From Mediterraneibacter glycyrrhizinilyticus (GTDB lineage Bacteria > Bacillota > Clostridia > Lachnospirales > Lachnospiraceae): a stretch of DNA of 64,000 nt. The DNA lies in assembly GCF_015560805.1 (NCBI RefSeq), contig NZ_JADMSO010000014.1:1-64000 (forward strand). Reading direction: 5' to 3'. The translations under genes and the position numbers were made by a program. Under the pieces are notes generated by a model that saw only the letters and a list, made by a program, of their open reading frames with translations, was not told the DNA's origin and did not search any database. Every line of letters starts with the position of its first letter. Positions within the stretch are counted from its first letter, which is position 1. Positions 1 to 64,000 of the stretch are shown piece after piece.

Positions 1-10
1 AAACTCCACC

Positions 11-70
11 TCGTGGAATTTAGTCCTACAAGGTGGAATTTAACTTTACAAAGTGGAATTTACTTTTTCA
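11..70 (+). repeat. Three 20-bp tandem repeats at the IS left end
   Basis: Three successive 20-base units (11-30, 31-50, 51-70) share the core gtggaattta followed by a degenerate tail ending in ca. The third copy contains the GTG start of the transposase. Iterated subterminal repeats of this kind are often transposase binding sites; that role is inferred. A 17-bp piece of units 2 and 3 (46-62) recurs in inverted orientation at 41424-41440. Confidence 0.8.
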
Positions 71-1765
71 ATTGACCTCGAATTGTGTTTACCTGACGAC
101 GATCCAGTCTATACCCTGAAAAAAGTGATGGAGGACTTAGATTTTTCTGGCTTATTAGCCAATTGTTCAGATAAGGGAAGAACCGGGTACAACTCAATTA
201 TGATGTATGCTGTCGTTACTTACGCAAACATGCGCGGAGTTCGAGCTGTTGACCGTATTGTAGAATTATGTGAAAGAGACCTTGCTTTTATCTGGCTTAC
301 CAAAGGACAGAAACCAAAAAGAGATGCTCTTTATGAATTCAAAAACAAAAAACTCACTGCTGATGTATTAGATGAACTGAACTACCAGTTTCTTCGTCGC
401 CTGCAAAAAGAAGGATTCATTACGTTGAAATCACTTTTTATTGATGGAACCAAAATAGAAGCCAATGCAAACCGTTATACATTTGTTTGGAGAGGGACAC
501 TCAACTACCATCTTGCAGGATTGTTAGATACGATTGATTCTCTGTATCAGAAATATAATGTTCTGATTGATGAAAATGAGTATGGCATCAAATATGACAT
601 TCCCCATGCCCATATGTTTGTGATCGAAGGAATGGAGAAAGTAAGGGATGTCATTGAAAAGAACCGGAAACGAAAACTGGCAAAACATAAAAAGCTGTCA
701 AATAATACAATCATCGAAATTGACAACTGTTCTCCCCTGGAGGTTCTGAAACTCCAGAAAAATCTGCTTCAGATTGCAGAGCAGGAACATATCACGTTTG
801 TTTATGGAAAGGGAAAGAGAAAACCGGAAATCCAGCAATTATATGAGGAACTGGAAGCATGTGGAGAACGTCTGATGGGATACAAAAACTGCTTTGAGAT
901 CATGGGAACAGACAGAAACAATTATTCCAAAACAGATTTGGAAGCTACCTTTATGCGGATGAAAGAAGATCATATGCTGAACGGACAGTTAAAAGCAGCG
1001 TATAATGTTCAGATTGCAGTAGAGAATTATTTTATTGTTCAAGCCTATGTCAGCAATGACCGGACAGATTATAACACACTGATCCCAATCTTGGAGAAAC
1101 ATAAAAATTCATTTGGCGATATTCTGGAAGAAGTAACTGCCGACAGCGGTTATTGTAGTGAAAAGAATCTTCTGTATTTAAAAGAACATAAAATCTCCAG
1201 TTATATTAAGCTACAGGATCATGAAAAACGGAAAACACGCGCATACACAGAAGAAATTGGGAAATATTACAACATGAAAACGCAGATGTTTGAGGATGAA
1301 CTTTATTATGTCTGCCATGATGGAAGGGAGCTTCATCATCTCAGAAGAGAGACAAAAGAACAGGCTGGTTACACCCAGACGTTTGAGGTGTATGGCTGTT
1401 CTGATTGCAGCGGCTGCGAACACAAAGCAAAATGTCTTTATAAATATAATGTAGAAAAAGATACAGAGAAAAATAAAGTGATGAAAATCAACGAACAATG
1501 GGAAGCTTTGAAAGAAGAATCCCATGCAAACATCCAAAGTGAGAAGGGGATTTTGAACCGGCAGATCCGTTCCATTCAGACAGAAGGACATTTTGGGGAC
1601 ATCAAAGAAAATGATGGTTTTCGCCGTTTCAATTACCGGACAGCAGAAAAAGTATATAAAGAATTCATGCTGTATGCAATCGGAAGAAATATAAATAAAT
1701 ACCATCGTTTTCTTCATGATGAGATCAAGAAATTTGAAGGAAAAGCGGAAGAAAAGGCTGTTTAG
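53..1765 (+). CDS. IS1182-family transposase
   Basis: This 570-residue protein is a DDE transposase of the IS1182 type. The N-terminal part (about residues 1-90) is the usual helical DNA-binding domain, with the stretch TGYNSIMMYAVV. The catalytic region starts near SLFIDGTKIEANANRYTF (about residue 127) and continues through the AYNVQIAV and VTADSGY blocks, where the acidic catalytic residues lie. A cysteine cluster (GCSDCSGCEHKAKC) precedes the C-terminal block ending in the RRFNYRTAEKV motif. The only usable start in frame is GTG at 53, because a stop codon lies at 41-43. No good ribosome binding site is visible, as is common for transposases. The length is normal for the family and there is no internal stop, so the gene may be active. 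Confidence 0.9.
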   Translation: MEFTFSIDLELCLPDDDPVYTLKKVMEDLDFSGLLANCSDKGRTGYNSIMMYAVVTYANMRGVRAVDRIVELCERDLAFIWLTKGQKPKRDALYEFKNKKLTADVLDELNYQFLRRLQKEGFITLKSLFIDGTKIEANANRYTFVWRGTLNYHLAGLLDTIDSLYQKYNVLIDENEYGIKYDIPHAHMFVIEGMEKVRDVIEKNRKRKLAKHKKLSNNTIIEIDNCSPLEVLKLQKNLLQIAEQEHITFVYGKGKRKPEIQQLYEELEACGERLMGYKNCFEIMGTDRNNYSKTDLEATFMRMKEDHMLNGQLKAAYNVQIAVENYFIVQAYVSNDRTDYNTLIPILEKHKNSFGDILEEVTADSGYCSEKNLLYLKEHKISSYIKLQDHEKRKTRAYTEEIGKYYNMKTQMFEDELYYVCHDGRELHHLRRETKEQAGYTQTFEVYGCSDCSGCEHKAKCLYKYNVEKDTEKNKVMKINEQWEALKEESHANIQSEKGILNRQIRSIQTEGHFGDIKENDGFRRFNYRTAEKVYKEFMLYAIGRNINKYHRFLHDEIKKFEGKAEEKAV

Positions 1766-1799
1766 AAAAAGTGTGCTTTTCAAAAATGCAGCCAAGGGG

Positions 1800-1918
1800 T
1801 TTTTGCGCTCTAAAATACATACAGAAAAGAAAAAAATACAAATCTCCCGAAGAAATTCAAGTACTAAAAATACTGATTTCTTTGGGAGATTCGTATTTTA
1901 AGGTTTAGAGCCTAAAAA
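1800..1918. terminator. Long nested inverted repeat after the transposase
   Basis: Two nested stems are visible. The outer arms are 1800-1814 and 1904-1918 (12 of 15 pair). The inner arms start at 1833 and end at 1899, with about 25 of 30 bases pairing around a short loop near 1863. It probably stops transcription out of the IS and may mark its right end. The inner stem is not followed by a long T-run, so a terminator role is likely but not certain. Confidence 0.6.
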
Positions 1919-1961
1919 TCGGTATTAACCGACAGACCTTTTGGGTATGTTTTAATGTATA

Positions 1962-2026
1962 TATAATTCGTTTTAACTCGAAATATGAATTAAAAAAATG
2001 TTTTAACTCGACAAATGAGTTAAAAC
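1962..2026 (+). promoter_or_regulatory. Promoter with two palindromic operators before the AlbA_2 gene
   Basis: A TATAAT at 1962-1967 is followed directly by two related palindromes. Site A (1970-1995) pairs gttttaactc with the imperfect half gaattaaaa. Site B (2000-2026) pairs gttttaactc perfectly with gagttaaaac around a short spacer. Their centres are about 30 bp apart, and both lie downstream of the -10 element, where a bound protein would block transcription. Autorepression by the following gene is the simplest reading. Confidence 0.65.
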
Positions 2027-2067
2027 GAGTTACACTATATCTAAATTATATGATGGGAGGGATTGAA

Positions 2068-3723
2068 ATGCGTACAATTCCTAAAGAGGAAAGTTTAGAT
2101 ATTGAGTTTAAAAGTGATTTAAAATGTTATCCGGATCATGATCTTATTGAAGAAATTGTTGGAATGACAAATACGTCAGGTGGGTGTTTGTTTCTTGGAG
2201 TTGAGGATGATGGGACAATTACCGGGGTTCATAAAAAACACAAGGATCCTATAGGAGTGACTGCATTGATTGCAAATAGCACTGTTCCGCCTATAGCTGT
2301 CAGGGCAGATATAATTACTGAAGAGGATAAGGATATTCTGAAAATTGAAGTACCGAGAAGCCGAGGTGTTGTATCTACTGCATCAGGGAAAATATTAAGA
2401 AGACGTAATAAATTGGATGGAAGTCCAGAAGTAATACCAATGTATTCATATGAGATTCCATCTCGTCTTGCAGAGCTGGGGATGCTTGATTATTCCGCTC
2501 AGCCTTTGGCAGGAGCTACTTTAGATGACTTGGATCCAAATCAGAGATTAAGACTTCGGCGAATCATTCAGAACAGATCGGGAGGTGAAAAATCTTTACT
2601 TTCTTTACCGGATGAGGAATTGGACATTGCATTGCGTCTTATCACAAATGTTGCGGGTAACTATGTCCCAACAGTTACAGGTATGTTATTAATTGGTAAG
2701 GAGGAGCGCATTGCGGAGTTAATGCCAACAGCGAAAGCTGCATTTCAGGTTTTGGAGGGAACGGCTGTCCGTATAAATGAGGACAGTAATAAACCATTGC
2801 TTGAATTGTTCGAGAACTATGAGACATATGTTAAAGCATGGAATCCGGAAAGAGAGACTGAGTATGGTTTATTCAGAATTCCAATCCCAGAGTTTGACTG
2901 GGCTGCTTTTCGAGAAGGATTGGTAAATGCATTTTGCCATAGAGATTATACCATGCTCGGATCGGTAAGAGTTCTGATAGATGATGAAGGAATGACCATT
3001 AGTAATCCGGGTGGATTTATAGATGGGGTCAACTTGAAAAATCTTCTTACGGTAGAGCCACATGGGCGTAATCCGGCACTTGCAGATGCAATGAAACGAA
3101 TTGGATTAGCCGAGAAAACGGGAAGAGGAATTGATAGAATTTATGAAGGATCTATCATTTTTGGAAGACCTTGGCCGGATTATTCTGAGTCTACCAGCAG
3201 ATCTGTTAAACTATTTATCCAAAGAGCAAAAGCAGACTTGCCATTTGCAAAATTTGTTGCAGATGAACAAAATAGACAGGGAAAACCATTATCAATATAT
3301 ACGTTAATGATTTTGTCGGTTCTTAATAATGAAAGACGATGTACTGTTGAACGAATTGTTGAATTGACAAATCTCGGAGAAAGTAAGATTAGATCGGCAA
3401 TCGAGTTTATGATTGAATCTGGATTGATTGAAGTATCCGGAAAAGGAAAAAATCGCACTTGTATTCTTGGAAAAAAGATCTATCGTGAGAATAAAAAAAC
3501 AATACAGTATGTTCGACAGACGGATATAGATAGTATTAGATATCCTGAATTAGTAATGAAGTTGGCAAATACTCAGGATGGAATTATCACAAAGCAAGAT
3601 GTAATTGAGTTGCTGAAAGTAAATCCTTCGCAGGCATATACAGTTATTAAAAAACTTCAAGCAGAAGGTCGTTTGAAATTGTTATGTGGAGGAAAATATT
3701 CTAAATATAAAGTTGTTAAATGA
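2068..3723 (+). CDS. AlbA_2/Schlafen-type ATP-binding transcriptional regulator
   Basis: The protein has an N-terminal AlbA_2 (Schlafen-like) DNA-binding domain, seen as ESLDIEFKSDL and then NTSGGCLFLGVEDDGTITG (about residues 9-60). A central GHKL-like ATPase follows: REGLVNAFCHRDY holds the N-box and NPGGF the nucleotide loop, with EKTGRGIDRI after them. The C-terminal 150 residues contain winged-helix segments. This family is often labelled RecG-like but has no helicase domain. The start was placed at ATG 2068 because GGGAGG at 2055-2060 is its ribosome binding site; an upstream ATG at 2050 overlaps that site. Such proteins are regulators or accessory proteins of islands. The two palindromes just upstream suggest that it controls itself. 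Confidence 0.85.
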   Translation: MRTIPKEESLDIEFKSDLKCYPDHDLIEEIVGMTNTSGGCLFLGVEDDGTITGVHKKHKDPIGVTALIANSTVPPIAVRADIITEEDKDILKIEVPRSRGVVSTASGKILRRRNKLDGSPEVIPMYSYEIPSRLAELGMLDYSAQPLAGATLDDLDPNQRLRLRRIIQNRSGGEKSLLSLPDEELDIALRLITNVAGNYVPTVTGMLLIGKEERIAELMPTAKAAFQVLEGTAVRINEDSNKPLLELFENYETYVKAWNPERETEYGLFRIPIPEFDWAAFREGLVNAFCHRDYTMLGSVRVLIDDEGMTISNPGGFIDGVNLKNLLTVEPHGRNPALADAMKRIGLAEKTGRGIDRIYEGSIIFGRPWPDYSESTSRSVKLFIQRAKADLPFAKFVADEQNRQGKPLSIYTLMILSVLNNERRCTVERIVELTNLGESKIRSAIEFMIESGLIEVSGKGKNRTCILGKKIYRENKKTIQYVRQTDIDSIRYPELVMKLANTQDGIITKQDVIELLKVNPSQAYTVIKKLQAEGRLKLLCGGKYSKYKVVK

Positions 3724-3860
3724 ATTTTTATAGAGCATTTGTAAAATATTATCATGTATCACCGAAGCAGTTCCTAGAAAATATGAGATATGGAGAAAGT
3801 GAAAGTTGGTAATATAATTTGAAAGCGCATTATTGGATTATAGATATGGGAGAAATATAG

Positions 3861-3898
3861 AAAAGACATCAGGACATGTGTGTGTTCCGATGTCTTTT
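3861..3898. terminator. Bidirectional terminator hairpin
   Basis: A perfect 10-bp stem, aaaagacatc with gatgtctttt, is extended by agga/ttcc pairing around a small loop. T-runs are present on both strands. It separates the AlbA_2 gene from the convergent truncated AraC gene. The stretch 3724-3860 before it holds nothing else recognisable. Confidence 0.8.
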
Positions 3899-3919
3899 GT
3901 AATTATAGAAAAAGAAGTT

Positions 3920-4657
3920 TTACGTTTGTTTTTTCTTCCGATATTGTAGCGGAGAAATTCCGTAAAAAGCGGAGAATACCCGATAAAAATGATCTTCGCT
4001 ATTGTAACCGATACGGATAGAAATTTCTTCCATAGAAAGTTTTGTCTTTTCCAGATAACGAACAGCATCTCTCATTTTTAAATCCCGAACGAGTGTAACA
4101 AAATTTTTGTCAGTTGTATCCTTAATGATTTTTGACAAATAAGGAATCGAGTAATGAAAAATCTTGGATAATTCCGTTAGGGTGATTGTTGTATAGTGAT
4201 TTTGGATATAGCGCAGGATTGGGGCATAGTCAGGTCCGGTTTTGTAACTGGAAAATTGACTGTATGTCTGGTAATCTCGTAAAATGCTGGAAAAAAGTAA
4301 GTAGAGCCAGTGTATGAGATTTTGTGAAGCATATTTATCCTGACGGAAATTCTCCAAAAAAAGTCGTTTCATTAAATCTCTGATTTCTAAGGATCCGCTT
4401 GTTTGAAATAATAAGTAGTTGGGTTCACTTTTATCAGAAAGAATCCGGCGGAAGAAGTCTGAAAGTAGATTATCTTCCGGAAGCAGTGGGAAAAATATTT
4501 CACTGAAAGTTTTTTCTTTGAGTAAAACAGGAAAAATCTGAGAGTCTTCGGTTAAAAGTGTTACGTTATGATTGGTATAAGGAGAAATAATACAAAAATC
4601 CCCTTCTTTCAGAATCCGTTTTTCGTCCAGAAAGGTAAGTTCACACTCTTTAGGTCC
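3920..4657 (-). pseudogene. AraC-family regulator, 5' end deleted
   Basis: Reading leftwards from 4657, the frame is open for about 245 codons. It starts inside a cupin-type sensor domain (CELTFLDEKRILKEGDFCII) and ends in a complete two-helix AraC DNA-binding domain (LSKIFHYSIPYLSKII, then IGYNSEDHFYRVF). A stop codon lies immediately upstream in frame at 4658-4660, and there the homology to the intact paralogue at 29392-30531 breaks off, leaving about 120 N-terminal residues missing. An internal ATG at 4370-4372 could at most give a 150-residue fragment with only the DNA-binding domain. The break coincides with the start of a truncated GH43 gene on the other strand. The likely cause is a deletion that removed the divergent promoter and both 5' ends. 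Confidence 0.85.
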
Positions 4658-4661
4658 TTAT

Positions 4662-5327
4662 ACAAAAATCAGAGAAGGACTTCGTCCACTCGGAATGAAT
4701 GGCGGAGATTTCGATCTGGCAGTTGCGCCGGATGGAAAGGCATATTATTATTTTGAACGAGTACATACGGAAACAATCTGTGCAGATCTGACGGACGATT
4801 ATACCGATGTAACCGGATATTACACGACACATTTTCCTCGCGTGCAGCCTCCATATGTGAGAGAAGCAACCGCACATTTTTACCGGAAAGGAAAGCATTA
4901 TCTGTTGACGTCGGGAACGACAGGATATTTACCGAATCCGTCGGAAGTTGCAGTTGCGGATACATGGCACGGACCATATCGTGTATTGGGAAATCCACAT
5001 ATTGATGATGAAAGTCAGACATCTTTTCATAGTCAGATTTCCAGTGTATTTAAGGTGGCAGGGAAGAAAGCTCTCTATATTGCCTGTGCGGATCGTTGGC
5101 TTCCGAAGAATATGGATAAAGAATATCCGATTTACAAAGAAATGTTTGAATGTCTTTATGGGGAAGAAAAGAAGGAATTTGATTTCAGCAGGATGGGAGA
5201 AGAGGTCGTTCAAAATACGTCCATTGCTGATTATGTATGGCTTCCATTGAGATTTGACGGCGAGATGGTATATATCGACTGGAAAGATTCATGGAGTCTG
5301 GATGAATATGAAGATATTGTGAGATAA
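4662..5327 (+). pseudogene. GH43 glycosidase, N-terminal half deleted
   Basis: The frame opens at about 4662 with YTKIREGLRPLGMNGGDFDL and runs to a normal stop at 5327, giving the C-terminal 220 residues of a GH43 enzyme. Readable blocks are AVAPDGKAYYYFERVH, TAHFYRKGKHYLLTSGTTGY and PHIDDESQTSFHSQISSVF, typical of the later blades of the GH43 propeller. The catalytic aspartates of the first blades are missing. An ATG at 4695 has no ribosome binding site and would give only 210 residues, so a working product is unlikely. The gene was probably once divergent from the AraC fragment to its left, as a regulator and enzyme pair. Confidence 0.85.
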
Positions 5328-5335
5328 TTAAGAAG

Positions 5336-5386
5336 AAAAGCATCTGTGATACTTGAACTTGCGCGTATCACAGATGCTTTTCTTTT
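5336..5386. terminator. Strong bidirectional terminator
   Basis: Arms aaaagcatctgtgata (5336-5351) and tatcacagatgctttt (5366-5381) pair perfectly over 16 bp around a 14-base loop, followed by TCTTTTT. It terminates the truncated GH43 gene and, in the other direction, the AraC gene at 5435-6655. Confidence 0.92.
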
Positions 5387-5434
5387 TGGGGTTAAAAAGT
5401 AAAGTCATCTGGAGAACGGAGTTGCAAGAGACGA

Positions 5435-6655
5435 TCAGTTTTCGGATGAGTTTTGTAATTTCTTACGATATTCACTTGGTGTACAGCCGATAATTCGTTT
5501 AAATATTTTTGTGTAATAATTAAAATCGGACATGCCTACGTAGGATGCGATTTCCTGAATCTGAAGGTTAGATGTACTAAGTAATTGCAGAGAACTATGA
5601 ATGCGACAGCTCATAATGTAATCTGTAATGGTTGATCCCACTTCTTTTTTGAATAGTTTTGACAAGTATGGAGTGCTGACGTGGCAATATTCGGAAAGTG
5701 TAGTGAGCGTAAGTGGCTTGCTAAGATTAAAATCAATATAATTGAGTGTATTACGTATGATTTTGGAATACTGATTTCTTGACTTGTTTTGTACCAAAAG
5801 GCAGTATTCACGTACCATTTTTTCGTGAATTTTATCTAGTTCAATGGTTGTGTTACTATTACTGATCAGTTTGACAAATTTGCTGGAAAGGCTGTGGAGA
5901 TATACCGGATGTACATTTCCATGAACGGCACCTAGTCGTAATATTGTATTTGTAGAATAAAGAGAAGCCTTTTTATCAGAGACCGAGTCATTGATACGAG
6001 GTGCGTAAACAATGCTCATAAACTGTCTCGTAACGGACATTGCTTCTGTAACATTTCCTTTTCGAATTGCCTGAAGAAGAGAATCTTCCAATGCGTAACG
6101 TTTTTCACAGGCGGTTGCTGTCAGCATATAATCATCGATCGGGATATAATCAGTTTGTTCTTGTTCTTCTTTTTGATCCGTTATTTCGAGCGGAGAAAAG
6201 GTATGTCCGGGACTGATATAGTTAATGATTTCTGAAAGAACGGAAATCAAACGGAAATTATCATCAATGACCGGGAATTGATATAAAAGTCCGCGGATGC
6301 TTTCTAATTCTGTATGATTTAGATGATGGCGTATAATAAGATAATGAAAATAGTTTTTGTCTACTTGGTTTCTTAAAAAAGGACCAACGGTGATAAGATC
6401 TTTTTTATCCGGATAAGGATGAAAAAATATATAATTAATCTTGTAACTATCTGTATAAAAATAAAAAATATTGTGTTCGGTATTTTTTAGTAGTTCTCGT
6501 AAGTTTCCGTATAGCTGAGCAGGATTCTGTAAACCACGTCTTAAACCAATATCCATATTAGAAATATCTATATAGGGAGGAGTGTAATAGTTGAAATTTA
6601 GAGAAAGCGTATTTTGAAGTAATCGTTGTAAAAAATAAATTAATGAATTGTCCAT
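5435..6655 (-). CDS. AraC-family transcriptional regulator, divergent from the sugar ABC operon
   Basis: This 406-residue protein ends in a typical AraC/XylS domain. The first helix-turn-helix is LTTLSEYCHVSTPYLSKLFKK, the second is IQEIASYVGMSDFNYYTKIFK, and the end motif is PSEYRKK. The N-terminal 290 residues lack the cupin pattern of the other AraC protein in this window and resemble the helical sensor regions of regulators that respond to small sugars or phosphorylated partners; the ligand cannot be read from the sequence. GGAGG lies just before the ATG at 6655. It faces the ABC transporter operon across a 234-bp divergent promoter region and is its obvious candidate regulator. Confidence 0.9.
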   Translation of the reverse strand: MDNSLIYFLQRLLQNTLSLNFNYYTPPYIDISNMDIGLRRGLQNPAQLYGNLRELLKNTEHNIFYFYTDSYKINYIFFHPYPDKKDLITVGPFLRNQVDKNYFHYLIIRHHLNHTELESIRGLLYQFPVIDDNFRLISVLSEIINYISPGHTFSPLEITDQKEEQEQTDYIPIDDYMLTATACEKRYALEDSLLQAIRKGNVTEAMSVTRQFMSIVYAPRINDSVSDKKASLYSTNTILRLGAVHGNVHPVYLHSLSSKFVKLISNSNTTIELDKIHEKMVREYCLLVQNKSRNQYSKIIRNTLNYIDFNLSKPLTLTTLSEYCHVSTPYLSKLFKKEVGSTITDYIMSCRIHSSLQLLSTSNLQIQEIASYVGMSDFNYYTKIFKRIIGCTPSEYRKKLQNSSEN

Positions 6656-6889
6656 AGTAAACCTCCGGAAATCAGATATATTTTGAATAAATAAATTGTA
6701 TCATATTTTTCTAATGAGTGAGATAAAAAATATAATGAAAACTACAAAAAATTAAAAAAAAGATAAAATTATACTAAAGTAGGATGAAAAAATCATAGGA
6801 AAATAGAAAATGAAATAGTAAAATCATTACAAGATACAGATTGCAGGAGCGAGGAAACAGCGGAAGCAAACATAAGGCGGAGGTTCAAT
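6656..6889 (+). promoter_or_regulatory. Divergent AT-rich promoter region, AraC / ABC operon
   Basis: The 234 bp between the AraC gene and the ABC ATPase are very AT-rich. A TATACT at 6770-6775 is a plausible -10 for the rightward operon, with no good -35, as expected for an activator-dependent promoter. That would leave a leader of about 110 bases. The A-tract/GTCGG motif found in front of the 20-31 kb operons is absent here, so this operon is probably under separate control. Confidence 0.45.
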
Positions 6890-8395
6890 ATGAAGGAAGC
6901 AGTATTAGAGATCAAACATATGCATAAAACATTTGGTCCGACAATTGCATTAAAAGATGTAGATATTACGTTAAGGCATGGAGAAATCTGTGGATTGATC
7001 GGAGAGAATGGTTCTGGAAAATCTACGATCATGTCGATTGCAAGCGGAAGGCAATCGGCAGATAGTGGAGAAATGATTTATATGGGAGAGGGGTGGAATC
7101 CGGCGACGATGCTTCAGGCACAAAATGCAGGAATATCGATGATCCTTCAAGAAGCCAATACGATTCCGGGAGTAACTGTTGCACAAAATATATTTGCCGG
7201 ACGTGAAAAAGAATTTTCCAAATTTGGAATTGTCAATATGAAAAGTATGTGTGTGGCAGCAGAACATCTTTTGAAAAAGTTTGGAGTAGAACATATTAAA
7301 GCAGGAGATTTGATCGATCATTATACATTTGAAGACAGAAAGTTGATTGAAATTGTCCGGTGTGTAACGGATGAAACACAGATTTTGGTTGTAGACGAAA
7401 CAACAACCGCATTATCTTTGGACGGACGAGAAATTTTGTATAAATTGATTCATAAGATGGCAGAAGAAGAAAATAAAACAGTTGTTTTCGTGTCCCATGA
7501 TATGGACGAGATTTTGGAACATTGTTCCGTTCTGACAGTATTAAGAGATGGAGAAATTGTAGGCGAGCTTTCAAGAGAAGAGATGGATGCTCCGGATGCA
7601 GTAAAAAGGATTCGTTATCTTATGGTAGGGCGTGAGATTGGTGAGAAATATTATAGAGAAGATTATGATGTTTCTCATAGAGATGAAGTCGCATTAGAAT
7701 TGAAAAATCTTACATTTGGAAATATTAAAAATTTCAGTCTTACGTTACATAAAGGTGAAGTGATCGGATTCGGTGGTTTATCCGGATGTGGAATGCATGA
7801 AATTGGACGAGCTGCATATGGATTGGAAAAGTTGGATGCCGGTGAAGTGATTTGTGGCGGGCATAAAGTAAAAACACCGGTGCAGGCGATCAAACAGGGA
7901 ATCGGATACATTTCAAAAAACAGAGATTTAGAAGCATTGGTGTTAGATGCATCTATCGAAGAGAATATTGTACTTCCTTCGCTTCCTTCTTTACAGAAAG
8001 GAATTGCTATTTTACCGAAAGATGAGCATGAACTGGCAAATCGTGAAATTGATGCGTTGAGGATCAAATGTCATAGTGGAAAACAATTAGTCAATACGTT
8101 GTCCGGTGGGAATAAGCAAAAAGTATCTTTTGCTAAATGGTATGCAAAAGGATCGGATGTGATCATTATGGATTGCCCGACACGAGGCGTAGATATTGGA
8201 GTAAAACAGTCAATGTATATGCTGATTGAACAGATGAAAAAAGAAGGAAAAGCGATTTTGATGATTTCTGAAGAGTTGTCGGAATTAGTTGGAATGGCAG
8301 ACAAAATTCTTATCATGAAAAACTTTGAAGTTACAAAAGAATTTATGCGTTCTCCGGACTTGAAACAAACAGACATCATTGAATACATGATATAG
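6890..8395 (+). CDS. Sugar ABC transporter ATPase, RbsA/MglA-like fused double ATPase
   Basis: The protein energises uptake of a mono- or oligosaccharide-like ligand together with the two RbsC-type permeases and the lipoprotein downstream. It has two fused ATPase halves. Half 1 has a full Walker A (GENGSGKST, about 38-46) and a Walker B ending in Asp-Glu (Glu170), but a degenerate signature (HYTFEDRK). Half 2 has a degenerate Walker A (GLSGCGMHE), an intact LSGGNKQK signature (404 onward) and a Walker B reading MDCPTRGVD, with Cys429 where the family has the catalytic Glu. One competent ATP site therefore remains, made of Walker motifs 1 and signature 2. The ribosome binding site GGCGGAGG fixes the start at 6890. 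Confidence 0.93.
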   Translation: MKEAVLEIKHMHKTFGPTIALKDVDITLRHGEICGLIGENGSGKSTIMSIASGRQSADSGEMIYMGEGWNPATMLQAQNAGISMILQEANTIPGVTVAQNIFAGREKEFSKFGIVNMKSMCVAAEHLLKKFGVEHIKAGDLIDHYTFEDRKLIEIVRCVTDETQILVVDETTTALSLDGREILYKLIHKMAEEENKTVVFVSHDMDEILEHCSVLTVLRDGEIVGELSREEMDAPDAVKRIRYLMVGREIGEKYYREDYDVSHRDEVALELKNLTFGNIKNFSLTLHKGEVIGFGGLSGCGMHEIGRAAYGLEKLDAGEVICGGHKVKTPVQAIKQGIGYISKNRDLEALVLDASIEENIVLPSLPSLQKGIAILPKDEHELANREIDALRIKCHSGKQLVNTLSGGNKQKVSFAKWYAKGSDVIIMDCPTRGVDIGVKQSMYMLIEQMKKEGKAILMISEELSELVGMADKILIMKNFEVTKEFMRSPDLKQTDIIEYMI

Positions 8396-8408
8396 GGAGG
8401 AACAGGGA

Positions 8409-9395
8409 ATGGAAATGAAAAGCAATGCTGCGAAGGGAAAGAAGCTGCACAGTAAAAATGCTGCGATGATCGCTTCCTATGGCGGATTGATATTCTGTAT
8501 CGTATTATTTACAATCGTGACACCGTTAAAGGGAGAAAGTATCTGGTCACCGACAAAATTAGCGACGTTGATGTCGGATGTAATCGTAACGGCGCTGATG
8601 TCAGTTGGAGCAGTATTTATATATGCACTTGGTAATCTTGATATTAGTATTGGAAAACAGATCGGGTTATATGCGGCAGTTATGGTGACGGTTGGAAATC
8701 TGACCGGTAGTCTGATCCCGGGAATTTTACTTTGTATTGCGTTGTCAATGGTAATTGCAGTGATTAACGGAGCTTCCGGACCGCTATTGAACATCATACC
8801 AATCATTCCATCAGTGGTTGTGATGCAGGTATTATCGGGAATTATTACAGTGATATTTGCAACGCTTGGAACGCGAAGTATTACGTTGAAAACGATTGAT
8901 TATAGTATTTTTAAATCACCGGTATTAATGTTAGTTGTTCTCGTGATTGAGGTTGCAGTGGCAGTATTCTTATTTAATTATACGGCAATAGGAAAACAGG
9001 CAAGGATGCTTGGGGCTAATAAAGTATCTGCGAGTCAGAGTGGTGTAAGTACCGTGAAAGTTCGAGTATTGTGTTATATCATTGCAGGAATTTGTTTTGT
9101 GGTTGCCGCGATCTTTCAGATGGGATATACCGGTTCTGCATCTGATTCAACAGGAACCGGGTTTGAAATGAACATTATGGTCGCATTGATTCTTGGTGGT
9201 ATGCCGATTTCCGGAGGTATGAGATCTCGTATTTCAGCAGCAGTAGTTGGAGCATTTACATTCTCACTTTTAGATGTGGGACTGCCGATGGTAGGATTAC
9301 CGACTCGAATGACATTTATTGTAAAAGCGATTGTATTTTTAGTTGTGGTATTGATTACAAGTAGAAGTAAAAAATCAAATGTATTACCAAAGTAA
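8409..9395 (+). CDS. Sugar ABC transporter permease, RbsC/BPD_transp_2 family (first)
   Basis: This 328-residue integral membrane protein has about eight to ten hydrophobic segments, starting with MIASYGGLIFCIVLFTIV near residue 25. Family hallmarks are LGNLDISIG after the second segment, the cytoplasmic GANKVSASQSGVSTVKVRV loop that contacts the ATPase, and LGGMPISGGMRSRISAAVVGA near the C terminus. It follows the ATPase after 13 bases with its own GGAGG. It should form a heterodimeric pore with the second permease at 10704-11711, which is less typical in sequence. Confidence 0.92.
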   Translation: MEMKSNAAKGKKLHSKNAAMIASYGGLIFCIVLFTIVTPLKGESIWSPTKLATLMSDVIVTALMSVGAVFIYALGNLDISIGKQIGLYAAVMVTVGNLTGSLIPGILLCIALSMVIAVINGASGPLLNIIPIIPSVVVMQVLSGIITVIFATLGTRSITLKTIDYSIFKSPVLMLVVLVIEVAVAVFLFNYTAIGKQARMLGANKVSASQSGVSTVKVRVLCYIIAGICFVVAAIFQMGYTGSASDSTGTGFEMNIMVALILGGMPISGGMRSRISAAVVGAFTFSLLDVGLPMVGLPTRMTFIVKAIVFLVVVLITSRSKKSNVLPK

Positions 9396-9420
9396 TAAAA
9401 TAGGAACGACCTATTTATTA
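9393..9420 (+). other. Intercistronic hairpin before the binding-protein gene
   Basis: Arms taataaaatagg and cctatttatta pair over 11 bp around aacga. No T-run follows. Hairpins in this position commonly protect or process mRNA so that the binding protein is made in excess over the permeases; that role is inferred. Confidence 0.55.
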
Positions 9421-9454
9421 AAATTATTAAAAAAGAAAAATGGAGGAAAAGAAA

Positions 9455-10669
9455 ATGCGTGTATGGAACAAAGTAACAAAAAGGATTGCAGCAGCGGTAT
9501 TGGTATCGAGTGTTGCAGCAACAGCATTGATGGGTTGCGGCGGAAGTGAGGCGCCAAAAGAGACAAATAATGCAGAGGAAACTACAAAAGGAGGAAAAAT
9601 TCTTTTGATGGCAAATTCAAGTAGTGGTCCGATGTACGATTTTAATTTAGCCTATATGGATATGTGGACAGAAGAGCTTGGATATACTTATGAAGTAATC
9701 TATGGTGATGCAGCGAATGACCCGGCAGGAAATCTTAATGCTGTGAAAAATGCGATGACTAGTGATGTGGTAGGGCTGATTACGATGCAAGATGGTGGAA
9801 TCACAGATATTATGGCAGAATATCCAGAGTTGTATGTTGCTGGAGTAGGATCTGATATGGCATCTGTATATAGTGAAGGCGGCGCTAGTGCGGCAGCAGC
9901 AGAGAACGATCATTTTCTCGGAACTGTTGCACCGGGATATGTAGATGGTATAGAAGTTGGAAAGATGTTTGCAAAAGCGATAGAAGATGCAGGATATAAG
10001 AAAATAGCAGTTTGCATGTCTCCGGCATTTGCATATCCGCAGTATGCAATCGCAGATCAGACGATCCGTGCAGAAATTGAAGCATACAACGAAACAGCAG
10101 AAGAACCGATTGAAGTAGTAGATGATGAAGCAACAGTGTTGATGTTCAAACCATTGGATGATACGTTTTTCAATGAACCAGATCACAAGGATTTGGATGC
10201 GATTGTTGGTTTATGTGGAGGACAAATGTTTGTGTATCCGACATTGACAAATGCGATTGGAAACGGAACTGCAAATCCGGATACGAAATTACTTACACTT
10301 GGTCTGGAGGGGGCAGATGATCTTGTGGCAGATGTAGGAACCGGAATCGTGCAGCAGTTATATGTACCGAACTTTGAAGAAATTTTCTTCCCAATTGTAA
10401 TGATCGACAATGCAATTCAGGGAAAACAGTACAGTGATTTTACAAAATCAGAAGTATTAGATGGTGTATATGTATCGATTACAAGTGATGAGATCATGAC
10501 GAATATCGAAGAAAACAGTCCATTGTTGTCTGCAGATATGTCCAAAACATCTGTATCAATCGAAGTTGGAAAAGAATATCTGACAAGATACAATCCAGAT
10601 GCAACATATGCTGACCTGAAAGAATTTATGGCTTCAGATGCATTTTCTGAAAAGGCATATGAGAAATAA
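9455..10669 (+). CDS. Sugar-binding lipoprotein of the ABC transporter
   Basis: The precursor has a lipoprotein signal: positive residues (MRVWNKVTKRIAAAV), a hydrophobic stretch and a lipobox ending LMGC, with the lipidated Cys near residue 29 followed by a Gly/Ser/Glu-rich linker. The mature part is a periplasmic-binding-protein fold of the ribose/galactose type (KILLMANSSSGPMYDFN, later VVGLITMQDGG). Many of the usual sugar-stacking positions are not recognisable, so the ligand could be an oligosaccharide or glycoside. The start was set at ATG 9455 because GGAGG at 9443-9447 lies just upstream; the in-frame ATG at 9440 overlaps it. Confidence 0.9.
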   Translation: MRVWNKVTKRIAAAVLVSSVAATALMGCGGSEAPKETNNAEETTKGGKILLMANSSSGPMYDFNLAYMDMWTEELGYTYEVIYGDAANDPAGNLNAVKNAMTSDVVGLITMQDGGITDIMAEYPELYVAGVGSDMASVYSEGGASAAAAENDHFLGTVAPGYVDGIEVGKMFAKAIEDAGYKKIAVCMSPAFAYPQYAIADQTIRAEIEAYNETAEEPIEVVDDEATVLMFKPLDDTFFNEPDHKDLDAIVGLCGGQMFVYPTLTNAIGNGTANPDTKLLTLGLEGADDLVADVGTGIVQQLYVPNFEEIFFPIVMIDNAIQGKQYSDFTKSEVLDGVYVSITSDEIMTNIEENSPLLSADMSKTSVSIEVGKEYLTRYNPDATYADLKEFMASDAFSEKAYEK

Positions 10670-10703
10670 TCGACACTGAAAATAAAGGAGGCAGTCTTCA
10701 GTT

Positions 10704-11711
10704 ATGAAAAGAAAAATGGGAATAGGAAAACGAATTGTAGGAACGCTTGCACTGCCGGTTATTATGTTTGTTATAATGATGATCTTTTGCTATTCAAATG
10801 GGAAGATGTATTTTGGAACAATGGATATGTGGAAGACGTTGATCGTCAATATTACGATTTCTACAACGTGTGCATTGGGGATTGGACTCCAGTTTAATAA
10901 TGGACGATTTGATTTTTCCGGTGGTGCAGTGATGTTGCTGTCAGCAATTGTTGGCGGCAACATTGCCAAAAATATGAACAATAATGTTGTGTTATTCGCG
11001 ATACTTTGTGCTGTTTTATGTACATTACTTAGTGTTACAGTTGCATTGCTGTATGTGTATGGAAGACTTCCGGTAGCAATCAGTACCATCACGATGGCAT
11101 TGATTTTCGAAGCAATTACACCGCTCGTTTACAATGGAGCGGGAATAAACTTTATTGCAAATATGGAGATGAAAAAACTGGCAACGTTTCCCGGTGTGTT
11201 GATTCCGTTTTTGATCGCTGTTTTGGTATATGTATTTTATAAAAGATATACATTGACAGGAAAACAGTCACAGCTTTTGACGAACAATCAGGGAGCGGCA
11301 GTTGACATTGGAATCAATGAGAAGAAAAATGTAATCCTGTCCTATGTGTTCAGTGGCATTATCTTTGGATGTGCAACTATGGTATGGACTTCGACAACGA
11401 TCAAATCGGCGTCATTCACATCATTATCAACGGTCAGTGATCTTTTTACAAATATTCTTCCGGTGTTTATCGGTCTGGCTTTGAGTAAATATTGTGGAGA
11501 AGCAATCGGAACGGTGATAGGAGCAATTACATTGAGTTTGATGTCCTATGGATTACAGGCTGTTCTGTCAGCAGAATTGGGAAGCGCAATTTCAATGGTC
11601 ATGATGGGATTATTTATTTTCATCTTTAATATTATCACAACTCCTTATGGAAGTGTTGTTACAGCGTGGTTTCAGGCAAGAAAGCGAAAAGGAGAATTGA
11701 AAAAAGCATGA
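10704..11711 (+). CDS. Sugar ABC transporter permease, RbsC-like (second, divergent)
   Basis: This membrane protein of 335 residues has hydrophobic segments from about residue 12 (ALPVIMFVIMMIFCY) to about 320. It shares the RbsC layout (LGIGLQFNNGRFDFSGGAVMLLS resembles the conserved DLSVG loop) but is clearly divergent, and the ATPase-contact loop is reduced to the region VDIGINEKKN. It lies after the binding protein with GGAGG 5' of the ATG and overlaps the GH3 gene by four bases (ATGA). It presumably pairs with the first permease to make a heterodimeric importer. Confidence 0.87.
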   Translation: MKRKMGIGKRIVGTLALPVIMFVIMMIFCYSNGKMYFGTMDMWKTLIVNITISTTCALGIGLQFNNGRFDFSGGAVMLLSAIVGGNIAKNMNNNVVLFAILCAVLCTLLSVTVALLYVYGRLPVAISTITMALIFEAITPLVYNGAGINFIANMEMKKLATFPGVLIPFLIAVLVYVFYKRYTLTGKQSQLLTNNQGAAVDIGINEKKNVILSYVFSGIIFGCATMVWTSTTIKSASFTSLSTVSDLFTNILPVFIGLALSKYCGEAIGTVIGAITLSLMSYGLQAVLSAELGSAISMVMMGLFIFIFNIITTPYGSVVTAWFQARKRKGELKKA

Positions 11712-13435
11712 TTGATTTAAAAGAAAAACCATTTGACTTGGATCAGGAAGCAATAACATGGGTTCAGGAAACATTGTCCGGTATGACAACAGAAGAAAAA
11801 ATCGGACAGTTGTTTATTAATCTTGGACGAAGTACAGATGAGGCTTATATCAAAAATATGGTAGAAACGTATCATATTGGGGGCGCCCGCTATACAGAAT
11901 CAGATCCGGAAAAGGTTTTTAAGCAAAATCAAACGTATCAGAAATACAGTAAGATTCCGATGTTTATTGCGGTCAATGGAGAGACCGGCGGAAATACATT
12001 TTGCAACACAGGGACATTTGTTGCGACAGAGGCAGAATGCGAAGCAACCGGCAATGTACAGGCGGCATATAAAATGGGACAAGTGTGTGGAAGCGAGGCA
12101 GAAGCGCTGGGCTGTAATTGGAATTTTGCACCGATTGGAGATATTGTATTTAATTGGAGAAATACAATTGTGAATACAAGATCGTTCGGGAAAGAACCGG
12201 AAACAGTTTTAGAAATGTGTCGGGCATATTTGAAGGGAAGCCGTGAGAGCAATGTACTTTCTTGTGTGAAGCATTTTCCGGGAGATGGTGTAGAAGAACG
12301 AGATCAGCATTTGGTAATGGGAATCAATAATTTGTCTTGTGAAGAGTGGGATGAATCTTTTGGTAAAGTATATCAGACTTTGATCAATGAAGGATTGGAG
12401 TCCATTATGGCAGGGCATATTGCACTACCTGCGTATAGCAGACATTTTTATCCGGAATTGAAAGATGAAGAGATTATGCCGGCAACGTTGGCACCGGAAT
12501 TGATTCAAGGATTGTTAAGAACGAAAATGGGATTCCAGGGAATTGTTGTAACGGATGCATCTCACATGGGGGGGATGTTGAGTGCAAAACCGCGTTCGAT
12601 GCAGGTTCCGGGGGCAATTGCAGCCGGTTGCGATATGTTTTTGTTTTTCCATGATCCGGCGGAAGATTTTCAGTATATGCTGGCTGGATATAAACAAGGT
12701 GTGATTACCGAGGAACGTTTAAATGAAGCGGTAACAAGGATTCTTGGGATGAAAGCAAAGTTGGGGCTGCATAAAAAGAGAATTGCGGATCAGTTGGATG
12801 AACGAGGCGTATTAGGGTGTGAAAGACATCATCAAATTGCAGAAGAAATTGCAGATCAGGCGATTACACTTGTAAAAGATACGAAACATTTACTTCCGAT
12901 AAATGTGGATGAAAAAAAACGTGCAAAATTGTATTATCTGGAAAGCGCGCCGATTTCTTATGCGGACGGTACAGACAAAGCAAAAGAAATTGTTATTGAA
13001 GAGCTGGAAAGAGTTGGGTTTGAAGTGGATGTGAATACATCTTATTATGAACTTGAGATGCAGGAGATGTCGCGGTTCAACCGATATAAGGTAATGGATA
13101 TGCCGGGATCCGAAGAATTTAAATCCAAATATGATATTGTGTTTGTGTTCGTCAACATGAATGGTTATGCACAAGAAAATAATGTTCGTGTGAAATATTC
13201 TGCGGCACATTCCAATGAACTTCCGTGGTGGATACAAGAAGTTCCTACTGTATGTGTTTCATTGAATTATACGAATCATCTGTATGACCTTCCGATGATG
13301 AAAACATTTATTAATGCCTACGCACCAACACGAGAATGTATTCGCGCAACAGTGGAAAAACTTGTTGGTAAGAGTGAATTTAAAGGAAAGTACAATGAAA
13401 ATGTATGGTGTGGAAGTTGGGACACACGACTGTAA
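11708..13435 (+). CDS. Short NagZ-like GH3 glycosidase
   Basis: This 575-residue cytoplasmic enzyme (no signal peptide) has a GH3 barrel (about 20-360) and a C-terminal alpha/beta domain. The nucleophile is Asp283 in VVTDASHMGG. The loop KHFPGDGVEERDQH (His189) corresponds to the NagZ-type KHFPGHGDT loop, which supplies an Asp/His acid-base, but it is altered and longer. Substrate cannot be read: N-acetylhexosaminidase is the family default, but the context argues for a plant-glycoside beta-glycosidase. The ATG at 11708 overlaps the permease stop (ATGA), so translation is coupled. A close paralogue lies at 30886-32574. Confidence 0.87.
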   Translation: MIDLKEKPFDLDQEAITWVQETLSGMTTEEKIGQLFINLGRSTDEAYIKNMVETYHIGGARYTESDPEKVFKQNQTYQKYSKIPMFIAVNGETGGNTFCNTGTFVATEAECEATGNVQAAYKMGQVCGSEAEALGCNWNFAPIGDIVFNWRNTIVNTRSFGKEPETVLEMCRAYLKGSRESNVLSCVKHFPGDGVEERDQHLVMGINNLSCEEWDESFGKVYQTLINEGLESIMAGHIALPAYSRHFYPELKDEEIMPATLAPELIQGLLRTKMGFQGIVVTDASHMGGMLSAKPRSMQVPGAIAAGCDMFLFFHDPAEDFQYMLAGYKQGVITEERLNEAVTRILGMKAKLGLHKKRIADQLDERGVLGCERHHQIAEEIADQAITLVKDTKHLLPINVDEKKRAKLYYLESAPISYADGTDKAKEIVIEELERVGFEVDVNTSYYELEMQEMSRFNRYKVMDMPGSEEFKSKYDIVFVFVNMNGYAQENNVRVKYSAAHSNELPWWIQEVPTVCVSLNYTNHLYDLPMMKTFINAYAPTRECIRATVEKLVGKSEFKGKYNENVWCGSWDTRL

Positions 13436-13460
13436 GCATAAAATATTTGTGAATGAAGAG

Positions 13461-13486
13461 ACAGCCACACCATATGGTGTGGCTGT
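13461..13486. repeat. Perfect 26-bp palindrome between GH3 and GH78
   Basis: The sequence acagccacaccat is followed by its exact reverse complement with no spacer. It lies between the GH3 stop and the GH78 ribosome binding site and is not followed by T-runs. It may be an mRNA processing or stabilising hairpin, or a protein-binding site. Confidence 0.75.
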
Positions 13487-13512
13487 TGAAATATAAAGAG
13501 GAGATAAATTCT

Positions 13513-16050
13513 ATGGAAATTATAAAGTTAAGGACAAATCATTTGGAAAATCCAATTGGTTATAATCTGGAAAGATTTTCTTTGTCTTGGATTGTAAAAT
13601 GTGAGGGAACATATCAAAAAGCATCCAGAGTAGAGGTGTCAGAGTCGGAGCAATTTGAAACACTTATTTCTGACAGCGGATGGAAAAGATTGGACAATTT
13701 GAGTTATATACCGTTGGACGAAAAGGGCGATTTTTTGAATTTAAAGCCGATGACAAGGTATTATTGGAGAGTTTCCGTAAAGAGTGATAATGGAGAGGAA
13801 GCAACAAGTTGTACGGCATTTTTTGAAACGGCAAAAAATGGAATAGAGTGGGATGCAAAATGGATTTGTGCGCCATTTTCTGAACATCCTATATTCCGAG
13901 GTAGATTTTTTGCACATAGCGGTCAAAAAATACGGCTTTATATGTGTGGCGTTGGGTTATATGAAGTGTATTGTAATGGGAAAAAAATTACTGAAGAAGT
14001 GCTTCTTCCAGGATACCATAGTTATGATCTTCAACTGATGTATCAAACTTTTGTGTTAAATTCGTTGATTCAGGATGGAGAAAATGAAGTTACTGTTATG
14101 TTAGGAAAAGGCTGGTATATGGGACGTTTCGGATTTGGCGGAGGCGTTAGTGATATATATGGAGATCAGATGACGTTTTTGTGCGAAATTTATGCAGATG
14201 ACCAGAAAGTTCTTGAGAGTGATGACAGATGGGAATGTAGAAAATCTCCTGTTGTAGACAGCAACATTTATGATGGTGAAATATGGGATGCAAGATTAGA
14301 AGACGATGGTCAATGGGAAAAGGTTCATTTTTTATCTAAAGAAAAAGCATCTGCCATGAAGAAGCGGCTGACGGAAAGGAGAAATCCGAAAACAAAGGTG
14401 ATCGATCATATAAGACCGAAGGAAATTATTTATACGAAAAAAGGGGATACCGTTCTTGATTTTGGTCAAAATATGGCAGGATGGTTTACATTTTACTGTA
14501 AGGAATCATATGGAAAGGAAGTTACGGTAGAATGTGGAGAAATCATGCAGAATGGAGAATTCTATCGGGAAAATCTTCGTACAGCACAGGCAAAATTAAC
14601 ATATGTGTCAAATGGAAAAAATAGAGTTGTCAGACCACACTTTACTTTTTATGGATTTCGATATTTAAAGGTTCAAGGATTGAAGAATGTGGAGGAAGCA
14701 GATTTTTGCGCTCATGTTATATCCTCGGTGTCGGAACGTACGGGAGAATGGGAAACAAGTAACCCGAAAGTCAATCGCTTAATAGCAAATAGTTGTTGGG
14801 GACAGCTCGGAAATTTTATTGAAGTACCGACAGATTGTCCTCAGCGCGATGAACGAATGGGATGGACGGGTGATGCGCAGATTTTCAGTGCAACTGCATG
14901 TTATCAGTATGATTCCTCTGCTTTTTACGCAAAATTTATTCACGATATGTGGTTAGAACAAAAGGAAATAGGAGGAAGTGTTCCATTCGTTATTCCATCG
15001 CCAAAAGTTAATCTGATGCCAGGCGCAAGACAGAGCAGCGGAAGTTGTGCATGGAGTGATGCAGCTACAATTCTGCCATGGACATTATATTGGTATTATG
15101 GAGACCGTTCTTTATTGGAAGAAGAATATCAAGGAATGAAAGCGTGGGTGGATTTTATACGTACACAGGAAACAGAGGAGCATCTTTGGCAGAGCGGTTT
15201 TCATTTTGCAGACTGGCTTGCTTTAGATAATCCAAATCCAGGACCGGCAGGAAAAACAGATCCATTTTATTGTGCGAGTGCATACTATTATTATGCATCT
15301 GTATTAACGGCGAAAGCAGCACAGATTTTAGGGAATAAGGAAGATGCGATATTTTATCAAAAATTAGCAAATCAGATAAAAGAAGCTTTTCAGAAGGCAT
15401 ACTTTACTGAAGAGGGAAAATGTCTTGTGGATACGCAAACGGCATATATTCTTGCGTTGATGTTTGAGTTATGTAGAGAAGAAGACCGAGAAAAAGTTGC
15501 AGAGCAATTACATAAAAAATTATTGAAAAATAAGATGCATTTGGATACCGGATTTGTTGGAACAGGATATTTATGTAAAGCGTTAGCAAAAGTAGGATTA
15601 CAAAAGGATGCGGTGACGCTTTTGCTTCAAGAAGATATGCCGGGGTGGTTGTATCAGGTTATTATGGGGGCAACGACAATCTGGGAACGATGGAATAGTA
15701 TTCTTCCGGATGGAACAATTAATCCGGAAGGGATGAATAGCTTGAACCACTATGCAAATGGTGCGGTGTGTCAGTGGATTTATGAAGATTTGATCGGGAT
15801 TGCACCGATGGAAGCAGGGTTTAAGAAGGTGTTATTTGCGCCGAAACCAGATATACGCTTAGAATATGCAAGAGGAACTTATGAAAGTGCGATGGGAACC
15901 TATCAATGTAGCTGGAAATTTGTGGAGGGGGTGTGTCATTATTCTTTGACAATACCTTTTGATTGTACAGCAAGGATTGTGATTGAAGGATGTGATATGG
16001 GAGAATATACATCGGGAATCTATCAGTTTGAAGGAGGAAAATGGAAATGA
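13513..16050 (+). CDS. GH78 alpha-L-rhamnosidase (paralogue 1)
   Basis: This 845-residue enzyme removes terminal alpha-L-rhamnose. The order is an N-terminal fibronectin-like domain (about 1-115, ENPIGYNLERFSLSW), beta-sandwich domains with LYMCGVGLYEVYCNGKK, a concanavalin-like region around DTVLDFGQNMAGW, then the (alpha/alpha)6 catalytic barrel and a C-terminal sandwich. The acid motif DCPQRDERMGWTGD carries Glu447, and ATTIWERWNS carries the base Glu725. There is no signal peptide, so it acts in the cytoplasm on imported glycosides. The start at 13513 follows GAGGAG; an upstream in-frame ATG (13453) lies before the palindrome. It overlaps the next gene by four bases. Confidence 0.95.
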   Translation: MEIIKLRTNHLENPIGYNLERFSLSWIVKCEGTYQKASRVEVSESEQFETLISDSGWKRLDNLSYIPLDEKGDFLNLKPMTRYYWRVSVKSDNGEEATSCTAFFETAKNGIEWDAKWICAPFSEHPIFRGRFFAHSGQKIRLYMCGVGLYEVYCNGKKITEEVLLPGYHSYDLQLMYQTFVLNSLIQDGENEVTVMLGKGWYMGRFGFGGGVSDIYGDQMTFLCEIYADDQKVLESDDRWECRKSPVVDSNIYDGEIWDARLEDDGQWEKVHFLSKEKASAMKKRLTERRNPKTKVIDHIRPKEIIYTKKGDTVLDFGQNMAGWFTFYCKESYGKEVTVECGEIMQNGEFYRENLRTAQAKLTYVSNGKNRVVRPHFTFYGFRYLKVQGLKNVEEADFCAHVISSVSERTGEWETSNPKVNRLIANSCWGQLGNFIEVPTDCPQRDERMGWTGDAQIFSATACYQYDSSAFYAKFIHDMWLEQKEIGGSVPFVIPSPKVNLMPGARQSSGSCAWSDAATILPWTLYWYYGDRSLLEEEYQGMKAWVDFIRTQETEEHLWQSGFHFADWLALDNPNPGPAGKTDPFYCASAYYYYASVLTAKAAQILGNKEDAIFYQKLANQIKEAFQKAYFTEEGKCLVDTQTAYILALMFELCREEDREKVAEQLHKKLLKNKMHLDTGFVGTGYLCKALAKVGLQKDAVTLLLQEDMPGWLYQVIMGATTIWERWNSILPDGTINPEGMNSLNHYANGAVCQWIYEDLIGIAPMEAGFKKVLFAPKPDIRLEYARGTYESAMGTYQCSWKFVEGVCHYSLTIPFDCTARIVIEGCDMGEYTSGIYQFEGGKWK

Positions 16051-17480
16051 AGCAAGCAGTGATGAATCCATATTTGCCGCTATATGAATATGTTCCAGAT
16101 GGAGAACCAAGAATTTTCGGCACACGTTTATACGTATATGGATCTCATGATTATGCAGGGGGAGAAAAAGGATTTTGTCCCGGAGATTATATGGTGTGGT
16201 CTGCTCCGCTGGACGATTTAAGTAATTGGGAGTGCGGAGGTGTTGCGTTTCCACGTAGTGATTGTCCGGAATTGACAGAGACAGATGCAATGGCTGCGCC
16301 GGATGTGGTGAAAGGACCGGGTGGACGCTATTATATGTATTGGAATACAAATGCACAGAAAGTATGCCGGGTAGCGGTGAGTGAGGTGCCGGAAGGTCCA
16401 TTTTCCTATTATGGAGAGGTTCGACGTGCAGATGGAACAATATATGATGATTTTAAAATGTTTGATCCGGGCGTTCTTGTAGATGATGACGGAAGTATAT
16501 ATTTGTTTACCGGGTTTTGTATGCCGGGACCTGTGCCGGAACGGTATAAAAATATGCCGTCCCCATTTGCGGAGACTAGTATCGGATTTGAGTTAGAAGA
16601 AGATATGCTGACTATAAAAAGGGGACCTGTTCCGATAATTCCCGGAGCCAATGTCAGTACGGGAACCGGGTTTGAAGGACACGGATTTTATGAAGCATCA
16701 AGTCCGAGAAAAATAAATGGAAAATATGTGATGGTATATTCGGGAGAAACAAGCCATGAATTATGCTATGCTGTATCAGATTCTCCGTTGGGAGTTTATA
16801 CATATAAGGGGGTTCTTGTCAGTAGCGCAGATATTGGGATACATGGAAATAAAAATCCGATTATGCCATATGGAAATGTGCATGGCGGGCTGGTACAAAT
16901 AAAAGAGGACTGGTATATTTTTTATCATAGGCAGACCCATGCAATTGAATGTTGCAGACAAGGGTGTGCAGAAAAACTTTCTGTACGAGAAGATGGATCT
17001 TTTCAACAGGCAGAAATTACAAGCTGTGGGTTGAATGACGGACCGATTCCAACAAAGGGAACTTATAATGCATGTTATTGCTGCTGTCTGAAGGGAAGTT
17101 TGTTTTCACAAGAAAAATTAAATGTTCGGGAAAATCGACGTGAAAGTGAAGGATATATTTATGAAGAATCTACGGGGATAGATGAGACAAAATCTTTGCA
17201 TTATCTGGCAAACTTAAAAAAAGATACCGTTGTAGGATTTAAATATTTTGAATGGCAGAACGTTCGAAATATTGCAGTGAAATTACGTGGCGAAGGAAAT
17301 GTTTCGATAGAGGTGCATATAGACTCTCCGGAAGGAAAATGTATTGGAAAGACGAAGGTGAATCTTTCGTGTTTGTGGGAAGACTATGATATTGATATAC
17401 AGAATATAGATGGAGTTCATGCGTTATATTTTGTTTTTGAAGCAGAAAAGATAGTAGAGTTTATGGAATTTACATTTTAA
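16047..17480 (+). CDS. GH43 glycosidase with C-terminal beta-sandwich (paralogue 1)
   Basis: A GH43 five-bladed propeller (about 1-330) is followed by a sandwich domain resembling CBM6 modules (about 345-475). The catalytic base is the Asp in EYVPDGEPRIF, the modulating Asp lies in KMFDPGVLVDDDG, and the acid Glu is in GFYEASSPRK. The likely activity is alpha-L-arabinofuranosidase or beta-xylosidase/galactosidase; the family is too broad to choose. The start was set at ATG 16047 (ATGA overlap with the GH78 stop), nine bases after GGAGG; the ATG at 16041 would be too close. It is the last gene of the ABC operon, and a paralogue lies at 27785-29299. Confidence 0.9.
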   Translation: MKQAVMNPYLPLYEYVPDGEPRIFGTRLYVYGSHDYAGGEKGFCPGDYMVWSAPLDDLSNWECGGVAFPRSDCPELTETDAMAAPDVVKGPGGRYYMYWNTNAQKVCRVAVSEVPEGPFSYYGEVRRADGTIYDDFKMFDPGVLVDDDGSIYLFTGFCMPGPVPERYKNMPSPFAETSIGFELEEDMLTIKRGPVPIIPGANVSTGTGFEGHGFYEASSPRKINGKYVMVYSGETSHELCYAVSDSPLGVYTYKGVLVSSADIGIHGNKNPIMPYGNVHGGLVQIKEDWYIFYHRQTHAIECCRQGCAEKLSVREDGSFQQAEITSCGLNDGPIPTKGTYNACYCCCLKGSLFSQEKLNVRENRRESEGYIYEESTGIDETKSLHYLANLKKDTVVGFKYFEWQNVRNIAVKLRGEGNVSIEVHIDSPEGKCIGKTKVNLSCLWEDYDIDIQNIDGVHALYFVFEAEKIVEFMEFTF

Positions 17481-17500
17481 AACAAAAGTGTAATATATAG

Positions 17501-17547
17501 AAAACTCCGTTCTGATTGAGACATAACATCAGAACGGAGTTTTTCTA
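17501..17547. terminator. Bidirectional terminator between convergent operons
   Basis: Arms aaaactccgttctgat (17501-17516) and atcagaacggagtttt (17528-17543) pair perfectly over 16 bp, with T-runs on both strands. It ends the ABC/GH78 operon and the convergent GH3 gene. Confidence 0.93.
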
Positions 17548-17574
17548 TACATGTATAAAAAATGAAAATGATTT

Positions 17575-19857
17575 TTACAATTGATTCATCTCATCGATCA
17601 TGTTCTGTAATTCCTCTTTTGTACAAAGTCCGAAAGAAAGTACGCCTCGTATTGGCATGGAAAATGCAATGGCATCTCCCATAGCATCGCCGACCGCTTC
17701 ATCGGTTGTTTCTTCTGCGCCTTTCGCATCTTCATCGGATTCTGCGCCGCCGCCAAAGAAAGCATCCATTTTTTTCTTGAGTTTCAGACCATATTTTGCA
17801 GTTCGTTCATCGGATAAAAGTTCGCCTAAAGTCGTGTTCAGATGAGTTTGGATCGGTAATAATTTTTTCGTTGTCAAATGAACGATTTCTGAAAGGCGAA
17901 TATCTCGTGAGGATGCGCCGATCTGGATTTCATACTCTCCGCTTGCTGCATACCAGTCGTGAAGCGCTGTGTGATACCATGCGAAACTCCTGTAATCAAG
18001 CGTAAAGGAAACTGTTTTTGTCTCGCCCGGTTTTAAGGAGACTTTTTCGTATCCTTTCAGTTCACGCAGCGGACGGCGTGCTGCTCCGGTTAAGTCGCTG
18101 ACATAGAGCTGTACGATTTCTTTTCCTTTTACAGAGCCTGTATTTGTGACGTCAACCGTTACGGTTACGGTATCTTCATCGGCTACATTATTGCGGTCCA
18201 GAGTGAGATTACTGTAAGCAAATGTCGTATAGGATAATCCATATCCGAATGGGAACGCAACCGGCATTTCTTTTGCATCATAATAGCGATAACCGACAAA
18301 AATTCCTTCTTTGTATGTCACATGGTCTCCGTCGCCAAATGACAGATAAGACGGATTGTCAGATAATTTGTACGGAATCGTCTCTGCAAGTTTTCCGGAT
18401 GGATTGACATTGCCGAACAAAATATCTGCGACTGCTTCTCCGACTGCCTGACCGCCGAGATATGCTTCCAGAAGTCCTTTGACATCAGAAAGCCATGGCA
18501 TTTCAACCGGAGAACCATTGTGAAGTACAACGATCGTTTCAGGCTGTACAGCAGTAATTTCACGGATCAAACGATTCTGACATTCCGGCAAATGCATATG
18601 GCTTCGGTCATAGCCTTCGGATTCAAAGCTGTCCGGAAGTCCGGCGCAGATCACGACTTTGTCTGCGGATTTTGCCGCGTTGAGTGCTTCCTGTGCGAGA
18701 GCTTCTTCATAACAATCTTCATCAGCAGAAAATCCCTTGATGTAAGTGACATTCTCGTATTCCTTTAAGGCGTCCATCAGGCTGCTGATCTTGAAACTGT
18801 TGATATGAGAACTTCCGCCGCCCTGGAAACGTGGTTTCACGGCAAATTCACCGATCACTGCAATTTTCTCATTTTTATTCAGAGGAAGTACGTTGTCGTT
18901 TTTCAAAAGAACCATAGATTCTTCTGCAATCTTTTTCGCAAGAGCGTGGTCGGCTTCTAATGCAAAATCCTGCTCTTCGCGGTTATCCCAATATAAGAAG
19001 ACGATACGGAGGATCCGTTCTACGGCTCTGTCCAATACCGCTTCATCTAAAGATCCGTCTTTGACTGCGGCAATGATCTCACGGTCATTGATGCCGTAGG
19101 AAGTCGGCATTTCCAGTTCCAGTCCGGCTTTTAATCCTTCTACACGCTCATTGACAGCGCCCCAGTCCGACATCACATAGCCTTCGAATCCCCATTCATC
19201 TCGCAGGACGTCTGTCAGAAGCCATGGATTTTCGGATGCAAATGTGCCGTTGATCTTGTTGTAAGAACACATAACGGTGTAAGGCTGTGCTTTTTTTACA
19301 GCAGTTTCAAATGCAGGAAGGTAGATTTCGCGGAGCGTGCGTTCATCCACATCGGAGGAACAGCTCATGCGGTTAAATTCCTGATTGTTTGCGGCAAAAT
19401 GTTTGATGGACGTTCCGACATGATGCGTTTGTACACCAGCGATAAATGCAGCGGCAGTTTCGCCGGCAAGGTATGGATCTTCGGAATAGTATTCAAAATT
19501 CCGTCCGCAAAGTGGAGAACGTTTGATGTTGACAGCAGGTCCGAGAACAACTGAAAGATTCTGTGCTTGTGCTTCTTTTCCGATCGCGTCACCGAAGGTA
19601 TGCATCAGTTCTCTGTCGAAGGAGCAGGCGCTTAAAGCTGCCGGAGGGAAGCAGACAGCTTTGATACTGTCGTTGATCCCGAGATGATCTCCCGACTCAT
19701 CCTGCTTTCTGAGACCGTGTGGTCCGTCACTTACCATAACGCTCGGAATACCAAGACGTTCTACTCCTTTGAGATGCCAGAAATCAAGACCGGAGCACAT
19801 GCCGGCTTTCTCTTCCAAAGTCATCTGAGCAACCAATTCTTTTAAATTTCGTTCCAT
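17575..19857 (-). CDS. GH3 beta-glucosidase with fibronectin III-like domain
   Basis: This 760-residue protein is a classic three-domain GH3. The barrel (about 1-300) has the nucleophile Asp231 in VMSDWGAV, the loop KHFAANNQE and the RNFEYYSEDP block. The alpha/beta sandwich starts near VLLKNDNVLPLN, and the Fn3-like domain covers about 570-650 (VTNTGSVKGKEIVQLYV). The C-terminal 100 residues are an acidic extension (SDEDAKGAEETTDEAVGDA), unusual for the family. No signal peptide is present. The start is ATG 19857, preceded by AAGGGAG; an in-frame ATG 14 codons earlier lacks such a site. It faces the GH78 operon across a shared promoter region with an AraC-type motif. Confidence 0.92.
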   Translation of the reverse strand: MERNLKELVAQMTLEEKAGMCSGLDFWHLKGVERLGIPSVMVSDGPHGLRKQDESGDHLGINDSIKAVCFPPAALSACSFDRELMHTFGDAIGKEAQAQNLSVVLGPAVNIKRSPLCGRNFEYYSEDPYLAGETAAAFIAGVQTHHVGTSIKHFAANNQEFNRMSCSSDVDERTLREIYLPAFETAVKKAQPYTVMCSYNKINGTFASENPWLLTDVLRDEWGFEGYVMSDWGAVNERVEGLKAGLELEMPTSYGINDREIIAAVKDGSLDEAVLDRAVERILRIVFLYWDNREEQDFALEADHALAKKIAEESMVLLKNDNVLPLNKNEKIAVIGEFAVKPRFQGGGSSHINSFKISSLMDALKEYENVTYIKGFSADEDCYEEALAQEALNAAKSADKVVICAGLPDSFESEGYDRSHMHLPECQNRLIREITAVQPETIVVLHNGSPVEMPWLSDVKGLLEAYLGGQAVGEAVADILFGNVNPSGKLAETIPYKLSDNPSYLSFGDGDHVTYKEGIFVGYRYYDAKEMPVAFPFGYGLSYTTFAYSNLTLDRNNVADEDTVTVTVDVTNTGSVKGKEIVQLYVSDLTGAARRPLRELKGYEKVSLKPGETKTVSFTLDYRSFAWYHTALHDWYAASGEYEIQIGASSRDIRLSEIVHLTTKKLLPIQTHLNTTLGELLSDERTAKYGLKLKKKMDAFFGGGAESDEDAKGAEETTDEAVGDAMGDAIAFSMPIRGVLSFGLCTKEELQNMIDEMNQL

Positions 19858-19970
19858 TCTAATGAGACTCCCTTCTATTACTTTTTCTGATCCCGGCACA
19901 TGCCGGATATTTATGATTTCAGTATACAGGAAATGTTTCAGAAAGAAAATGGGAATAGAAAGAGGTGAAT

Positions 19971-20031
19971 AAAAAATGTCGGGTTTGTACGAAAAAAATC
20001 CGTGTTTCTTTTTCAGAATCTTTTTTACAAT
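19971..20031 (+). promoter_or_regulatory. Activator-type promoter of GH78-GH43-GH2, GTCGG motif
   Basis: An A-tract followed by TGTCGG (19971-19982) and a second A-tract half-site about 20 bp on (19991-20002) precede a TACAAT -10 at 20026-20031. The -35 position is poor. From TCGG (19979) to the -10 is 47 bp, as at the two sister promoters (26212/26259 and 30769/30816). A separate short inverted repeat, ccggca/tgccgg, at 19893-19906 lies nearer the divergent GH3 gene. Confidence 0.7.
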
Positions 20032-20079
20032 AGTATTAACAAAAGCAGTGAGAAGAGAAAAACGGCAATGGAGGGAAAA

Positions 20080-22656
20080 ATGAAATTAAAAAATTTACGG
20101 GTAAACAATATCGAACATCCGCTTGGATTTCAGATTATGCCACTTAGTTTTTCATGGACAGTGGAAGAAGCCGGAGAAGCAAAAGAACAACAGTCCGCCA
20201 GAATCCGGATTTATGAAAATGTGGAAACAGAAGCGGATATGGAAGGAAAAAAGGCTGTATATGACAGCGGTGAAGTGACGGACGCAGACAGTTTGGATTA
20301 CTCGGTAAATGTAGAATTGAAACCGAGAACACGGTATCAATGGTCGGTAGAAGTGACCGCGGATACAAAGGAACAGGTATCTGCCGAAAGCTGGTTTGAA
20401 ACGGGAAAGACAGACGAGGTATGGGAAGGACAGTGGATCGCACCGGAACAACAAACTTCATCCGTGATTTTGCGAAAAACATTTGTTTATGACGGAACAG
20501 CCAAATCGGCAAGGCTGTATATGTGTGGACTCGGCGTTTATGAATGCTATATCAACGGGAAAAAAGCAGGAGATGAATATCTTGCGCCGGGGTATCACTC
20601 CTACGATTTTCATTTACAGGCACAGACCTATGATGTGTCTGATCTTTTGAAAGAAGGGGAAAATGAGATCGAAATCTGGCTTGGAGAAGGCTGGTTTAAA
20701 GGAAGGCTTGGGTTTGACGGCGGATTCACCGATATTTACGGAGACAAATTATATGCGATCGCAGAACTTTATGCAGGCGAGGAGTGCCTTGTAAAGACCG
20801 ATACGACATGGGAAGTTTTAGAATCTCCGATCCGTTTTAATAATATTTATGACGGCGAAGTGTATGATGCCAGACAACAGAAATGTCGGATTGCCGGGAC
20901 AAAGCTTTTACAGGAAAGTCCGAAAGAATGTGGAGAACTTTCCGATCGATATAGCCTTCCGATCAAGACGAAAGAAATCTTTTCCGTAAAAGAGGTTCTT
21001 CATACGCCATCGGGAGATACGGTTTTGGATTTCGGACAGAATCTGACCGGATGGGTGGAATTTGACTGCCGGATTCCGGAGGGAAAAGGGATACGCCTGA
21101 CTGCATCGGAAATTATGCAGGATCAAGAATTTTACCATGAAAATCTGCGGACTGCAAAAACGGAATTTCTGTATCTTTCCGATGGAAAAGAAGCCCATGT
21201 CAGACCGCATTTTACCTTTTACGGATTTCGTTATATGAAGGCGGAAGTGGTTCAGGAAGTTCGCAATGGAGAAGACGTAACATTGCGTTGTGAAGAGACG
21301 CTTTCCGATGAAGAATGGAAGACACAGTTTCAGGCAGTGCACCTTCGCAGTGATTTTGATCAGATCGGATGGATTGAAACGGGTGATCAGAAAGTCAATC
21401 AATTATTCTCCAATGCATTGTGGGGACAGAAAGGAAACTTCTTAGACGTTCCGACAGATTGTCCGCAGAGAGATGAGCGGCTTGGATGGACCGGAGATGC
21501 ACAAGTATTTTCCGAGACCGCATGTTTCAATATGTACATGCCGGCATTCTATCGGAAATATATGTGGGATATGCGTGCCGAACAGAGCATTCTGGACGGC
21601 GCAGTGCCAAATGTAGTTCCGCGTTTAAAGCGTGGCATGGTAGCCGAGTACGGGGCGTGTCCATGGGCAGATGCGGGCGTGATCATTCCTTGGAACGTTT
21701 ATTGTCATTATGGAAGTAAAACATTATTGGCAGAAATGTATCCGGGAATGAAGGCGTGGGTTGATTATCAGCGCAAGCAAGAAGAAGCAGAGGGCGGTCT
21801 GCATTTGATCAAAGGCGGATTCCATTTTGCAGATTGGCTGGCGTTGGATAATGAGCAGCCGGGACCGTTTGGAGCGACGGATCCGCTTTATATCGCAAGC
21901 GCCTATTATTTCCGGTGTACGAAGATCATTGCAGACGCAGCAGAAATACTCGGATATGAAGAAGCGCCGGAATACAAAAAACTTGCAGAAGAAATCAAAA
22001 AAGCAATCCGTGCGACGTATTTTGATGGAAGCGGAGCATGTTGTTCTAAGACACAGACCGGGGCGGCAATTGCGATCGTGTTCGGACTGATCGAAGATAC
22101 GGCACAGGAGGAAGGCGATCGGCTGCATCAGCGAGTGGCAGAAAATAACGGACATTTGAACACCGGATTTGTGGGAACACCGCTTCTTTGTCCGGCATTG
22201 ACGAAAACCGGACATCATAAAACCGCGGTGGACCTGTTATTGAACGAAGATTATCCAAGTTGGCTTTATAGTGTAAATCTCGGAGCGACAACCATATGGG
22301 AGCGTTGGAATTCCGTGCTTCCGGATGGAAGGATGAATCCGGAAGGAATGAACAGTCTGAATCATTATTCTTATGGAAGTATCGAAGCATGGATGTACGG
22401 AGATGTGGCAGGAATCCGGGAAGCCGAACCGGGATTTCGAAAAGCAGTGATCAAACCGAATCCGGATGCAAGATTGAAATACGTGGATTGTAAAATGGAG
22501 ACTGCGGCAGGAATTTATGAAAGCCACTGGAAGTATGAGGAAGACGGTTCGGTAACATATCGTTTCCATGTTCCGTTTGGGGTGAAGGCGTTGATCTGTC
22601 TGCCGGACGGAAGAACAGAAACAGTCGCAGCCGGAGATTATATATATTGCAGTTGA
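20080..22656 (+). CDS. GH78 alpha-L-rhamnosidase (paralogue 2)
   Basis: The 858-residue enzyme has the same domain order as paralogue 1: N-terminal Fn3-like (EHPLGFQIMPLSFSW), sandwich with LYMCGLGVYECYINGKK, DTVLDFGQNLTGW, catalytic (alpha/alpha)6 barrel and C-terminal sandwich. The acid Glu466 lies in DCPQRDERLGWTGD and the base Glu741 in ATTIWERWNS. No signal peptide is present. The start is ATG 20080 directly after GGAGGG. It is the first gene of an operon with GH43 and GH2 genes, so rhamnose removal is probably the first or a parallel step in dismantling one substrate. Confidence 0.95.
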   Translation: MKLKNLRVNNIEHPLGFQIMPLSFSWTVEEAGEAKEQQSARIRIYENVETEADMEGKKAVYDSGEVTDADSLDYSVNVELKPRTRYQWSVEVTADTKEQVSAESWFETGKTDEVWEGQWIAPEQQTSSVILRKTFVYDGTAKSARLYMCGLGVYECYINGKKAGDEYLAPGYHSYDFHLQAQTYDVSDLLKEGENEIEIWLGEGWFKGRLGFDGGFTDIYGDKLYAIAELYAGEECLVKTDTTWEVLESPIRFNNIYDGEVYDARQQKCRIAGTKLLQESPKECGELSDRYSLPIKTKEIFSVKEVLHTPSGDTVLDFGQNLTGWVEFDCRIPEGKGIRLTASEIMQDQEFYHENLRTAKTEFLYLSDGKEAHVRPHFTFYGFRYMKAEVVQEVRNGEDVTLRCEETLSDEEWKTQFQAVHLRSDFDQIGWIETGDQKVNQLFSNALWGQKGNFLDVPTDCPQRDERLGWTGDAQVFSETACFNMYMPAFYRKYMWDMRAEQSILDGAVPNVVPRLKRGMVAEYGACPWADAGVIIPWNVYCHYGSKTLLAEMYPGMKAWVDYQRKQEEAEGGLHLIKGGFHFADWLALDNEQPGPFGATDPLYIASAYYFRCTKIIADAAEILGYEEAPEYKKLAEEIKKAIRATYFDGSGACCSKTQTGAAIAIVFGLIEDTAQEEGDRLHQRVAENNGHLNTGFVGTPLLCPALTKTGHHKTAVDLLLNEDYPSWLYSVNLGATTIWERWNSVLPDGRMNPEGMNSLNHYSYGSIEAWMYGDVAGIREAEPGFRKAVIKPNPDARLKYVDCKMETAAGIYESHWKYEEDGSVTYRFHVPFGVKALICLPDGRTETVAAGDYIYCS

Positions 22657-22685
22657 TGAAATTGTTGGCGAAAAGGAGAAGAGAG

Positions 22686-23579
22686 ATGAACAGAGAAAAG
22701 GTAAATATCAGAGATCCGTACATTTTGCTTCATGAAGGAATCTATTATCTGTATGGAACAAGAAGTGCGACTTGTTGGGGAGAGGCAGATGGATTTGACT
22801 GTTATAAAAGTGAAGATCTGGAAAATTGGGAAGGACCGATTGAAATTTTTCACAAACCGGAAGGCTTTTTCGCAGATCGGAATTATTGGGCGCCGGAGTG
22901 CTATTTTGTAAACGGATATTTTTATCTCGTGACAACGTTTGGAAGCGTAGAAGGAAAGAAAGGGATTTATATTCTTCGTTCCGAACAACCGGAAGGTCCT
23001 TTTGAATTATACAGTGAACGGCTTACGCCGGAAATGTGGTCTTGTATTGACGGAACATTGTATTGGGAAAATGAAACCCCATATTTGATCTTTTCTCATT
23101 CATTTGAAGATTCACCAAGCGGAGATATGTGTCTGATCCCGCTAGATCCTACATTGCAAAAGACGGCAGGAGAACCGAAATTATTGTTCGAGGCGGCAGA
23201 AGCCAAATGGGCACATCCGGTTCCGTTTGCAAAGATAGAGTTCGGAATGGATGGAGATGTGTATTTTACAGACGGACCGTGTGTATTCCGGGCAGAAAAT
23301 GAGTTGTATATGTTCTGGTCGAGTTGGGGAACCAACGGATATGCCGTTGGCGTGGCAAAGTCAGAAACCGGTGAAGTGAACGGACCGTGGATCCAGCAGG
23401 AAACGCCGGTATTCCCGGAAAACGGCGGTCATGGAATGGTATTTCGCGATAAAGAAGAAAATTTACAGTTTGTACTGCACTATCCAAATGATAAATATAA
23501 GGAACATCCTGAGTTTCGGAAAATAATCAATAAAAACGGACAGCTTCAACTGGAAAAGGAAAAGAAAGCTGAAAGATAA
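22686..23579 (+). CDS. GH43-like glycosidase, single-domain
   Basis: This 297-residue protein is a single propeller without an accessory domain. It starts with the GH43 signature NIRDPYILLHEGIYYLYG (base Asp in RDP) and then has NYWAPECYFVNGYFYLV and SCIDGTLYWENETPYLIF. The acid Glu cannot be assigned with certainty. Such short enzymes are annotated as arabinosidases or related exo-glycosidases. The start at 22686 follows AAGGAG; in-frame ATGs further upstream lie inside or next to the end of the GH78 gene. It is co-transcribed between GH78 and GH2. Confidence 0.82.
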   Translation: MNREKVNIRDPYILLHEGIYYLYGTRSATCWGEADGFDCYKSEDLENWEGPIEIFHKPEGFFADRNYWAPECYFVNGYFYLVTTFGSVEGKKGIYILRSEQPEGPFELYSERLTPEMWSCIDGTLYWENETPYLIFSHSFEDSPSGDMCLIPLDPTLQKTAGEPKLLFEAAEAKWAHPVPFAKIEFGMDGDVYFTDGPCVFRAENELYMFWSSWGTNGYAVGVAKSETGEVNGPWIQQETPVFPENGGHGMVFRDKEENLQFVLHYPNDKYKEHPEFRKIINKNGQLQLEKEKKAER

Positions 23580-23633
23580 GAAAGTAAACAATGGAATAGA
23601 AAGTAATAAAAGAGAAAGAAAGGAATTAAGAAC

Positions 23634-26063
23634 ATGAGAATTCAAAAATGGAATGAAAACTGGAAATTTTGGGCGGATAAAGATTCCTTTGCCCTCGTAT
23701 GGAACGTACCGGAGAATGCACGGACGATCAACCTTCCTCATGATGCGATGATCGAAGAAAAAGCATATGCGGAGAGTGGAAATCACGGAAATACCGGATT
23801 CCGTGACGGAGGCGTTTATACCTATGTAAAACATCTGTTTGTAGGAGAAGATGCAAAAGAAAAAACAATGATGCTGAAATTTGAAGGTATTTACATGAAC
23901 GCTATGGTTTATGTAAATGAACAGCTTGCGGCAAAAAATATGTTTGGCTATACAACATTTTATGTACCGCTGAATGATTTTCTCCGTTACGGACAGGAAA
24001 ATGAGATCCGTGTACAGGTGCGGAATAATAATATGACAAACAGCCGTTGGTATTCCGGAACCGGAATTTACCGTGACGTTTATTTGTTAGAATCCGGACT
24101 GGATTACCTTGTGCCGGAAGGCGTACAGATCAAGTGCGAGACGGCGGACGAAGAATATGCGGTTCTTCAGATTCGCAGTGAAGTGAAGAATCGTAAACCG
24201 ATTCCTGCAGAAATGACATTACATACTGTTATTCGTAACGAAAAAGGTGACGCTGTGGGAGAAGAAAAGACCGTGGCTGTCTTATTTGATCAGGAACAGC
24301 GTGAACTGACACAGCGGATCGTGATCGGGAAACCGGAATTCTGGTCCGCAGAAACTCCGATTTTATATACTTGTGAAGCTACATTGATGATGGGAGAGGA
24401 AGTTGTAGATGCGCAGACAGAGAAATTCGGAATCCGTACAATGTCATTGGATGCAAAACGGGGACTTCGTATCAACGGCGAGTCGGTAAAACTTCGCGGA
24501 GCATGTATTCACCATGACAGCGGACTTCTCGGAGCCGCAACATTTGAAGATGCACAGTATCGGCAGGTTGCAAAATTAAAAGAAGCCGGATTTAATGCGA
24601 TCCGTATGTCTCACCATCCGATGGCTCCGGCAATGCTGCGCGCTTGTGATGAGTTGGGAATGTATGTAATGGACGAAACATTTGATATGTGGGATCGATG
24701 CAAATCCGATCTGGATTATGGTCTGTACTTCCGTGAGTGGTGGGAAAAAGATGTGACTGCAATGGTACGCAAAGACTACAATCATCCGTCTGTGATCTTG
24801 TATTCGGTAGGAAATGAGATTCCGGAGATCGGAACAGATCATGGTGCAAAGACTTGCCATGAATTGTGTGAAAAAATCAAAGCATTGGATGAGACTCGTT
24901 ATACGTTGGCGTCCATCAACGGTGTATTTGCAGCCGGAGATCAGGTAGACAATATCGTAGCAGACGTATCGGCAGATCTTTGCGCCAAAGGCGAACTGGA
25001 TGGAAATGTCAACGACTTTATGACTTTGATGGATGACCATATGGATGAGATCGTCGTACATCATGCGATTACAGAGCGTTTGGAGAAAGCGTGTGCATCT
25101 ACGGATATTGCAGGATATAACTACATGACGGCACGTTATGAGATGGATGGAGAATTATATCCGAACCGTGTCATTGTCGGAAGTGAAACGTATCCGCCGG
25201 AGATCGCAAGAAACTGGGATCTGGTAGAGAAACTTTCTCATGTGATCGGTGATTTTACATGGACCGGTTGGGATTACATCGGAGAAGCCGGAGTTGGCGT
25301 TCCGGCTTATCAGTGGGGCGAAGGCGGCTTCGGCGCGGGATTCCCATGTCAGTTGGCATATTCCGGAGATATTGATATTACAGGATTTAGAAGACCTGCA
25401 TCCTATTTCCGTGAAGTTGTATTTGGTCTGAGAAAAGATCCATATATTACAGTTCAGAACCCGCACAAATTCGGACAGCATCTGATTAAGACACCGTGGG
25501 TGATCAGCGACAGTGTTTCTACATGGAACTGGTCCGGTTGTGAAGGAAATCCGGCGATTGTTGAAATTTATTCTCCGGGAGAAGAAGTGGAACTCTTTGT
25601 AAATGGTGTGTCACAAGGGAAAAAAGCTGCCGGAAAAAATGCCGGATTCCGTACATTATTTGAAGTGGTTTATGAGCCGGGAACTGTGGAAGCAGTCGCT
25701 TATGAGAATGGTCAGGAAATCGGACGCATGGAACTTCAGAGCGCGGAAAGCGAAGTGCATCTGGAATTAGAAATAGAAGGAGGAAGAGCAAAAGAACTTT
25801 CCTATATTCATGTATGGCTGAAAGATTCACAAGGAAGAGTCATGACAGATTGTGATAAGAAATTAACGGCAGAAGTGACAGGAGACGCTGATTTGGCAGG
25901 ATTTGGAAGTGGTAATCCGAAACCGGAGCACAATTATAATGAGGGAATTACGGAAACGTTCCATGGTCATGCACTTTTGATCTTGAGAAAATCTGAGGGA
26001 ACAGAATCTTGTCAGGTAAAAATCAAATCTGAAGACGGATTAAGTGTGGAAGCATCTTTTTAA
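23634..26063 (+). CDS. GH2 beta-galactosidase/beta-glucuronidase family enzyme
   Basis: The 809-residue protein has the GH2 order: sugar-binding jelly roll (about 1-160, ending SRWYSGTGIYRDVYL), immunoglobulin-like domain, and a barrel with acid/base Glu395 (YSVGNEIPE) and nucleophile Glu518 (VGSETYPP). Two C-terminal domains follow, including a DUF4982-like stretch (about 620-690) and a last Ig-like fold. The glucuronidase NxK motif was not seen, so beta-galactosidase or another neutral beta-glycosidase is more likely. There is no signal peptide. It ends the GH78-GH43-GH2 operon; a weak inverted repeat (taagatg/catctta) follows the stop. Confidence 0.92.
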   Translation: MRIQKWNENWKFWADKDSFALVWNVPENARTINLPHDAMIEEKAYAESGNHGNTGFRDGGVYTYVKHLFVGEDAKEKTMMLKFEGIYMNAMVYVNEQLAAKNMFGYTTFYVPLNDFLRYGQENEIRVQVRNNNMTNSRWYSGTGIYRDVYLLESGLDYLVPEGVQIKCETADEEYAVLQIRSEVKNRKPIPAEMTLHTVIRNEKGDAVGEEKTVAVLFDQEQRELTQRIVIGKPEFWSAETPILYTCEATLMMGEEVVDAQTEKFGIRTMSLDAKRGLRINGESVKLRGACIHHDSGLLGAATFEDAQYRQVAKLKEAGFNAIRMSHHPMAPAMLRACDELGMYVMDETFDMWDRCKSDLDYGLYFREWWEKDVTAMVRKDYNHPSVILYSVGNEIPEIGTDHGAKTCHELCEKIKALDETRYTLASINGVFAAGDQVDNIVADVSADLCAKGELDGNVNDFMTLMDDHMDEIVVHHAITERLEKACASTDIAGYNYMTARYEMDGELYPNRVIVGSETYPPEIARNWDLVEKLSHVIGDFTWTGWDYIGEAGVGVPAYQWGEGGFGAGFPCQLAYSGDIDITGFRRPASYFREVVFGLRKDPYITVQNPHKFGQHLIKTPWVISDSVSTWNWSGCEGNPAIVEIYSPGEEVELFVNGVSQGKKAAGKNAGFRTLFEVVYEPGTVEAVAYENGQEIGRMELQSAESEVHLELEIEGGRAKELSYIHVWLKDSQGRVMTDCDKKLTAEVTGDADLAGFGSGNPKPEHNYNEGITETFHGHALLILRKSEGTESCQVKIKSEDGLSVEASF

Positions 26064-26302
26064 GATGTCGCAAATGACCTTGCCGGATGTCATCTTAGAG
26101 ACTGTTTTACAAGTGGCGCACATGCTATGATGGCTTTAAGTTGAGGGCAAATAAAAAATGTCGGCTTCATCTGAAAAAAAGACGGATGAAAAAGTATCGT
26201 CTTAAAAAATGTCGGATTTGAGGTAATATATAACATGGAAATTGCCCTCGGCATTCGGTAAACTAGAGATAGTTTAAAGAGAACGAAAAGGAGAGAGAGA
26301 AA
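26064..26302 (+). promoter_or_regulatory. Promoter of the GPH symporter gene with repeated GTCGG sites
   Basis: Two copies of AAAAAATGTCGG lie at 26153-26164 and 26204-26215. Between them is a degenerate copy, AAAAAAAGACGG, at 26174-26185, placed 21 bp after the first, the two-turn spacing typical of AraC half-sites. The -10 is TAAACT at 26259-26264, exactly 47 bp from the TCGG at 26212. No good -35 is present. The 90 bases before the first site hold only the short inverted repeat that may end the GH2 mRNA. Confidence 0.7.
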
Positions 26303-27697
26303 ATGGCAAATGAAAAAACAGTGAGTCAGAACGGCTCAAAGGACCATGTAAGTACCGCGTTTAAGTGGTTCCATGCAACATCTGTAAACGGTGGAGCAAT
26401 GTTGATCGCGGCAGTTCTTGCAAGTTACTTGTCTGTATATATGACAGATACATTGATGATCCCGGCAGCAACCGCTTCCCTGATCATGTTTATTTCTACA
26501 TTGTGGGATGCGATCAATGACCCGATGATGGGAGTCATCGCAGACCGGACACATACACGTTGGGGACGTTATCGCCCTTATATGTTCGCAGCTCCGATCT
26601 TGTTGACATTCTTCTCCATCATGGTATGGGTTGACTGGGGATTTGAGTCTGTAACGGTAAAAGCAGTTTACGTTTTAATTATGTATATCGGATATGGAAT
26701 GACTGTTACGATGTACACAATGCCGCAGATGGCAATCCTTCCGGCAGCAGTAAGAGACAATGAACAGAGAAATATGATCATTACACTTGGCGCCGGATGC
26801 TGTGCATTTGTATTTACGATCGGAAACACATTTACATTGAACATTACAGGATTCTTTGAGAGTCTCGGATTCAGCAACGGATATGTACCGTTGATGGCAA
26901 TCTGTGGTGTGCTTGCATTTATTTCCTTCTGGGGATTGTTCTTCACATCCAAAGGACAGGAGAAATATCTCCAGCCGGCAGAAAAAGGAAATCCGTTAAA
27001 AGCAATTGCAACCATTTTGAAATACAAAGAAGTTTATCCGAACTTGGTTGCATGGATCATGGCGTCTATGGGATACGGAATGATGTTCTCCACATCTGTA
27101 TACTACATGATGTATTATTATGAAAGACCTGACCTGATCAGCGTATACATGGGAGTTATTTCTATCGGAGCGATGGTTTCCATGATGGTATTGATGCCGA
27201 TCGTTCTGAAAATCTTCAAGACAGGACAGAAAGCGTTGATCGTATCACAGGTCGTATCTTGTGCTTGTTATGTACTGTTGTTCTTCACAGGTAAAATGAA
27301 CTTTACATATTGCTGTGTGATCACATTTATCTCTACATGTTTCGCAGCTATGCAGAATGCACTTGTAAATGTACTTGTAAACGATACAATCGACTTCATT
27401 CAGTTAAAAGAAGGAAAGTCTGCAAACGGTGTGATCGCTTCTATCAAAGGATTTGCACAGAAATGTGGTAACACAGTTGTTAGTTCCGGTATCCTTGCAG
27501 TACTTGCAGCTTCCGGATATGTGGCAGGTGCGATCGGACAGCAGCCGGACAGCGCAATGTTCGCATTGAACTTCTTGAAATTCGGAGCTCCGACATTGAC
27601 AGGTATCATCTTGATCATCTGTGTTGCAAAGAACCCGATGGCAAAATATGCAAAACAGATTGAAGAAATGAAAGCGAAAATGAACGCAGCAGAATAA
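26303..27697 (+). CDS. GPH-family sugar:cation symporter (MelB/XynB-type)
   Basis: This 464-residue membrane carrier of the glycoside-pentoside-hexuronide:cation symporter family has twelve predicted hydrophobic segments. The family signature is plain: WDAINDPMMGVIADRTHTRWGRYRPY (about 72-97), with the paired Asp residues that bind the co-ion in MelB-like carriers. It should import a glycoside or short oligosaccharide with Na+ or H+. It has GGAGAGAG before the ATG and its own GTCGG-type promoter. A GH43 enzyme follows, so the imported sugar probably carries a GH43-labile linkage. Confidence 0.92.
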   Translation: MANEKTVSQNGSKDHVSTAFKWFHATSVNGGAMLIAAVLASYLSVYMTDTLMIPAATASLIMFISTLWDAINDPMMGVIADRTHTRWGRYRPYMFAAPILLTFFSIMVWVDWGFESVTVKAVYVLIMYIGYGMTVTMYTMPQMAILPAAVRDNEQRNMIITLGAGCCAFVFTIGNTFTLNITGFFESLGFSNGYVPLMAICGVLAFISFWGLFFTSKGQEKYLQPAEKGNPLKAIATILKYKEVYPNLVAWIMASMGYGMMFSTSVYYMMYYYERPDLISVYMGVISIGAMVSMMVLMPIVLKIFKTGQKALIVSQVVSCACYVLLFFTGKMNFTYCCVITFISTCFAAMQNALVNVLVNDTIDFIQLKEGKSANGVIASIKGFAQKCGNTVVSSGILAVLAASGYVAGAIGQQPDSAMFALNFLKFGAPTLTGIILIICVAKNPMAKYAKQIEEMKAKMNAAE

Positions 27698-27711
27698 AGA
27701 ATAGTAAAAGA

Positions 27712-27762
27712 AAAACTGTCGAATTTGCTCAAGGGAGGGGGAGCAGATCCGGCAGTTTTTTT
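27712..27762 (+). terminator. Terminator between symporter and GH43 genes
   Basis: Arms aaaaactgtcgaatttgctc and gagcagatccggcagttttt pair at 17 of 20 positions around a purine loop, and the 3' arm ends in seven T. It lies inside an otherwise co-directional gene pair, so it may reduce, not block, expression of the GH43 gene. No separate GTCGG promoter is visible for that gene. Confidence 0.82.
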
Positions 27763-27784
27763 GATAGAATAGGAGGAAAAGAGG

Positions 27785-29299
27785 ATGAGCAAACATTTAG
27801 GATTGAATCCGTATTTACCGTTTTGGGAGACCGTTCCGGACGGAGAACCGCATGTATTTGACGGAAGAATTTATATTTACGGAAGCCACGACAAGCGAAA
27901 CGGAACTTCTTTTTGTGAGGACGATTATGTGTGCTGGAGCGCGCCGGTAGATGATCTTGGAAACTGGAAATACGAGGGCGTCATTTATAAAAAAACACAG
28001 GATCCGATCAATGGAGCGCCATATGACAAAGAGATGCCGGAGTATGAACCCTCCTTTTTCGGAGCGGAAACAAGATTGCTTTATGCGCCGGATGTGACAA
28101 AAGGACCGGACGGCAGATATTATCTTTATTATGCGCTGGACACGGTAAATGTGATTTCTGTGGCAGTTTGTGATACTCCGGCAGGAGAATATGAATTTTT
28201 AGACTATGTGAGAAGAGCAGACGGGACGATTCCGGAAGTGGGACGGTGGTTTGATCCGGCAATACTTTGTGAAGAAAGCGGCAATTACCTGTACTATGGA
28301 TTTTGCCCGCCGATGCGCTTTCCGGGAATGGAAGAGTTAGACATTCCGGGAGCGATGATGGTAAAACTTTCGGATGATATGCACACCATTATCAGTGAAC
28401 CTGTATGCGTGGCAAATGGAATCGATACAGCGAAAGGAACGGCTTATGAAGCACATCCGTTTTTTGAAGCGTCCAGCATCCGTCATTTTGGGGACTGGTA
28501 TTATTTTGTGTATTCCAGTTTGCAAGGGCATGAACTTTGCTATGGAATGGCAAAAACACCGGAAGGTCCGTTTGAATATAAGGGTGTGATCGTATCCAAC
28601 GGAGATATTGGATATGAAGGAAATACACTTCCGGTCAATTACACAGGAAATAACCATGGCGGACTTGTTGAGGTGGAAGGTGCGTATTACATTTTCTGGC
28701 ATCGCCATACACATGGAACTGCATTTTCCAGACAGGGATGTGCGGATCGGGTTGTGATCTGTGAAGACGGAACGATTCCGCAGATCGAGATTACAAGCTG
28801 TGGTTTGAATGACGGAGCGCTTCCGGCAAGCGGACAGTATTCGGCGTATATTGCCTGTCATCTGACGGAAGGAGATCGAGAAAAAGTCGGACAGGTGATC
28901 ATGGCAGGTCCGGGCGAGGCTGTACCGGAACTTCCGGAAGAAATGCCGTATATTACAGAAGAGGTTCGAAATGACGATGCGGTATGTGATGAAGCGACAT
29001 TGACGAAAGAAGAAAATCTGTATCCTTATATTTGCAATATGCGAAAAGGCGCTTTGGCAGGATTTAAATATTTTGCTTTTTCCGGAAATGAGACGAAGAT
29101 CGGACTGACACTCAGAGGAGAAGGCACGATGGAAGTTTTATTAGATACTGCCGGGGAAAAAGTAGTCGGAAATTGTGAAAAATCCGGTGAAAATTGGGAG
29201 CAAGTGTGGATAACTCTTCCGAAGATCGAAGGAAAACAGGCATTGTATTTCCGCGTTGCAGAAGGTAAGGTTGACTTTGCAGAGTTTGAAATCAGATAG
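27785..29299 (+). CDS. GH43 glycosidase with C-terminal beta-sandwich (paralogue 2)
   Basis: This 504-residue enzyme is a paralogue of the protein at 16047-17480, with the same order: propeller (about 1-350) and a CBM6-like sandwich. The base Asp is in ETVPDGEPHVF, the modulator in RWFDPAILCEESG and the acid Glu in HPFFEASSIRH. It carries an insert around residues 65-85 (NGAPYDKEMPEYEPSFF) not present in the paralogue. It is cytoplasmic. GGAGG lies upstream of the ATG. It probably acts on the sugar brought in by the GPH carrier. Confidence 0.9.
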   Translation: MSKHLGLNPYLPFWETVPDGEPHVFDGRIYIYGSHDKRNGTSFCEDDYVCWSAPVDDLGNWKYEGVIYKKTQDPINGAPYDKEMPEYEPSFFGAETRLLYAPDVTKGPDGRYYLYYALDTVNVISVAVCDTPAGEYEFLDYVRRADGTIPEVGRWFDPAILCEESGNYLYYGFCPPMRFPGMEELDIPGAMMVKLSDDMHTIISEPVCVANGIDTAKGTAYEAHPFFEASSIRHFGDWYYFVYSSLQGHELCYGMAKTPEGPFEYKGVIVSNGDIGYEGNTLPVNYTGNNHGGLVEVEGAYYIFWHRHTHGTAFSRQGCADRVVICEDGTIPQIEITSCGLNDGALPASGQYSAYIACHLTEGDREKVGQVIMAGPGEAVPELPEEMPYITEEVRNDDAVCDEATLTKEENLYPYICNMRKGALAGFKYFAFSGNETKIGLTLRGEGTMEVLLDTAGEKVVGNCEKSGENWEQVWITLPKIEGKQALYFRVAEGKVDFAEFEIR

Positions 29300-29318
29300 A
29301 AGCGTTAGTATACATTAG

Positions 29319-29389
29319 AAAAGAGGAATTTTTATAGAAAACCAAAAGTGTAAAACAGATGGACTCTATGAAAAATTCCTCTTTTATTT
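29319..29389. terminator. Bidirectional terminator, GH43 / AraC
   Basis: Arms aaaagaggaatttttataga (29319-29338) and the near-complementary tctatgaaaaattcctcttt (29365-29384) pair around a 26-base loop, with T-rich flanks on both strands. It ends the GH43 gene and the convergent AraC gene. Confidence 0.85.
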
Positions 29390-29391
29390 TA

Positions 29392-30531
29392 TTAGTTTGT
29401 CTTTTCGTTTTTGACTTCAAACGGAACGAAGGCTTCTTCTGTATGGCTGTTTTGTTTGCGGTATTCCTGCGGTGACATTTTATAAGTGCTGCGGAATACT
29501 CTTGAAAAATGATCCGCAGAGTTATAGCCTACTTTTTCGGCAATCTCGCCGATCTTCAGATTGGTATTGGTTAAGTAGTCGATCGCTTCGGCGAGCCGGA
29601 GCCGCTTGATCAATCCGGTGAAATTGTGTCCGGTATTCTGTTTGATCAGTGTGCATAGATGCGGTTCACTGTAATGAAACAGTTCGGCAAGAGAGGCTAA
29701 TGTCAAAGTCTGATAATTGTGCTGGATATACTGTAAAACAAGTGAGAAGTCGGCTCCCATCTGGTAGTCGTAAAATTGTAAAGTTTTGCTGTAATTTCGG
29801 AGTAAGTTGGAAAACAGCAGATTGATCCAACTGATACAGCAAGCATTGCTGTAACTGTCGTTTTTATAACTTTCGCCCATTGCATTATGAATGATCTGTT
29901 TTAACCACTTATTATTTTCTGAAAAAAACAGGAGATAATTGGCATGGGAATCATCCTGTAAAATGGTTCGGAAAAAATAGGAAAGCAGGTCTTTCCGTGA
30001 CAGAAGAGAAAAGAATGTCGTATCAAACGTGCTTTTTCGTAACATAATGCAGAACACGGTGGAGTCATCATCGATGACAAGATCGTGTTCGGAAGACGGC
30101 GCAATGATACAAAGCTCTCCTTCCTGCATGGTGCGTTTGCTTTTTTCAAAGACAAACGTGCAGCTTCCGCTGGCAACATAATTAATTTCAAAATAATTAT
30201 GTATGTGAGGCGCGGGACGGGTATAGCGGGGGTGACGGATGATAAAAACATCGCCGGAGTTTGGAAAAATATCTGTTTCTTTTACTTTTGGCGTAATTGA
30301 AATTTGCGGATTCAGTTCCAAAGGAAGTTGATCGATGATCTTATTGAACGCATCGTCGTCCATGTCTCCGAACATTTCAGAAGTCAGCATAGGATCCGGA
30401 GGCGTTTCCGAGAGAAGTCCTTTTCGGTAAAGGTAATCAGCCATTTCCGGAAACTGCATTCGACTGCCTGTTCGGAAAAAGTAATCTTTCATATGTTGTT
30501 GAAATTCACCATAGGTGATGTAGTAAGCCAT
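29392..30531 (-). CDS. AraC-family regulator with cupin sensor, likely activator of the glycoside operons
   Basis: The 379-residue protein has a cupin-type ligand domain in the middle (RPAPHIHNYFEINYVASGSC, then EGELCIIAPSSEHDLV). Its AraC DNA-binding domain has helix-turn-helix 1 SLAELFHYSEPHLCTLIKQ, helix-turn-helix 2 IGEIAEKVGYNSADHFSRVF and the end motif SPQEYRK. A leading block of about 90 residues before the cupin is also present. GAGGTTAA precedes the ATG. It is divergent from the GH3-GH78 operon, and the GTCGG site between them is repeated at two other operons, making it the best candidate for the shared activator. The truncated AraC gene at 3920-4657 is a paralogue. Confidence 0.92.
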   Translation of the reverse strand: MAYYITYGEFQQHMKDYFFRTGSRMQFPEMADYLYRKGLLSETPPDPMLTSEMFGDMDDDAFNKIIDQLPLELNPQISITPKVKETDIFPNSGDVFIIRHPRYTRPAPHIHNYFEINYVASGSCTFVFEKSKRTMQEGELCIIAPSSEHDLVIDDDSTVFCIMLRKSTFDTTFFSLLSRKDLLSYFFRTILQDDSHANYLLFFSENNKWLKQIIHNAMGESYKNDSYSNACCISWINLLFSNLLRNYSKTLQFYDYQMGADFSLVLQYIQHNYQTLTLASLAELFHYSEPHLCTLIKQNTGHNFTGLIKRLRLAEAIDYLTNTNLKIGEIAEKVGYNSADHFSRVFRSTYKMSPQEYRKQNSHTEEAFVPFEVKNEKTN

Positions 30532-30885
30532 AGTTTAACCTCAATGCCAGATTTTTTGCCTGAGCAATCTATTTCGTTTTTATGTTTCAATGCCATCAGT
30601 GAACAAAAAAGCAAATGTATTCTTGTCTGCTGATGGTATTTATTATAAAGAAAATTTGATTTTCATGCAACTTACCCTGTGGAAAAAGTAAAGGTTTTAT
30701 GTGTTATATCGTGAAGCGGATGTTAGTGTCAGTGCACATTGACGTTATGAGCAAGTGGTGAAAATACGTCGGATTCTGAAAAAAAAAGTACATGGCAGTT
30801 TAGAACGAGATTTTGTAAAATGAAATCAACCTGAAAAGTATGAGAGTTACGAAAAATTTATGGAAATGAGAAGGAGTATAAGGAT
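30532..30885 (+). promoter_or_regulatory. Divergent AraC / GH3-GH78 promoter with GTCGG motif
   Basis: The motif AAAATACGTCGG (30761-30772) is followed by an A-tract half-site (30779-30787) and a TAAAAT -10 at 30816-30821. TCGG to -10 is 47 bp, as at the other two promoters. Nearer the AraC gene an inverted repeat, atgccatcag (30590-30599) with ctgatggtat (30630-30639), could serve autoregulation. A near-palindrome, gtcagtg/cattgac, at 30728-30743 resembles the extragenic repeat arms found at 38.9 and 52.5 kb. Confidence 0.68.
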
Positions 30886-32574
30886 ATGATTCAGTACAAA
30901 GAAAATCCGTTTTACTTAACAGAAGAGCAAGTGCAGTGGGTAGAGAGTACCTATGATTCTATGAGTCTGGAGGAAAAAATCGGACAGCTTTTTTGCCCGA
31001 TCGTATTTACGAAAGATGAAAAAGAATTGAAAGAACTGGTGGAGACAAAGCATATCGGAGGAATGCTTTATCGTGAAGGACCGGGAGAGGAATTAAGACA
31101 GTCTCATAAAATCTTGCAGGATGCTTCGAGAATTCCGCTTTTAACAGCTTCGAATCTGGAATACGGCGGAAACGGATCGGCAATAGAAGGAACGTATTAC
31201 GGAAGAGAAATGCTTGCCGCAGCGACCGGAGATGTGGAGAGAGCATATCAGCTTGGAAAGGTAAGTTGCAGCGAGGGAGCGGCAGTCGGTGTGAACTGGT
31301 CTTTTGCTCCGGTTGTGGATCTGGATCTGAACTATCACAATCCGATCACTAATGTGCGTACCTTCGGTTCCAATCTTCAGACGGTGATCGATATGGGAAA
31401 AGCATATATCCGCGGTGCAAAAGAAGAAGGCGTGGCGACAAGTGTAAAACATTTCCCGGGAGACGGTGTGGATGAACGTGACCAGCATCTTGTGACAAGT
31501 GTGAACGCTCTTTCCTGCAAAGAGTGGAATGAAAGTTATGGAAAAATTTACAAAGAAATGATCGAAGCAGGTACATTGACTGTAATGGCAGCTCATATTG
31601 CATTACCGGCATATGAAGAATATTTTGATCAGAAACCGTGCGAGCGGATTCTTCCGGCAACTTTATCGGAAAATCTGTTAAAGAAATTATTGAGAGAACA
31701 GCTTGGATTTAACGGTTTGATCGTAACGGATGCAACACCGATGGTTGGTTTCTGTTCTGCAATGGACAGAGCAACGGCAGTACCGCTTAGTATTGAAAAT
31801 GGCTGCGATATGTTCTTATTTAATCGAAATATGGAAGAAGATTTCCGGTTGATGAGAGAAGGATATGAAAAAGGAATTTTATCGGACGCTCGTTTGGAAG
31901 AAGCAGTGAAGCGTATTCTGGCAACAAAAGCAGCGATGCATTTGCCGGAGAAACAGGAAAAAGGACAGCTTGTACCGGATGCATCGGCATTGGATATTTT
32001 GAACTGCGAGACGTATGATCGTTGGGCAAAGGAATGTGCGGATGAAGGGGTAACGCTTGTAAAAGATATACAAAAACTTCTTCCGATCGATCCGAAAAAA
32101 CACAAAAGAGTGCTGCTTGAACTGATGGGTGATTTCCCGTCGAACAAACGAGTATGCGAATCATTTGTACGGGAACTGGAAGCGCGCGGATTTGAAGTGA
32201 CGGTGTATGAACCGGAAGGATTTGAAGTGATGGAAGATTCCGTGGAAAGCTTTAAGAGCCGTTACGATCTGATCTTCTATGTAGGAAATATCGAAACAGC
32301 ATCGAACAAAACCGTATCTCGTCTGAACTGGCATACGATGTTTGGTCTTGGAAATAACATGCCGTGGATGGTGCATGAAATGCCGGCGTTGTTTGTCAGC
32401 GTAGGAAATCCGTATCATTTGCTGGATGCGCCGATGATCAAAACATTTGTCAACGGATATTGCAATTCCGAATATGTGATCCATGCTGTGGTTGAGAAAT
32501 TGTGCGGAGACAGCGAGTTTAAGGGAAAATCTCCGATCGATCCATTCTGCGGAAAACTGGATCTGAAATTATAG
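30886..32574 (+). CDS. Short NagZ-like GH3 glycosidase (paralogue 2)
   Basis: This 562-residue paralogue of the enzyme at 11708-13435 has the same two-domain design. The nucleophile is Asp282 in LIVTDATPMVG, and the acid-base loop reads KHFPGDGVDERDQH. Both copies share EEKIGQLF near the N terminus and the odd C-terminal half ending in a KTFVNGYCNSEY-like segment. There is no signal peptide. The start follows AAGGAG. It heads an operon of GH78, two MBL hydrolases, a beta-phosphoglucomutase-like HAD and an esterase, so its product probably feeds cytoplasmic sugar catabolism. Confidence 0.88.
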   Translation: MIQYKENPFYLTEEQVQWVESTYDSMSLEEKIGQLFCPIVFTKDEKELKELVETKHIGGMLYREGPGEELRQSHKILQDASRIPLLTASNLEYGGNGSAIEGTYYGREMLAAATGDVERAYQLGKVSCSEGAAVGVNWSFAPVVDLDLNYHNPITNVRTFGSNLQTVIDMGKAYIRGAKEEGVATSVKHFPGDGVDERDQHLVTSVNALSCKEWNESYGKIYKEMIEAGTLTVMAAHIALPAYEEYFDQKPCERILPATLSENLLKKLLREQLGFNGLIVTDATPMVGFCSAMDRATAVPLSIENGCDMFLFNRNMEEDFRLMREGYEKGILSDARLEEAVKRILATKAAMHLPEKQEKGQLVPDASALDILNCETYDRWAKECADEGVTLVKDIQKLLPIDPKKHKRVLLELMGDFPSNKRVCESFVRELEARGFEVTVYEPEGFEVMEDSVESFKSRYDLIFYVGNIETASNKTVSRLNWHTMFGLGNNMPWMVHEMPALFVSVGNPYHLLDAPMIKTFVNGYCNSEYVIHAVVEKLCGDSEFKGKSPIDPFCGKLDLKL

Positions 32575-32612
32575 GTCAGATTTGAGATTGTAAGCGAAAA
32601 GGAGAAACATAA

Positions 32613-35423
32613 ATGCGAATTACAGAAACAAAAATAAACGGAATCCAGAACCCGATGGGATTTACATATGATTTTCTGCTTTGTTCTTGGAAAGTGGAAG
32701 ATACCGAAAGTAAAAAACAAGTCCATGCGAAAATAGAAGTCAGTGAGGATGCAGATTTTACCCGGATTTTGTGGGAAAAAGAAGGGGAAGATCTGAAACA
32801 GTCGGGAGAGAAGATCAATCTGGAATTAAAACCGCGCACAACCTATTATTATCGTGTGACAGTAACCGGAGATCAAGGCGATACGGCTGTCAGTGATCTT
32901 GCCTATTTTGAAACCGGAAAAATGCAGGAAGCATGGGAGGCGGATTGGATCGCTCCACAGAAGGCGGATGCGTTCCATCCGGTGATCGGCACGAAGTTTG
33001 CCGCAGTGAAACCTGTTAAGAGAGCAAGACTTTATACATCCGGTGTGGGCGTGTTTGAGGTTTATCTCAATGGTAAAAAATTAGGAGAAGAATTTTTGAC
33101 TCCATACGTCAACAATTATGAGGCGAATATACAAGTACTGACATTTCCGGTAGAAGAACTTTGCAGCGGAAATGGGGAAGCCGGAGAAAACAGTCTGGAA
33201 TTTTTGCTTGGAAAAGGCTGGTATATGGGTGAGTTCGGTCTGGATGGTCAGAAAGAAAATTACGGAGATCGGATGGCTGTGATCGCAGAACTTCATTTGG
33301 AATATGAAGACGGAACGACAGAGTGTATCTGTACCGATCAAAACTGGAAATATTGTGGTTCCGATATTGAAGATTCCGGTATTTATTTTGGAGAAGACCT
33401 GAACCGTCTGCTTTGGGAAGAAAAAGAAAATCCGTGGAAACCGGTGGAAGTTATTGCTGATCCGGAAGCGGAGGAAGGAACAAAAAATCTTGCAAAATCA
33501 CATTTGATGGATCGCTTAAGTCTTCCGGTTGTAGCAAAAGAACAAATTTCAGTAAAAGAGATCCTTCACACTCCGGCAGGAGAAACCGTTTTGGATATGG
33601 GACAGAATTTTGCAGGATTTGTGGAATTTGATGCGGATCTTCCGAAAGGAACGAAAGTGGTACTTGATTTCGGAGAGATTTTACAGAACGATAATTTTTA
33701 TCGGGAAAACTATCGGGAAGCCAGATCGCAGTTTGTCTATATCTCCGGTGGAAAACCGGAAACCGTGTGTCCTCATTTTACATTTTTCGGTTTCCGTTAT
33801 GTCCGTGTGACCGGATGGGCAGGGGAATTGAAGAAAGAAGCATTCCGAGGAAACGTACTGTATTCGGATTTGCAGAGAACGGGATATATCCATACAAATC
33901 ACGAAAAAATTAATCGTTTGTATGAAAATACGGTTTGGGGACTGAAATCGAATTTCCTCGATATGCCGACCGATTGTCCGCAGAGAAATGAACGTCTTGG
34001 ATGGACCGGAGATGCGCAGGTATTTGCTCCGACGGCAAGTTACCATATGGACACCCGTGCATTTTTCCATAAGTTTGTAAAAGATCTTCGGGATGAACAG
34101 AAGATGATCGATGGCGCTGTGCCGAATTATGTGCCGAATATCGGACATAAAGAGGATGCCGGAAGCGTATGGGGAGATATTGCAACATTTCTTCCGTATA
34201 CACTGTATACTTATTTCGGAAATCAGGAAGAAATGAATTACTGCTATCCGTTGATGAAAGACTGGGTAGATTACATTGACAGAAAAGACGGAGAACGAGG
34301 CGAAAAGCACTATCTGTTCGATTTCGGATTCCATTTTGGCGATTGGCTGGCATTAGACGGCGCGACACCGACAAGTTTTAAAGGAAGCACAGAAGATACT
34401 TATATTGCTTCGGTCTATTATTGTGCGTCTGTTCGTAAGACAGCAGAAATTGCCGAGACATTGGGATTGACAGAAGATGCAGCGCATTATCGGAAGTTGG
34501 AGGAAAAGATCAGACAGGCAGTGTTAGCAGAATATTTTACTCCGAACGGAAGACTGGCAGTGACAACGCAGGCTGCATATGTGATCGCATTAAAATTCGG
34601 AATCTATGTGGATCGAGAATATCTGATCGAACAGTTTAAGAAGAAATTACAGGCAGATGGAAATCAGATTAAATGTGGATTTGTCGGCGCACCGCTTCTT
34701 TGTACCGTTTTAGCAGAAGCAGGTTTGTATGAACTGGCATATGATTTCTTACTGAAAGAAGGATTCCCAAGTTGGTTATACAGTGTGAATTTGGGAGCAA
34801 CAACGATCTGGGAACGTTGGAATTCGGTGCTTCCGGACGGAACGATCAGTCCGACTGGAATGAATTCTCTGAATCATTATTCGTATGGTTCTGTGATGGA
34901 ATTTATGTATGCGTATGCAGCAGGAATCCGTCCGGCAGAGCCGGGATTTGCGCGGGCGGTCATTGCACCGCATCCGGATGTGCGTCTGCCGAAAATGGAA
35001 TGCAGTTATGATTCTGTAAACGGAAAATATACATGTAACTTTGAAATTTGTTCTGATGGAATGTTGCATGTGGTTGTGGAAATTCCATTCAACTGCGAGG
35101 CGGAAGTAGAGTTGCCGGGATATAAAGAAGGCAAACAGATTTTGAGCGCCGGAAGATATGAATTTGATTATGTACCGGAAACCGATTATTGTCATCCGTA
35201 CGGAGAAAAGACAACGTTGGCAAGAGTCGGAAAAGACCCAAAAGCGCTTGCTGTTTTGGGAAAATATACACCGGCATTGGCAGGAATGTCACAGTCGGAT
35301 GACGCAGAATTTTTGTATAACACATTGGAAGAAATCAGTTATCTCGGATTCCTTCCGTTTGATCCGGAAAAGCTTCAGCAGGCGATCAAAGAATTAAAGG
35401 AAATCAACGTATTAGAAGCATAA
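32613..35423 (+). CDS. GH78 alpha-L-rhamnosidase with extra C-terminal domain (paralogue 3)
   Basis: This is the longest of the three rhamnosidases (936 residues). The domain order matches the others up to about residue 850; a helical tail of about 80 residues follows (from YCHPYGEKTTLARVG). The acid motif reads DCPQRNERLGWTGD, with Asn459 where the paralogues have Asp, next to the acid Glu460. The base is Glu734 in ATTIWERWNS. The beta-sandwich block LYTSGVGVFEVYLNGKK and DTVLDMGQ-like ETVLDMGQNFAGF are present. It is cytoplasmic. It lies 38 bp after the GH3 gene behind AAGGAG and is clearly in the same operon. Confidence 0.94.
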   Translation: MRITETKINGIQNPMGFTYDFLLCSWKVEDTESKKQVHAKIEVSEDADFTRILWEKEGEDLKQSGEKINLELKPRTTYYYRVTVTGDQGDTAVSDLAYFETGKMQEAWEADWIAPQKADAFHPVIGTKFAAVKPVKRARLYTSGVGVFEVYLNGKKLGEEFLTPYVNNYEANIQVLTFPVEELCSGNGEAGENSLEFLLGKGWYMGEFGLDGQKENYGDRMAVIAELHLEYEDGTTECICTDQNWKYCGSDIEDSGIYFGEDLNRLLWEEKENPWKPVEVIADPEAEEGTKNLAKSHLMDRLSLPVVAKEQISVKEILHTPAGETVLDMGQNFAGFVEFDADLPKGTKVVLDFGEILQNDNFYRENYREARSQFVYISGGKPETVCPHFTFFGFRYVRVTGWAGELKKEAFRGNVLYSDLQRTGYIHTNHEKINRLYENTVWGLKSNFLDMPTDCPQRNERLGWTGDAQVFAPTASYHMDTRAFFHKFVKDLRDEQKMIDGAVPNYVPNIGHKEDAGSVWGDIATFLPYTLYTYFGNQEEMNYCYPLMKDWVDYIDRKDGERGEKHYLFDFGFHFGDWLALDGATPTSFKGSTEDTYIASVYYCASVRKTAEIAETLGLTEDAAHYRKLEEKIRQAVLAEYFTPNGRLAVTTQAAYVIALKFGIYVDREYLIEQFKKKLQADGNQIKCGFVGAPLLCTVLAEAGLYELAYDFLLKEGFPSWLYSVNLGATTIWERWNSVLPDGTISPTGMNSLNHYSYGSVMEFMYAYAAGIRPAEPGFARAVIAPHPDVRLPKMECSYDSVNGKYTCNFEICSDGMLHVVVEIPFNCEAEVELPGYKEGKQILSAGRYEFDYVPETDYCHPYGEKTTLARVGKDPKALAVLGKYTPALAGMSQSDDAEFLYNTLEEISYLGFLPFDPEKLQQAIKELKEINVLEA

Positions 35424-35461
35424 ACGTTAGAAACATAAAAGGGCTTAGAAGTATAAAAGGC
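35411..35461 (+). repeat. Tandem repeat of the GH78 gene end with stop codons
   Basis: Three direct copies of TTAGAA followed by RYATAAA start at about 35411, 35426 and 35444. The first is the end of the GH78 frame (L-E-A-stop). The repeats look like slippage or duplication of the gene's last codons. Confidence 0.6.
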
Positions 35462-35494
35462 GATGTAAAATATTGCAGACAAGGAGGAAGGACA

Positions 35495-36352
35495 ATGGAA
35501 CCGACACTGGAACAGATCTTCGGCAGTTATACTGCATGGGAAGCAAAGGAAGGCACTTGGTTTATCAATTTTATGAACGGCAGTGAAAATATGTATTTGT
35601 TAGAGGGAGATGAGAAGGCGCTTCTGATCGATACCGGATATGGTGTGGGAAATCTTCGGGCGTTTGTTGAGAAACTGACGGATAAGCCGATCCTTGTTGC
35701 GAATACACATTTTCATCCGGATCATGCGGCGGGCAACGGAGAGTTTGAAGCTGTTTATATGAGCGAGGGAGAGAAGAACGACGCACCGTCAACTTTAACT
35801 CCGGGAGCGGTTCCGTTTGATCTTTCAAAGCTTCCGAATCCGGATTATGAGAAAATCTATGTCAAAGACGGAGATGTGATCGAGTTGGGAAATCGTACGA
35901 TCGAGGTGCTGGATGTAAAGCCGGCACACTGCAACAGCAGTCTGTTTTTCCTGGATCGTAAAGGACGGATGCTGCTTTGCGGAGACGAGATCGATGTGGG
36001 ACAGGTGATGATGTTTGATAATTCCAAGAATCCGGAAGCACCGTATGATGTGCGGGAGCGGATGCTGAATTTTCGGGCAAATATGCAGCGGGTAAAAGAT
36101 CTTGGCGATGCGTACGATTGGTTGCTTCCGAATCACAATGGCTATCCGATCGCAAAAAGCTATCTGGATGAGTTTATCGGTCTGGTGGACGCAGTATTTG
36201 CCGGAACGGCTGTGATCGAGGATCAGTTGAACCATCCTTTTGTAGAAATGGATCCGAAAGCGGATAAACTTTGCCGTGTAAGATTTAAGCGAGTCGGCAT
36301 TTTTATAGAAAAAGAAGAATTGATGAAAATTTATGGAAAACAGGAGGGATAA
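35495..36352 (+). CDS. Metallo-beta-lactamase-fold hydrolase (first of two)
   Basis: A 285-residue MBL-fold protein with ALLIDTGYGVG, the metal motif NTHFHPDHAAGN (HxHxDH), later VKPAHCNSSLFFLD (metal His) and LLCGDEIDVG (bridging Asp). Both metal sites look complete. The fold covers glyoxalase II, lactonases, phosphodiesterases and others, and nothing here fixes the substrate. The operon context suggests hydrolysis of a sugar-derived ester or lactone or of an aglycone conjugate. GGAGGAAGG precedes the start. The paralogue at 37055-37906 is only distantly similar. Confidence 0.85.
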   Translation: MEPTLEQIFGSYTAWEAKEGTWFINFMNGSENMYLLEGDEKALLIDTGYGVGNLRAFVEKLTDKPILVANTHFHPDHAAGNGEFEAVYMSEGEKNDAPSTLTPGAVPFDLSKLPNPDYEKIYVKDGDVIELGNRTIEVLDVKPAHCNSSLFFLDRKGRMLLCGDEIDVGQVMMFDNSKNPEAPYDVRERMLNFRANMQRVKDLGDAYDWLLPNHNGYPIAKSYLDEFIGLVDAVFAGTAVIEDQLNHPFVEMDPKADKLCRVRFKRVGIFIEKEELMKIYGKQEG

Positions 36353-36358
36353 ACGAGA

Positions 36359-36991
36359 ATGAAGGCATTTATTTTTGATTTGGACGGAGTGATCGTATTT
36401 ACAGATAAATTCCACTATCAGGCGTGGAAGAAAATGGCAGATGAGATGGGAATTTATTTTGACGAAACGATCAACAACCGTCTGCGCGGAGTAAGCCGTG
36501 CAGAGAGTCTGGAAATTATTCTGGAACGATATGAAGGCGAGCCGCTTTCGGCAGAGAAAAAAGCGGAATTGATGGAGCAGAAAAATAATACATATCGGGA
36601 ACTGTTGGCAACAATGACACCGGCGGATGTATCGGACGAGGTAAGAGAGACTTTGAAAACACTGCGTGAACGTGGCTGCAAACTTGCTATCGGTTCTTCC
36701 AGTAAAAATGCAAAGTTTATTTTAGAGAAAGTGGAATTGCTGAATGCGTTCGATGCGATTTCAGACGGAAACAATATTACACATTCCAAACCGGATCCGG
36801 AAGTTTTCCTGAAAGCAGGAGAATTTTTAGGAGAAGATCCAGCAAACTGTGTAGTCGTAGAAGATGCATACGCAGGAATTGACGCAGCAAAGGCAGCAGG
36901 AATGTTGGCAGTCGGTTTGGGCGATGCGTTCGGATATGAGAAAACAGATGTGAAGATCGAGCATTTTGCACAGCTTTTAGATGTAGAATAA
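36359..36991 (+). CDS. pgmB: Beta-phosphoglucomutase-like HAD enzyme
   Basis: A 210-residue HAD protein: FIFDLDGVIVFTDKFHYQAWK carries the nucleophile and acid-base aspartates of motif I, the cap contains LRGVSRAESLEIIL as in beta-phosphoglucomutases, motif II is IGSSSKN, and motif IV is VVVEDAYAGIDAA. The VDT that usually follows the nucleophile loop reads VFT. The enzyme would turn beta-glucose 1-phosphate into glucose 6-phosphate, normally the product of a disaccharide phosphorylase, but no GH65 or similar phosphorylase is present in the window. It is six bases downstream of the MBL gene with GGAGGG overlapping that gene's end. Confidence 0.82.
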   Translation: MKAFIFDLDGVIVFTDKFHYQAWKKMADEMGIYFDETINNRLRGVSRAESLEIILERYEGEPLSAEKKAELMEQKNNTYRELLATMTPADVSDEVRETLKTLRERGCKLAIGSSSKNAKFILEKVELLNAFDAISDGNNITHSKPDPEVFLKAGEFLGEDPANCVVVEDAYAGIDAAKAAGMLAVGLGDAFGYEKTDVKIEHFAQLLDVE

Positions 36992-37054
36992 ATCAATCAG
37001 AGGGAACATTTTACAATTAATAATAAAAAAGTAAGTGTGTGGGAGGAAAAAATT

Positions 37055-37906
37055 ATGTATTATCAGGTGGAAGAACAAGATGGGTATTACCGGATCGGAA
37101 GTCCGGAAAATGTATTCTGTTATCTGTTTGTCGGAAGTAAACAGGCGGCGTTGATCGATACAGGACATGGTTTTGGAAATTTGGAACAGACGGTGCGCTC
37201 GGTAACAGACAAACCGTTGGTGATTATCAATACGCATGGACACTGCGATCACACCGGAGGAAATGCACAATTTGAAGAGGTGTGTTATATCGGTGAAAAA
37301 GATATTGCGCTTTGTCAGGAACATTCAGAGGCGGCGATGCGAAGAGATAATGCAAAACGTGCGGAAAATAGTATGAATTTCGAAACCGGAGAGACGTATA
37401 ACGGACTTCCGGAAGGATTTAATCTGGAAGAATATTGCAGCCGTGGAACGGGAACGCTTCAGACAGTTTCGGAAGGAACGGTGTTTGATCTCGGTGGGAT
37501 TACACTCAAAATTTATGAAACGCCCGGACATACGCAAGGCGGCATTTCTGTGTTATACTTAGAGAAAAATATACTTTTCGTCGGGGATGCAACCGGAATG
37601 TTTGTTTGGCTCTTTGCAAAAGAGACAACAGATCTTACGACTTATGTAGAAGCCGTTCAAAAGATGTACGATCTGGATGCAGTTTCCTACATCGGCGCAC
37701 ATAATCCGAATCCAATGAAAAAGGAACAACTGTTGCGTTATATCCGTGCAGCCAAAGAGGCGGATTATGATGCAGGGGAACCATTTGAAAGCTTTTTCGG
37801 AAAGGAATATGAGCCAAGAGTCTGTGCATTGGATCATATGACAATGGCAGAAATGTTCCATCCGGATTTTGCGTCAGTCGTGATCGGAAAGGATAAAAGA
37901 AAATAG
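37055..37906 (+). CDS. Metallo-beta-lactamase-fold hydrolase (second of two)
   Basis: A 283-residue MBL-fold protein with AALIDTGHGFGN, NTHGHCDHTGGN (HxHxDH), YETPGHTQGGISVLYLE (metal His) and LFVGDATG (bridging Asp), then IGAHNP with a late His. It is complete and probably binds two metal ions. The glyoxalase-II-like PGHT motif suggests an ester or thioester substrate, but that is only inference. The start is ATG 37055 after GGGAGG; an upstream ATG at 37037 overlaps that site. It is separated from pgmB by 63 bp. Confidence 0.86.
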   Translation: MYYQVEEQDGYYRIGSPENVFCYLFVGSKQAALIDTGHGFGNLEQTVRSVTDKPLVIINTHGHCDHTGGNAQFEEVCYIGEKDIALCQEHSEAAMRRDNAKRAENSMNFETGETYNGLPEGFNLEEYCSRGTGTLQTVSEGTVFDLGGITLKIYETPGHTQGGISVLYLEKNILFVGDATGMFVWLFAKETTDLTTYVEAVQKMYDLDAVSYIGAHNPNPMKKEQLLRYIRAAKEADYDAGEPFESFFGKEYEPRVCALDHMTMAEMFHPDFASVVIGKDKRK

Positions 37907-37918
37907 GAGGCTACCGGT

Positions 37919-38890
37919 ATGTTGACAGAGACAATCAAACTTTATGAAGACAGAGAAGATGTAACATTGACCACTTATGTGATCGCAGAGAAAGGTGAAT
38001 TACGTGGACAGGGAAAACGACCGGCTGTTTTGATCTGCCCGGGCGGCGCATATATGAGCTGTTCCGATCGTGAGGCAGAACCGATCGCATTGAAATTTGC
38101 GGCAATGGGGTATCATGCATTTGTGCTTCGCTATTCGGTATACGGAGAAGGAGACAATAGTTTTCCGGATCTGTCAAAGCCGTTAGAGGTAAAAGAAAAT
38201 TGTCAGTTCCCGAATCCGATGTGTGAGATCGGAAAAGCAATGCTGATCATCCGCGAACATGCGGAAGAGTGGTCGGTGGATATGGATCGCGTAGCAGTCT
38301 GCGGTTTTTCCGCAGGCGCGCATAATACAGCAATGTATGGTGTGTATTGGGATAAACCGATCGTTACAGAGAAACTGCATACAACAAAGGAAATGATCCG
38401 TCCGGCGGCGCTGATCCTCGGCTATACATTGAGCGATTACATTTATATGAAAGAAGCAGCAGGCGCATCCTCAGATCCGATGGCAGATGGGCTTTTTGCG
38501 GCATCTAATACGGCATTCCTTGGTAATGCAAAACCGGATGAGGAGAAACTTCTTGCAGTCAGCCCGGCGCGTCTTGTGACGGAAAATACGCCGCCGACTT
38601 TTTTATGGGCGACATCGGCGGACGAACTTGTTCCGGTTCAGCATAGTCTCCGGATGGCGCATGCTCTGGCAGACCATAAAGTACCGTTTGAGATGCATAT
38701 TTTTGAAGAGGGAATGCATGGTCTGAGCGTTGCGACACAGGCGTCCGCAGGCGCAAAAACACAGATCAATGCGGATGCGGCGAAATGGGTGGATCTGGTG
38801 GAAGCCTGGCTGAAAAAGCGGTTTGCGTTAGAACTGCCGGAGAAGTTGACGTTCGAGGAGATGCTGGAGCAGATGAAAAAGGGAATGTAG
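37919..38890 (+). CDS. Alpha/beta-hydrolase esterase
   Basis: A 323-residue serine esterase of the BD-FAE/acetyl-xylan-esterase type. CPGGAYMSCSDRE is the oxyanion motif, Ser131 lies in GFSAGAHN, the acid is in TSADELVP and the His in EEGMHGLS. There is no signal peptide, so it acts on imported molecules, probably removing acetyl or acyl decorations before or after the GH78 and GH3 steps. The C-terminal 25 residues are a charged helix. GGAGG lies upstream, 12 bases after the MBL stop. It is the last gene of the operon; the following trpG gene is convergent. Confidence 0.86.
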   Translation: MLTETIKLYEDREDVTLTTYVIAEKGELRGQGKRPAVLICPGGAYMSCSDREAEPIALKFAAMGYHAFVLRYSVYGEGDNSFPDLSKPLEVKENCQFPNPMCEIGKAMLIIREHAEEWSVDMDRVAVCGFSAGAHNTAMYGVYWDKPIVTEKLHTTKEMIRPAALILGYTLSDYIYMKEAAGASSDPMADGLFAASNTAFLGNAKPDEEKLLAVSPARLVTENTPPTFLWATSADELVPVQHSLRMAHALADHKVPFEMHIFEEGMHGLSVATQASAGAKTQINADAAKWVDLVEAWLKKRFALELPEKLTFEEMLEQMKKGM

Positions 38891-38920
38891 TAAGGATTGT
38901 TTTTCCCTTGTACACTGACG
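38878..38920 (+). repeat. Weak terminator and solo copy of an extragenic repeat arm
   Basis: A 7-bp stem (aagggaa with ttccctt) around 18 bases could end the glycoside operon. The same place holds tttttcccttgtacactgac (38900-38919), which matches the arms of the inverted repeat at 52457-52548 at about 18 of 22 positions. Confidence 0.55.
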
Positions 38921-38931
38921 TTAATAGTGGC

Positions 38932-39498
38932 TCATATCTTCTTTATAAAATTTCTGAGCATCTGTTTTCCGTTCGGTGTCATAATGGATTCAGGATGGAA
39001 CTGTACACCGTATATGGGATATTTTTTATGTTGTATCGCCATTACCACACCGTCTGTAGTGAGTGCTGTTATTTTTAATTCTTCGGGAATGGTGTTGACA
39101 TCAGCTATTAGGGAATGATAGCGTGCGACCGGTGCGGTTTCGGGACAGCCATTGAATAATGGGCAATCTGTGTTAAATTTCACATCGGACTGTTTACCAT
39201 GCATTAGTTCCTTGGCGTAAGTAACGGTCGCACCGAAAGCAACACACATTGCCTGATGTCCAAGACAAACGCCAAGTATCGGAATATCGTGGATCGTTTT
39301 TACCACATCTATGATGATACCTGCATCCTCCGGTCTGCCTGGACCGGGGGAAAGGATAATGCGGTCAGGATTTAGGCGTTTAATTTCGTCTACTGTCATT
39401 TCATCGTTTCGGATGACCTTGATATCCTGCTCGATTTCACCAATAAGCTGAAAGAGATTATAGGAAAAACTGTCATAGTTATCGATCAGTAAAATCAT
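38932..39498 (-). CDS. trpG: Anthranilate synthase component II (glutamine amidotransferase)
   Basis: A 188-residue class I glutamine amidotransferase. The start MILLIDNYDSFSYNL, the SPGPGRPEDAG loop, the nucleophile Cys in GVCLGHQ and the His/Glu pair in VQFHPES are all present. It supplies ammonia to TrpE to make anthranilate from chorismate. PabA is nearly indistinguishable by sequence; the tRNA-Trp-type T-box upstream of trpE favours tryptophan synthesis. The ATG overlaps the trpE stop by four bases and is preceded by AGGAGGTAG, so the two are translated together. Confidence 0.92.
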   Translation of the reverse strand: MILLIDNYDSFSYNLFQLIGEIEQDIKVIRNDEMTVDEIKRLNPDRIILSPGPGRPEDAGIIIDVVKTIHDIPILGVCLGHQAMCVAFGATVTYAKELMHGKQSDVKFNTDCPLFNGCPETAPVARYHSLIADVNTIPEELKITALTTDGVVMAIQHKKYPIYGVQFHPESIMTPNGKQMLRNFIKKI

Positions 39499-40961
39499 AA
39501 TTCTACCTCCTGTGCAAGTTCTAGTGCTTTAAGTGTAGATTTGGCTTTGTTCAGGCATTCTTCAAATTCTTTTTCGGGTATAGAATCTGCTACGATTCCT
39601 GCGCCGCTTCTGACGAATACCTTGCCGTTTTTCTTGTAAGCAATGCGGATGGCAATGCAAGTATCCATATTTCCGGTAAAATCAATGTAGCCGATTGCAC
39701 CGCCGTAAATACCACGCTTGTTGTTTTCAAGTTTTCCAATTAGCTGACAAGCTCTGATCTTTGGAGCGCCGGAAAGTGTTCCGGCAGGCAATACCGATTC
39801 AATGGCATCCAGTGCATCGTGACTTTCACTGATCTCGCCGCGCACTGTGGAACCGATGTGCATAACATGAGAGAAGCGTTCAATGGAATGGAACTTTTCG
39901 ACTTGTACAGTACCGAACTTGCTTATTTTTCCGAGATCGTTTCGTCCTAAATCAACCAGCATATTGTGCTCGGCAAGTTCCTTTTCGTCTGCAAACAGTT
40001 CGGATTCGAGAGCGTTGTCTTCCTCCACAGTTTTCCCTCTCGGTCGTGTTCCTGCGAGGGGGAAAGTGTGCAGTACACCATTTTCAAGTTTTACAAGTGT
40101 TTCAGGGGATGCCCCTGCGACCTCTACGTCTGTTCCTGAAAAATAGAACATATATGGTGATGGATTGATGGTGCGAAGCACACGATAGGTGTTGAAAAGA
40201 CTTCCTGTAAAGGGGGCAGAAAGACGGTTTGACAACACAATCTGGAAAATATCGCCTTCTCGAATATGGTGTTTTGCTTTTTCCACCATATCGCAAAATT
40301 GCTTTTTATCAAATAGTGGTTCTACCTTACCGAGTAGTTTGCCGCCGGATTCGTTTTTCTTCCCACCGTTTTTAAGAAGCGATACAAGTTGTTTTAATTC
40401 CATCACTGCTTTGTTATATTCGACCTCAATGTTATCGAGCGGCATATTGACAATGAGAATGATCTTTTGCCGTAAATGGTCAAAGGCAATGACTTTGTCA
40501 AAAAGCATCAAATCTACATCTTTGAAATGTTCCCGGTCTTCCACATCGCATTTTACGCTTGGTTCGCTGTAACCAAGATAATCATAGGAAAAATATCCGA
40601 CAAGACCTCCTGTAAAGGAAGGAAGATAATCAAAGCGAGGACTTTTGTATTCTAAAAGAATTTGTCGGAGATAGTCGGCTGGATGTTCCGTTTTCACGTT
40701 TAGATTCCCAATCTTCATTTCGCCGTTCATACAAGTAATCTCTATTTGGGGATTAAAACCAAGGAATGTATATCTTCCCCATGTTTCGTTTGCCTGAGCA
40801 GATTCTAACATATAACAATGCGTAGATACATTTTTCAGTATCTTCATAGTTTCGATGGGTGTGGTAAAATCGGAAAGTATCTCACAACTCACAGGGAGCA
40901 CGTTGTATTTCGGATCTGAAGCAATCCTTTTTATTTCAACTAAAGTTGGAAGAAATTTCAT
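39495..40961 (-). CDS. trpE: Anthranilate synthase component I
   Basis: The 488-residue chorismate-utilising enzyme starts at ATG 40961 behind GGAGG; earlier in-frame starts would run into the T-box. The feedback-binding region contains CYMLESA, and the C-terminal catalytic domain has IREGDIFQIVLSNR, FPLAGTRPRGKT, LGRNDLGKISKFG, LPAGTLSGAPKIRA and RSGAGIVADSIPEKE. With TrpG it forms anthranilate. No other trp genes are next to it; both flanks are unrelated (glycoside operon and Gfo/Idh gene), so the pair looks like an isolated trpEG unit under its own T-box. Confidence 0.94.
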   Translation of the reverse strand: MKFLPTLVEIKRIASDPKYNVLPVSCEILSDFTTPIETMKILKNVSTHCYMLESAQANETWGRYTFLGFNPQIEITCMNGEMKIGNLNVKTEHPADYLRQILLEYKSPRFDYLPSFTGGLVGYFSYDYLGYSEPSVKCDVEDREHFKDVDLMLFDKVIAFDHLRQKIILIVNMPLDNIEVEYNKAVMELKQLVSLLKNGGKKNESGGKLLGKVEPLFDKKQFCDMVEKAKHHIREGDIFQIVLSNRLSAPFTGSLFNTYRVLRTINPSPYMFYFSGTDVEVAGASPETLVKLENGVLHTFPLAGTRPRGKTVEEDNALESELFADEKELAEHNMLVDLGRNDLGKISKFGTVQVEKFHSIERFSHVMHIGSTVRGEISESHDALDAIESVLPAGTLSGAPKIRACQLIGKLENNKRGIYGGAIGYIDFTGNMDTCIAIRIAYKKNGKVFVRSGAGIVADSIPEKEFEECLNKAKSTLKALELAQEVEL

Positions 40962-41039
40962 TTGCTGTACCTCCAAAATATAAAAAGTGGTTTGGTTGCG
41001 TTTGCATTTTGGCTTTAATCTTCTGTCAAAGTAGTTTCT

Positions 41040-41335
41040 TAAAAGCAAAAACGTCCTTGACAGAAATGTATTTTCTGTCAAGGACGAATAAAAACTTTTA
41101 TCCGCGGTGCCACCTTGATTCATAAGAATGATCCTATGCGCTTAGCAGGATACCAACATATCCCTGGCAAATGACGTCTGCCTGCAACGTCGCAGAGTAC
41201 TTTGTGAAATTCACATTTGACTGCGCCCTCGGCGGTCCATTTGACAATTTGTTTCTTACCTGACTCTCAGCAATACAGGTTCTCTGTAAAGGCATCATTG
41301 CCGTTATCTCCGCTTCAACGGTTTACTGTATTAAA
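41040..41335 (-). ncRNA. T-box riboswitch controlling trpEG, probably tRNA-Trp specific
   Basis: On the minus strand the T-box core AAGGTGGCACCGCGG (complement of 41102-41116) is followed by a strong terminator. The arms cgtccttgacagaaa and tttctgtcaaggacg (41052-41066 and 41072-41086) pair perfectly and end in TTTTTGCTTTT. A Stem I-like region lies further upstream. A TGG triplet (complement of 41237-41239, in the context AATGGACCG) is in a suitable place for the specifier codon. Uncharged tRNA-Trp would stabilise the antiterminator and switch on trpE and trpG. Confidence 0.92.
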
Positions 41336-41343
41336 TTTTAAAC

Positions 41344-41372
41344 AGTATAGTATATTTGATTTGCGATGTCAA
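41344..41372 (-). promoter_or_regulatory. Consensus promoter of trpEG
   Basis: On the minus strand TTGACA (41372-41367) and TATACT (41349-41344) are separated by exactly 17 bp. It lies just upstream of the T-box leader. Confidence 0.88.
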
Positions 41373-41742
41373 TGGATATTTACATAATTTGTTTAAATTG
41401 ACCAAATGACTTAATTGCAAACTTAAATTCCACTTTGTAAGATTTTTTTGAAAAAAGTGATTCTTCGGTTGTTTCCATATAGCAGAAAACAGTATTTATT
41501 GGTATAATCGGAACAAAAGGATAGAACGATTGATATACGGAAAGGTATCCCAAACAAATACTGGCTTAAAAGTGTTCACTTTGGGTAAGGAAAAGAAAAT
41601 TTTAAATTTTTGATCGTTGAATCTGGAATATATTTATGGCTTCGGCGATCGCAGTGACGAGAAAAGGCGCGGCGGTTGCGGTTCCGACGCGGGAGGAGGT
41701 AGAGGGGAGATTGAAACAGTTATGTGAAAGGAGGAAAATAAA
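41373..41742 (+). promoter_or_regulatory. Intergenic region upstream of Gfo/Idh gene, with IS-end relic and extended -10 promoter
   Basis: This 370-bp region holds a 17-bp inverted match (41424-41440) to the IS1182 left end at 46-62 and an extended -10 element (TTGGTATAAT, ending at 41508). It also has a GC-rich stretch from 41636 that can be read as a 43-codon frame (MASAIAVTRKGAAVAVPTRE...) running into the next gene. That frame has no ribosome binding site and may be a gene remnant. GAAAGGAGG at 41727-41735 serves the Gfo/Idh gene. Confidence 0.5.
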
Positions 41743-42747
41743 ATGCCGATCAAACTTGGGATCGTAGGAACGAACTTTATCAGCGATCGTCTCTGGCATG
41801 CGGTACAGTACGTTCCGGAAGTTGAAGTGTGCGCAGTGTATTCCAGACATCAGGAGACAGGGGATGCATTTGCCGCGAAATACGGTATTACACAGGTGTA
41901 TACAGATTATGAATTGTTTCTGGAGTCAGATCTGGATGCGGTTTATATTGCGACGCCGACTTATGCGCATTGTCCGCAGACATTAAAAGCGTTGGAGCAT
42001 GGGAAGCATGTTCTTTGCGAGAAGATCATGGCGGTCAACGCAAATGAGGCTGAGCAGATGATCGAATGTGCGAAGAAAAATCAGGTGATTCTGTTGGAAG
42101 CGATGCGTCCGGCATTCGATCCGGCGTATCAGTTGATCATGGAAAATCTGCCGAAGATCGGAAAGCTGCGGCGCGTGACCCTGGAATATTGCCAGTATTC
42201 TTCCAGATATGATAAATTCCGGCAAGGAGAGATCCTCAACGCATTTCGTCCCGAGCTTGCAAACGGCGCGATCATGGACATTGGTGTTTATCCGATCTAT
42301 ATGCTTGTGCAGTTGTTTGGGATGCCGAAAGACATAAAATCATTTTCGACGAAGCTGGAAAATGGTTTTGAGGGAGACGGCATTGTGCTGATGCAGTATG
42401 AAGAAATGGTGGCGGAGGCTGTGTATTCAAAGATTACAGAATCTGTCAATCCATCCGTTTTCCTTGGGGAAGACGGCGCGATCGTTCTGGATCATGTCGG
42501 TGTTCCCGAAAAGATTGAAATTCGTTACAGAGACGGGCGCACGGAAGAAATCCCATATCAGACAACAGCGGAGAGAGAAGACGGACGTGGGGATAATATG
42601 CAGTTTGAGGTGGCGGGATTTGCATGTCTGATCCGGGAGAAGAACGTGGAGCATCCGTATCTTCAGCATACGCTCCATACACTTCAGATTGCAGATGAAG
42701 CAAGAAAGCAGAATGGGATTGTATTTGATGCGGATTTGGTGCTATAA
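41743..42747 (+). CDS. Gfo/Idh/MocA-family oxidoreductase
   Basis: A 334-residue NAD(P)-dependent dehydrogenase. The N-terminal Rossmann domain starts KLGIVGTNFISDRL, then has DAVYIATPTYAHCPQTLKAL and HVLCEKIMAVN, the family EKP motif with Ile replacing Pro. The C-terminal alpha/beta domain contains GAIMDIGVYPIYMLVQLFG, the usual D-x-G-x-Y-P block with the catalytic-site residues. Family members oxidise or epimerise sugars, inositols, dihydrodiols or glucosides. It lies outside the glycoside operon, beyond trpEG, but could act on sugars released there. The start follows GAAAGGAGG. Confidence 0.9.
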   Translation: MPIKLGIVGTNFISDRLWHAVQYVPEVEVCAVYSRHQETGDAFAAKYGITQVYTDYELFLESDLDAVYIATPTYAHCPQTLKALEHGKHVLCEKIMAVNANEAEQMIECAKKNQVILLEAMRPAFDPAYQLIMENLPKIGKLRRVTLEYCQYSSRYDKFRQGEILNAFRPELANGAIMDIGVYPIYMLVQLFGMPKDIKSFSTKLENGFEGDGIVLMQYEEMVAEAVYSKITESVNPSVFLGEDGAIVLDHVGVPEKIEIRYRDGRTEEIPYQTTAEREDGRGDNMQFEVAGFACLIREKNVEHPYLQHTLHTLQIADEARKQNGIVFDADLVL

Positions 42748-42767
42748 TAATAGTTACTGGGAATAAA

Positions 42768-42936
42768 GATACCAGACGGATTGTTCCGCATTTCATGCTC
42801 TCACAATCCGCCCCCTAATTCGGATATCGCGGGGCATAAGCCCCGCTTTTAACCTCATTAGGGGGGCGGGGCATAAAGGCATAAAAACACTTGTGTGCAA
42901 GCACATCGTGTTTTATGACCTTTTGCCCCTGGTATC
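42768..42936. other. Compact multi-helix inverted-repeat element between Gfo/Idh and asnS
   Basis: Nested complementary segments account for most of these 169 bases. P1 is gataccag (42768-42775) with ctggtatc (42929-42936). P2 is cggattgt with acaatccg (42777-42784 / 42803-42810). P3 is ccccctaat with attaggggg (42811-42819 / 42857-42865) and encloses P4, gcggggc-ATAA-gccccgc (42829-42846), followed by TTTT. P5 pairs 42868-42890 with 42908-42929 nearly throughout. Helices P2, P3 and P5 abut inside P1, a multi-branched layout. P4 may terminate the upstream gene. No T-box core is present. It is either a structured RNA or a palindromic mobile repeat; I do not recognise the class. A possible -10 (TATAAT, 42743-42748) lies just upstream. 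Confidence 0.7.
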
Positions 42937-42986
42937 ATTGAACTTTCGTAGAAATCAGGAAGAAAGAGTTAAAGGAGAATTTCAAA

Positions 42987-44378
42987 ATGGAACTAGTAAC
43001 TGTGCGTGAATTATTTAAAAACAGAGAACAATATTTGGATCAGAAGATCACGGTCGGCGGCTGGATCCGCAGCATCCGTGATTCAAAGACATTTGGATTC
43101 ATCGTGGTAAATGACGGATCTTATTTTGAGCCGCTTCAGATCGTTTACCATGATACGATGGACAACTTTCAGGAGATTTCCAAACAGAATGTGGGTGCGG
43201 CAATCGTTGTGACCGGAACACTTGTGGCAACGCCGCAGGCGAAACAGCCGTTTGAGATTCAGGCAGATGAAGTTGTGGTGGAAGGCGCTTCCGCACCGGA
43301 TTATCCGCTTCAGAAGAAACGTCATAGTTTCGAATATCTCAGATCTATTTCGCATCTGCGTCCGAGAACCAATACATTTCAGGCAGTATTCCGCGTGCGC
43401 TCTCTGGCGGCATATGCGATCCACCGCTTTTTCCAGGAGAGGGGATTTGTGTATGTGCACACTCCGCTGATCACCGGAAGCGACTGCGAGGGTGCGGGAG
43501 AGATGTTCCGTGTAACGACGCTGGATATGGAGAATCTTCCGAAAAACGAAGACGGAAGCATCGATTACAGTCAGGATTTCTTTGGAAAAGAGACCAACCT
43601 GACGGTAAGCGGACAGTTGAACGGCGAGACCTATGCGCAGGCATTCCGCAGTATTTATACATTCGGTCCGACGTTCCGTGCAGAGAACTCTAACACGACA
43701 CGTCATGCGGCCGAGTTCTGGATGATCGAGCCGGAGATCGCATTTGCGGATCTTGACGATAACATGGAGCTGGCGGAAGCAATGCTCAAATATGTGATCA
43801 GCTATGTGATGGAAGAGGCGCCGGAAGAGATGAACTTCTTCAACTCTTTTGTGGACAAGGGATTGATTGATCGCCTGAAAAATGTCGTAGAGTCTGATTT
43901 TGCAAGAGTGACTTATACGGAAGCAGTAGAACTTCTGGAGAAGAACAACGATAAATTTGAATATAAAGTACATTGGGGATGCGATCTGCAGACAGAGCAT
44001 GAGCGTTATCTGACAGAAGAGATCTTCAAACGCCCGGTATTTGTAACCGATTATCCGAAAGAAATCAAAGCATTTTATATGAAACTGAACGATGACGGAA
44101 AGACCGTTGCGGCAGTCGATTGTCTTGTTCCGGGAATCGGAGAGATCATCGGAGGAAGCCAGAGAGAGGATGATTACGAGAAACTGCGCGGAAGAATGCA
44201 GGAGCTCGGACTCAACGAAGAAGAGTACGGATTCTATCTGGATCTGCGCAAATATGGTTCCACACGTCATGCAGGATTCGGACTTGGATTTGAGCGCTGC
44301 GTGATGTATTTGACAGGAATGTCCAACATCCGTGACGTGATCCCGTTCCCGAGAACTGTAAACAACTGCGAGTTATAA
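42987..44378 (+). CDS. asnS: Asparaginyl-tRNA synthetase
   Basis: The 463-residue class IIb synthetase charges tRNA-Asn. The N-terminal OB-fold (about 15-110, [22 protein letters not shown]) binds the anticodon. The catalytic domain shows [26 protein letters not shown] (motif 1), [21 protein letters not shown] (motif 2) and [27 protein letters not shown] (motif 3). Asn specificity, not Asp, is supported by the short OB-fold linker and the overall AsnRS layout. AAAGGAG precedes the ATG. The upstream 240 bp carry the structured element at 42768-42936. Confidence 0.96.
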
Positions 44379-44444
44379 GATACCGAACAGACAACGAACG
44401 CAAAGAGGGATACAGGCGGGAAGTGCAAAGAGTGAATTGGGCGA

Positions 44445-44494
44445 GGGTACTTCAAAGGCGGAATGCTGCTTTTGGAGTGCCCCGTTTCTTTTTT
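44445..44494 (+). terminator. Terminator after asnS
   Basis: Arms gggtacttcaaaggc and gcttttggagtgccc pair over 15 bp with three G-U pairs, followed by CGTTTCTTTTTT. The rest of the gap to 44609 contains a possible 47-codon frame from ATG 44534 (GGAGG upstream) that overlaps the next gene and is not convincing. Confidence 0.85.
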
Positions 44495-44609
44495 GGGGTG
44501 TCATGCACGCATTAAAGTCCGGAGGACGGTTTCATGTCAGTGGACAAGGCGTTTTTGTTTTTCCATGATCCGCCGCCGTTGGAGTATGTTCATAAAAGGG
44601 GAGTGAAAC

Positions 44610-45668
44610 ATGAGATTTATTCATATTGCAGACGTACATCTGGGAGCGGAACCGGAGGCGGGAACGGCATACAGTAAGAGACGACCGGATGAATTATGGG
44701 AGACCTTTTCCGAGGTGGTATCATTGTGTGAGCAGGAACAGACAGATCTGCTTCTGATCGCGGGGGATCTGTTCCACCGTCAGCCGCTGCTCCGGGAATT
44801 GAAAGAAGTGGATTATTTATTTTCAAAACTGACGCATACGGAAGTGGTTCTGATCGCAGGAAATCATGATCATATCCGAAAAGATTCGTATTATCGTACA
44901 TTTTCATGGAGTGAAAATGTACATCCGCTGTTTGGAAACAGACCTCAGTATCTTGTGCTGGAACATCTGGACACGGCGGTTTACGGATTCAGCTATGAGG
45001 CGAAAGAGATTTTGGAACCGCGTTATGACGGACTTTGTGCGCAAAAAAAAGCGGGGATTGAGATACTGCTTGCACATGGAGGGGATGAGAAGCATATTCC
45101 GATCAATGGAAATGCACTTAAACGAAGCGGGTTTGATTATGTGGCGCTGGGACATATCCACAAGCCGCAGATTGTCGTCAAAGGGATGGCGGCATATGCG
45201 GGCGCGTTGGAGCCGACCGATAAAAATGATACCGGAAAACATGGGTTTATCCGTGGAGAGATCCGGGGCGGAGAGACGAGGATTTCTTTTGTACCGTTTG
45301 CAAAGCGGGAATATCTGCATCTTGCGCTGAATGTGGACAAAATGATGACGGCGCGGAGCGTGATGGACCGGATTTTGGAAATGATAAAAGAGAGGGGAGC
45401 GGAAAACCTTTATAAATTTACTTTGAAAGGTTTTCGTGACCCGGAGCTTATCTTTGAACGGGAATGGGACGAAGTTTCAGGCAATATTCTGGAAATTGTG
45501 GACGAGACGGTTCCGGCATATGATTTTCGGAAGATCCGCGAGGAAAACCGGAGCAATCTGATCGGGCGGTACATCGAATCTTTTGAGGACTGCGTGCCGG
45601 AGAGTATTGAGTGGCAGGCGTTGTGCGAGGGCGTACAGGCGTTGATGGAAAGCAGGGGTGGAATGTGA
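44610..45668 (+). CDS. Metallophosphoesterase, YhaO/SbcD-like DNA exonuclease
   Basis: A 352-residue calcineurin-type phosphoesterase: FIHIADVHLGAE (D-x-H), LLIAGDLFHRQP (GD), VVLIAGNHDHIRKD (GNHD), ILLAHGG (H) and ALGHIHKPQ (GHxH) give the complete two-metal site of Mre11/SbcD-like nucleases. A C-terminal capping region of about 120 residues follows. It overlaps the next gene (TGATG), which encodes the partner ATPase; this pairing is the YhaO-YhaN arrangement of Firmicutes. The role is probably processing of damaged or stalled DNA ends. GGGGAGTG precedes the ATG. Confidence 0.88.
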   Translation: MRFIHIADVHLGAEPEAGTAYSKRRPDELWETFSEVVSLCEQEQTDLLLIAGDLFHRQPLLRELKEVDYLFSKLTHTEVVLIAGNHDHIRKDSYYRTFSWSENVHPLFGNRPQYLVLEHLDTAVYGFSYEAKEILEPRYDGLCAQKKAGIEILLAHGGDEKHIPINGNALKRSGFDYVALGHIHKPQIVVKGMAAYAGALEPTDKNDTGKHGFIRGEIRGGETRISFVPFAKREYLHLALNVDKMMTARSVMDRILEMIKERGAENLYKFTLKGFRDPELIFEREWDEVSGNILEIVDETVPAYDFRKIREENRSNLIGRYIESFEDCVPESIEWQALCEGVQALMESRGGM

Positions 45669-47293
45669 TGAGGATCAGGGAACTGCATTTGATGAATTTC
45701 GGAAAATTCACAGACACCCATATTTACTTTCCGGGGCAGCTTCATGTGATCTTCGGAGAAAATGAATACGGAAAATCGACGATCTATGCGTTTATCAAAG
45801 CCATGCTGTTCGGATTGGAGAGAGGGAAAGGACGAGCTGCAAAGAATGATACATTTTCACGTTATGAGCCTTGGGAGAATCCGAATTATTATGCGGGGAT
45901 GATGCGGTTCACATGCGGTGGACGTAATTTTCGTCTGGAACGGCATTTTGACAGATATCATAAATCTGCAGAACTCATTTGCGAGGACGACGGAGAAGAG
46001 CTGTCGGTTGAAAATGGCGATCTGGAGATGCTTCTGGGCGGGATCGGCGAAGCAAGTTTTGAAAATACGGCGGCGATCGGTCGTTTAAGCGCTAAGCCGG
46101 GACAGGATCTGGCGGCAGAACTGAAAAATTTTGCGGCAAATTATTATGAGACCGGAAGTGGTGAGATCGATCTTTCCGGGGCGTTGGAGCGTCTGAAGAT
46201 CCGGGCGCGGGAAGTACAGAGGGAGCAGAAGAAACTTCAGGAAGCGCGGGAACAGAAGATAAGGAAGACGGAAGACCGGATCGGTTATGTGGAAGACGAG
46301 ACGGAACGTCTGCAAAAAGAGATTGCGGATGCACGGGAGCATCTGGCGGCAGAAGAAGAGAAACGAAGAGCGGCGGTTTACCGGGCAGAGCAGGAAAAAA
46401 ACACACAGCAGAGGGAAGATCCGCGGAGCAGGGAACGGCAGATGGCTGAGCAGAAGAGAACTGCACGGCAGAGAACGGCGAAACGGGCAGGCAGCATTCT
46501 GGCGCTGCTCGGGATCCTGCTTCTTCTCAGCGGATGGATGCTGCACTTTCCGACGGCTGTGATCGGGGCGGCTGTCGGTATTTTTGCGGGCGGGATCGGC
46601 TGTCTGTTGTGGGGGTATCTTTCTTTGGGGTGTCCATCTGATGCGTGGGAACGCACCTATCCGAAAGCGGCGGAGCAGAAAACGGAAGAGCAGAAAGAGC
46701 CAGACCGGGATGCGGCAGACAGAGAAGCGTTGGAAGAGCGCGTGTATAAATTAAAATGGAAGATCGAGCAGAAACAAAGCGACCTGAAAGAGAAACAGGT
46801 TTTGAAAAATAATCTGGAGGAGCAGCTTCGGGAAGAGGAAATGCGCTCGTCTGCGGAGAAAAAGCTGGATCGTACATTGGATGCATTGGAACTTGCGGGC
46901 GAACATCTGAAAGATGCGGCACATGGAATGAGCGACCGGTTCGGCGAGCAGCTGAACAGACATGCGTCGGAGATCTTAAGTGAGATCACCGACGGGAAGT
47001 ATGGCAGACTGTTTGTGGAAGATGGTTTGGAACTGTCAGTGTACAGTGAGGGAAAACGGCTTCCGGCAGAGCGTTTAAGCCGCGGGACGATCGAACAGAT
47101 CTATTTTTCCCTGCGGATGGCTGCGCTGGATCTGATGTATGAGGAAGAAATCCCGCTTATTTTGGACGATGCATTTTCCAGTTACGACGAAAAAAGATTA
47201 AAATCTGCGCTGAAATGGTTGAGCAGACAACCAAGACAGGTTATAATATTTAGTTGCCAAAAACGAGAAGAAGAAATCATCAAAATGTTCTGA
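45668..47293 (+). CDS. YhaN-like SMC/Rad50-type ATPase with transmembrane hairpin
   Basis: The 541-residue protein has split ATPase halves like Rad50/SbcC. The N-terminal Walker A is FGENEYGKSTI (about residue 35), and the C-terminal half has the signature-like SRGTIEQIYFSLR and Walker B PLILDDAFSSYDEKR. The middle is coiled coil (about 170-270 and 340-430) interrupted by two hydrophobic segments around 275-318 (SILALLGILLLLSGWML and AVIGAAVGIFAGGIG). That implies membrane anchoring of the coil tip. It is much shorter than typical SbcC. The start ATG overlaps the nuclease stop (TGATG), so the two are made together. Confidence 0.86.
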   Translation: MRIRELHLMNFGKFTDTHIYFPGQLHVIFGENEYGKSTIYAFIKAMLFGLERGKGRAAKNDTFSRYEPWENPNYYAGMMRFTCGGRNFRLERHFDRYHKSAELICEDDGEELSVENGDLEMLLGGIGEASFENTAAIGRLSAKPGQDLAAELKNFAANYYETGSGEIDLSGALERLKIRAREVQREQKKLQEAREQKIRKTEDRIGYVEDETERLQKEIADAREHLAAEEEKRRAAVYRAEQEKNTQQREDPRSRERQMAEQKRTARQRTAKRAGSILALLGILLLLSGWMLHFPTAVIGAAVGIFAGGIGCLLWGYLSLGCPSDAWERTYPKAAEQKTEEQKEPDRDAADREALEERVYKLKWKIEQKQSDLKEKQVLKNNLEEQLREEEMRSSAEKKLDRTLDALELAGEHLKDAAHGMSDRFGEQLNRHASEILSEITDGKYGRLFVEDGLELSVYSEGKRLPAERLSRGTIEQIYFSLRMAALDLMYEEEIPLILDDAFSSYDEKRLKSALKWLSRQPRQVIIFSCQKREEEIIKMF

Positions 47294-47310
47294 GGAAAGG
47301 AAGAAAACAG

Positions 47311-48645
47311 ATGAAGATCACGCTGCCGGCAAAAGTGACGGAAATTATTGAAAATTTGCAGATGCACGGATATGAAGCATATGCCGTGGGTGGATGCGTC
47401 CGGGATTCCATTCTCGCAAAACGTCCGGAAGACTGGGACATTACGACTTCCGCAAAGCCGGAAGAGATAAAAAAGCTGTTCCGCAGGACGGTCGATACCG
47501 GGATTGAGCATGGAACGGTGACTGTACTTTTGGGAAAAGACAGTTTTGAGGTGACAACGTACCGGATCGACGGACTTTATGAAGACGGCCGGCATCCGAA
47601 AGAGGTTGTCTTTACGAATAAATTAGAAGAAGATCTGCGGCGCAGGGATTTCACGATCAATGCGATGGCGTATAACGATGAAGTGCGGCTTGTCGATGTA
47701 TTCGGCGGGATGAAAGATCTGAATCACCATCTGATCCGCTGTGTCGGAGACCCGATGGAACGTTTTTCGGAAGATGCGCTCCGGATTCTGCGTGCAGTAC
47801 GTTTCTCCGCGCAGCTTGCGTTTCCGATCGAGCCGGAGACGGCGGAAGCGATCCGGAAACTTGCGCCGACTTTGGAACGGATCAGTGCGGAGCGTATCCA
47901 GACGGAACTGGTGAAATTGCTCGTATCCGCTCATCCGGAACGGATTCAGGATGCGTATGAACTGGGGATCACAAAAGTGATCCTGCCGGAATGGGATGCA
48001 ATGGTCGGCGTGGCGCAGAATACGCCGCATCACAAATATGACGTGGCGGAACATACGCTGCATGCGATCAAGAGCGTCAAGAGGGATAAGATCCTCAGAC
48101 TTACGATGTTGTTCCATGATATGGGAAAACCGGCGATGAAGACGACCGATGAAAAGGGACGGGATCATTTTAAAGGGCATGCGCTCGTAAGTGAAGAACT
48201 TGCGCGCTCCGTGATGCGCCGTCTGAAATTTGACAACGATACGATCAAAAAGGTGACGAAGCTGGTCTGCTATCACGATTACCGGATCGAAGCGACGCCA
48301 CAGAATGTGCGCCGCGCAATGAACCGGATCGGAGTGGACTTGTTCCCGTATTATCTCGCCGTGCGTATGGCGGATGTCAAAGCACAGAGTCCGTACCGTA
48401 AAAAAGAGAAGATCGAGAATATCATCGAGATGCGGGAGATTTATCAGGAAACATTGATCAGCGGACATTGCGTGAACCTGCGCGGTCTGGCAGTTACCGG
48501 AAAAGATCTGATGCAGCTCGGCATGGAGCCCGGACGGAAACTCGGCAGTATGCTGAACGAACTGCTGGAATGGGTCATCGACGAACCGGAATGCAATAAG
48601 AAAGAACTTTTGTGTGAATATGTAAAAGAAAGATTAGGGCTTTAG
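47311..48645 (+). CDS. cca: CCA tRNA nucleotidyltransferase
   Basis: A 444-residue class II nucleotidyltransferase that adds or repairs the 3' CCA of tRNAs. YAVGGCVRDSILAKRPEDWDITT has the GG and DxD motifs, followed by RRDFTINAMAY and ERFSEDALRILRAVRFSAQLAF. A C-terminal HD domain is present (TMLFHDMGKPA, then VCYHDYRI), as in enzymes with added phosphatase/phosphodiesterase activity. The start at 47311 follows AGGAAAGGAAG. An upstream ATG would overlap the ATPase gene. Confidence 0.94.
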   Translation: MKITLPAKVTEIIENLQMHGYEAYAVGGCVRDSILAKRPEDWDITTSAKPEEIKKLFRRTVDTGIEHGTVTVLLGKDSFEVTTYRIDGLYEDGRHPKEVVFTNKLEEDLRRRDFTINAMAYNDEVRLVDVFGGMKDLNHHLIRCVGDPMERFSEDALRILRAVRFSAQLAFPIEPETAEAIRKLAPTLERISAERIQTELVKLLVSAHPERIQDAYELGITKVILPEWDAMVGVAQNTPHHKYDVAEHTLHAIKSVKRDKILRLTMLFHDMGKPAMKTTDEKGRDHFKGHALVSEELARSVMRRLKFDNDTIKKVTKLVCYHDYRIEATPQNVRRAMNRIGVDLFPYYLAVRMADVKAQSPYRKKEKIENIIEMREIYQETLISGHCVNLRGLAVTGKDLMQLGMEPGRKLGSMLNELLEWVIDEPECNKKELLCEYVKERLGL

Positions 48646-48653
48646 CATACTTT

Positions 48654-48711
48654 GGCTGCCCGCCTCATAGATTGAAAAGAGTTAAGAATCGTAGAAATGC
48701 AGGGGGCAGCC
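48654..48711 (+). promoter_or_regulatory. Inverted repeat able to hide the CotS-like gene's ribosome binding site
   Basis: The sequence ggctgccc (48654-48661) can pair perfectly with gggcagcc (48704-48711), which covers the end of the AGGGGG ribosome binding site and touches the ATG at 48712. The 42-base loop is long, so the effect on translation is only suggested. Confidence 0.45.
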
Positions 48712-49809
48712 ATGAGAGAGTATGAATTGGAAATTTTAAATCAGTATGACATTGAGATAATCAGCACCCGCAAAGTAAGGGGTGCGTTTTTTTGCGAAAC
48801 AAACGAGGGATTGATGCTGCTGAAAGAGGCAGGCATCTCCGACGGGCGTGCGCTTCTGCTGTATCAGTTACTTCGTCAACTTTCGGGGAGCGGGTATGAA
48901 AATGTGGATCTTCCGATATTTACAAAAGAACAGGAGCTGATCAGTACGTCGAGGGACGGAACACGTTATATGCTGAAACATTGGTTCGGCGGTCGGGAAT
49001 GTGATGTTCGCAGGGAGGGGGATGTACTGGAAGCTGTACGGAATCTGAGTCTGCTCCATCAAAAGATGCGCTGGGAACCGGATCCGGAAGATGACGCTGC
49101 AGATCCGGCAACGGGAGAAGCTTTGTGTGAAGACGGGACGCAGGCAGCAGAAAACGTGAAGATGCCGCCGGCAGGAAGACATTTGAGAGAAGAATTTTTA
49201 TGTCATACAAGAGAGTTGAAAAAAGTGCGTGCGTTTATCCGGAAGCGGAGAAATAAAGGAAAGTTTGAAGCACTGTTCTTACAACATTTTGAAAAAATGA
49301 TCCGGCTGGCGACGCGGGCGGCGGAGCAGCTGGAAACTTCCGGATATGAAACGTTATACGAGCAGAGTATCTGCGGGAAACGACTGGTCCACGGGGATTA
49401 TAATTATCACAATGTATTGATGCCGGCGGGCGTACACGGAACGTCAGACGGATGGGGATGCAGGGAACGGGTCGCGACAACGGGCTTTGAGCATTTCCGG
49501 ATGGATGTGCAGGTGCTGGATCTGTATTATTTTCTGCGGAAAGTCATGGAGAAACATCACTGGGATGTAAAATTCGGCGATGCGATGCTGGAAATGTACA
49601 GCCGGATCCGTCCGCTCAGTCAGGCGGAGATCGAATATATTTCGCTGAAACTGATCTATCCGGAGAAATTCTGGAAAGTTGCAAATGCCTACTACCAATC
49701 CAATAAAGCGTGGATTCCGGAGAAAAGTGTGGAGAAGCTGGAAACGGCGATCCGGCAGACCGAAGAAAAAATGCGGTTTGTTGAGCAGATATTTGCTTTT
49801 CATTTGTGA
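48712..49809 (+). CDS. CotS-family spore-coat kinase-like protein
   Basis: This 365-residue protein belongs to the CotS/choline-kinase-like fold of spore coat proteins. The catalytic loop is HGDYNYHN (Asp229) and a late DVQVLDLYYFLRKVMEKH block is typical. At the position of the metal-binding Asp (usual DFE/NFE) the sequence reads TTGFEHF, with Gly258, so catalysis may be weak or lost. An acidic insert (DPEDDAADPATGEALCEDG, about 125-143) is unusual. The start was set to ATG 48712, seven bases after AGGGGG. The following pgm gene has its own promoter. Confidence 0.82.
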   Translation: MREYELEILNQYDIEIISTRKVRGAFFCETNEGLMLLKEAGISDGRALLLYQLLRQLSGSGYENVDLPIFTKEQELISTSRDGTRYMLKHWFGGRECDVRREGDVLEAVRNLSLLHQKMRWEPDPEDDAADPATGEALCEDGTQAAENVKMPPAGRHLREEFLCHTRELKKVRAFIRKRRNKGKFEALFLQHFEKMIRLATRAAEQLETSGYETLYEQSICGKRLVHGDYNYHNVLMPAGVHGTSDGWGCRERVATTGFEHFRMDVQVLDLYYFLRKVMEKHHWDVKFGDAMLEMYSRIRPLSQAEIEYISLKLIYPEKFWKVANAYYQSNKAWIPEKSVEKLETAIRQTEEKMRFVEQIFAFHL

Positions 49810-49819
49810 ATGCCTGTTG

Positions 49820-49850
49820 TATAATGGAAACATACTATTTTGGCAGGAGG
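49820..49850 (+). promoter_or_regulatory. Promoter -10 and ribosome binding site for the phosphoglucomutase
   Basis: A TATAAT at 49820-49825 follows the CotS-like stop within 11 bases, with only a weak -35 inside the CotS-like coding end. CAGGAGG at 49844-49850 decides the start at 49859. Confidence 0.55.
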
Positions 49851-49858
49851 TATACACA

Positions 49859-51589
49859 ATGGAATACAAAGAACGATATGAAGAATGGCTCTCCAATCCT
49901 TATTTTGACACGGCGACAAAGGCAGAGTTAGAGAGTATCAAAGATGACGAGAACGAGATCAAAGAGCGTTTTTATACAGACCTTGAGTTTGGAACGGCCG
50001 GTCTTCGCGGGATCATCGGAGCAGGAACGAACCGGATGAACATTTACACGGTGCGGAAAGCAACGCAGGGACTTGCCAATTATATCCACAAAAGCGGCAA
50101 CGCACAGAAAGGCGTGGCAGTCGCTTATGATTCCCGCCGGATGTCTCCGGAATTTGCAGACGAGGCGGCGCTTTGTCTGGCGGCAAACGGGATCAAAGCC
50201 TATGTGTTTGAATCTCTGAGACCGACGCCGGAACTTTCTTATGCCGTGAGAAAGCTTGGCTGTATCGCCGGGATCAATATCACCGCAAGTCACAATCCAC
50301 CGGAGTATAACGGATACAAAGTATACTGGGAGGACGGCGCGCAGATCACACCGCCGCATGATAAGGGGATCATGGACGATGTCAAGGCGATCGAAGATTA
50401 CACGACGATGAAGACGATGTCTCTTGACGCGGCAAAAGAAGCGGGACTGTACGAGACGATCGGAGCAGAGATCGACGACGCGTATATTGCGGAACTGAAA
50501 ACACAGGTGCTTCATCAGGATGCGATCGATGCAGTCGGAAAAGATCTGAAGATCGTGTACACACCGCTTCACGGAACCGGCAATATCCCGGCGCGTCGTA
50601 TTTTGAAAGAACTTGGTTTTGAGAATGTATACGTTGTCAAAGAACAGGAACTGCCGGACGGCGAATTCCCGACTGTTTCCTATCCGAACCCGGAAGCGGC
50701 GGAAGCATTCGATCTTGGTCTGAAGCTGGCGAAAGAAGTGGATGCGGATATCGTGCTGGCGACAGATCCGGATGCAGATCGTCTCGGCGTTCGTGTGAAA
50801 GACAAAGACGGAGAATATCATACATTGACAGGAAATATGTCCGGCTGCCTGCTGGCGGATTATGAGATCGGACAGAGAAAAGCGCTGAAAGGACTGCCGG
50901 ATGACGGATATCTGATCAAGACGATCGTGACGTCCAACATGGCGGATGCGATCGCGAAGTATTACAACGCAGGATTGATCGAGTGTCTGACCGGATTTAA
51001 GTATATCGGACAGCAGATCCTTGGATTTGAGACGACCGGAAAAGGAAACTACCTGTTCGGATTTGAGGAAAGCTACGGCTGCCTGATCGGAACACATGCG
51101 CGCGACAAAGATGCGATCGTGGCAACGATGGCGTTGTGCGAAGCCGCAGCTTACTATAAGACAAAAGGCATGAACCTTTGGGATGCGATGATCGAACTCT
51201 ATGAGCGTTACGGATATTACAAAGACGATATCCAGTCCATCACGTTAAAGGGAATCGAGGGACTTGCAAAGATTCAGGAGATTCTGGAGACGCTGCGTAA
51301 AAATCCTCCGGCAGAGATCGCAGGATATAAAGTGCTGAAAGCAAGGGACTACAAGACCGACGAGATCAAAGATATGGAGACGGGAGAAGTGACCGGAACA
51401 GGTCTTCCGAATTCCAACGTCCTTTATTACGATCTGACAGACGACGCATGGCTGTGCGTAAGACCGTCCGGTACAGAACCGAAAGTCAAATTCTATTACG
51501 GCGTAAAGGGAACTTCTCTGGAGGATGCCGACGCGAAATCTGCCGATATGGGGAAAGAAGTCCTCGCGATGATCGACCGGATGATGTAG
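49859..51589 (+). CDS. Phosphoglucomutase/phosphomannomutase
   Basis: The 576-residue alpha-D-phosphohexomutase interconverts hexose 1- and 6-phosphates. FGTAGLRGIIGAGTNRMN is the N-terminal signature, the phosphoserine loop is TASHNPPEYNGYK, the metal loop is ATDPDADRLG, the sugar-binding loop is GFEESYG, and the phosphate-binding loop is RPSGTEPKVKFY. The length fits PgcA-type enzymes of Firmicutes. It can feed glucose 1-phosphate into glycolysis. The frame is open far upstream into the CotS-like gene, but the ATG at 49859 with CAGGAGG is the obvious start. Confidence 0.95.
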   Translation: MEYKERYEEWLSNPYFDTATKAELESIKDDENEIKERFYTDLEFGTAGLRGIIGAGTNRMNIYTVRKATQGLANYIHKSGNAQKGVAVAYDSRRMSPEFADEAALCLAANGIKAYVFESLRPTPELSYAVRKLGCIAGINITASHNPPEYNGYKVYWEDGAQITPPHDKGIMDDVKAIEDYTTMKTMSLDAAKEAGLYETIGAEIDDAYIAELKTQVLHQDAIDAVGKDLKIVYTPLHGTGNIPARRILKELGFENVYVVKEQELPDGEFPTVSYPNPEAAEAFDLGLKLAKEVDADIVLATDPDADRLGVRVKDKDGEYHTLTGNMSGCLLADYEIGQRKALKGLPDDGYLIKTIVTSNMADAIAKYYNAGLIECLTGFKYIGQQILGFETTGKGNYLFGFEESYGCLIGTHARDKDAIVATMALCEAAAYYKTKGMNLWDAMIELYERYGYYKDDIQSITLKGIEGLAKIQEILETLRKNPPAEIAGYKVLKARDYKTDEIKDMETGEVTGTGLPNSNVLYYDLTDDAWLCVRPSGTEPKVKFYYGVKGTSLEDADAKSADMGKEVLAMIDRMM

Positions 51590-51635
51590 AATCTGCTCAG
51601 AAACCGCTAAAAACCGCTGAAAACGTGGAAATATC

Positions 51636-51664
51636 TTGACAAAGATATATGAAACAGGTATAAC
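51636..51664 (+). promoter_or_regulatory. Consensus promoter of the HU gene
   Basis: TTGACA (51636-51641) and TATAAC (51659-51664) are exactly 17 bp apart. About 95 bases of leader follow. Two copies of aaaccgctRa lie just upstream at 51601-51619. Confidence 0.85.
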
Positions 51665-51761
51665 AGTATTTAAAGGTAAAGTCATGCCGTACGCAAGGAC
51701 ATGCCTTTATGAATGAGTCAGAATATGAATATTCTACTACAATAAAGAGGAGGATTTATCC

Positions 51762-52037
51762 ATGAACAAGACAGAGTTTATCGCAGCAGTAGCAGAGAAT
51801 GCAGACATCTCTAAAAAGGACGCAGAGAAAGCGATCAAGGCTTTCGCTGATGTAGTTACAGAAGAATTGAAGAAGGGTGAGAAAGTTCAGCTCGTTGGAT
51901 TCGGAACATTCGAAGTTTCCGAGAGAGCTGCAAGAGAGGGAAGAAACCCGCAGACAGGCAAGACTATGAAGATTGCTGCATGCAAAGCTCCGAAGTTCAA
52001 AGCAGGAAAAGCATTGAAAGATGCTGTAAACGAGTAA
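51762..52037 (+). CDS. hup: HU family DNA-binding protein
   Basis: The 91-residue histone-like protein matches HU over its full length: [25 protein letters not shown], then [25 protein letters not shown] with the DNA-arm motif GRNPQTG, and the C-terminal [10 protein letters not shown]-like [14 protein letters not shown]. It compacts and bends DNA as a dimer. It has its own consensus promoter and terminator, consistent with high, independent expression, and AGAGGAGG before the ATG. HU just upstream of rqcP is a common order in Clostridia. Confidence 0.97.
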
Positions 52038-52065
52038 TCAGAGATTATCAGAACGGAAGATAAAC

Positions 52066-52097
52066 AAAAGCAGGGGACTTGCCCCTGCTTTTCTTTT
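52066..52097 (+). terminator. Terminator after HU
   Basis: aaaagcagggg and cccctgctttt pair perfectly over 11 bp around acttg, followed by CTTTT. Confidence 0.93.
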
Positions 52098-52208
52098 AAC
52101 ATAGGCAGCGCTTTTCCGGCGGATAGCGGGCGGAAATATACAGGCAGACATATCCGGAAAAAGGAAAACGGATATAGGAATCAGAAGAAACAGGAGGAAA
52201 GAAGAATC

Positions 52209-52448
52209 ATGAGACTGGATAAGTTTTTAAAAGTGTCCCGGCTGATCAAACGGAGAACGGTAGCCAATGAAGCATGTGACGCAGGACGGGTGTTGGTCAA
52301 CGGCAAACCGGCGAAAGCGTCCGTGAAAGTGAAGATCGGCGATGTGATCGAAATTCAGTTCGGAACAAAGACGGTAAAAGTGGAAGTTCTGGATCTGCAG
52401 GACACGACCAAAAAAGAAGAAGCGAAAGATCTGTTCCGCTATTTATAA
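52209..52448 (+). CDS. rqcP: RqcP (YabO), S4-domain ribosome quality-control factor
   Basis: A 79-residue protein that is almost only an S4 RNA-binding domain (MRLDKFLKVSRLIKRRTVANEACDAGRVLVNG). In Bacillus subtilis the homologue works with RqcH on stalled 50S subunits to add C-terminal alanine tails. Its place before yabP, yabQ and divIC matches the conserved Firmicutes order. CAGGAGG lies upstream of the ATG. Length is normal. Confidence 0.93.
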   Translation: MRLDKFLKVSRLIKRRTVANEACDAGRVLVNGKPAKASVKVKIGDVIEIQFGTKTVKVEVLDLQDTTKKEEAKDLFRYL

Positions 52449-52456
52449 GCTACATA

Positions 52457-52548
52457 GCGTCAGTGTACACAGGGAAATCCGCGGCAAAGGGAAATACGCG
52501 TTATGGGATTTGCGCTTCGTCGACCGTTTTCCCCATGTACACCGACAC
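52457..52548. repeat. Extragenic inverted repeat with 22-bp arms
   Basis: The left arm (52457-52478, core gtcagtgtacacagggaaa) and right arm (52527-52548, core ttttccccatgtacaccgac) are imperfect inverted copies, about 17 of 22 matching, around 48 bases. A third arm copy sits alone at 38900-38919 and a weaker one at 30728-30750. The layout suggests a short palindromic mobile repeat (MITE- or REP-like). Confidence 0.6.
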
Positions 52549-52618
52549 CGGAGATAACATAAAACCGGATCTCCCGTCATATACATAGGAAAGGTATGAA
52601 AACAAAGGGGGATTTGGG

Positions 52619-52903
52619 ATGGAAGAGCGGCAGATTGCGAAGACGCACAAATTGGTGATCAATAATAGAAAGACAAGTATGGTGACAGGGGTGCTGGATG
52701 TACTTTCGTTTGATCTGAACGAGATTTTGCTGGAGACGGAGCAGGGAATGCTGATGGTAAAAGGCACGGATCTGCATGTGAACCGGCTCAGTGTGGAGAA
52801 AGGGGAAGTTGATCTGTCGGGAAATATCGACAGCATAGCCTATTCCAATACAAGTCAGGTCAATCGTTCCAACGATAATTTTTTTGCAAAATTATTCCGG
52901 TAG
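52619..52903 (+). CDS. yabP: Sporulation protein YabP
   Basis: A 94-residue YabP/YqfC-like protein: HKLVINNRKTSMVTGVLDVLSFDLNEILLETEQGMLMVKGTDLHVNRL shows the whole domain. It is needed for sporulation in Bacillus, and its molecular role is not well defined. AAAGGGGG precedes the ATG. It lies directly before yabQ, the standard pairing. Confidence 0.93.
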   Translation: MEERQIAKTHKLVINNRKTSMVTGVLDVLSFDLNEILLETEQGMLMVKGTDLHVNRLSVEKGEVDLSGNIDSIAYSNTSQVNRSNDNFFAKLFR

Positions 52904-52906
52904 GCG

Positions 52907-53245
52907 ATGGGGATGATGCTTGGAATCGGAAAAGAGGCGAGTATATTCCTCTACGCAGTCCTGACCGGAGTGGTGACATTTTCCGCCTATCAGATCCTTG
53001 TCCTTTTTAGAAAATTGATCCCGCACCACATCGCAGCGGTCAATGCGGAAGATTTTTTGTATTGGCTCGGAATCAGCGCCTACATATTTCGGCAAATGTA
53101 TCAGACAACATATGGAAGTATACGCTGGTTTTTCGTGCTTGGTGTCGCAGTTGGAAATATCCTGGCATATTTTATCAAAATTTTCTTGAAAAAAACAATG
53201 TCAAAATGGAAGAAAGCCCTTGAAAAACGAAGACAAAACCGATAG
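52907..53245 (+). CDS. yabQ: Spore cortex protein YabQ
   Basis: A 112-residue membrane protein with three to four hydrophobic segments (ASIFLYAVLTGVVTFSAYQIL, then AEDFLYWLGISAYIF and WFFVLGVAVGNILAYFI) and a basic C terminus. It fits YabQ, required for spore cortex formation. The start is uncertain: ATGs at 52907, 52913 and 52916 are all possible and none has a strong ribosome binding site. The gene follows yabP by three bases, so translation is probably coupled. Confidence 0.88.
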   Translation: MGMMLGIGKEASIFLYAVLTGVVTFSAYQILVLFRKLIPHHIAAVNAEDFLYWLGISAYIFRQMYQTTYGSIRWFFVLGVAVGNILAYFIKIFLKKTMSKWKKALEKRRQNR

Positions 53246-53302
53246 AATGAAAGTTATAGGCAGGGGAACCTATGAATGGATTGATAAGTTGGGTGAGTAC
53301 AG

Positions 53303-53632
53303 ATGGATCGTAGGAAAAACGAAACGAGGCGGAAGAAGCGTAAGAGTTCCGTGTTTGGACAGCATAGGCGGAGCGTGCTGATCGTATGCTCGATTTTAGT
53401 CATGCTGACGGGCGTGTTGTCGGTGAATGCAGTGAGCCTGTATGGAAAGAAGCGGCTTTACAGCCAGCAGGAAGCGGAGCTTCGCGCGCAGATATCGGAA
53501 GAGCAGGCGCGTGCGGAGGAAGTGAAAGCATATGAAGAATATGTCAAGACAGACGAGTATATCAAAGATGTCGCAGAAGAAAAGCTGGGACTGGTAGACC
53601 CGAACGAGATCATATTTAAACCCGCAGAATAG
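53303..53632 (+). CDS. divIC: Septum formation initiator DivIC/FtsB-like
   Basis: A 109-residue bitopic protein: basic N terminus (RRKNETRRKKRKSS), one membrane segment (SVLIVCSILVMLTGVLSVNAV, about 25-45) and an extracytoplasmic coiled coil (LYSQQEAELRAQISEEQARAEEVKAYEEY), ending AEEKLGLVDPNEIIFKP, typical of DivIC/FtsB. It acts in the divisome with FtsL and DivIB. The RBS is weak (GGGTGAG). It is followed by a terminator, so this cluster ends here. Confidence 0.92.
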   Translation: MDRRKNETRRKKRKSSVFGQHRRSVLIVCSILVMLTGVLSVNAVSLYGKKRLYSQQEAELRAQISEEQARAEEVKAYEEYVKTDEYIKDVAEEKLGLVDPNEIIFKPAE

Positions 53633-53651
53633 AGCGGGCGTTACGAAAGAG

Positions 53652-53682
53652 AAACTCTGGGAGAAATTCCCGGAGTTTTTTT
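53652..53682 (+). terminator. Terminator after divIC
   Basis: aaactctggga pairs with tcccggagttt around gaaat (one G-U pair), followed by T4. Confidence 0.9.
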
Positions 53683-53748
53683 ATTGAGCAGGATACATCC
53701 TGACCAATAAAAAACACAACCGAAAATCGGGACGGGAGGAGTCGGAAA

Positions 53749-55146
53749 ATGGATGTGGGACAAGTATTACATACCAGCCCGTATGTGACACAGATCGAGA
53801 AGCTTGCGGATTCGATGAAGCAGCTTACAAACACATTTCTCAGGATGGAAGAAAAGAAGAAAGCGTTTACCGAAGATGAAGTCGAGCGGATGTTTGACTG
53901 TGTGAAAGAAAAGGTATGCAGACAATGTGAAAAATGTTCCTGGTGCTGGGGAGAAAATTTTGTGCGGACGTATCAGATGGGATATGAGATCCTTTCTGCA
54001 GTAGATCGGTATGGAAATGAACTGAATACTGAGACAAAACGACGGCTGCAGCAGTGCTGTGTCAAAGCGCCGCGTTTTCTGCGGGAAATACTGGAAGCAT
54101 TTCATGAGGCAAGGCAGAATATGATGTGGGTGAACCGTATTGCCCAGAGCCGGGAGGGCTGCGCGTTGCAGATGGACACGTTTGCAGATCTGATCCGGAT
54201 TTCCGCAAAAGAGTTGGAGGACAGTATGTTTACCGACGAACGGCTGTCGAAAAGGATCACGGCGAATCTGAAACGGCGCGGCGTGCGGGTTCTGAACACC
54301 AATTTCTTTATGAACAAAGAGGGAAAGTATGAGGTGCATGTCACTGCCCGCTCGTTGAAAGAACAGTATGTGACAGTGAAAGAAGTAGCAAAAGAAGTTT
54401 CCTCGGCAATGGGGCGGAGGCTCGTGCCGGAGGGAACCCAGTCGCAAATGCTCGGGAAAGAGTATGCGACGGTGATCTGTCTGGAGGGACCGCGCTATTA
54501 TACGCTGCATGGCGTGGCGAGGATCGGGAAAGGCAGCAGTCAGATCTCCGGGGACAATTTTATGATGGCAAATCTTCAGGGTGGCAGGCAGAGCGCGGCG
54601 CTCTCCGACGGAATGGGATCGGGCGTGCGGGCATGCAGGGAGAGTACCAGAGTGATCGAACTTCTGGAAGAACTGCTGGAAGCAGGATTTCCGGAAAAGG
54701 CGGCGATCCAGATGATCAACACGACGCTTGTACTGGGGCGTGAGGAAATCCATTATTCTACGGTGGATCTCAGTGTCTTCGATCTGTATACCGGGGAATG
54801 TGAATTTATTAAGGCGGGGGCTTCGGCTACATTTATCAAGCGAAAAGATAAAGTAGAACATTTAAGTTCCACAAGTCTTCCGATCGGAGTGGTACACAAG
54901 CTGGAACTCGATTCCGTCAAACGAACGTTGAAAGACGGCGATTTTGTGATCATGGTGACGGATGGGGTGATGGATGCGCTGCCGACCGGAGAACAGGATG
55001 TGCTGCTGGAAACGATCATTCAGGGAACGTCGATGATCAACCCGAAAGAGTTTGCAAATCACATTTTACAACAGGTACAGAATTGGAGTGAAGAACCGCC
55101 GCAGGATGATATGACGGTTCTGGTGATCGGAGTATGGGAAAAATGA
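53749..55146 (+). CDS. spoIIE: SpoIIE-type serine phosphatase lacking the membrane domain
   Basis: The 465-residue protein matches the cytoplasmic part of SpoIIE: a Cys-rich regulatory region (about 45-75, CVKEKVCRQCEKCSWCWG), a middle domain, and a PP2C-type phosphatase from about residue 265 (SGDNFMMANLQGGRQSAALSDGMGSG with metal Asp, later MVTDGVMDALP and PPQDDMTVLV). It activates sigma F by dephosphorylating SpoIIAA. The Bacillus protein is about 830 residues with ten membrane segments; here none is present, yet GGGAGGAG before the ATG and a terminator upstream show a genuine short gene. Context (tilS, hpt, ftsH next) is canonical. Confidence 0.9.
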   Translation: MDVGQVLHTSPYVTQIEKLADSMKQLTNTFLRMEEKKKAFTEDEVERMFDCVKEKVCRQCEKCSWCWGENFVRTYQMGYEILSAVDRYGNELNTETKRRLQQCCVKAPRFLREILEAFHEARQNMMWVNRIAQSREGCALQMDTFADLIRISAKELEDSMFTDERLSKRITANLKRRGVRVLNTNFFMNKEGKYEVHVTARSLKEQYVTVKEVAKEVSSAMGRRLVPEGTQSQMLGKEYATVICLEGPRYYTLHGVARIGKGSSQISGDNFMMANLQGGRQSAALSDGMGSGVRACRESTRVIELLEELLEAGFPEKAAIQMINTTLVLGREEIHYSTVDLSVFDLYTGECEFIKAGASATFIKRKDKVEHLSSTSLPIGVVHKLELDSVKRTLKDGDFVIMVTDGVMDALPTGEQDVLLETIIQGTSMINPKEFANHILQQVQNWSEEPPQDDMTVLVIGVWEK

Positions 55147-55155
55147 ACGCACATC

Positions 55156-55185
55156 TTGCAATTTCTTACAAAGTTGCGTTATAGT
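55156..55185 (+). promoter_or_regulatory. Promoter touching the tilS start (possible leaderless mRNA)
   Basis: TTGCAA (55156-55161) and TATAGT (55180-55185) are 18 bp apart. The ATG of tilS is at 55192, where transcription would be expected to begin, and there is no ribosome binding site between. Confidence 0.5.
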
Positions 55186-55191
55186 TTACAT

Positions 55192-56631
55192 ATGAAAACG
55201 ATAAAAGCATATATTCAAAAATATCATATGATCGAAAGCGGAGACAGGATTGTGGCAGGTATATCGGGAGGTGCAGATTCGGTATGCCTGTTTTTCGTGC
55301 TTCTGGAGCTCCAAAAAGAAATGGATTTTGCATTTTATGCGGTACACATCAACCACGGATACCGCGGGGAGGCATCCGACCGGGATGAACAGTTTGTCCG
55401 TGATCTCTGTGAAAAATATGGCGTGCCGCTGCAGGTTTTTTCGGTGGATCTGGAATCAACGGCAAAAAAGAGGAAACAATCTCTGGAGGAAGCAGGGCGG
55501 GAGATCCGCAGGGGATTGTTTGAAAAGGAAATGCAGAGCAGGAACGCCTGCAAAATCGCGCTGGCGCACCATGAAAATGACAATGCCGAGACATTTTTGT
55601 GGAATCTGTGCCGCGGATGCGGACTGCATGGATTGGGCGGGATCCGTCCGGTCAACGGCGTCTATATCCGTCCGCTTCTCGGAATGACGCGGGGAGAAAT
55701 CGAAATATTTCTTCAAAAACGGCAGCAGCCTTATTGTACGGACGCGACGAATCTGGAAACCGACTATACGCGGAACAAACTGCGGCATCTCGTGCTTCCG
55801 GTGCTGGAGGAGCAGATCAACCGGCAGACGATCCGGCATATGAATACGACGATGGAGGAACTCCGGGAGCTGGACGATTATGTGGAGATGCAGGTCGAAG
55901 CAGCGTATCGGGTGTGTGTGGAAAAAGAATCGGACGAAATCTGTCTGATCCGGAAAGAGCCGCTTTCGCAGTATCCGGAATTGCTGCAGAACAAGGTGAT
56001 CTTCCGATGCCTGACAGAAACCGCGGCAACGCAGAAAAATCTGGGGCGTGTGCATGTGGAAGATGTGCGTGCGTTGTTGGAAAAACAGCCCGGACGCTGT
56101 CTGGATCTTCCGGCGCGCGTGCGCGCAGTGCGCGAGTACGAGGGCGTACGCCTGAAAAAAATCCGGTACGAAGAAGAACAGCCTGTAAAAGAACGGCGCG
56201 CGGAACAAACTACAGTTTGTCTGACAATTCCGGGAACAACGGTTCTGCCGGAACAAAATCTGAAAGTGACCTGCCGGATCCTGGAAAAAAATCCGTTGTC
56301 GGAGGGGACAGATATTCCGCAAAAAACCTACACGAAATGGTTTGACTATGATATAATAAAAAAGTGTCTGCATATCAGGACGCGTCAAAGCGGCGACTGG
56401 ATCACCGTGGACGGTGCAGGACACCGGCAGAAATTGAAGTCCTGGTTTGTAAATGAGAAAATCCCGTACAAACAACGGGAAGAAATCCCACTGATCGCAG
56501 AGGGGAACCAGATCGTATGGATCCTGGGATACCGGATGGGCAGTGCATACCGGATCAGCAGTGAAACGAAGAGGATCCTGCAGATCGATGTAGAGAAAAT
56601 GAAGTCAACGGAGGAAAAGAAAAATGGCTGA
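55192..56631 (+). CDS. tilS: tRNA(Ile)-lysidine synthase
   Basis: The 479-residue enzyme modifies C34 of tRNA-Ile(CAU) to lysidine. The PP-loop IVAGISGGADSVCL (about 20-33), VHINHGYRGEASDRDE, and AHHENDNAETFLWN form the active site. A C-terminal TilS domain (TKWFDYDIIKKCLHIRTRQSGDWI onward) is complete. The start MKTIKAYIQKYHMIESGD matches the family N terminus but has no ribosome binding site; a TTG at 55156 in frame would add 12 residues. The gene overlaps hpt by eight bases, the classical tilS-hpt-ftsH order. Confidence 0.95.
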   Translation: MKTIKAYIQKYHMIESGDRIVAGISGGADSVCLFFVLLELQKEMDFAFYAVHINHGYRGEASDRDEQFVRDLCEKYGVPLQVFSVDLESTAKKRKQSLEEAGREIRRGLFEKEMQSRNACKIALAHHENDNAETFLWNLCRGCGLHGLGGIRPVNGVYIRPLLGMTRGEIEIFLQKRQQPYCTDATNLETDYTRNKLRHLVLPVLEEQINRQTIRHMNTTMEELRELDDYVEMQVEAAYRVCVEKESDEICLIRKEPLSQYPELLQNKVIFRCLTETAATQKNLGRVHVEDVRALLEKQPGRCLDLPARVRAVREYEGVRLKKIRYEEEQPVKERRAEQTTVCLTIPGTTVLPEQNLKVTCRILEKNPLSEGTDIPQKTYTKWFDYDIIKKCLHIRTRQSGDWITVDGAGHRQKLKSWFVNEKIPYKQREEIPLIAEGNQIVWILGYRMGSAYRISSETKRILQIDVEKMKSTEEKKNG

Positions 56632-57151
56632 AACAATACGCGTATTGGTATCGGAAGAAGATGTAGACAAAAGAATTATGGAGCTCGGAAAGAAAATAAG
56701 CGAAGACTATGCCGGCAAACAGGTACATTTGATCTGTGTGCTGAAAGGCGGCGTGTTCTTTATGTGCGAACTGGCAAAACGGATCACCGTGCCGGTTTCT
56801 ATGGATTTTATGTGTGTCAGCAGTTATGGTGACGGAACCACCTCCAGCGGAGTCGTTCGGATCGCGAAAGATCTGGATGAAGCGATCGAGGGGAAAGACG
56901 TATTGATCGTGGAGGACATCATTGATTCGGGAAGAACGTTATATTACCTGATCGACATTTTGAAAAAACGCAATCCGAAGAGCATCCATCTGTGTACACT
57001 GCTGGATAAGCCGGAGCGCAGAGAGCGTGATGTGAAAGTAGATTATGTGGGATTCGAGATCCCGGATGAGTTCGTAGTCGGCTATGGTCTGGACTACGCA
57101 CAGAAATACAGAAATCTTCCATACATCGGAGTGGTGGAAGGTCTGGAATAG
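56624..57151 (+). CDS. hpt: Hypoxanthine phosphoribosyltransferase
   Basis: A 175-residue purine salvage enzyme that makes IMP/GMP from hypoxanthine or guanine and PRPP. The PRPP motif DVLIVEDIIDSGRT (about 88-101) and VLKGGVFFMCEL are intact, followed by VDYVGFEIPDEFVVGYGLDYAQKYRNLPYIG, the base-binding C terminus. Its start lies inside the end of tilS behind GGAGG, so the pair is translationally coupled. Length is normal. Confidence 0.97.
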   Translation: MAETIRVLVSEEDVDKRIMELGKKISEDYAGKQVHLICVLKGGVFFMCELAKRITVPVSMDFMCVSSYGDGTTSSGVVRIAKDLDEAIEGKDVLIVEDIIDSGRTLYYLIDILKKRNPKSIHLCTLLDKPERRERDVKVDYVGFEIPDEFVVGYGLDYAQKYRNLPYIGVVEGLE

Positions 57152-57167
57152 GAAGGAGTATCAGGCT

Positions 57168-58994
57168 TTGAATAAAGACAGCAAAAACAGGGGATTTAAC
57201 GGTGTTCCGTTCCTGATGTTTATTGTGATCGTATTTGGATCGCTTTGGTTCATGGGGAAAATGCAGCAGCAGGGACAGGAGATCACCTACACCCAGTTTG
57301 TTCAGGAAGTGGAAAGCGACAATGTGGCGGATCTGACGATCTCTCAGAACAAGACGGCGCCCACCGGTGTGGTTACGATCACATTAAAAGACAGCGGAGC
57401 TGTAAGGCGGGTGTATGTATCCGATGTCAATGAGATTCAGGATATGCTTGAAAAAGAGGGAGTATCCAATTACCGGCTGCTGAATGTGCACGAAGATACA
57501 TGGATGACAACGATCCTGCTTCCGGTACTGATCACGATGGTCGGCGTATTTTTACTTTTTATGCTGATGAACCGCCAGAATGGCGGAGGCAACGCCAAGG
57601 CAATGAATTTCGGGAAGAGCCGTGCGAAAATGAGTTCGCCGGATGAGCAGAAAGTGACATTTGCACAGGTTGCCGGACTACGGGAGGAAAAAGAAGAGCT
57701 GGAGGAGATCGTAGATTTCCTGAAAGCGCCGAAGAAATATATCCAGGTCGGAGCGCGGATCCCGAAAGGCGTACTTTTAGAGGGACCTCCGGGAACCGGT
57801 AAGACGTTGCTTGCGAAAGCGGTCGCAGGAGAAGCGGGCGTTCCGTTTTTCAGTATTTCCGGTTCGGATTTTGTGGAGATGTTTGTCGGTGTTGGCGCGT
57901 CTCGTGTCCGCGATCTGTTTCAGGATGCCAAGAGAAATGCGCCGTGTATCATCTTTATCGATGAGATCGACGCTGTGGCGAGAAGACGAGGCAGCGGTCT
58001 GGGCGGCGGACATGACGAGCGTGAGCAGACGCTGAACCAGCTGCTTGTCGAGATGGATGGATTCGGCGTCAACGAGGGCATTATCGTTATGGCGGCGACA
58101 AACCGGAAAGATATTCTGGATCCTGCGATCCTGCGTCCGGGACGTTTCGACCGGAATGTGATCGTAGGACGACCGGATGTGGCAGGCAGAGAAGAAATCC
58201 TCAAAGTCCATTCCAAGAACAAACCGCTTGCGGAAGATGTAGATCTGAAGCAGATCGCGCAGACGACGGCAGGATTTACCGGAGCGGATCTGGAAAATCT
58301 GATGAATGAGGCGGCAATCCTGGCAGCAAAAGAGAACCGTGTATACTTACAGCAGGCGGATATCCGTCATGCATTTGTAAAAGTCGGGATCGGACCGGAG
58401 AAGAGAAGCCGTGTCGTATCGGAAAAAGAACGCCGGATCACAGCCTATCACGAGGCGGGACATGCGATCCTGTTCCATGTACTTCCGGACGTGGGACCGG
58501 TGTACAGTGTATCGATCGTTCCGACCGGCGGTGCGGGCGGCTATACGATGCCGCTTCCGGAAAAAGACGAGATGTTCAATACGAAAGGGCAGATGCTTCA
58601 GGAGATCACCGTTTCTCTCGGAGGACGTGTGGCAGAGGAAGAGATCTTCGACGATATTACGACAGGAGCTTCACAGGATATCAAACAGGCGACAGCGATC
58701 GCAAAATCGATGATCACGAAGTTTGGTATGTCAGAGCGGCTTGGTCTGATCAATTATGATAACGACAGCGATGAAGTGTTTATCGGACGGGACTTTGGTC
58801 ATACATCCAGAGGATACGGAGAGAAAGTGGCGGGAACGATCGACGAAGAGGTGAAACGTATCGTCGACGAATGTTATGCGAAAGCGAGAAAGATCCTGCA
58901 GGAATATCATTCGGTTCTGGAATCCTGCGCGCAGCTTCTGCTGGAAAAAGAAAAGATCACGCGTAAGGAATTTGAAGCTCTTTTTGAAGAATAA
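57168..58994 (+). CDS. ftsH: ATP-dependent zinc metalloprotease FtsH
   Basis: The 608-residue membrane protease starts at TTG 57168 ([14 protein letters not shown]), nine bases after GGAAGGAG; the open frame upstream only covers hpt. Two membrane segments (about 13-32 and 113-134) flank the extracytoplasmic domain. The AAA module has Walker A GPPGTGKT, Walker [10 protein letters not shown] and the SRH region with [20 protein letters not shown]. The zinc site is AYHEAGHAI with a later Asp. It degrades damaged membrane and regulatory proteins. Confidence 0.96.
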
Positions 58995-59030
58995 AGAGTC
59001 AGGAGTCCTGTATTTTGACAGGAGGGATTT

Positions 59031-61079
59031 ATGAATAGAAAAGCACTGTTTTGTGATGGGACTTCGTCGTATGTGATACCGGCAGAGCCCGAAAAAAATC
59101 AAAAAATCGTGCTGCGGTTTCGAACGGCAAAGGAAGACGTCTCAGGCGTCTTCCTTGTTGCAGAGGGAAGAGAAGAAATACAAATGGAAAAAGCGTCTTC
59201 CCGTGGGATATTTGATTATTATGAGACAACGTGGCAGTTAGAGGAAGAGACGTTTTGCTATTATTTTAAGATCGTCAGCGGAGATGAGGTCTGCTACTTT
59301 ACCAGATATGGCGTCTCGGACAATTTGAACACATTCTATCAGTTCCGGATCGCGCCCGGATTTTCCACGCCGGACTGGGCAAAAGGCGCCGTGATGTATC
59401 AGATTTTCGTAGATCGTTTTTACAATGGCGATCCGACCAACGACGTGGAATCGCGGGAGTATATTTATATCGGCGCGCCGTGCGAGAAAGTGACGGACTG
59501 GGCAGAACCTCCAACGGCAATGGATGTGCGGCGGTTTTACGGCGGAGACTTGCAGGGTGTTCTTGAAAAACTGGATTATCTGCAGGAACTGGGGGTAGAG
59601 GTGGTCTACTTCAATCCGTTGTTTGTATCTCCGTCGAATCATAAATATGATATTCAGGATTATGATTATATCGATCCGCATTACGGACGGATCGTCAAAG
59701 ACGGAGGCTCACCGCTTGCGGAGGGCGCGCAGGGCAACCGTGATGCGTCGATGTACCAGATCCGTACCGGGGCGAAAGAAAATCTGGAAGCAAGCAATGC
59801 ATTGTTTGCGGAACTGGTGGAAGAGATGCACCGGCGCGGAATGCGCGTGATATTGGACGGAGTATTCAATCATTGTGGCTCGTTCAACAAATGGATGGAT
59901 CGGGAGCTGATTTACGAAAGACAGGAAGCATACGAGAAAGGCGCGTATGTCAGCGCCGGAAGTCCGTATCGGGAGTTTTTCCGTTTTGAAGATGACAGAG
60001 ATTCTTCATGGCCGTATAATGGAAGTTATGACGGCTGGTGGGGACATGATACATTACCGAAGCTGAATTATGAAGATTCAAGACGACTGGAAGATTATAT
60101 CATCGGCATCGGGAAAAAATGGGTTTCGCCGCCGTATAATGTGGACGGGTGGCGTCTGGATGTGGCGGCGGATCTTGGATATTCCAATGAATACAATCAT
60201 TTATTCTGGAAACGGTTCAGAAAAGAAGTAAAAGCTGTCCGTCCGGATGCGCTGATCCTCGCGGAACATTATGGAGACCCTGCGGAATGGCTGCAGGGAG
60301 ACGAGTGGGACAGTGTCATGAATTATGATGCGTTTATGGAACCGCTGACCTGGTTTTTGACCGGGATGGAAAAGCACAGTGATGAACGGCGGATGGATCT
60401 TTGGGGGAATGCGGATAATTTTGTCGCGGCGATGGATCATTTTATGTCGTGCATGCTGACCCCATCTTTGCAGGTGGCGATGAATGAATTGTCCAATCAT
60501 GACCATTCCCGGTTTCTGACGAGAACAAATCATATTGTCGGTCGTGTCGGAACGTTGGGAAGCAATGCGGCAAAAGAAGGAGTGAACCTGGCTGTCATGC
60601 GGGAGGCGGTCGCCGTCCAGATGACCTGGGTGGGATCGCCGACGATCTATTATGGAGACGAGGCAGGACTTTGCGGATTTACGGACCCGGACAACCGGAG
60701 GACGTATCCCTGGGGAAATGAGAATCGGGAACTGATCGAGTTTCACCGTGAAATGATCCGGATCCACAAGGAAGAACTTCCGCTGCGGTGCGGATCGATC
60801 TGTATGCTGTACTGGGAGAAGAATATTCTTGCCTACGGTCGGTTTCAGGGAGAGGAACAGATAGTTGTCGTTCTGAACAACAGCAAGGAACTGCGCGAAC
60901 TGACGATTCCGGTATGGCGGGCGGAGGTTCCCGAGAACTGCCGGATGGAACGGCTGATGTATTCTTATGAAGAAGGATATACAACGATGCCGGATGAATA
61001 TATAGTAGAGCACGGAGAAGCTGTGGTGATCATGGGCAGACATTCTGCCGCCGTGCTGAGAACGAAAAAGGAGAGATAA
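59031..61079 (+). CDS. GH13 neopullulanase/cyclomaltodextrinase-like glycosidase
   Basis: A 682-residue cytoplasmic GH13 enzyme with an N-terminal starch-binding-like domain (about 1-115) and an alpha-amylase barrel. The conserved regions are VILDGVFNHCG, VDGWRLDVAAD with nucleophile Asp377, ILAEHYGD with acid/base Glu412, and ELSNHDHSRF with the third Asp. The layout (N-domain, YQIFVDRFYNGD) fits neopullulanases, maltogenic amylases and cyclomaltodextrinases that degrade maltodextrins inside the cell. CAGGAGGG precedes the ATG. It is three bases before metG, so the two may share a transcript. Confidence 0.93.
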   Translation: MNRKALFCDGTSSYVIPAEPEKNQKIVLRFRTAKEDVSGVFLVAEGREEIQMEKASSRGIFDYYETTWQLEEETFCYYFKIVSGDEVCYFTRYGVSDNLNTFYQFRIAPGFSTPDWAKGAVMYQIFVDRFYNGDPTNDVESREYIYIGAPCEKVTDWAEPPTAMDVRRFYGGDLQGVLEKLDYLQELGVEVVYFNPLFVSPSNHKYDIQDYDYIDPHYGRIVKDGGSPLAEGAQGNRDASMYQIRTGAKENLEASNALFAELVEEMHRRGMRVILDGVFNHCGSFNKWMDRELIYERQEAYEKGAYVSAGSPYREFFRFEDDRDSSWPYNGSYDGWWGHDTLPKLNYEDSRRLEDYIIGIGKKWVSPPYNVDGWRLDVAADLGYSNEYNHLFWKRFRKEVKAVRPDALILAEHYGDPAEWLQGDEWDSVMNYDAFMEPLTWFLTGMEKHSDERRMDLWGNADNFVAAMDHFMSCMLTPSLQVAMNELSNHDHSRFLTRTNHIVGRVGTLGSNAAKEGVNLAVMREAVAVQMTWVGSPTIYYGDEAGLCGFTDPDNRRTYPWGNENRELIEFHREMIRIHKEELPLRCGSICMLYWEKNILAYGRFQGEEQIVVVLNNSKELRELTIPVWRAEVPENCRMERLMYSYEEGYTTMPDEYIVEHGEAVVIMGRHSAAVLRTKKER

Positions 61080-61081
61080 AA

Positions 61082-62998
61082 ATGGCTGAGAAACCAAAGT
61101 ATTACATTACAACTGCGATTGCTTATACATCAGGCAAACCGCATATCGGAAACACTTATGAGATCGTACTTGCGGACGCGATCGCAAGATATAAAAGAAG
61201 TCAGGGATATGACGTATTTTTCCAGACCGGAACAGACGAACATGGACAGAAGATCGAACTGAAAGCCGAGGAAGCGGGCATTTCTCCGAAACAGTTCGTG
61301 GACAATGTATCCTGCGAGATCAAACGGATCTGGGATCTGATGGACACATCTTATGACAAATTTGTCCGTACAACCGATGAGTACCATGAGAAACAGGTTC
61401 AGAAGATCTTTAAGAAACTTTACGATCAGGGCGATATTTACAAAGGACACTACGAGGGAATGTATTGTACGCCTTGCGAGTCTTTCTTTACGGAATCCCA
61501 GCTTGTAGACGGAAAATGTCCGGACTGCGGACGGGAAGTACAGCCGGCAAAAGAAGAGGCTTATTTCTTCAAAATGAGCAAATATGCGGATCGTTTGATT
61601 GAACATATCAACACACATCCGGAATTTATCCAGCCGGTATCAAGAAAGAATGAGATGATGAACAACTTCCTGCTCCCGGGACTGCAGGATCTGTGTGTGT
61701 CCAGAACATCTTTCAAATGGGGGATCCCGGTGGACTTTGATCCGAAACATGTTGTGTATGTATGGCTGGACGCTCTGACGAACTACATTACCGGAATCGG
61801 ATATGACTGTGACGGAGAGAATACGGAGCAGTTTAAAAAAGACTGGCCGGCAGATCTGCATCTGATCGGAAAAGATATCATCCGCTTCCATACCATTTAC
61901 TGGCCGATCTTTTTGATGGCGCTGGATCTGCCGCTCCCGAAACAGATTTTCGGACATCCGTGGCTTCTGCAGGGAGACGGAAAGATGAGCAAATCCAAAG
62001 GAAACGTATTGTATGCGGATGAACTGGTTGATTTCTTCGGTGTAGACGCGGTACGTTATTTTGTGCTTCATGAGATGCCGTTTGAAAACGACGGTGTGAT
62101 CTCCTGGGAACTGATGGTAGAACGTATGAATTCCGATCTTGCCAATACGCTGGGAAATCTTGTGAACCGTACGGTTTCCATGACCAATAAATATTTCGGC
62201 GGAACTGTGACAGATAAGGGTGTGACAGAAGAAGTAGACGCGGACTTAAAAGCGGTGATGGAAAATGTGCCGAAACTGGTGGAAGACAAGATGGAAGAGC
62301 TACGTGTGGCGGATGCGATGACAGAAATCTTCAACCTGTTCAAACGCTGCAACAAATATATCGACGAGACCATGCCTTGGGTATTGGCAAAAGACGAGGC
62401 GAAGAAAGACCGTCTGGAAACTGTATTGTGGAACCTGATCCAGGGAATTTCCGCAGGCGCGGTACTTCTGGAATCCTTTATGCCATCTACAAGCAAGAAG
62501 ATTTTAGAGCAGCTTGGCGGCGGACATGTGACTGATAAGCCGGAGATCCTGTTCCAGCGTCTGAATCTGAATGAAGTGATGGAGAAAGTGGAAGCGCTTC
62601 ATCCGCAGAAAGACGAGACTTCCGAAGAAGAAAAAGCGGCAGAAGAAGAGGGAATCGATATCGAGGCTAAACCGGAGATCACATTCGATCAGTTCGGTGC
62701 AATGCAGTTTCAGGTAGGCGAGATCATCGCCTGTGAGGAAGTGAAAAAATCTAAAAAGCTGCTTTGTTCTCAGGTGAAGATCGGAAGTCAGGTAAAACAG
62801 ATCGTTTCCGGAATCAAAGCACATTATACGGCAGAAGAAATGGTCGGCAAGAAAGTGATGGTGCTTGTGAATCTGAAACCGGCAAAACTGGCAGGCGTGC
62901 TGTCTGAGGGAATGCTTCTGTGTGCAGAAGACGCCGATGGAAACCTGGCGCTTATGACGCCGGAAAAACCGATGCCGTCCGGAGCGGAGATCTGCTAA
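61082..62998 (+). CDS. metG: Methionyl-tRNA synthetase
   Basis: The 638-residue class I synthetase charges tRNA-Met. The HIGH-type motif is TSGKPHIGN, the zinc knuckle is YCTPCESFF...CPDCGR (about 127-150), and KMSKSKGN is the second signature. An anticodon-binding helical domain and a C-terminal tRNA-binding domain (about 535-638, FGAMQFQVGEIIACEEVKKSKKLL) follow. AAGGAGAG precedes the ATG. A terminator follows within 15 bases. Confidence 0.96.
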   Translation: MAEKPKYYITTAIAYTSGKPHIGNTYEIVLADAIARYKRSQGYDVFFQTGTDEHGQKIELKAEEAGISPKQFVDNVSCEIKRIWDLMDTSYDKFVRTTDEYHEKQVQKIFKKLYDQGDIYKGHYEGMYCTPCESFFTESQLVDGKCPDCGREVQPAKEEAYFFKMSKYADRLIEHINTHPEFIQPVSRKNEMMNNFLLPGLQDLCVSRTSFKWGIPVDFDPKHVVYVWLDALTNYITGIGYDCDGENTEQFKKDWPADLHLIGKDIIRFHTIYWPIFLMALDLPLPKQIFGHPWLLQGDGKMSKSKGNVLYADELVDFFGVDAVRYFVLHEMPFENDGVISWELMVERMNSDLANTLGNLVNRTVSMTNKYFGGTVTDKGVTEEVDADLKAVMENVPKLVEDKMEELRVADAMTEIFNLFKRCNKYIDETMPWVLAKDEAKKDRLETVLWNLIQGISAGAVLLESFMPSTSKKILEQLGGGHVTDKPEILFQRLNLNEVMEKVEALHPQKDETSEEEKAAEEEGIDIEAKPEITFDQFGAMQFQVGEIIACEEVKKSKKLLCSQVKIGSQVKQIVSGIKAHYTAEEMVGKKVMVLVNLKPAKLAGVLSEGMLLCAEDADGNLALMTPEKPMPSGAEIC

Positions 62999-63009
62999 AT
63001 AAAAATGAG

Positions 63010-63049
63010 GTAAGAGGCTGTCATGTGCAGCTTCTTATTTTATTGTTTT
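63010..63049 (+). terminator. Terminator after metG
   Basis: gtaagaggctg pairs with cagcttcttat (with G-U pairs) around a short loop, followed by TTTATTGTTTT. Confidence 0.8.
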
Positions 63050-63201
63050 GTTCGGAAGCGGGGAATGTACAGTTCTGTTGTCCAAGCGGAAAGACAGCTA
63101 TTATGTGAACCGGATCTGTTTATCATAATAGGTTAAAATAACTGAAAAAAAGAAATAAAATATAAAGTTATAAAATAATAAAAATAAATATAAAAAATTA
63201 C

Positions 63202-63230
63202 TTGACAATATAAAGGCTTGGTGCTATTAT
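63202..63230 (+). promoter_or_regulatory. Consensus promoter in the terminal gene-poor region
   Basis: TTGACA (63202-63207) and TATTAT (63225-63230) are exactly 17 bp apart, after a very AT-rich upstream stretch (63135-63200) of UP-element character. Transcription would start near 63237. Confidence 0.8.
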
Positions 63231-63280
63231 AAAGTCAATCCAAAAAAGAACTAAAAATCAGTTCCATAAAAGGATTACAG

Positions 63281-63586
63281 ATGAGAGAATATGAAGAAAG
63301 ATATTTTCTCAGATGTTTAAAATAAGCGATAAGGAGGCAAGGGTCCCATGGACAGCGTGATTTCAGTTACAATTCAATATGTCAGTGGTACGGTAAATGA
63401 AAGTTCCTGTGAAAAAGAGACCTTTACCGATCATAGATAAAGGCATCCGGAAAATCGAGAATGAAAAGGTTCATAATCGGAGTGTACAGAGTTCGGATGA
63501 AAAGTCAAACGATTGAACATTTACAGACGTATTGAATACAGTTGCCACAAACAACGAGATTTCCATAGATGTGTAAAGAAACATCG
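63281..63586 (+). pseudogene. Decayed gene or set of very short reading frames
   Basis: Downstream of the promoter are three short frames in different phases. 63281-63325 reads MREYEERYFLRCLK. 63348-63440 reads MDSVISVTIQYVSGTVNESS and ten further residues, with GGAGG at 63333-63337. 63397-63516 reads MKVPVKKRPLPIIDKGIR and 21 more; the same frame continues after its stop as TFTDVLNTVATNNEISIDV to the stop at 63586. Read in order they look like pieces of one small protein broken by frameshifts and stops. The product is not recognised. The 30-residue frame with its good RBS could alternatively be a real small protein. Confidence 0.4.
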
Positions 63587-64000
63587 GCGGACTATCACTT
63601 CATAAAAACAGATCTTAGTTATAGAAAGAATAATTGAGTATGAGGTCAGGGTATTGAGCACAGTATCGTGGAATCGAAAGATTATAGAAAGAATAACTAA
63701 TCGGATATGTTTAGAATATGAAGTTAATACCTGACTTTTCAGGAGAGACCACAAAAGAAGATAAGAAGTTCGTATTCGAGAAGTTGTGAGTTGAGAAGAT
63801 TGGAAAAAGATCCGGTTTCATGAAAAGTGTAAGGATTTCGGTTGTAAAAAGTTGATATTGGAAGACAGGAGGTTTAGGAAGCAAGTCTTATCCTAATAAC
63901 AGACTGGCGGATCAATAACAACGGTAAAGGTCTTACAGGAATCCAATCAATAGATTCCTCCGATTTATAAATAAATCAAAATGATAAAATTAAATAATAA
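63587..64000. other. Gene-poor AT-rich tail of the window
   Basis: No convincing gene is visible. A 15-bp direct repeat, ttatagaaagaataa, occurs at 63619-63633 and 63682-63696. A small inverted repeat (aggaatc/gattcct) lies near 63940-63960. The region could be the body of a long non-coding RNA started from 63237, or decayed coding DNA. Confidence 0.4.

Follow-up and report, generated by a model that had tools for sequence, protein, structure and literature searches.

A conserved two-half-site promoter element and a candidate AraC-type activator of three glycoside hydrolase operons in Mediterraneibacter glycyrrhizinilyticus

Genes at the locus

The stretch of DNA analysed here (the window, 64,000 nucleotides from M. 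glycyrrhizinilyticus) carries three predicted glycoside hydrolase operons, probably for the breakdown of plant sugars that contain rhamnose, and, between the second and the third, a gene for an AraC-type regulator, called AraC29392 below:

20080–26063, forward strand: predicted operon 1, with GH78 (20080–22656), GH43 (22647–23579) and GH2 (23634–26063), assigned by Pfam, with small or overlapping gaps
26303–29299, forward strand: predicted operon 2, with a GPH/MFS_2 sugar transporter (26303–27697) and GH43 (27785–29299), assigned by Pfam and NCBIfam
29392–30531, reverse strand: AraC29392, 379 aa, with an N-terminal extension, an AraC_binding/cupin domain (residues 99–169) and HTH_18 (residues 281–360)
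30886–38890, forward strand: predicted operon 3, with GH3 (30886), GH78 (32613), an MBL fold protein (35495), beta-phosphoglucomutase (36359), another MBL fold protein (37037) and an esterase (37919–38890), assigned by Pfam and NCBIfam

The protein families suggest that the GPH transporter imports a rhamnose-bearing glycoside or oligosaccharide which is then hydrolysed by the GH78, GH3, GH2 and GH43 enzymes and also de-esterified. The first GH78 gene starts at the ATG at 20080, downstream of its promoter, and not at the mechanically assigned GTG at 20002.

AraC29392 contains both domains that define the AraC/XylS family, a C-terminal double HTH domain (PF12833, E = 3e-22, residues 281–360, above the cut-off) and a cupin-type ligand-binding domain (PF02311, E = 1.4e-9, 38.2 bits against a cut-off of 21.1). 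Its best NCBIfam match is RhaS, and its scores lie below the equivalog cut-offs of RhaS (77.3 against 288), AraC (59.6 against 208), RhaR (53.9 against 363) and MelR (38.0 against 253). Residues 1–90 form a conserved extension ahead of the cupin domain (TGSRMQFPEMxDYLxRKG) with zero matches in Pfam. An inverted repeat, ATGCCATCAG...CTGATGGTAT, is found upstream of the AraC gene (window positions 30580–30640).

Architecture of the control sites

Each operon is preceded by a candidate activator site and a -10 hexamer, and the second promoter has an additional upstream copy:

19971–20005, forward strand: site 1, distal half-site AAAAAATGTCGG (19971–19982) and a degenerate proximal half-site (about 19992–20005); matrix score 33.0
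20026–20031, forward strand: -10 hexamer TACAAT of site 1, 47 bp from the T of TCGG; predicted start A 20038
26153–26185, forward strand: upstream copy, TGTCGG (26159–26164) and AGACGG (26180–26185), a 21-bp direct repeat
26204–26238, forward strand: site 2, AAAAAATGTCGG followed by the proximal half-site TAACATGG; matrix score 40.8
26259–26264, forward strand: -10 hexamer TAAACT of site 2, at 47 bp; predicted start A 26271
30761–30795, forward strand: site 3, AAAATACGTCGG followed by GTACATGG, in the AraC-GH3 divergent region; matrix score 43.1
30816–30821, forward strand: -10 hexamer TAAAAT of site 3, at 47 bp; predicted start A 30828

The pattern AAAAWAYGTCGG-N43-TANNNT fits all three promoters. 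An initial annotation had placed an A-tract followed by GTCGG at 19971, 26153, 26204 and 30761, which is exactly where the copies lie, and its figure of 47 bp between the T of TCGG and the -10 hexamer also proves exact at 20026, 26259 and 30816. Its description of the promoters as lacking a good -35 holds as well, the best matches to TTGACA (with spacers of 16–18 bp) reaching 2, 4 and 4 of 6 positions. The second half-site, which had been reported 20–21 bp downstream, is real and occurs at exactly 21 bp; at site 1 it is degenerate and reads ATCCGTGT. The upstream copy at 26153 begins with AAAAAATGTCGG, lies 51 bp upstream of site 2 and has no -10 at 47 bp.

In an alignment of 43 sites on their -10 hexamers (-12 to -7), the element comprises a first A-tract at -67 to -62, a strong distal box YGTCGG (TGTCGG) at -61 to -56, a second A-tract at -46 to -41 and a weaker proximal box ACATGG at -38 to -33, which overlaps the -35 region. 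Shifted by 21 bp, the first A-tract matches the second, mixed A/T column included, and in the upstream copies TGTCGG is followed exactly 21 bp further on by AGACGG (in the window) or CGCCGG (in the congeners G007 and G008). The 21-bp register rests on these A-tracts and upstream copies, since similarity by offset alone is slightly higher at 24 than at 21 and the proximal and distal half-sites have different sequences; the sites contain a direct repeat of about 21 bp whose register is less certain at the promoters themselves. The predicted +1 is an A in 44 of 60 sites and the -1 a pyrimidine in 41 of 60, a base for which the sites had not been selected, and this preference supports real use of these -10 boxes.

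No such site precedes the ABC transporter-GH3-GH78-GH43 operon (6890–17480), from which another AraC gene (5435–6655) diverges. The motif had been described as absent there, and the best matrix score ahead of 6890 is indeed 1.5, while the three sites score 33 to 43. Because the site is missing and an AraC gene faces the operon, a separate regulator is likely, and the ABC operon probably forms a parallel system that has an operator of its own.

Rarity in the genome

The distal 12-mer alone is close to chance in the window, where 20 matches stand against 13 expected when up to 2 mismatches are allowed, and common in the genome (58 matches at 1 mismatch, 47 for the reversed pattern), and it was dropped as evidence. 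An extended pattern, consisting of the A-tract, YGTCGG, the second A-tract, MCRTK and TANNNT at fixed distances, was found with up to 3 mismatches at only three sites in the 3.0-Mb genome, all of them in the window, and its reversed form had zero matches in the same genome. The strict pattern with 2 mismatches was rejected as too noisy, with the control about equal. Duplication of one promoter was rejected as the source of the likeness because box and -10 are separated by unconserved sequence and the genes that follow come from unrelated families.

Conservation among congeners and in other genera

Orthologues of AraC29392 with 65–66% identity are encoded by four congeners (G003, G004, G007 and G008), and a partial one by G001. 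The site lies ahead of the orthologous GH3 operon and of the GH43 gene in these four, and ahead of the GPH operon in all five, in every case with a -10 exactly 47 bp away. Six congeners that lack a close AraC orthologue gave zero pattern matches at 0–1 mismatch. One site at 47 bp in G006 was read as a chance occurrence; it lacks the ACRT half-site, the genome lacks the AraC and a better -10 is found elsewhere.

An alignment of five orthologues was used to gather about 40 true AraC29392 orthologues from Faecalicatena, Mediterraneibacter, Dorea, Konateibacter, Lachnotalea, Anaerobium, Scybalocola and further Lachnospiraceae. When sites were picked solely by the A-rich YGTCGG block, a TANNNT hexamer stood at 47 bp in 32 of 57, the next spacings reaching 7. 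Some loci are cut short where a MAG contig ends. A non-circular matrix, which covered the activator box in 35 columns and left out the -10, was trained on ten sites of the genus and then applied to 38 loci from other Lachnospiraceae genera, each encoding an AraC29392 orthologue, with a threshold just above the highest-scoring position in reversed sequence (0 of 1.25 million reversed positions reach it). It found 71 sites in 36 of the 38 loci; TANNNT lay exactly 47 bp away in 58 of them, as compared with 9 for the next best spacing and a mean of 1.9 for the rest, and controls with scrambled cores gave no such peak. A comparison of orthologous promoters had been proposed as a test that could refute the motif, and both the box and its 47-bp spacing turn out to be kept in congeners and in many other genera.

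The sites precede GPH, GH3, GH78, GH2, GH43 and esterase genes; the first downstream genes are mostly GPH transporters, short GH3 and GH78, then GH2, another GH3 and an esterase. The intergenic region divergent from AraC carries a site in many loci across genera, as expected for a local regulator of the AraC family. A few of these AraC-divergent sites have no -10 at 47 bp (in L168 and L171 it is at 46; in L181, L182 and L187–L189 none is there), and most of the loci concerned hold other sites with a -10 at 47 bp. L181, L182 and L187–L189 form one MAG group; there a TTGCCA/TATACT-like promoter for araC follows directly downstream of the AraC-proximal site, an arrangement that may point to autoregulation of araC.

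Co-occurrence with the regulator

In a sample of 397 genomes from across the family, 11 encode an AraC orthologue (called at E <= 1e-100), 7 carry the strict pattern and 6 have both, so that the pattern is present in 6 of 11 genomes with the AraC against 1 of 386 without it (Fisher p = 6e-10; the test treats genomes as independent, and nearly all come from different genera). The single match without the AraC, in G313, reads AAAAAATGTCGGGTATATTAAGCTACCCGACATTTTTTG and was taken as a terminator because it forms a hairpin with a T-run. The other 5 of the 11 genomes encode a more distant orthologue (48–60% identity) and lack the strict pattern; relaxed sites with GATAAT at 47 bp are present in comparable loci (L193 and L194). 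The neighbouring AraC had been named as the natural candidate for the motif; occurrence of the site tracks its orthologue, which makes it the probable binding protein.

Proposed mechanism and alternative explanations

Computation on these genomes yields the motif, the spacing of its half-sites, the spacing to the -10, their conservation and the co-occurrence with AraC. The recurrence of an equally spaced site in dozens of AraC-bearing relatives argues that the element is very probably the switch of AraC29392, and the whole very probably a local regulon of a class II AraC-type activator, with binding, activation and effector predicted from sequence. AraC29392 would bind a 35-bp site made of two head-to-tail half-sites with a 21-bp period, of which the distal (AAAAWA-YGTCGG, about -67 to -56) is strong and the proximal (AAAAWA-NNACATGG, about -46 to -33) weaker. 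With ligand bound and both half-sites occupied, its proximal subunit would contact RNA polymerase and substitute for the missing -35, the proposal being that the bound regulator replaces the -35 contact since the proximal half-site overlaps that position. Polymerase would thereby be recruited to the good -10, whose position is fixed at 47 bp beyond the T of TCGG, and GH78-GH43-GH2, GPH-GH43 and GH3-GH78-MBL-pgmB-MBL-esterase would be induced together when a rhamnose-containing glycoside or a breakdown product enters the cell. It is thus highly likely that AraC29392 is a local sugar-sensing activator that jointly switches on the three operons through this element. The proposal that they form one AraC-controlled regulon gains support from the genome, in which sites appear only at these three promoters.

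Binding by another regulator, for instance another AraC paralogue with AraC29392 as a bystander, is very improbable. In its favour, the genome has at least 5 AraC-like matches at E <= 1e-30, among them the remnant at 3920 and another, elsewhere, with 36% identity. Against it, G002, G009 and G010 possess many distant AraC paralogues, no orthologue and zero sites at 0–1 mismatch, the site co-occurs with the orthologue (the p value given above), and in a range of genera sites recur in the intergenic region that diverges from the orthologue itself. Repression is very improbable: a protein on the proximal half-site, which overlaps the -35, could block RNA polymerase, but promoters without a good -35 should be weak unaided, and the fixed 47-bp spacing to the -10 is expected for a polymerase contact and unneeded for a roadblock. 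That GTCGG after A-tracts with a loose -10 reflects chance or A-rich promoter bias would agree with the near-expected frequency of the 12-mer in the window, yet it is already refuted by the uniqueness of the sites in the whole genome, the peak at 47 bp in other genera and its absence from the scrambled-core controls.

The geometry had been thought to suit an AraC-type activator beside the -35, and the proximal half-site does overlap it; together with the lack of a good -35 and the fixed -10 spacing (47 bp, 58/71) this is the arrangement of a class II site. The I2 site of E. coli AraC spans -51 to -35 and overlaps the -35 (PMC11434276), and 21-bp direct repeats have been found for rhamnose regulators of the AraC family in other groups (PMC3870299), from which the layout here can be read as that of a class II AraC activator. 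For the transporter promoter, the copy at 26153 probably supplies a second dimer site. The distances of 30, 51 and 62 bp from upstream copies down to promoter sites correspond to about 3, 5 and 6 turns of the helix. A tentative, rather doubtful idea is that these copies are helically phased high-affinity repeats on which the regulator waits until induction, when it would pass to the weak promoter-proximal site; this would be a compact analogue, acting at short range, of the araO2-I1 loop.

Relation to known systems

AraC regulators are abundant beside the glycan loci of gut Firmicutes, and to our knowledge their operator motifs have rarely been defined. At the E. coli PBAD promoter, as in the site described here, the proximal half-site is the weaker one. 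Both also share head-to-tail half-sites with the proximal one over the -35 (araI1-araI2; PMC11434276), and AraC29392 resembles E. coli AraC in combining a cupin ligand domain with an AraC HTH. Unlike PBAD, the half-sites have another sequence and nothing here points to CRP or an O2-type loop; unlike E. coli AraC, AraC29392 has about 90 additional conserved residues at its N-terminus and the sub-cut-off AraC score noted above. RhaS and RhaR of E. coli, the former the best NCBIfam match, are likewise AraC-family sugar activators; their sites are inverted repeats of 17-bp half-sites (PMC3870299) whereas those here are direct repeats, and the RhaS score is far from its cut-off. RhaR of Bacillales, Bacteroides and Enterococcus (PMC3870299) controls rhamnose catabolism genes through other motifs, in contrast to the glycoside hydrolases and GPH transporter of this locus. 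A parallel in gene content is with the Gram-positive polysaccharide utilization loci of Roseburia and E. rectale, also Lachnospiraceae, which combine glycoside hydrolases, a transporter and an adjacent AraC; the consulted passages of that source describe no operator motif or promoter geometry for their AraC proteins (PMC5320581). An operator of this sequence was not found in the literature searched, whose coverage mostly leaves out subscription papers. The switch is of a known kind (AraC class II) and its motif is newly defined. A complete promoter code (two half-sites, spacing, -10 and start) is conserved across many Lachnospiraceae genera, and regulon members and transcription starts become predictable from sequence as a result; it would tie rhamnosidase, GH3, GH2, GH43, GPH transporter and esterases into one controlled pathway.

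Apparently truncated divergent pairs

Between 3920 and 5327 of the window, the C-terminal remnant of a second AraC paralogue (about 245 aa, reverse strand, 40–44% identical to AraC29392) abuts the 3' half of a GH43 gene (4695–5327, forward strand) near 4658, apparently because a deletion took away the promoter of a divergent pair together with the 5' ends of both genes. A similar junction occurs in the G001 MAG (locus L069, G001:C72, 3988–4059), where the orthologous AraC begins at residue 153, next to GH3 sequence from about residue 290 onward; either both genes of the divergent pair have lost their 5' ends, much as in the window, or the contig is misassembled.
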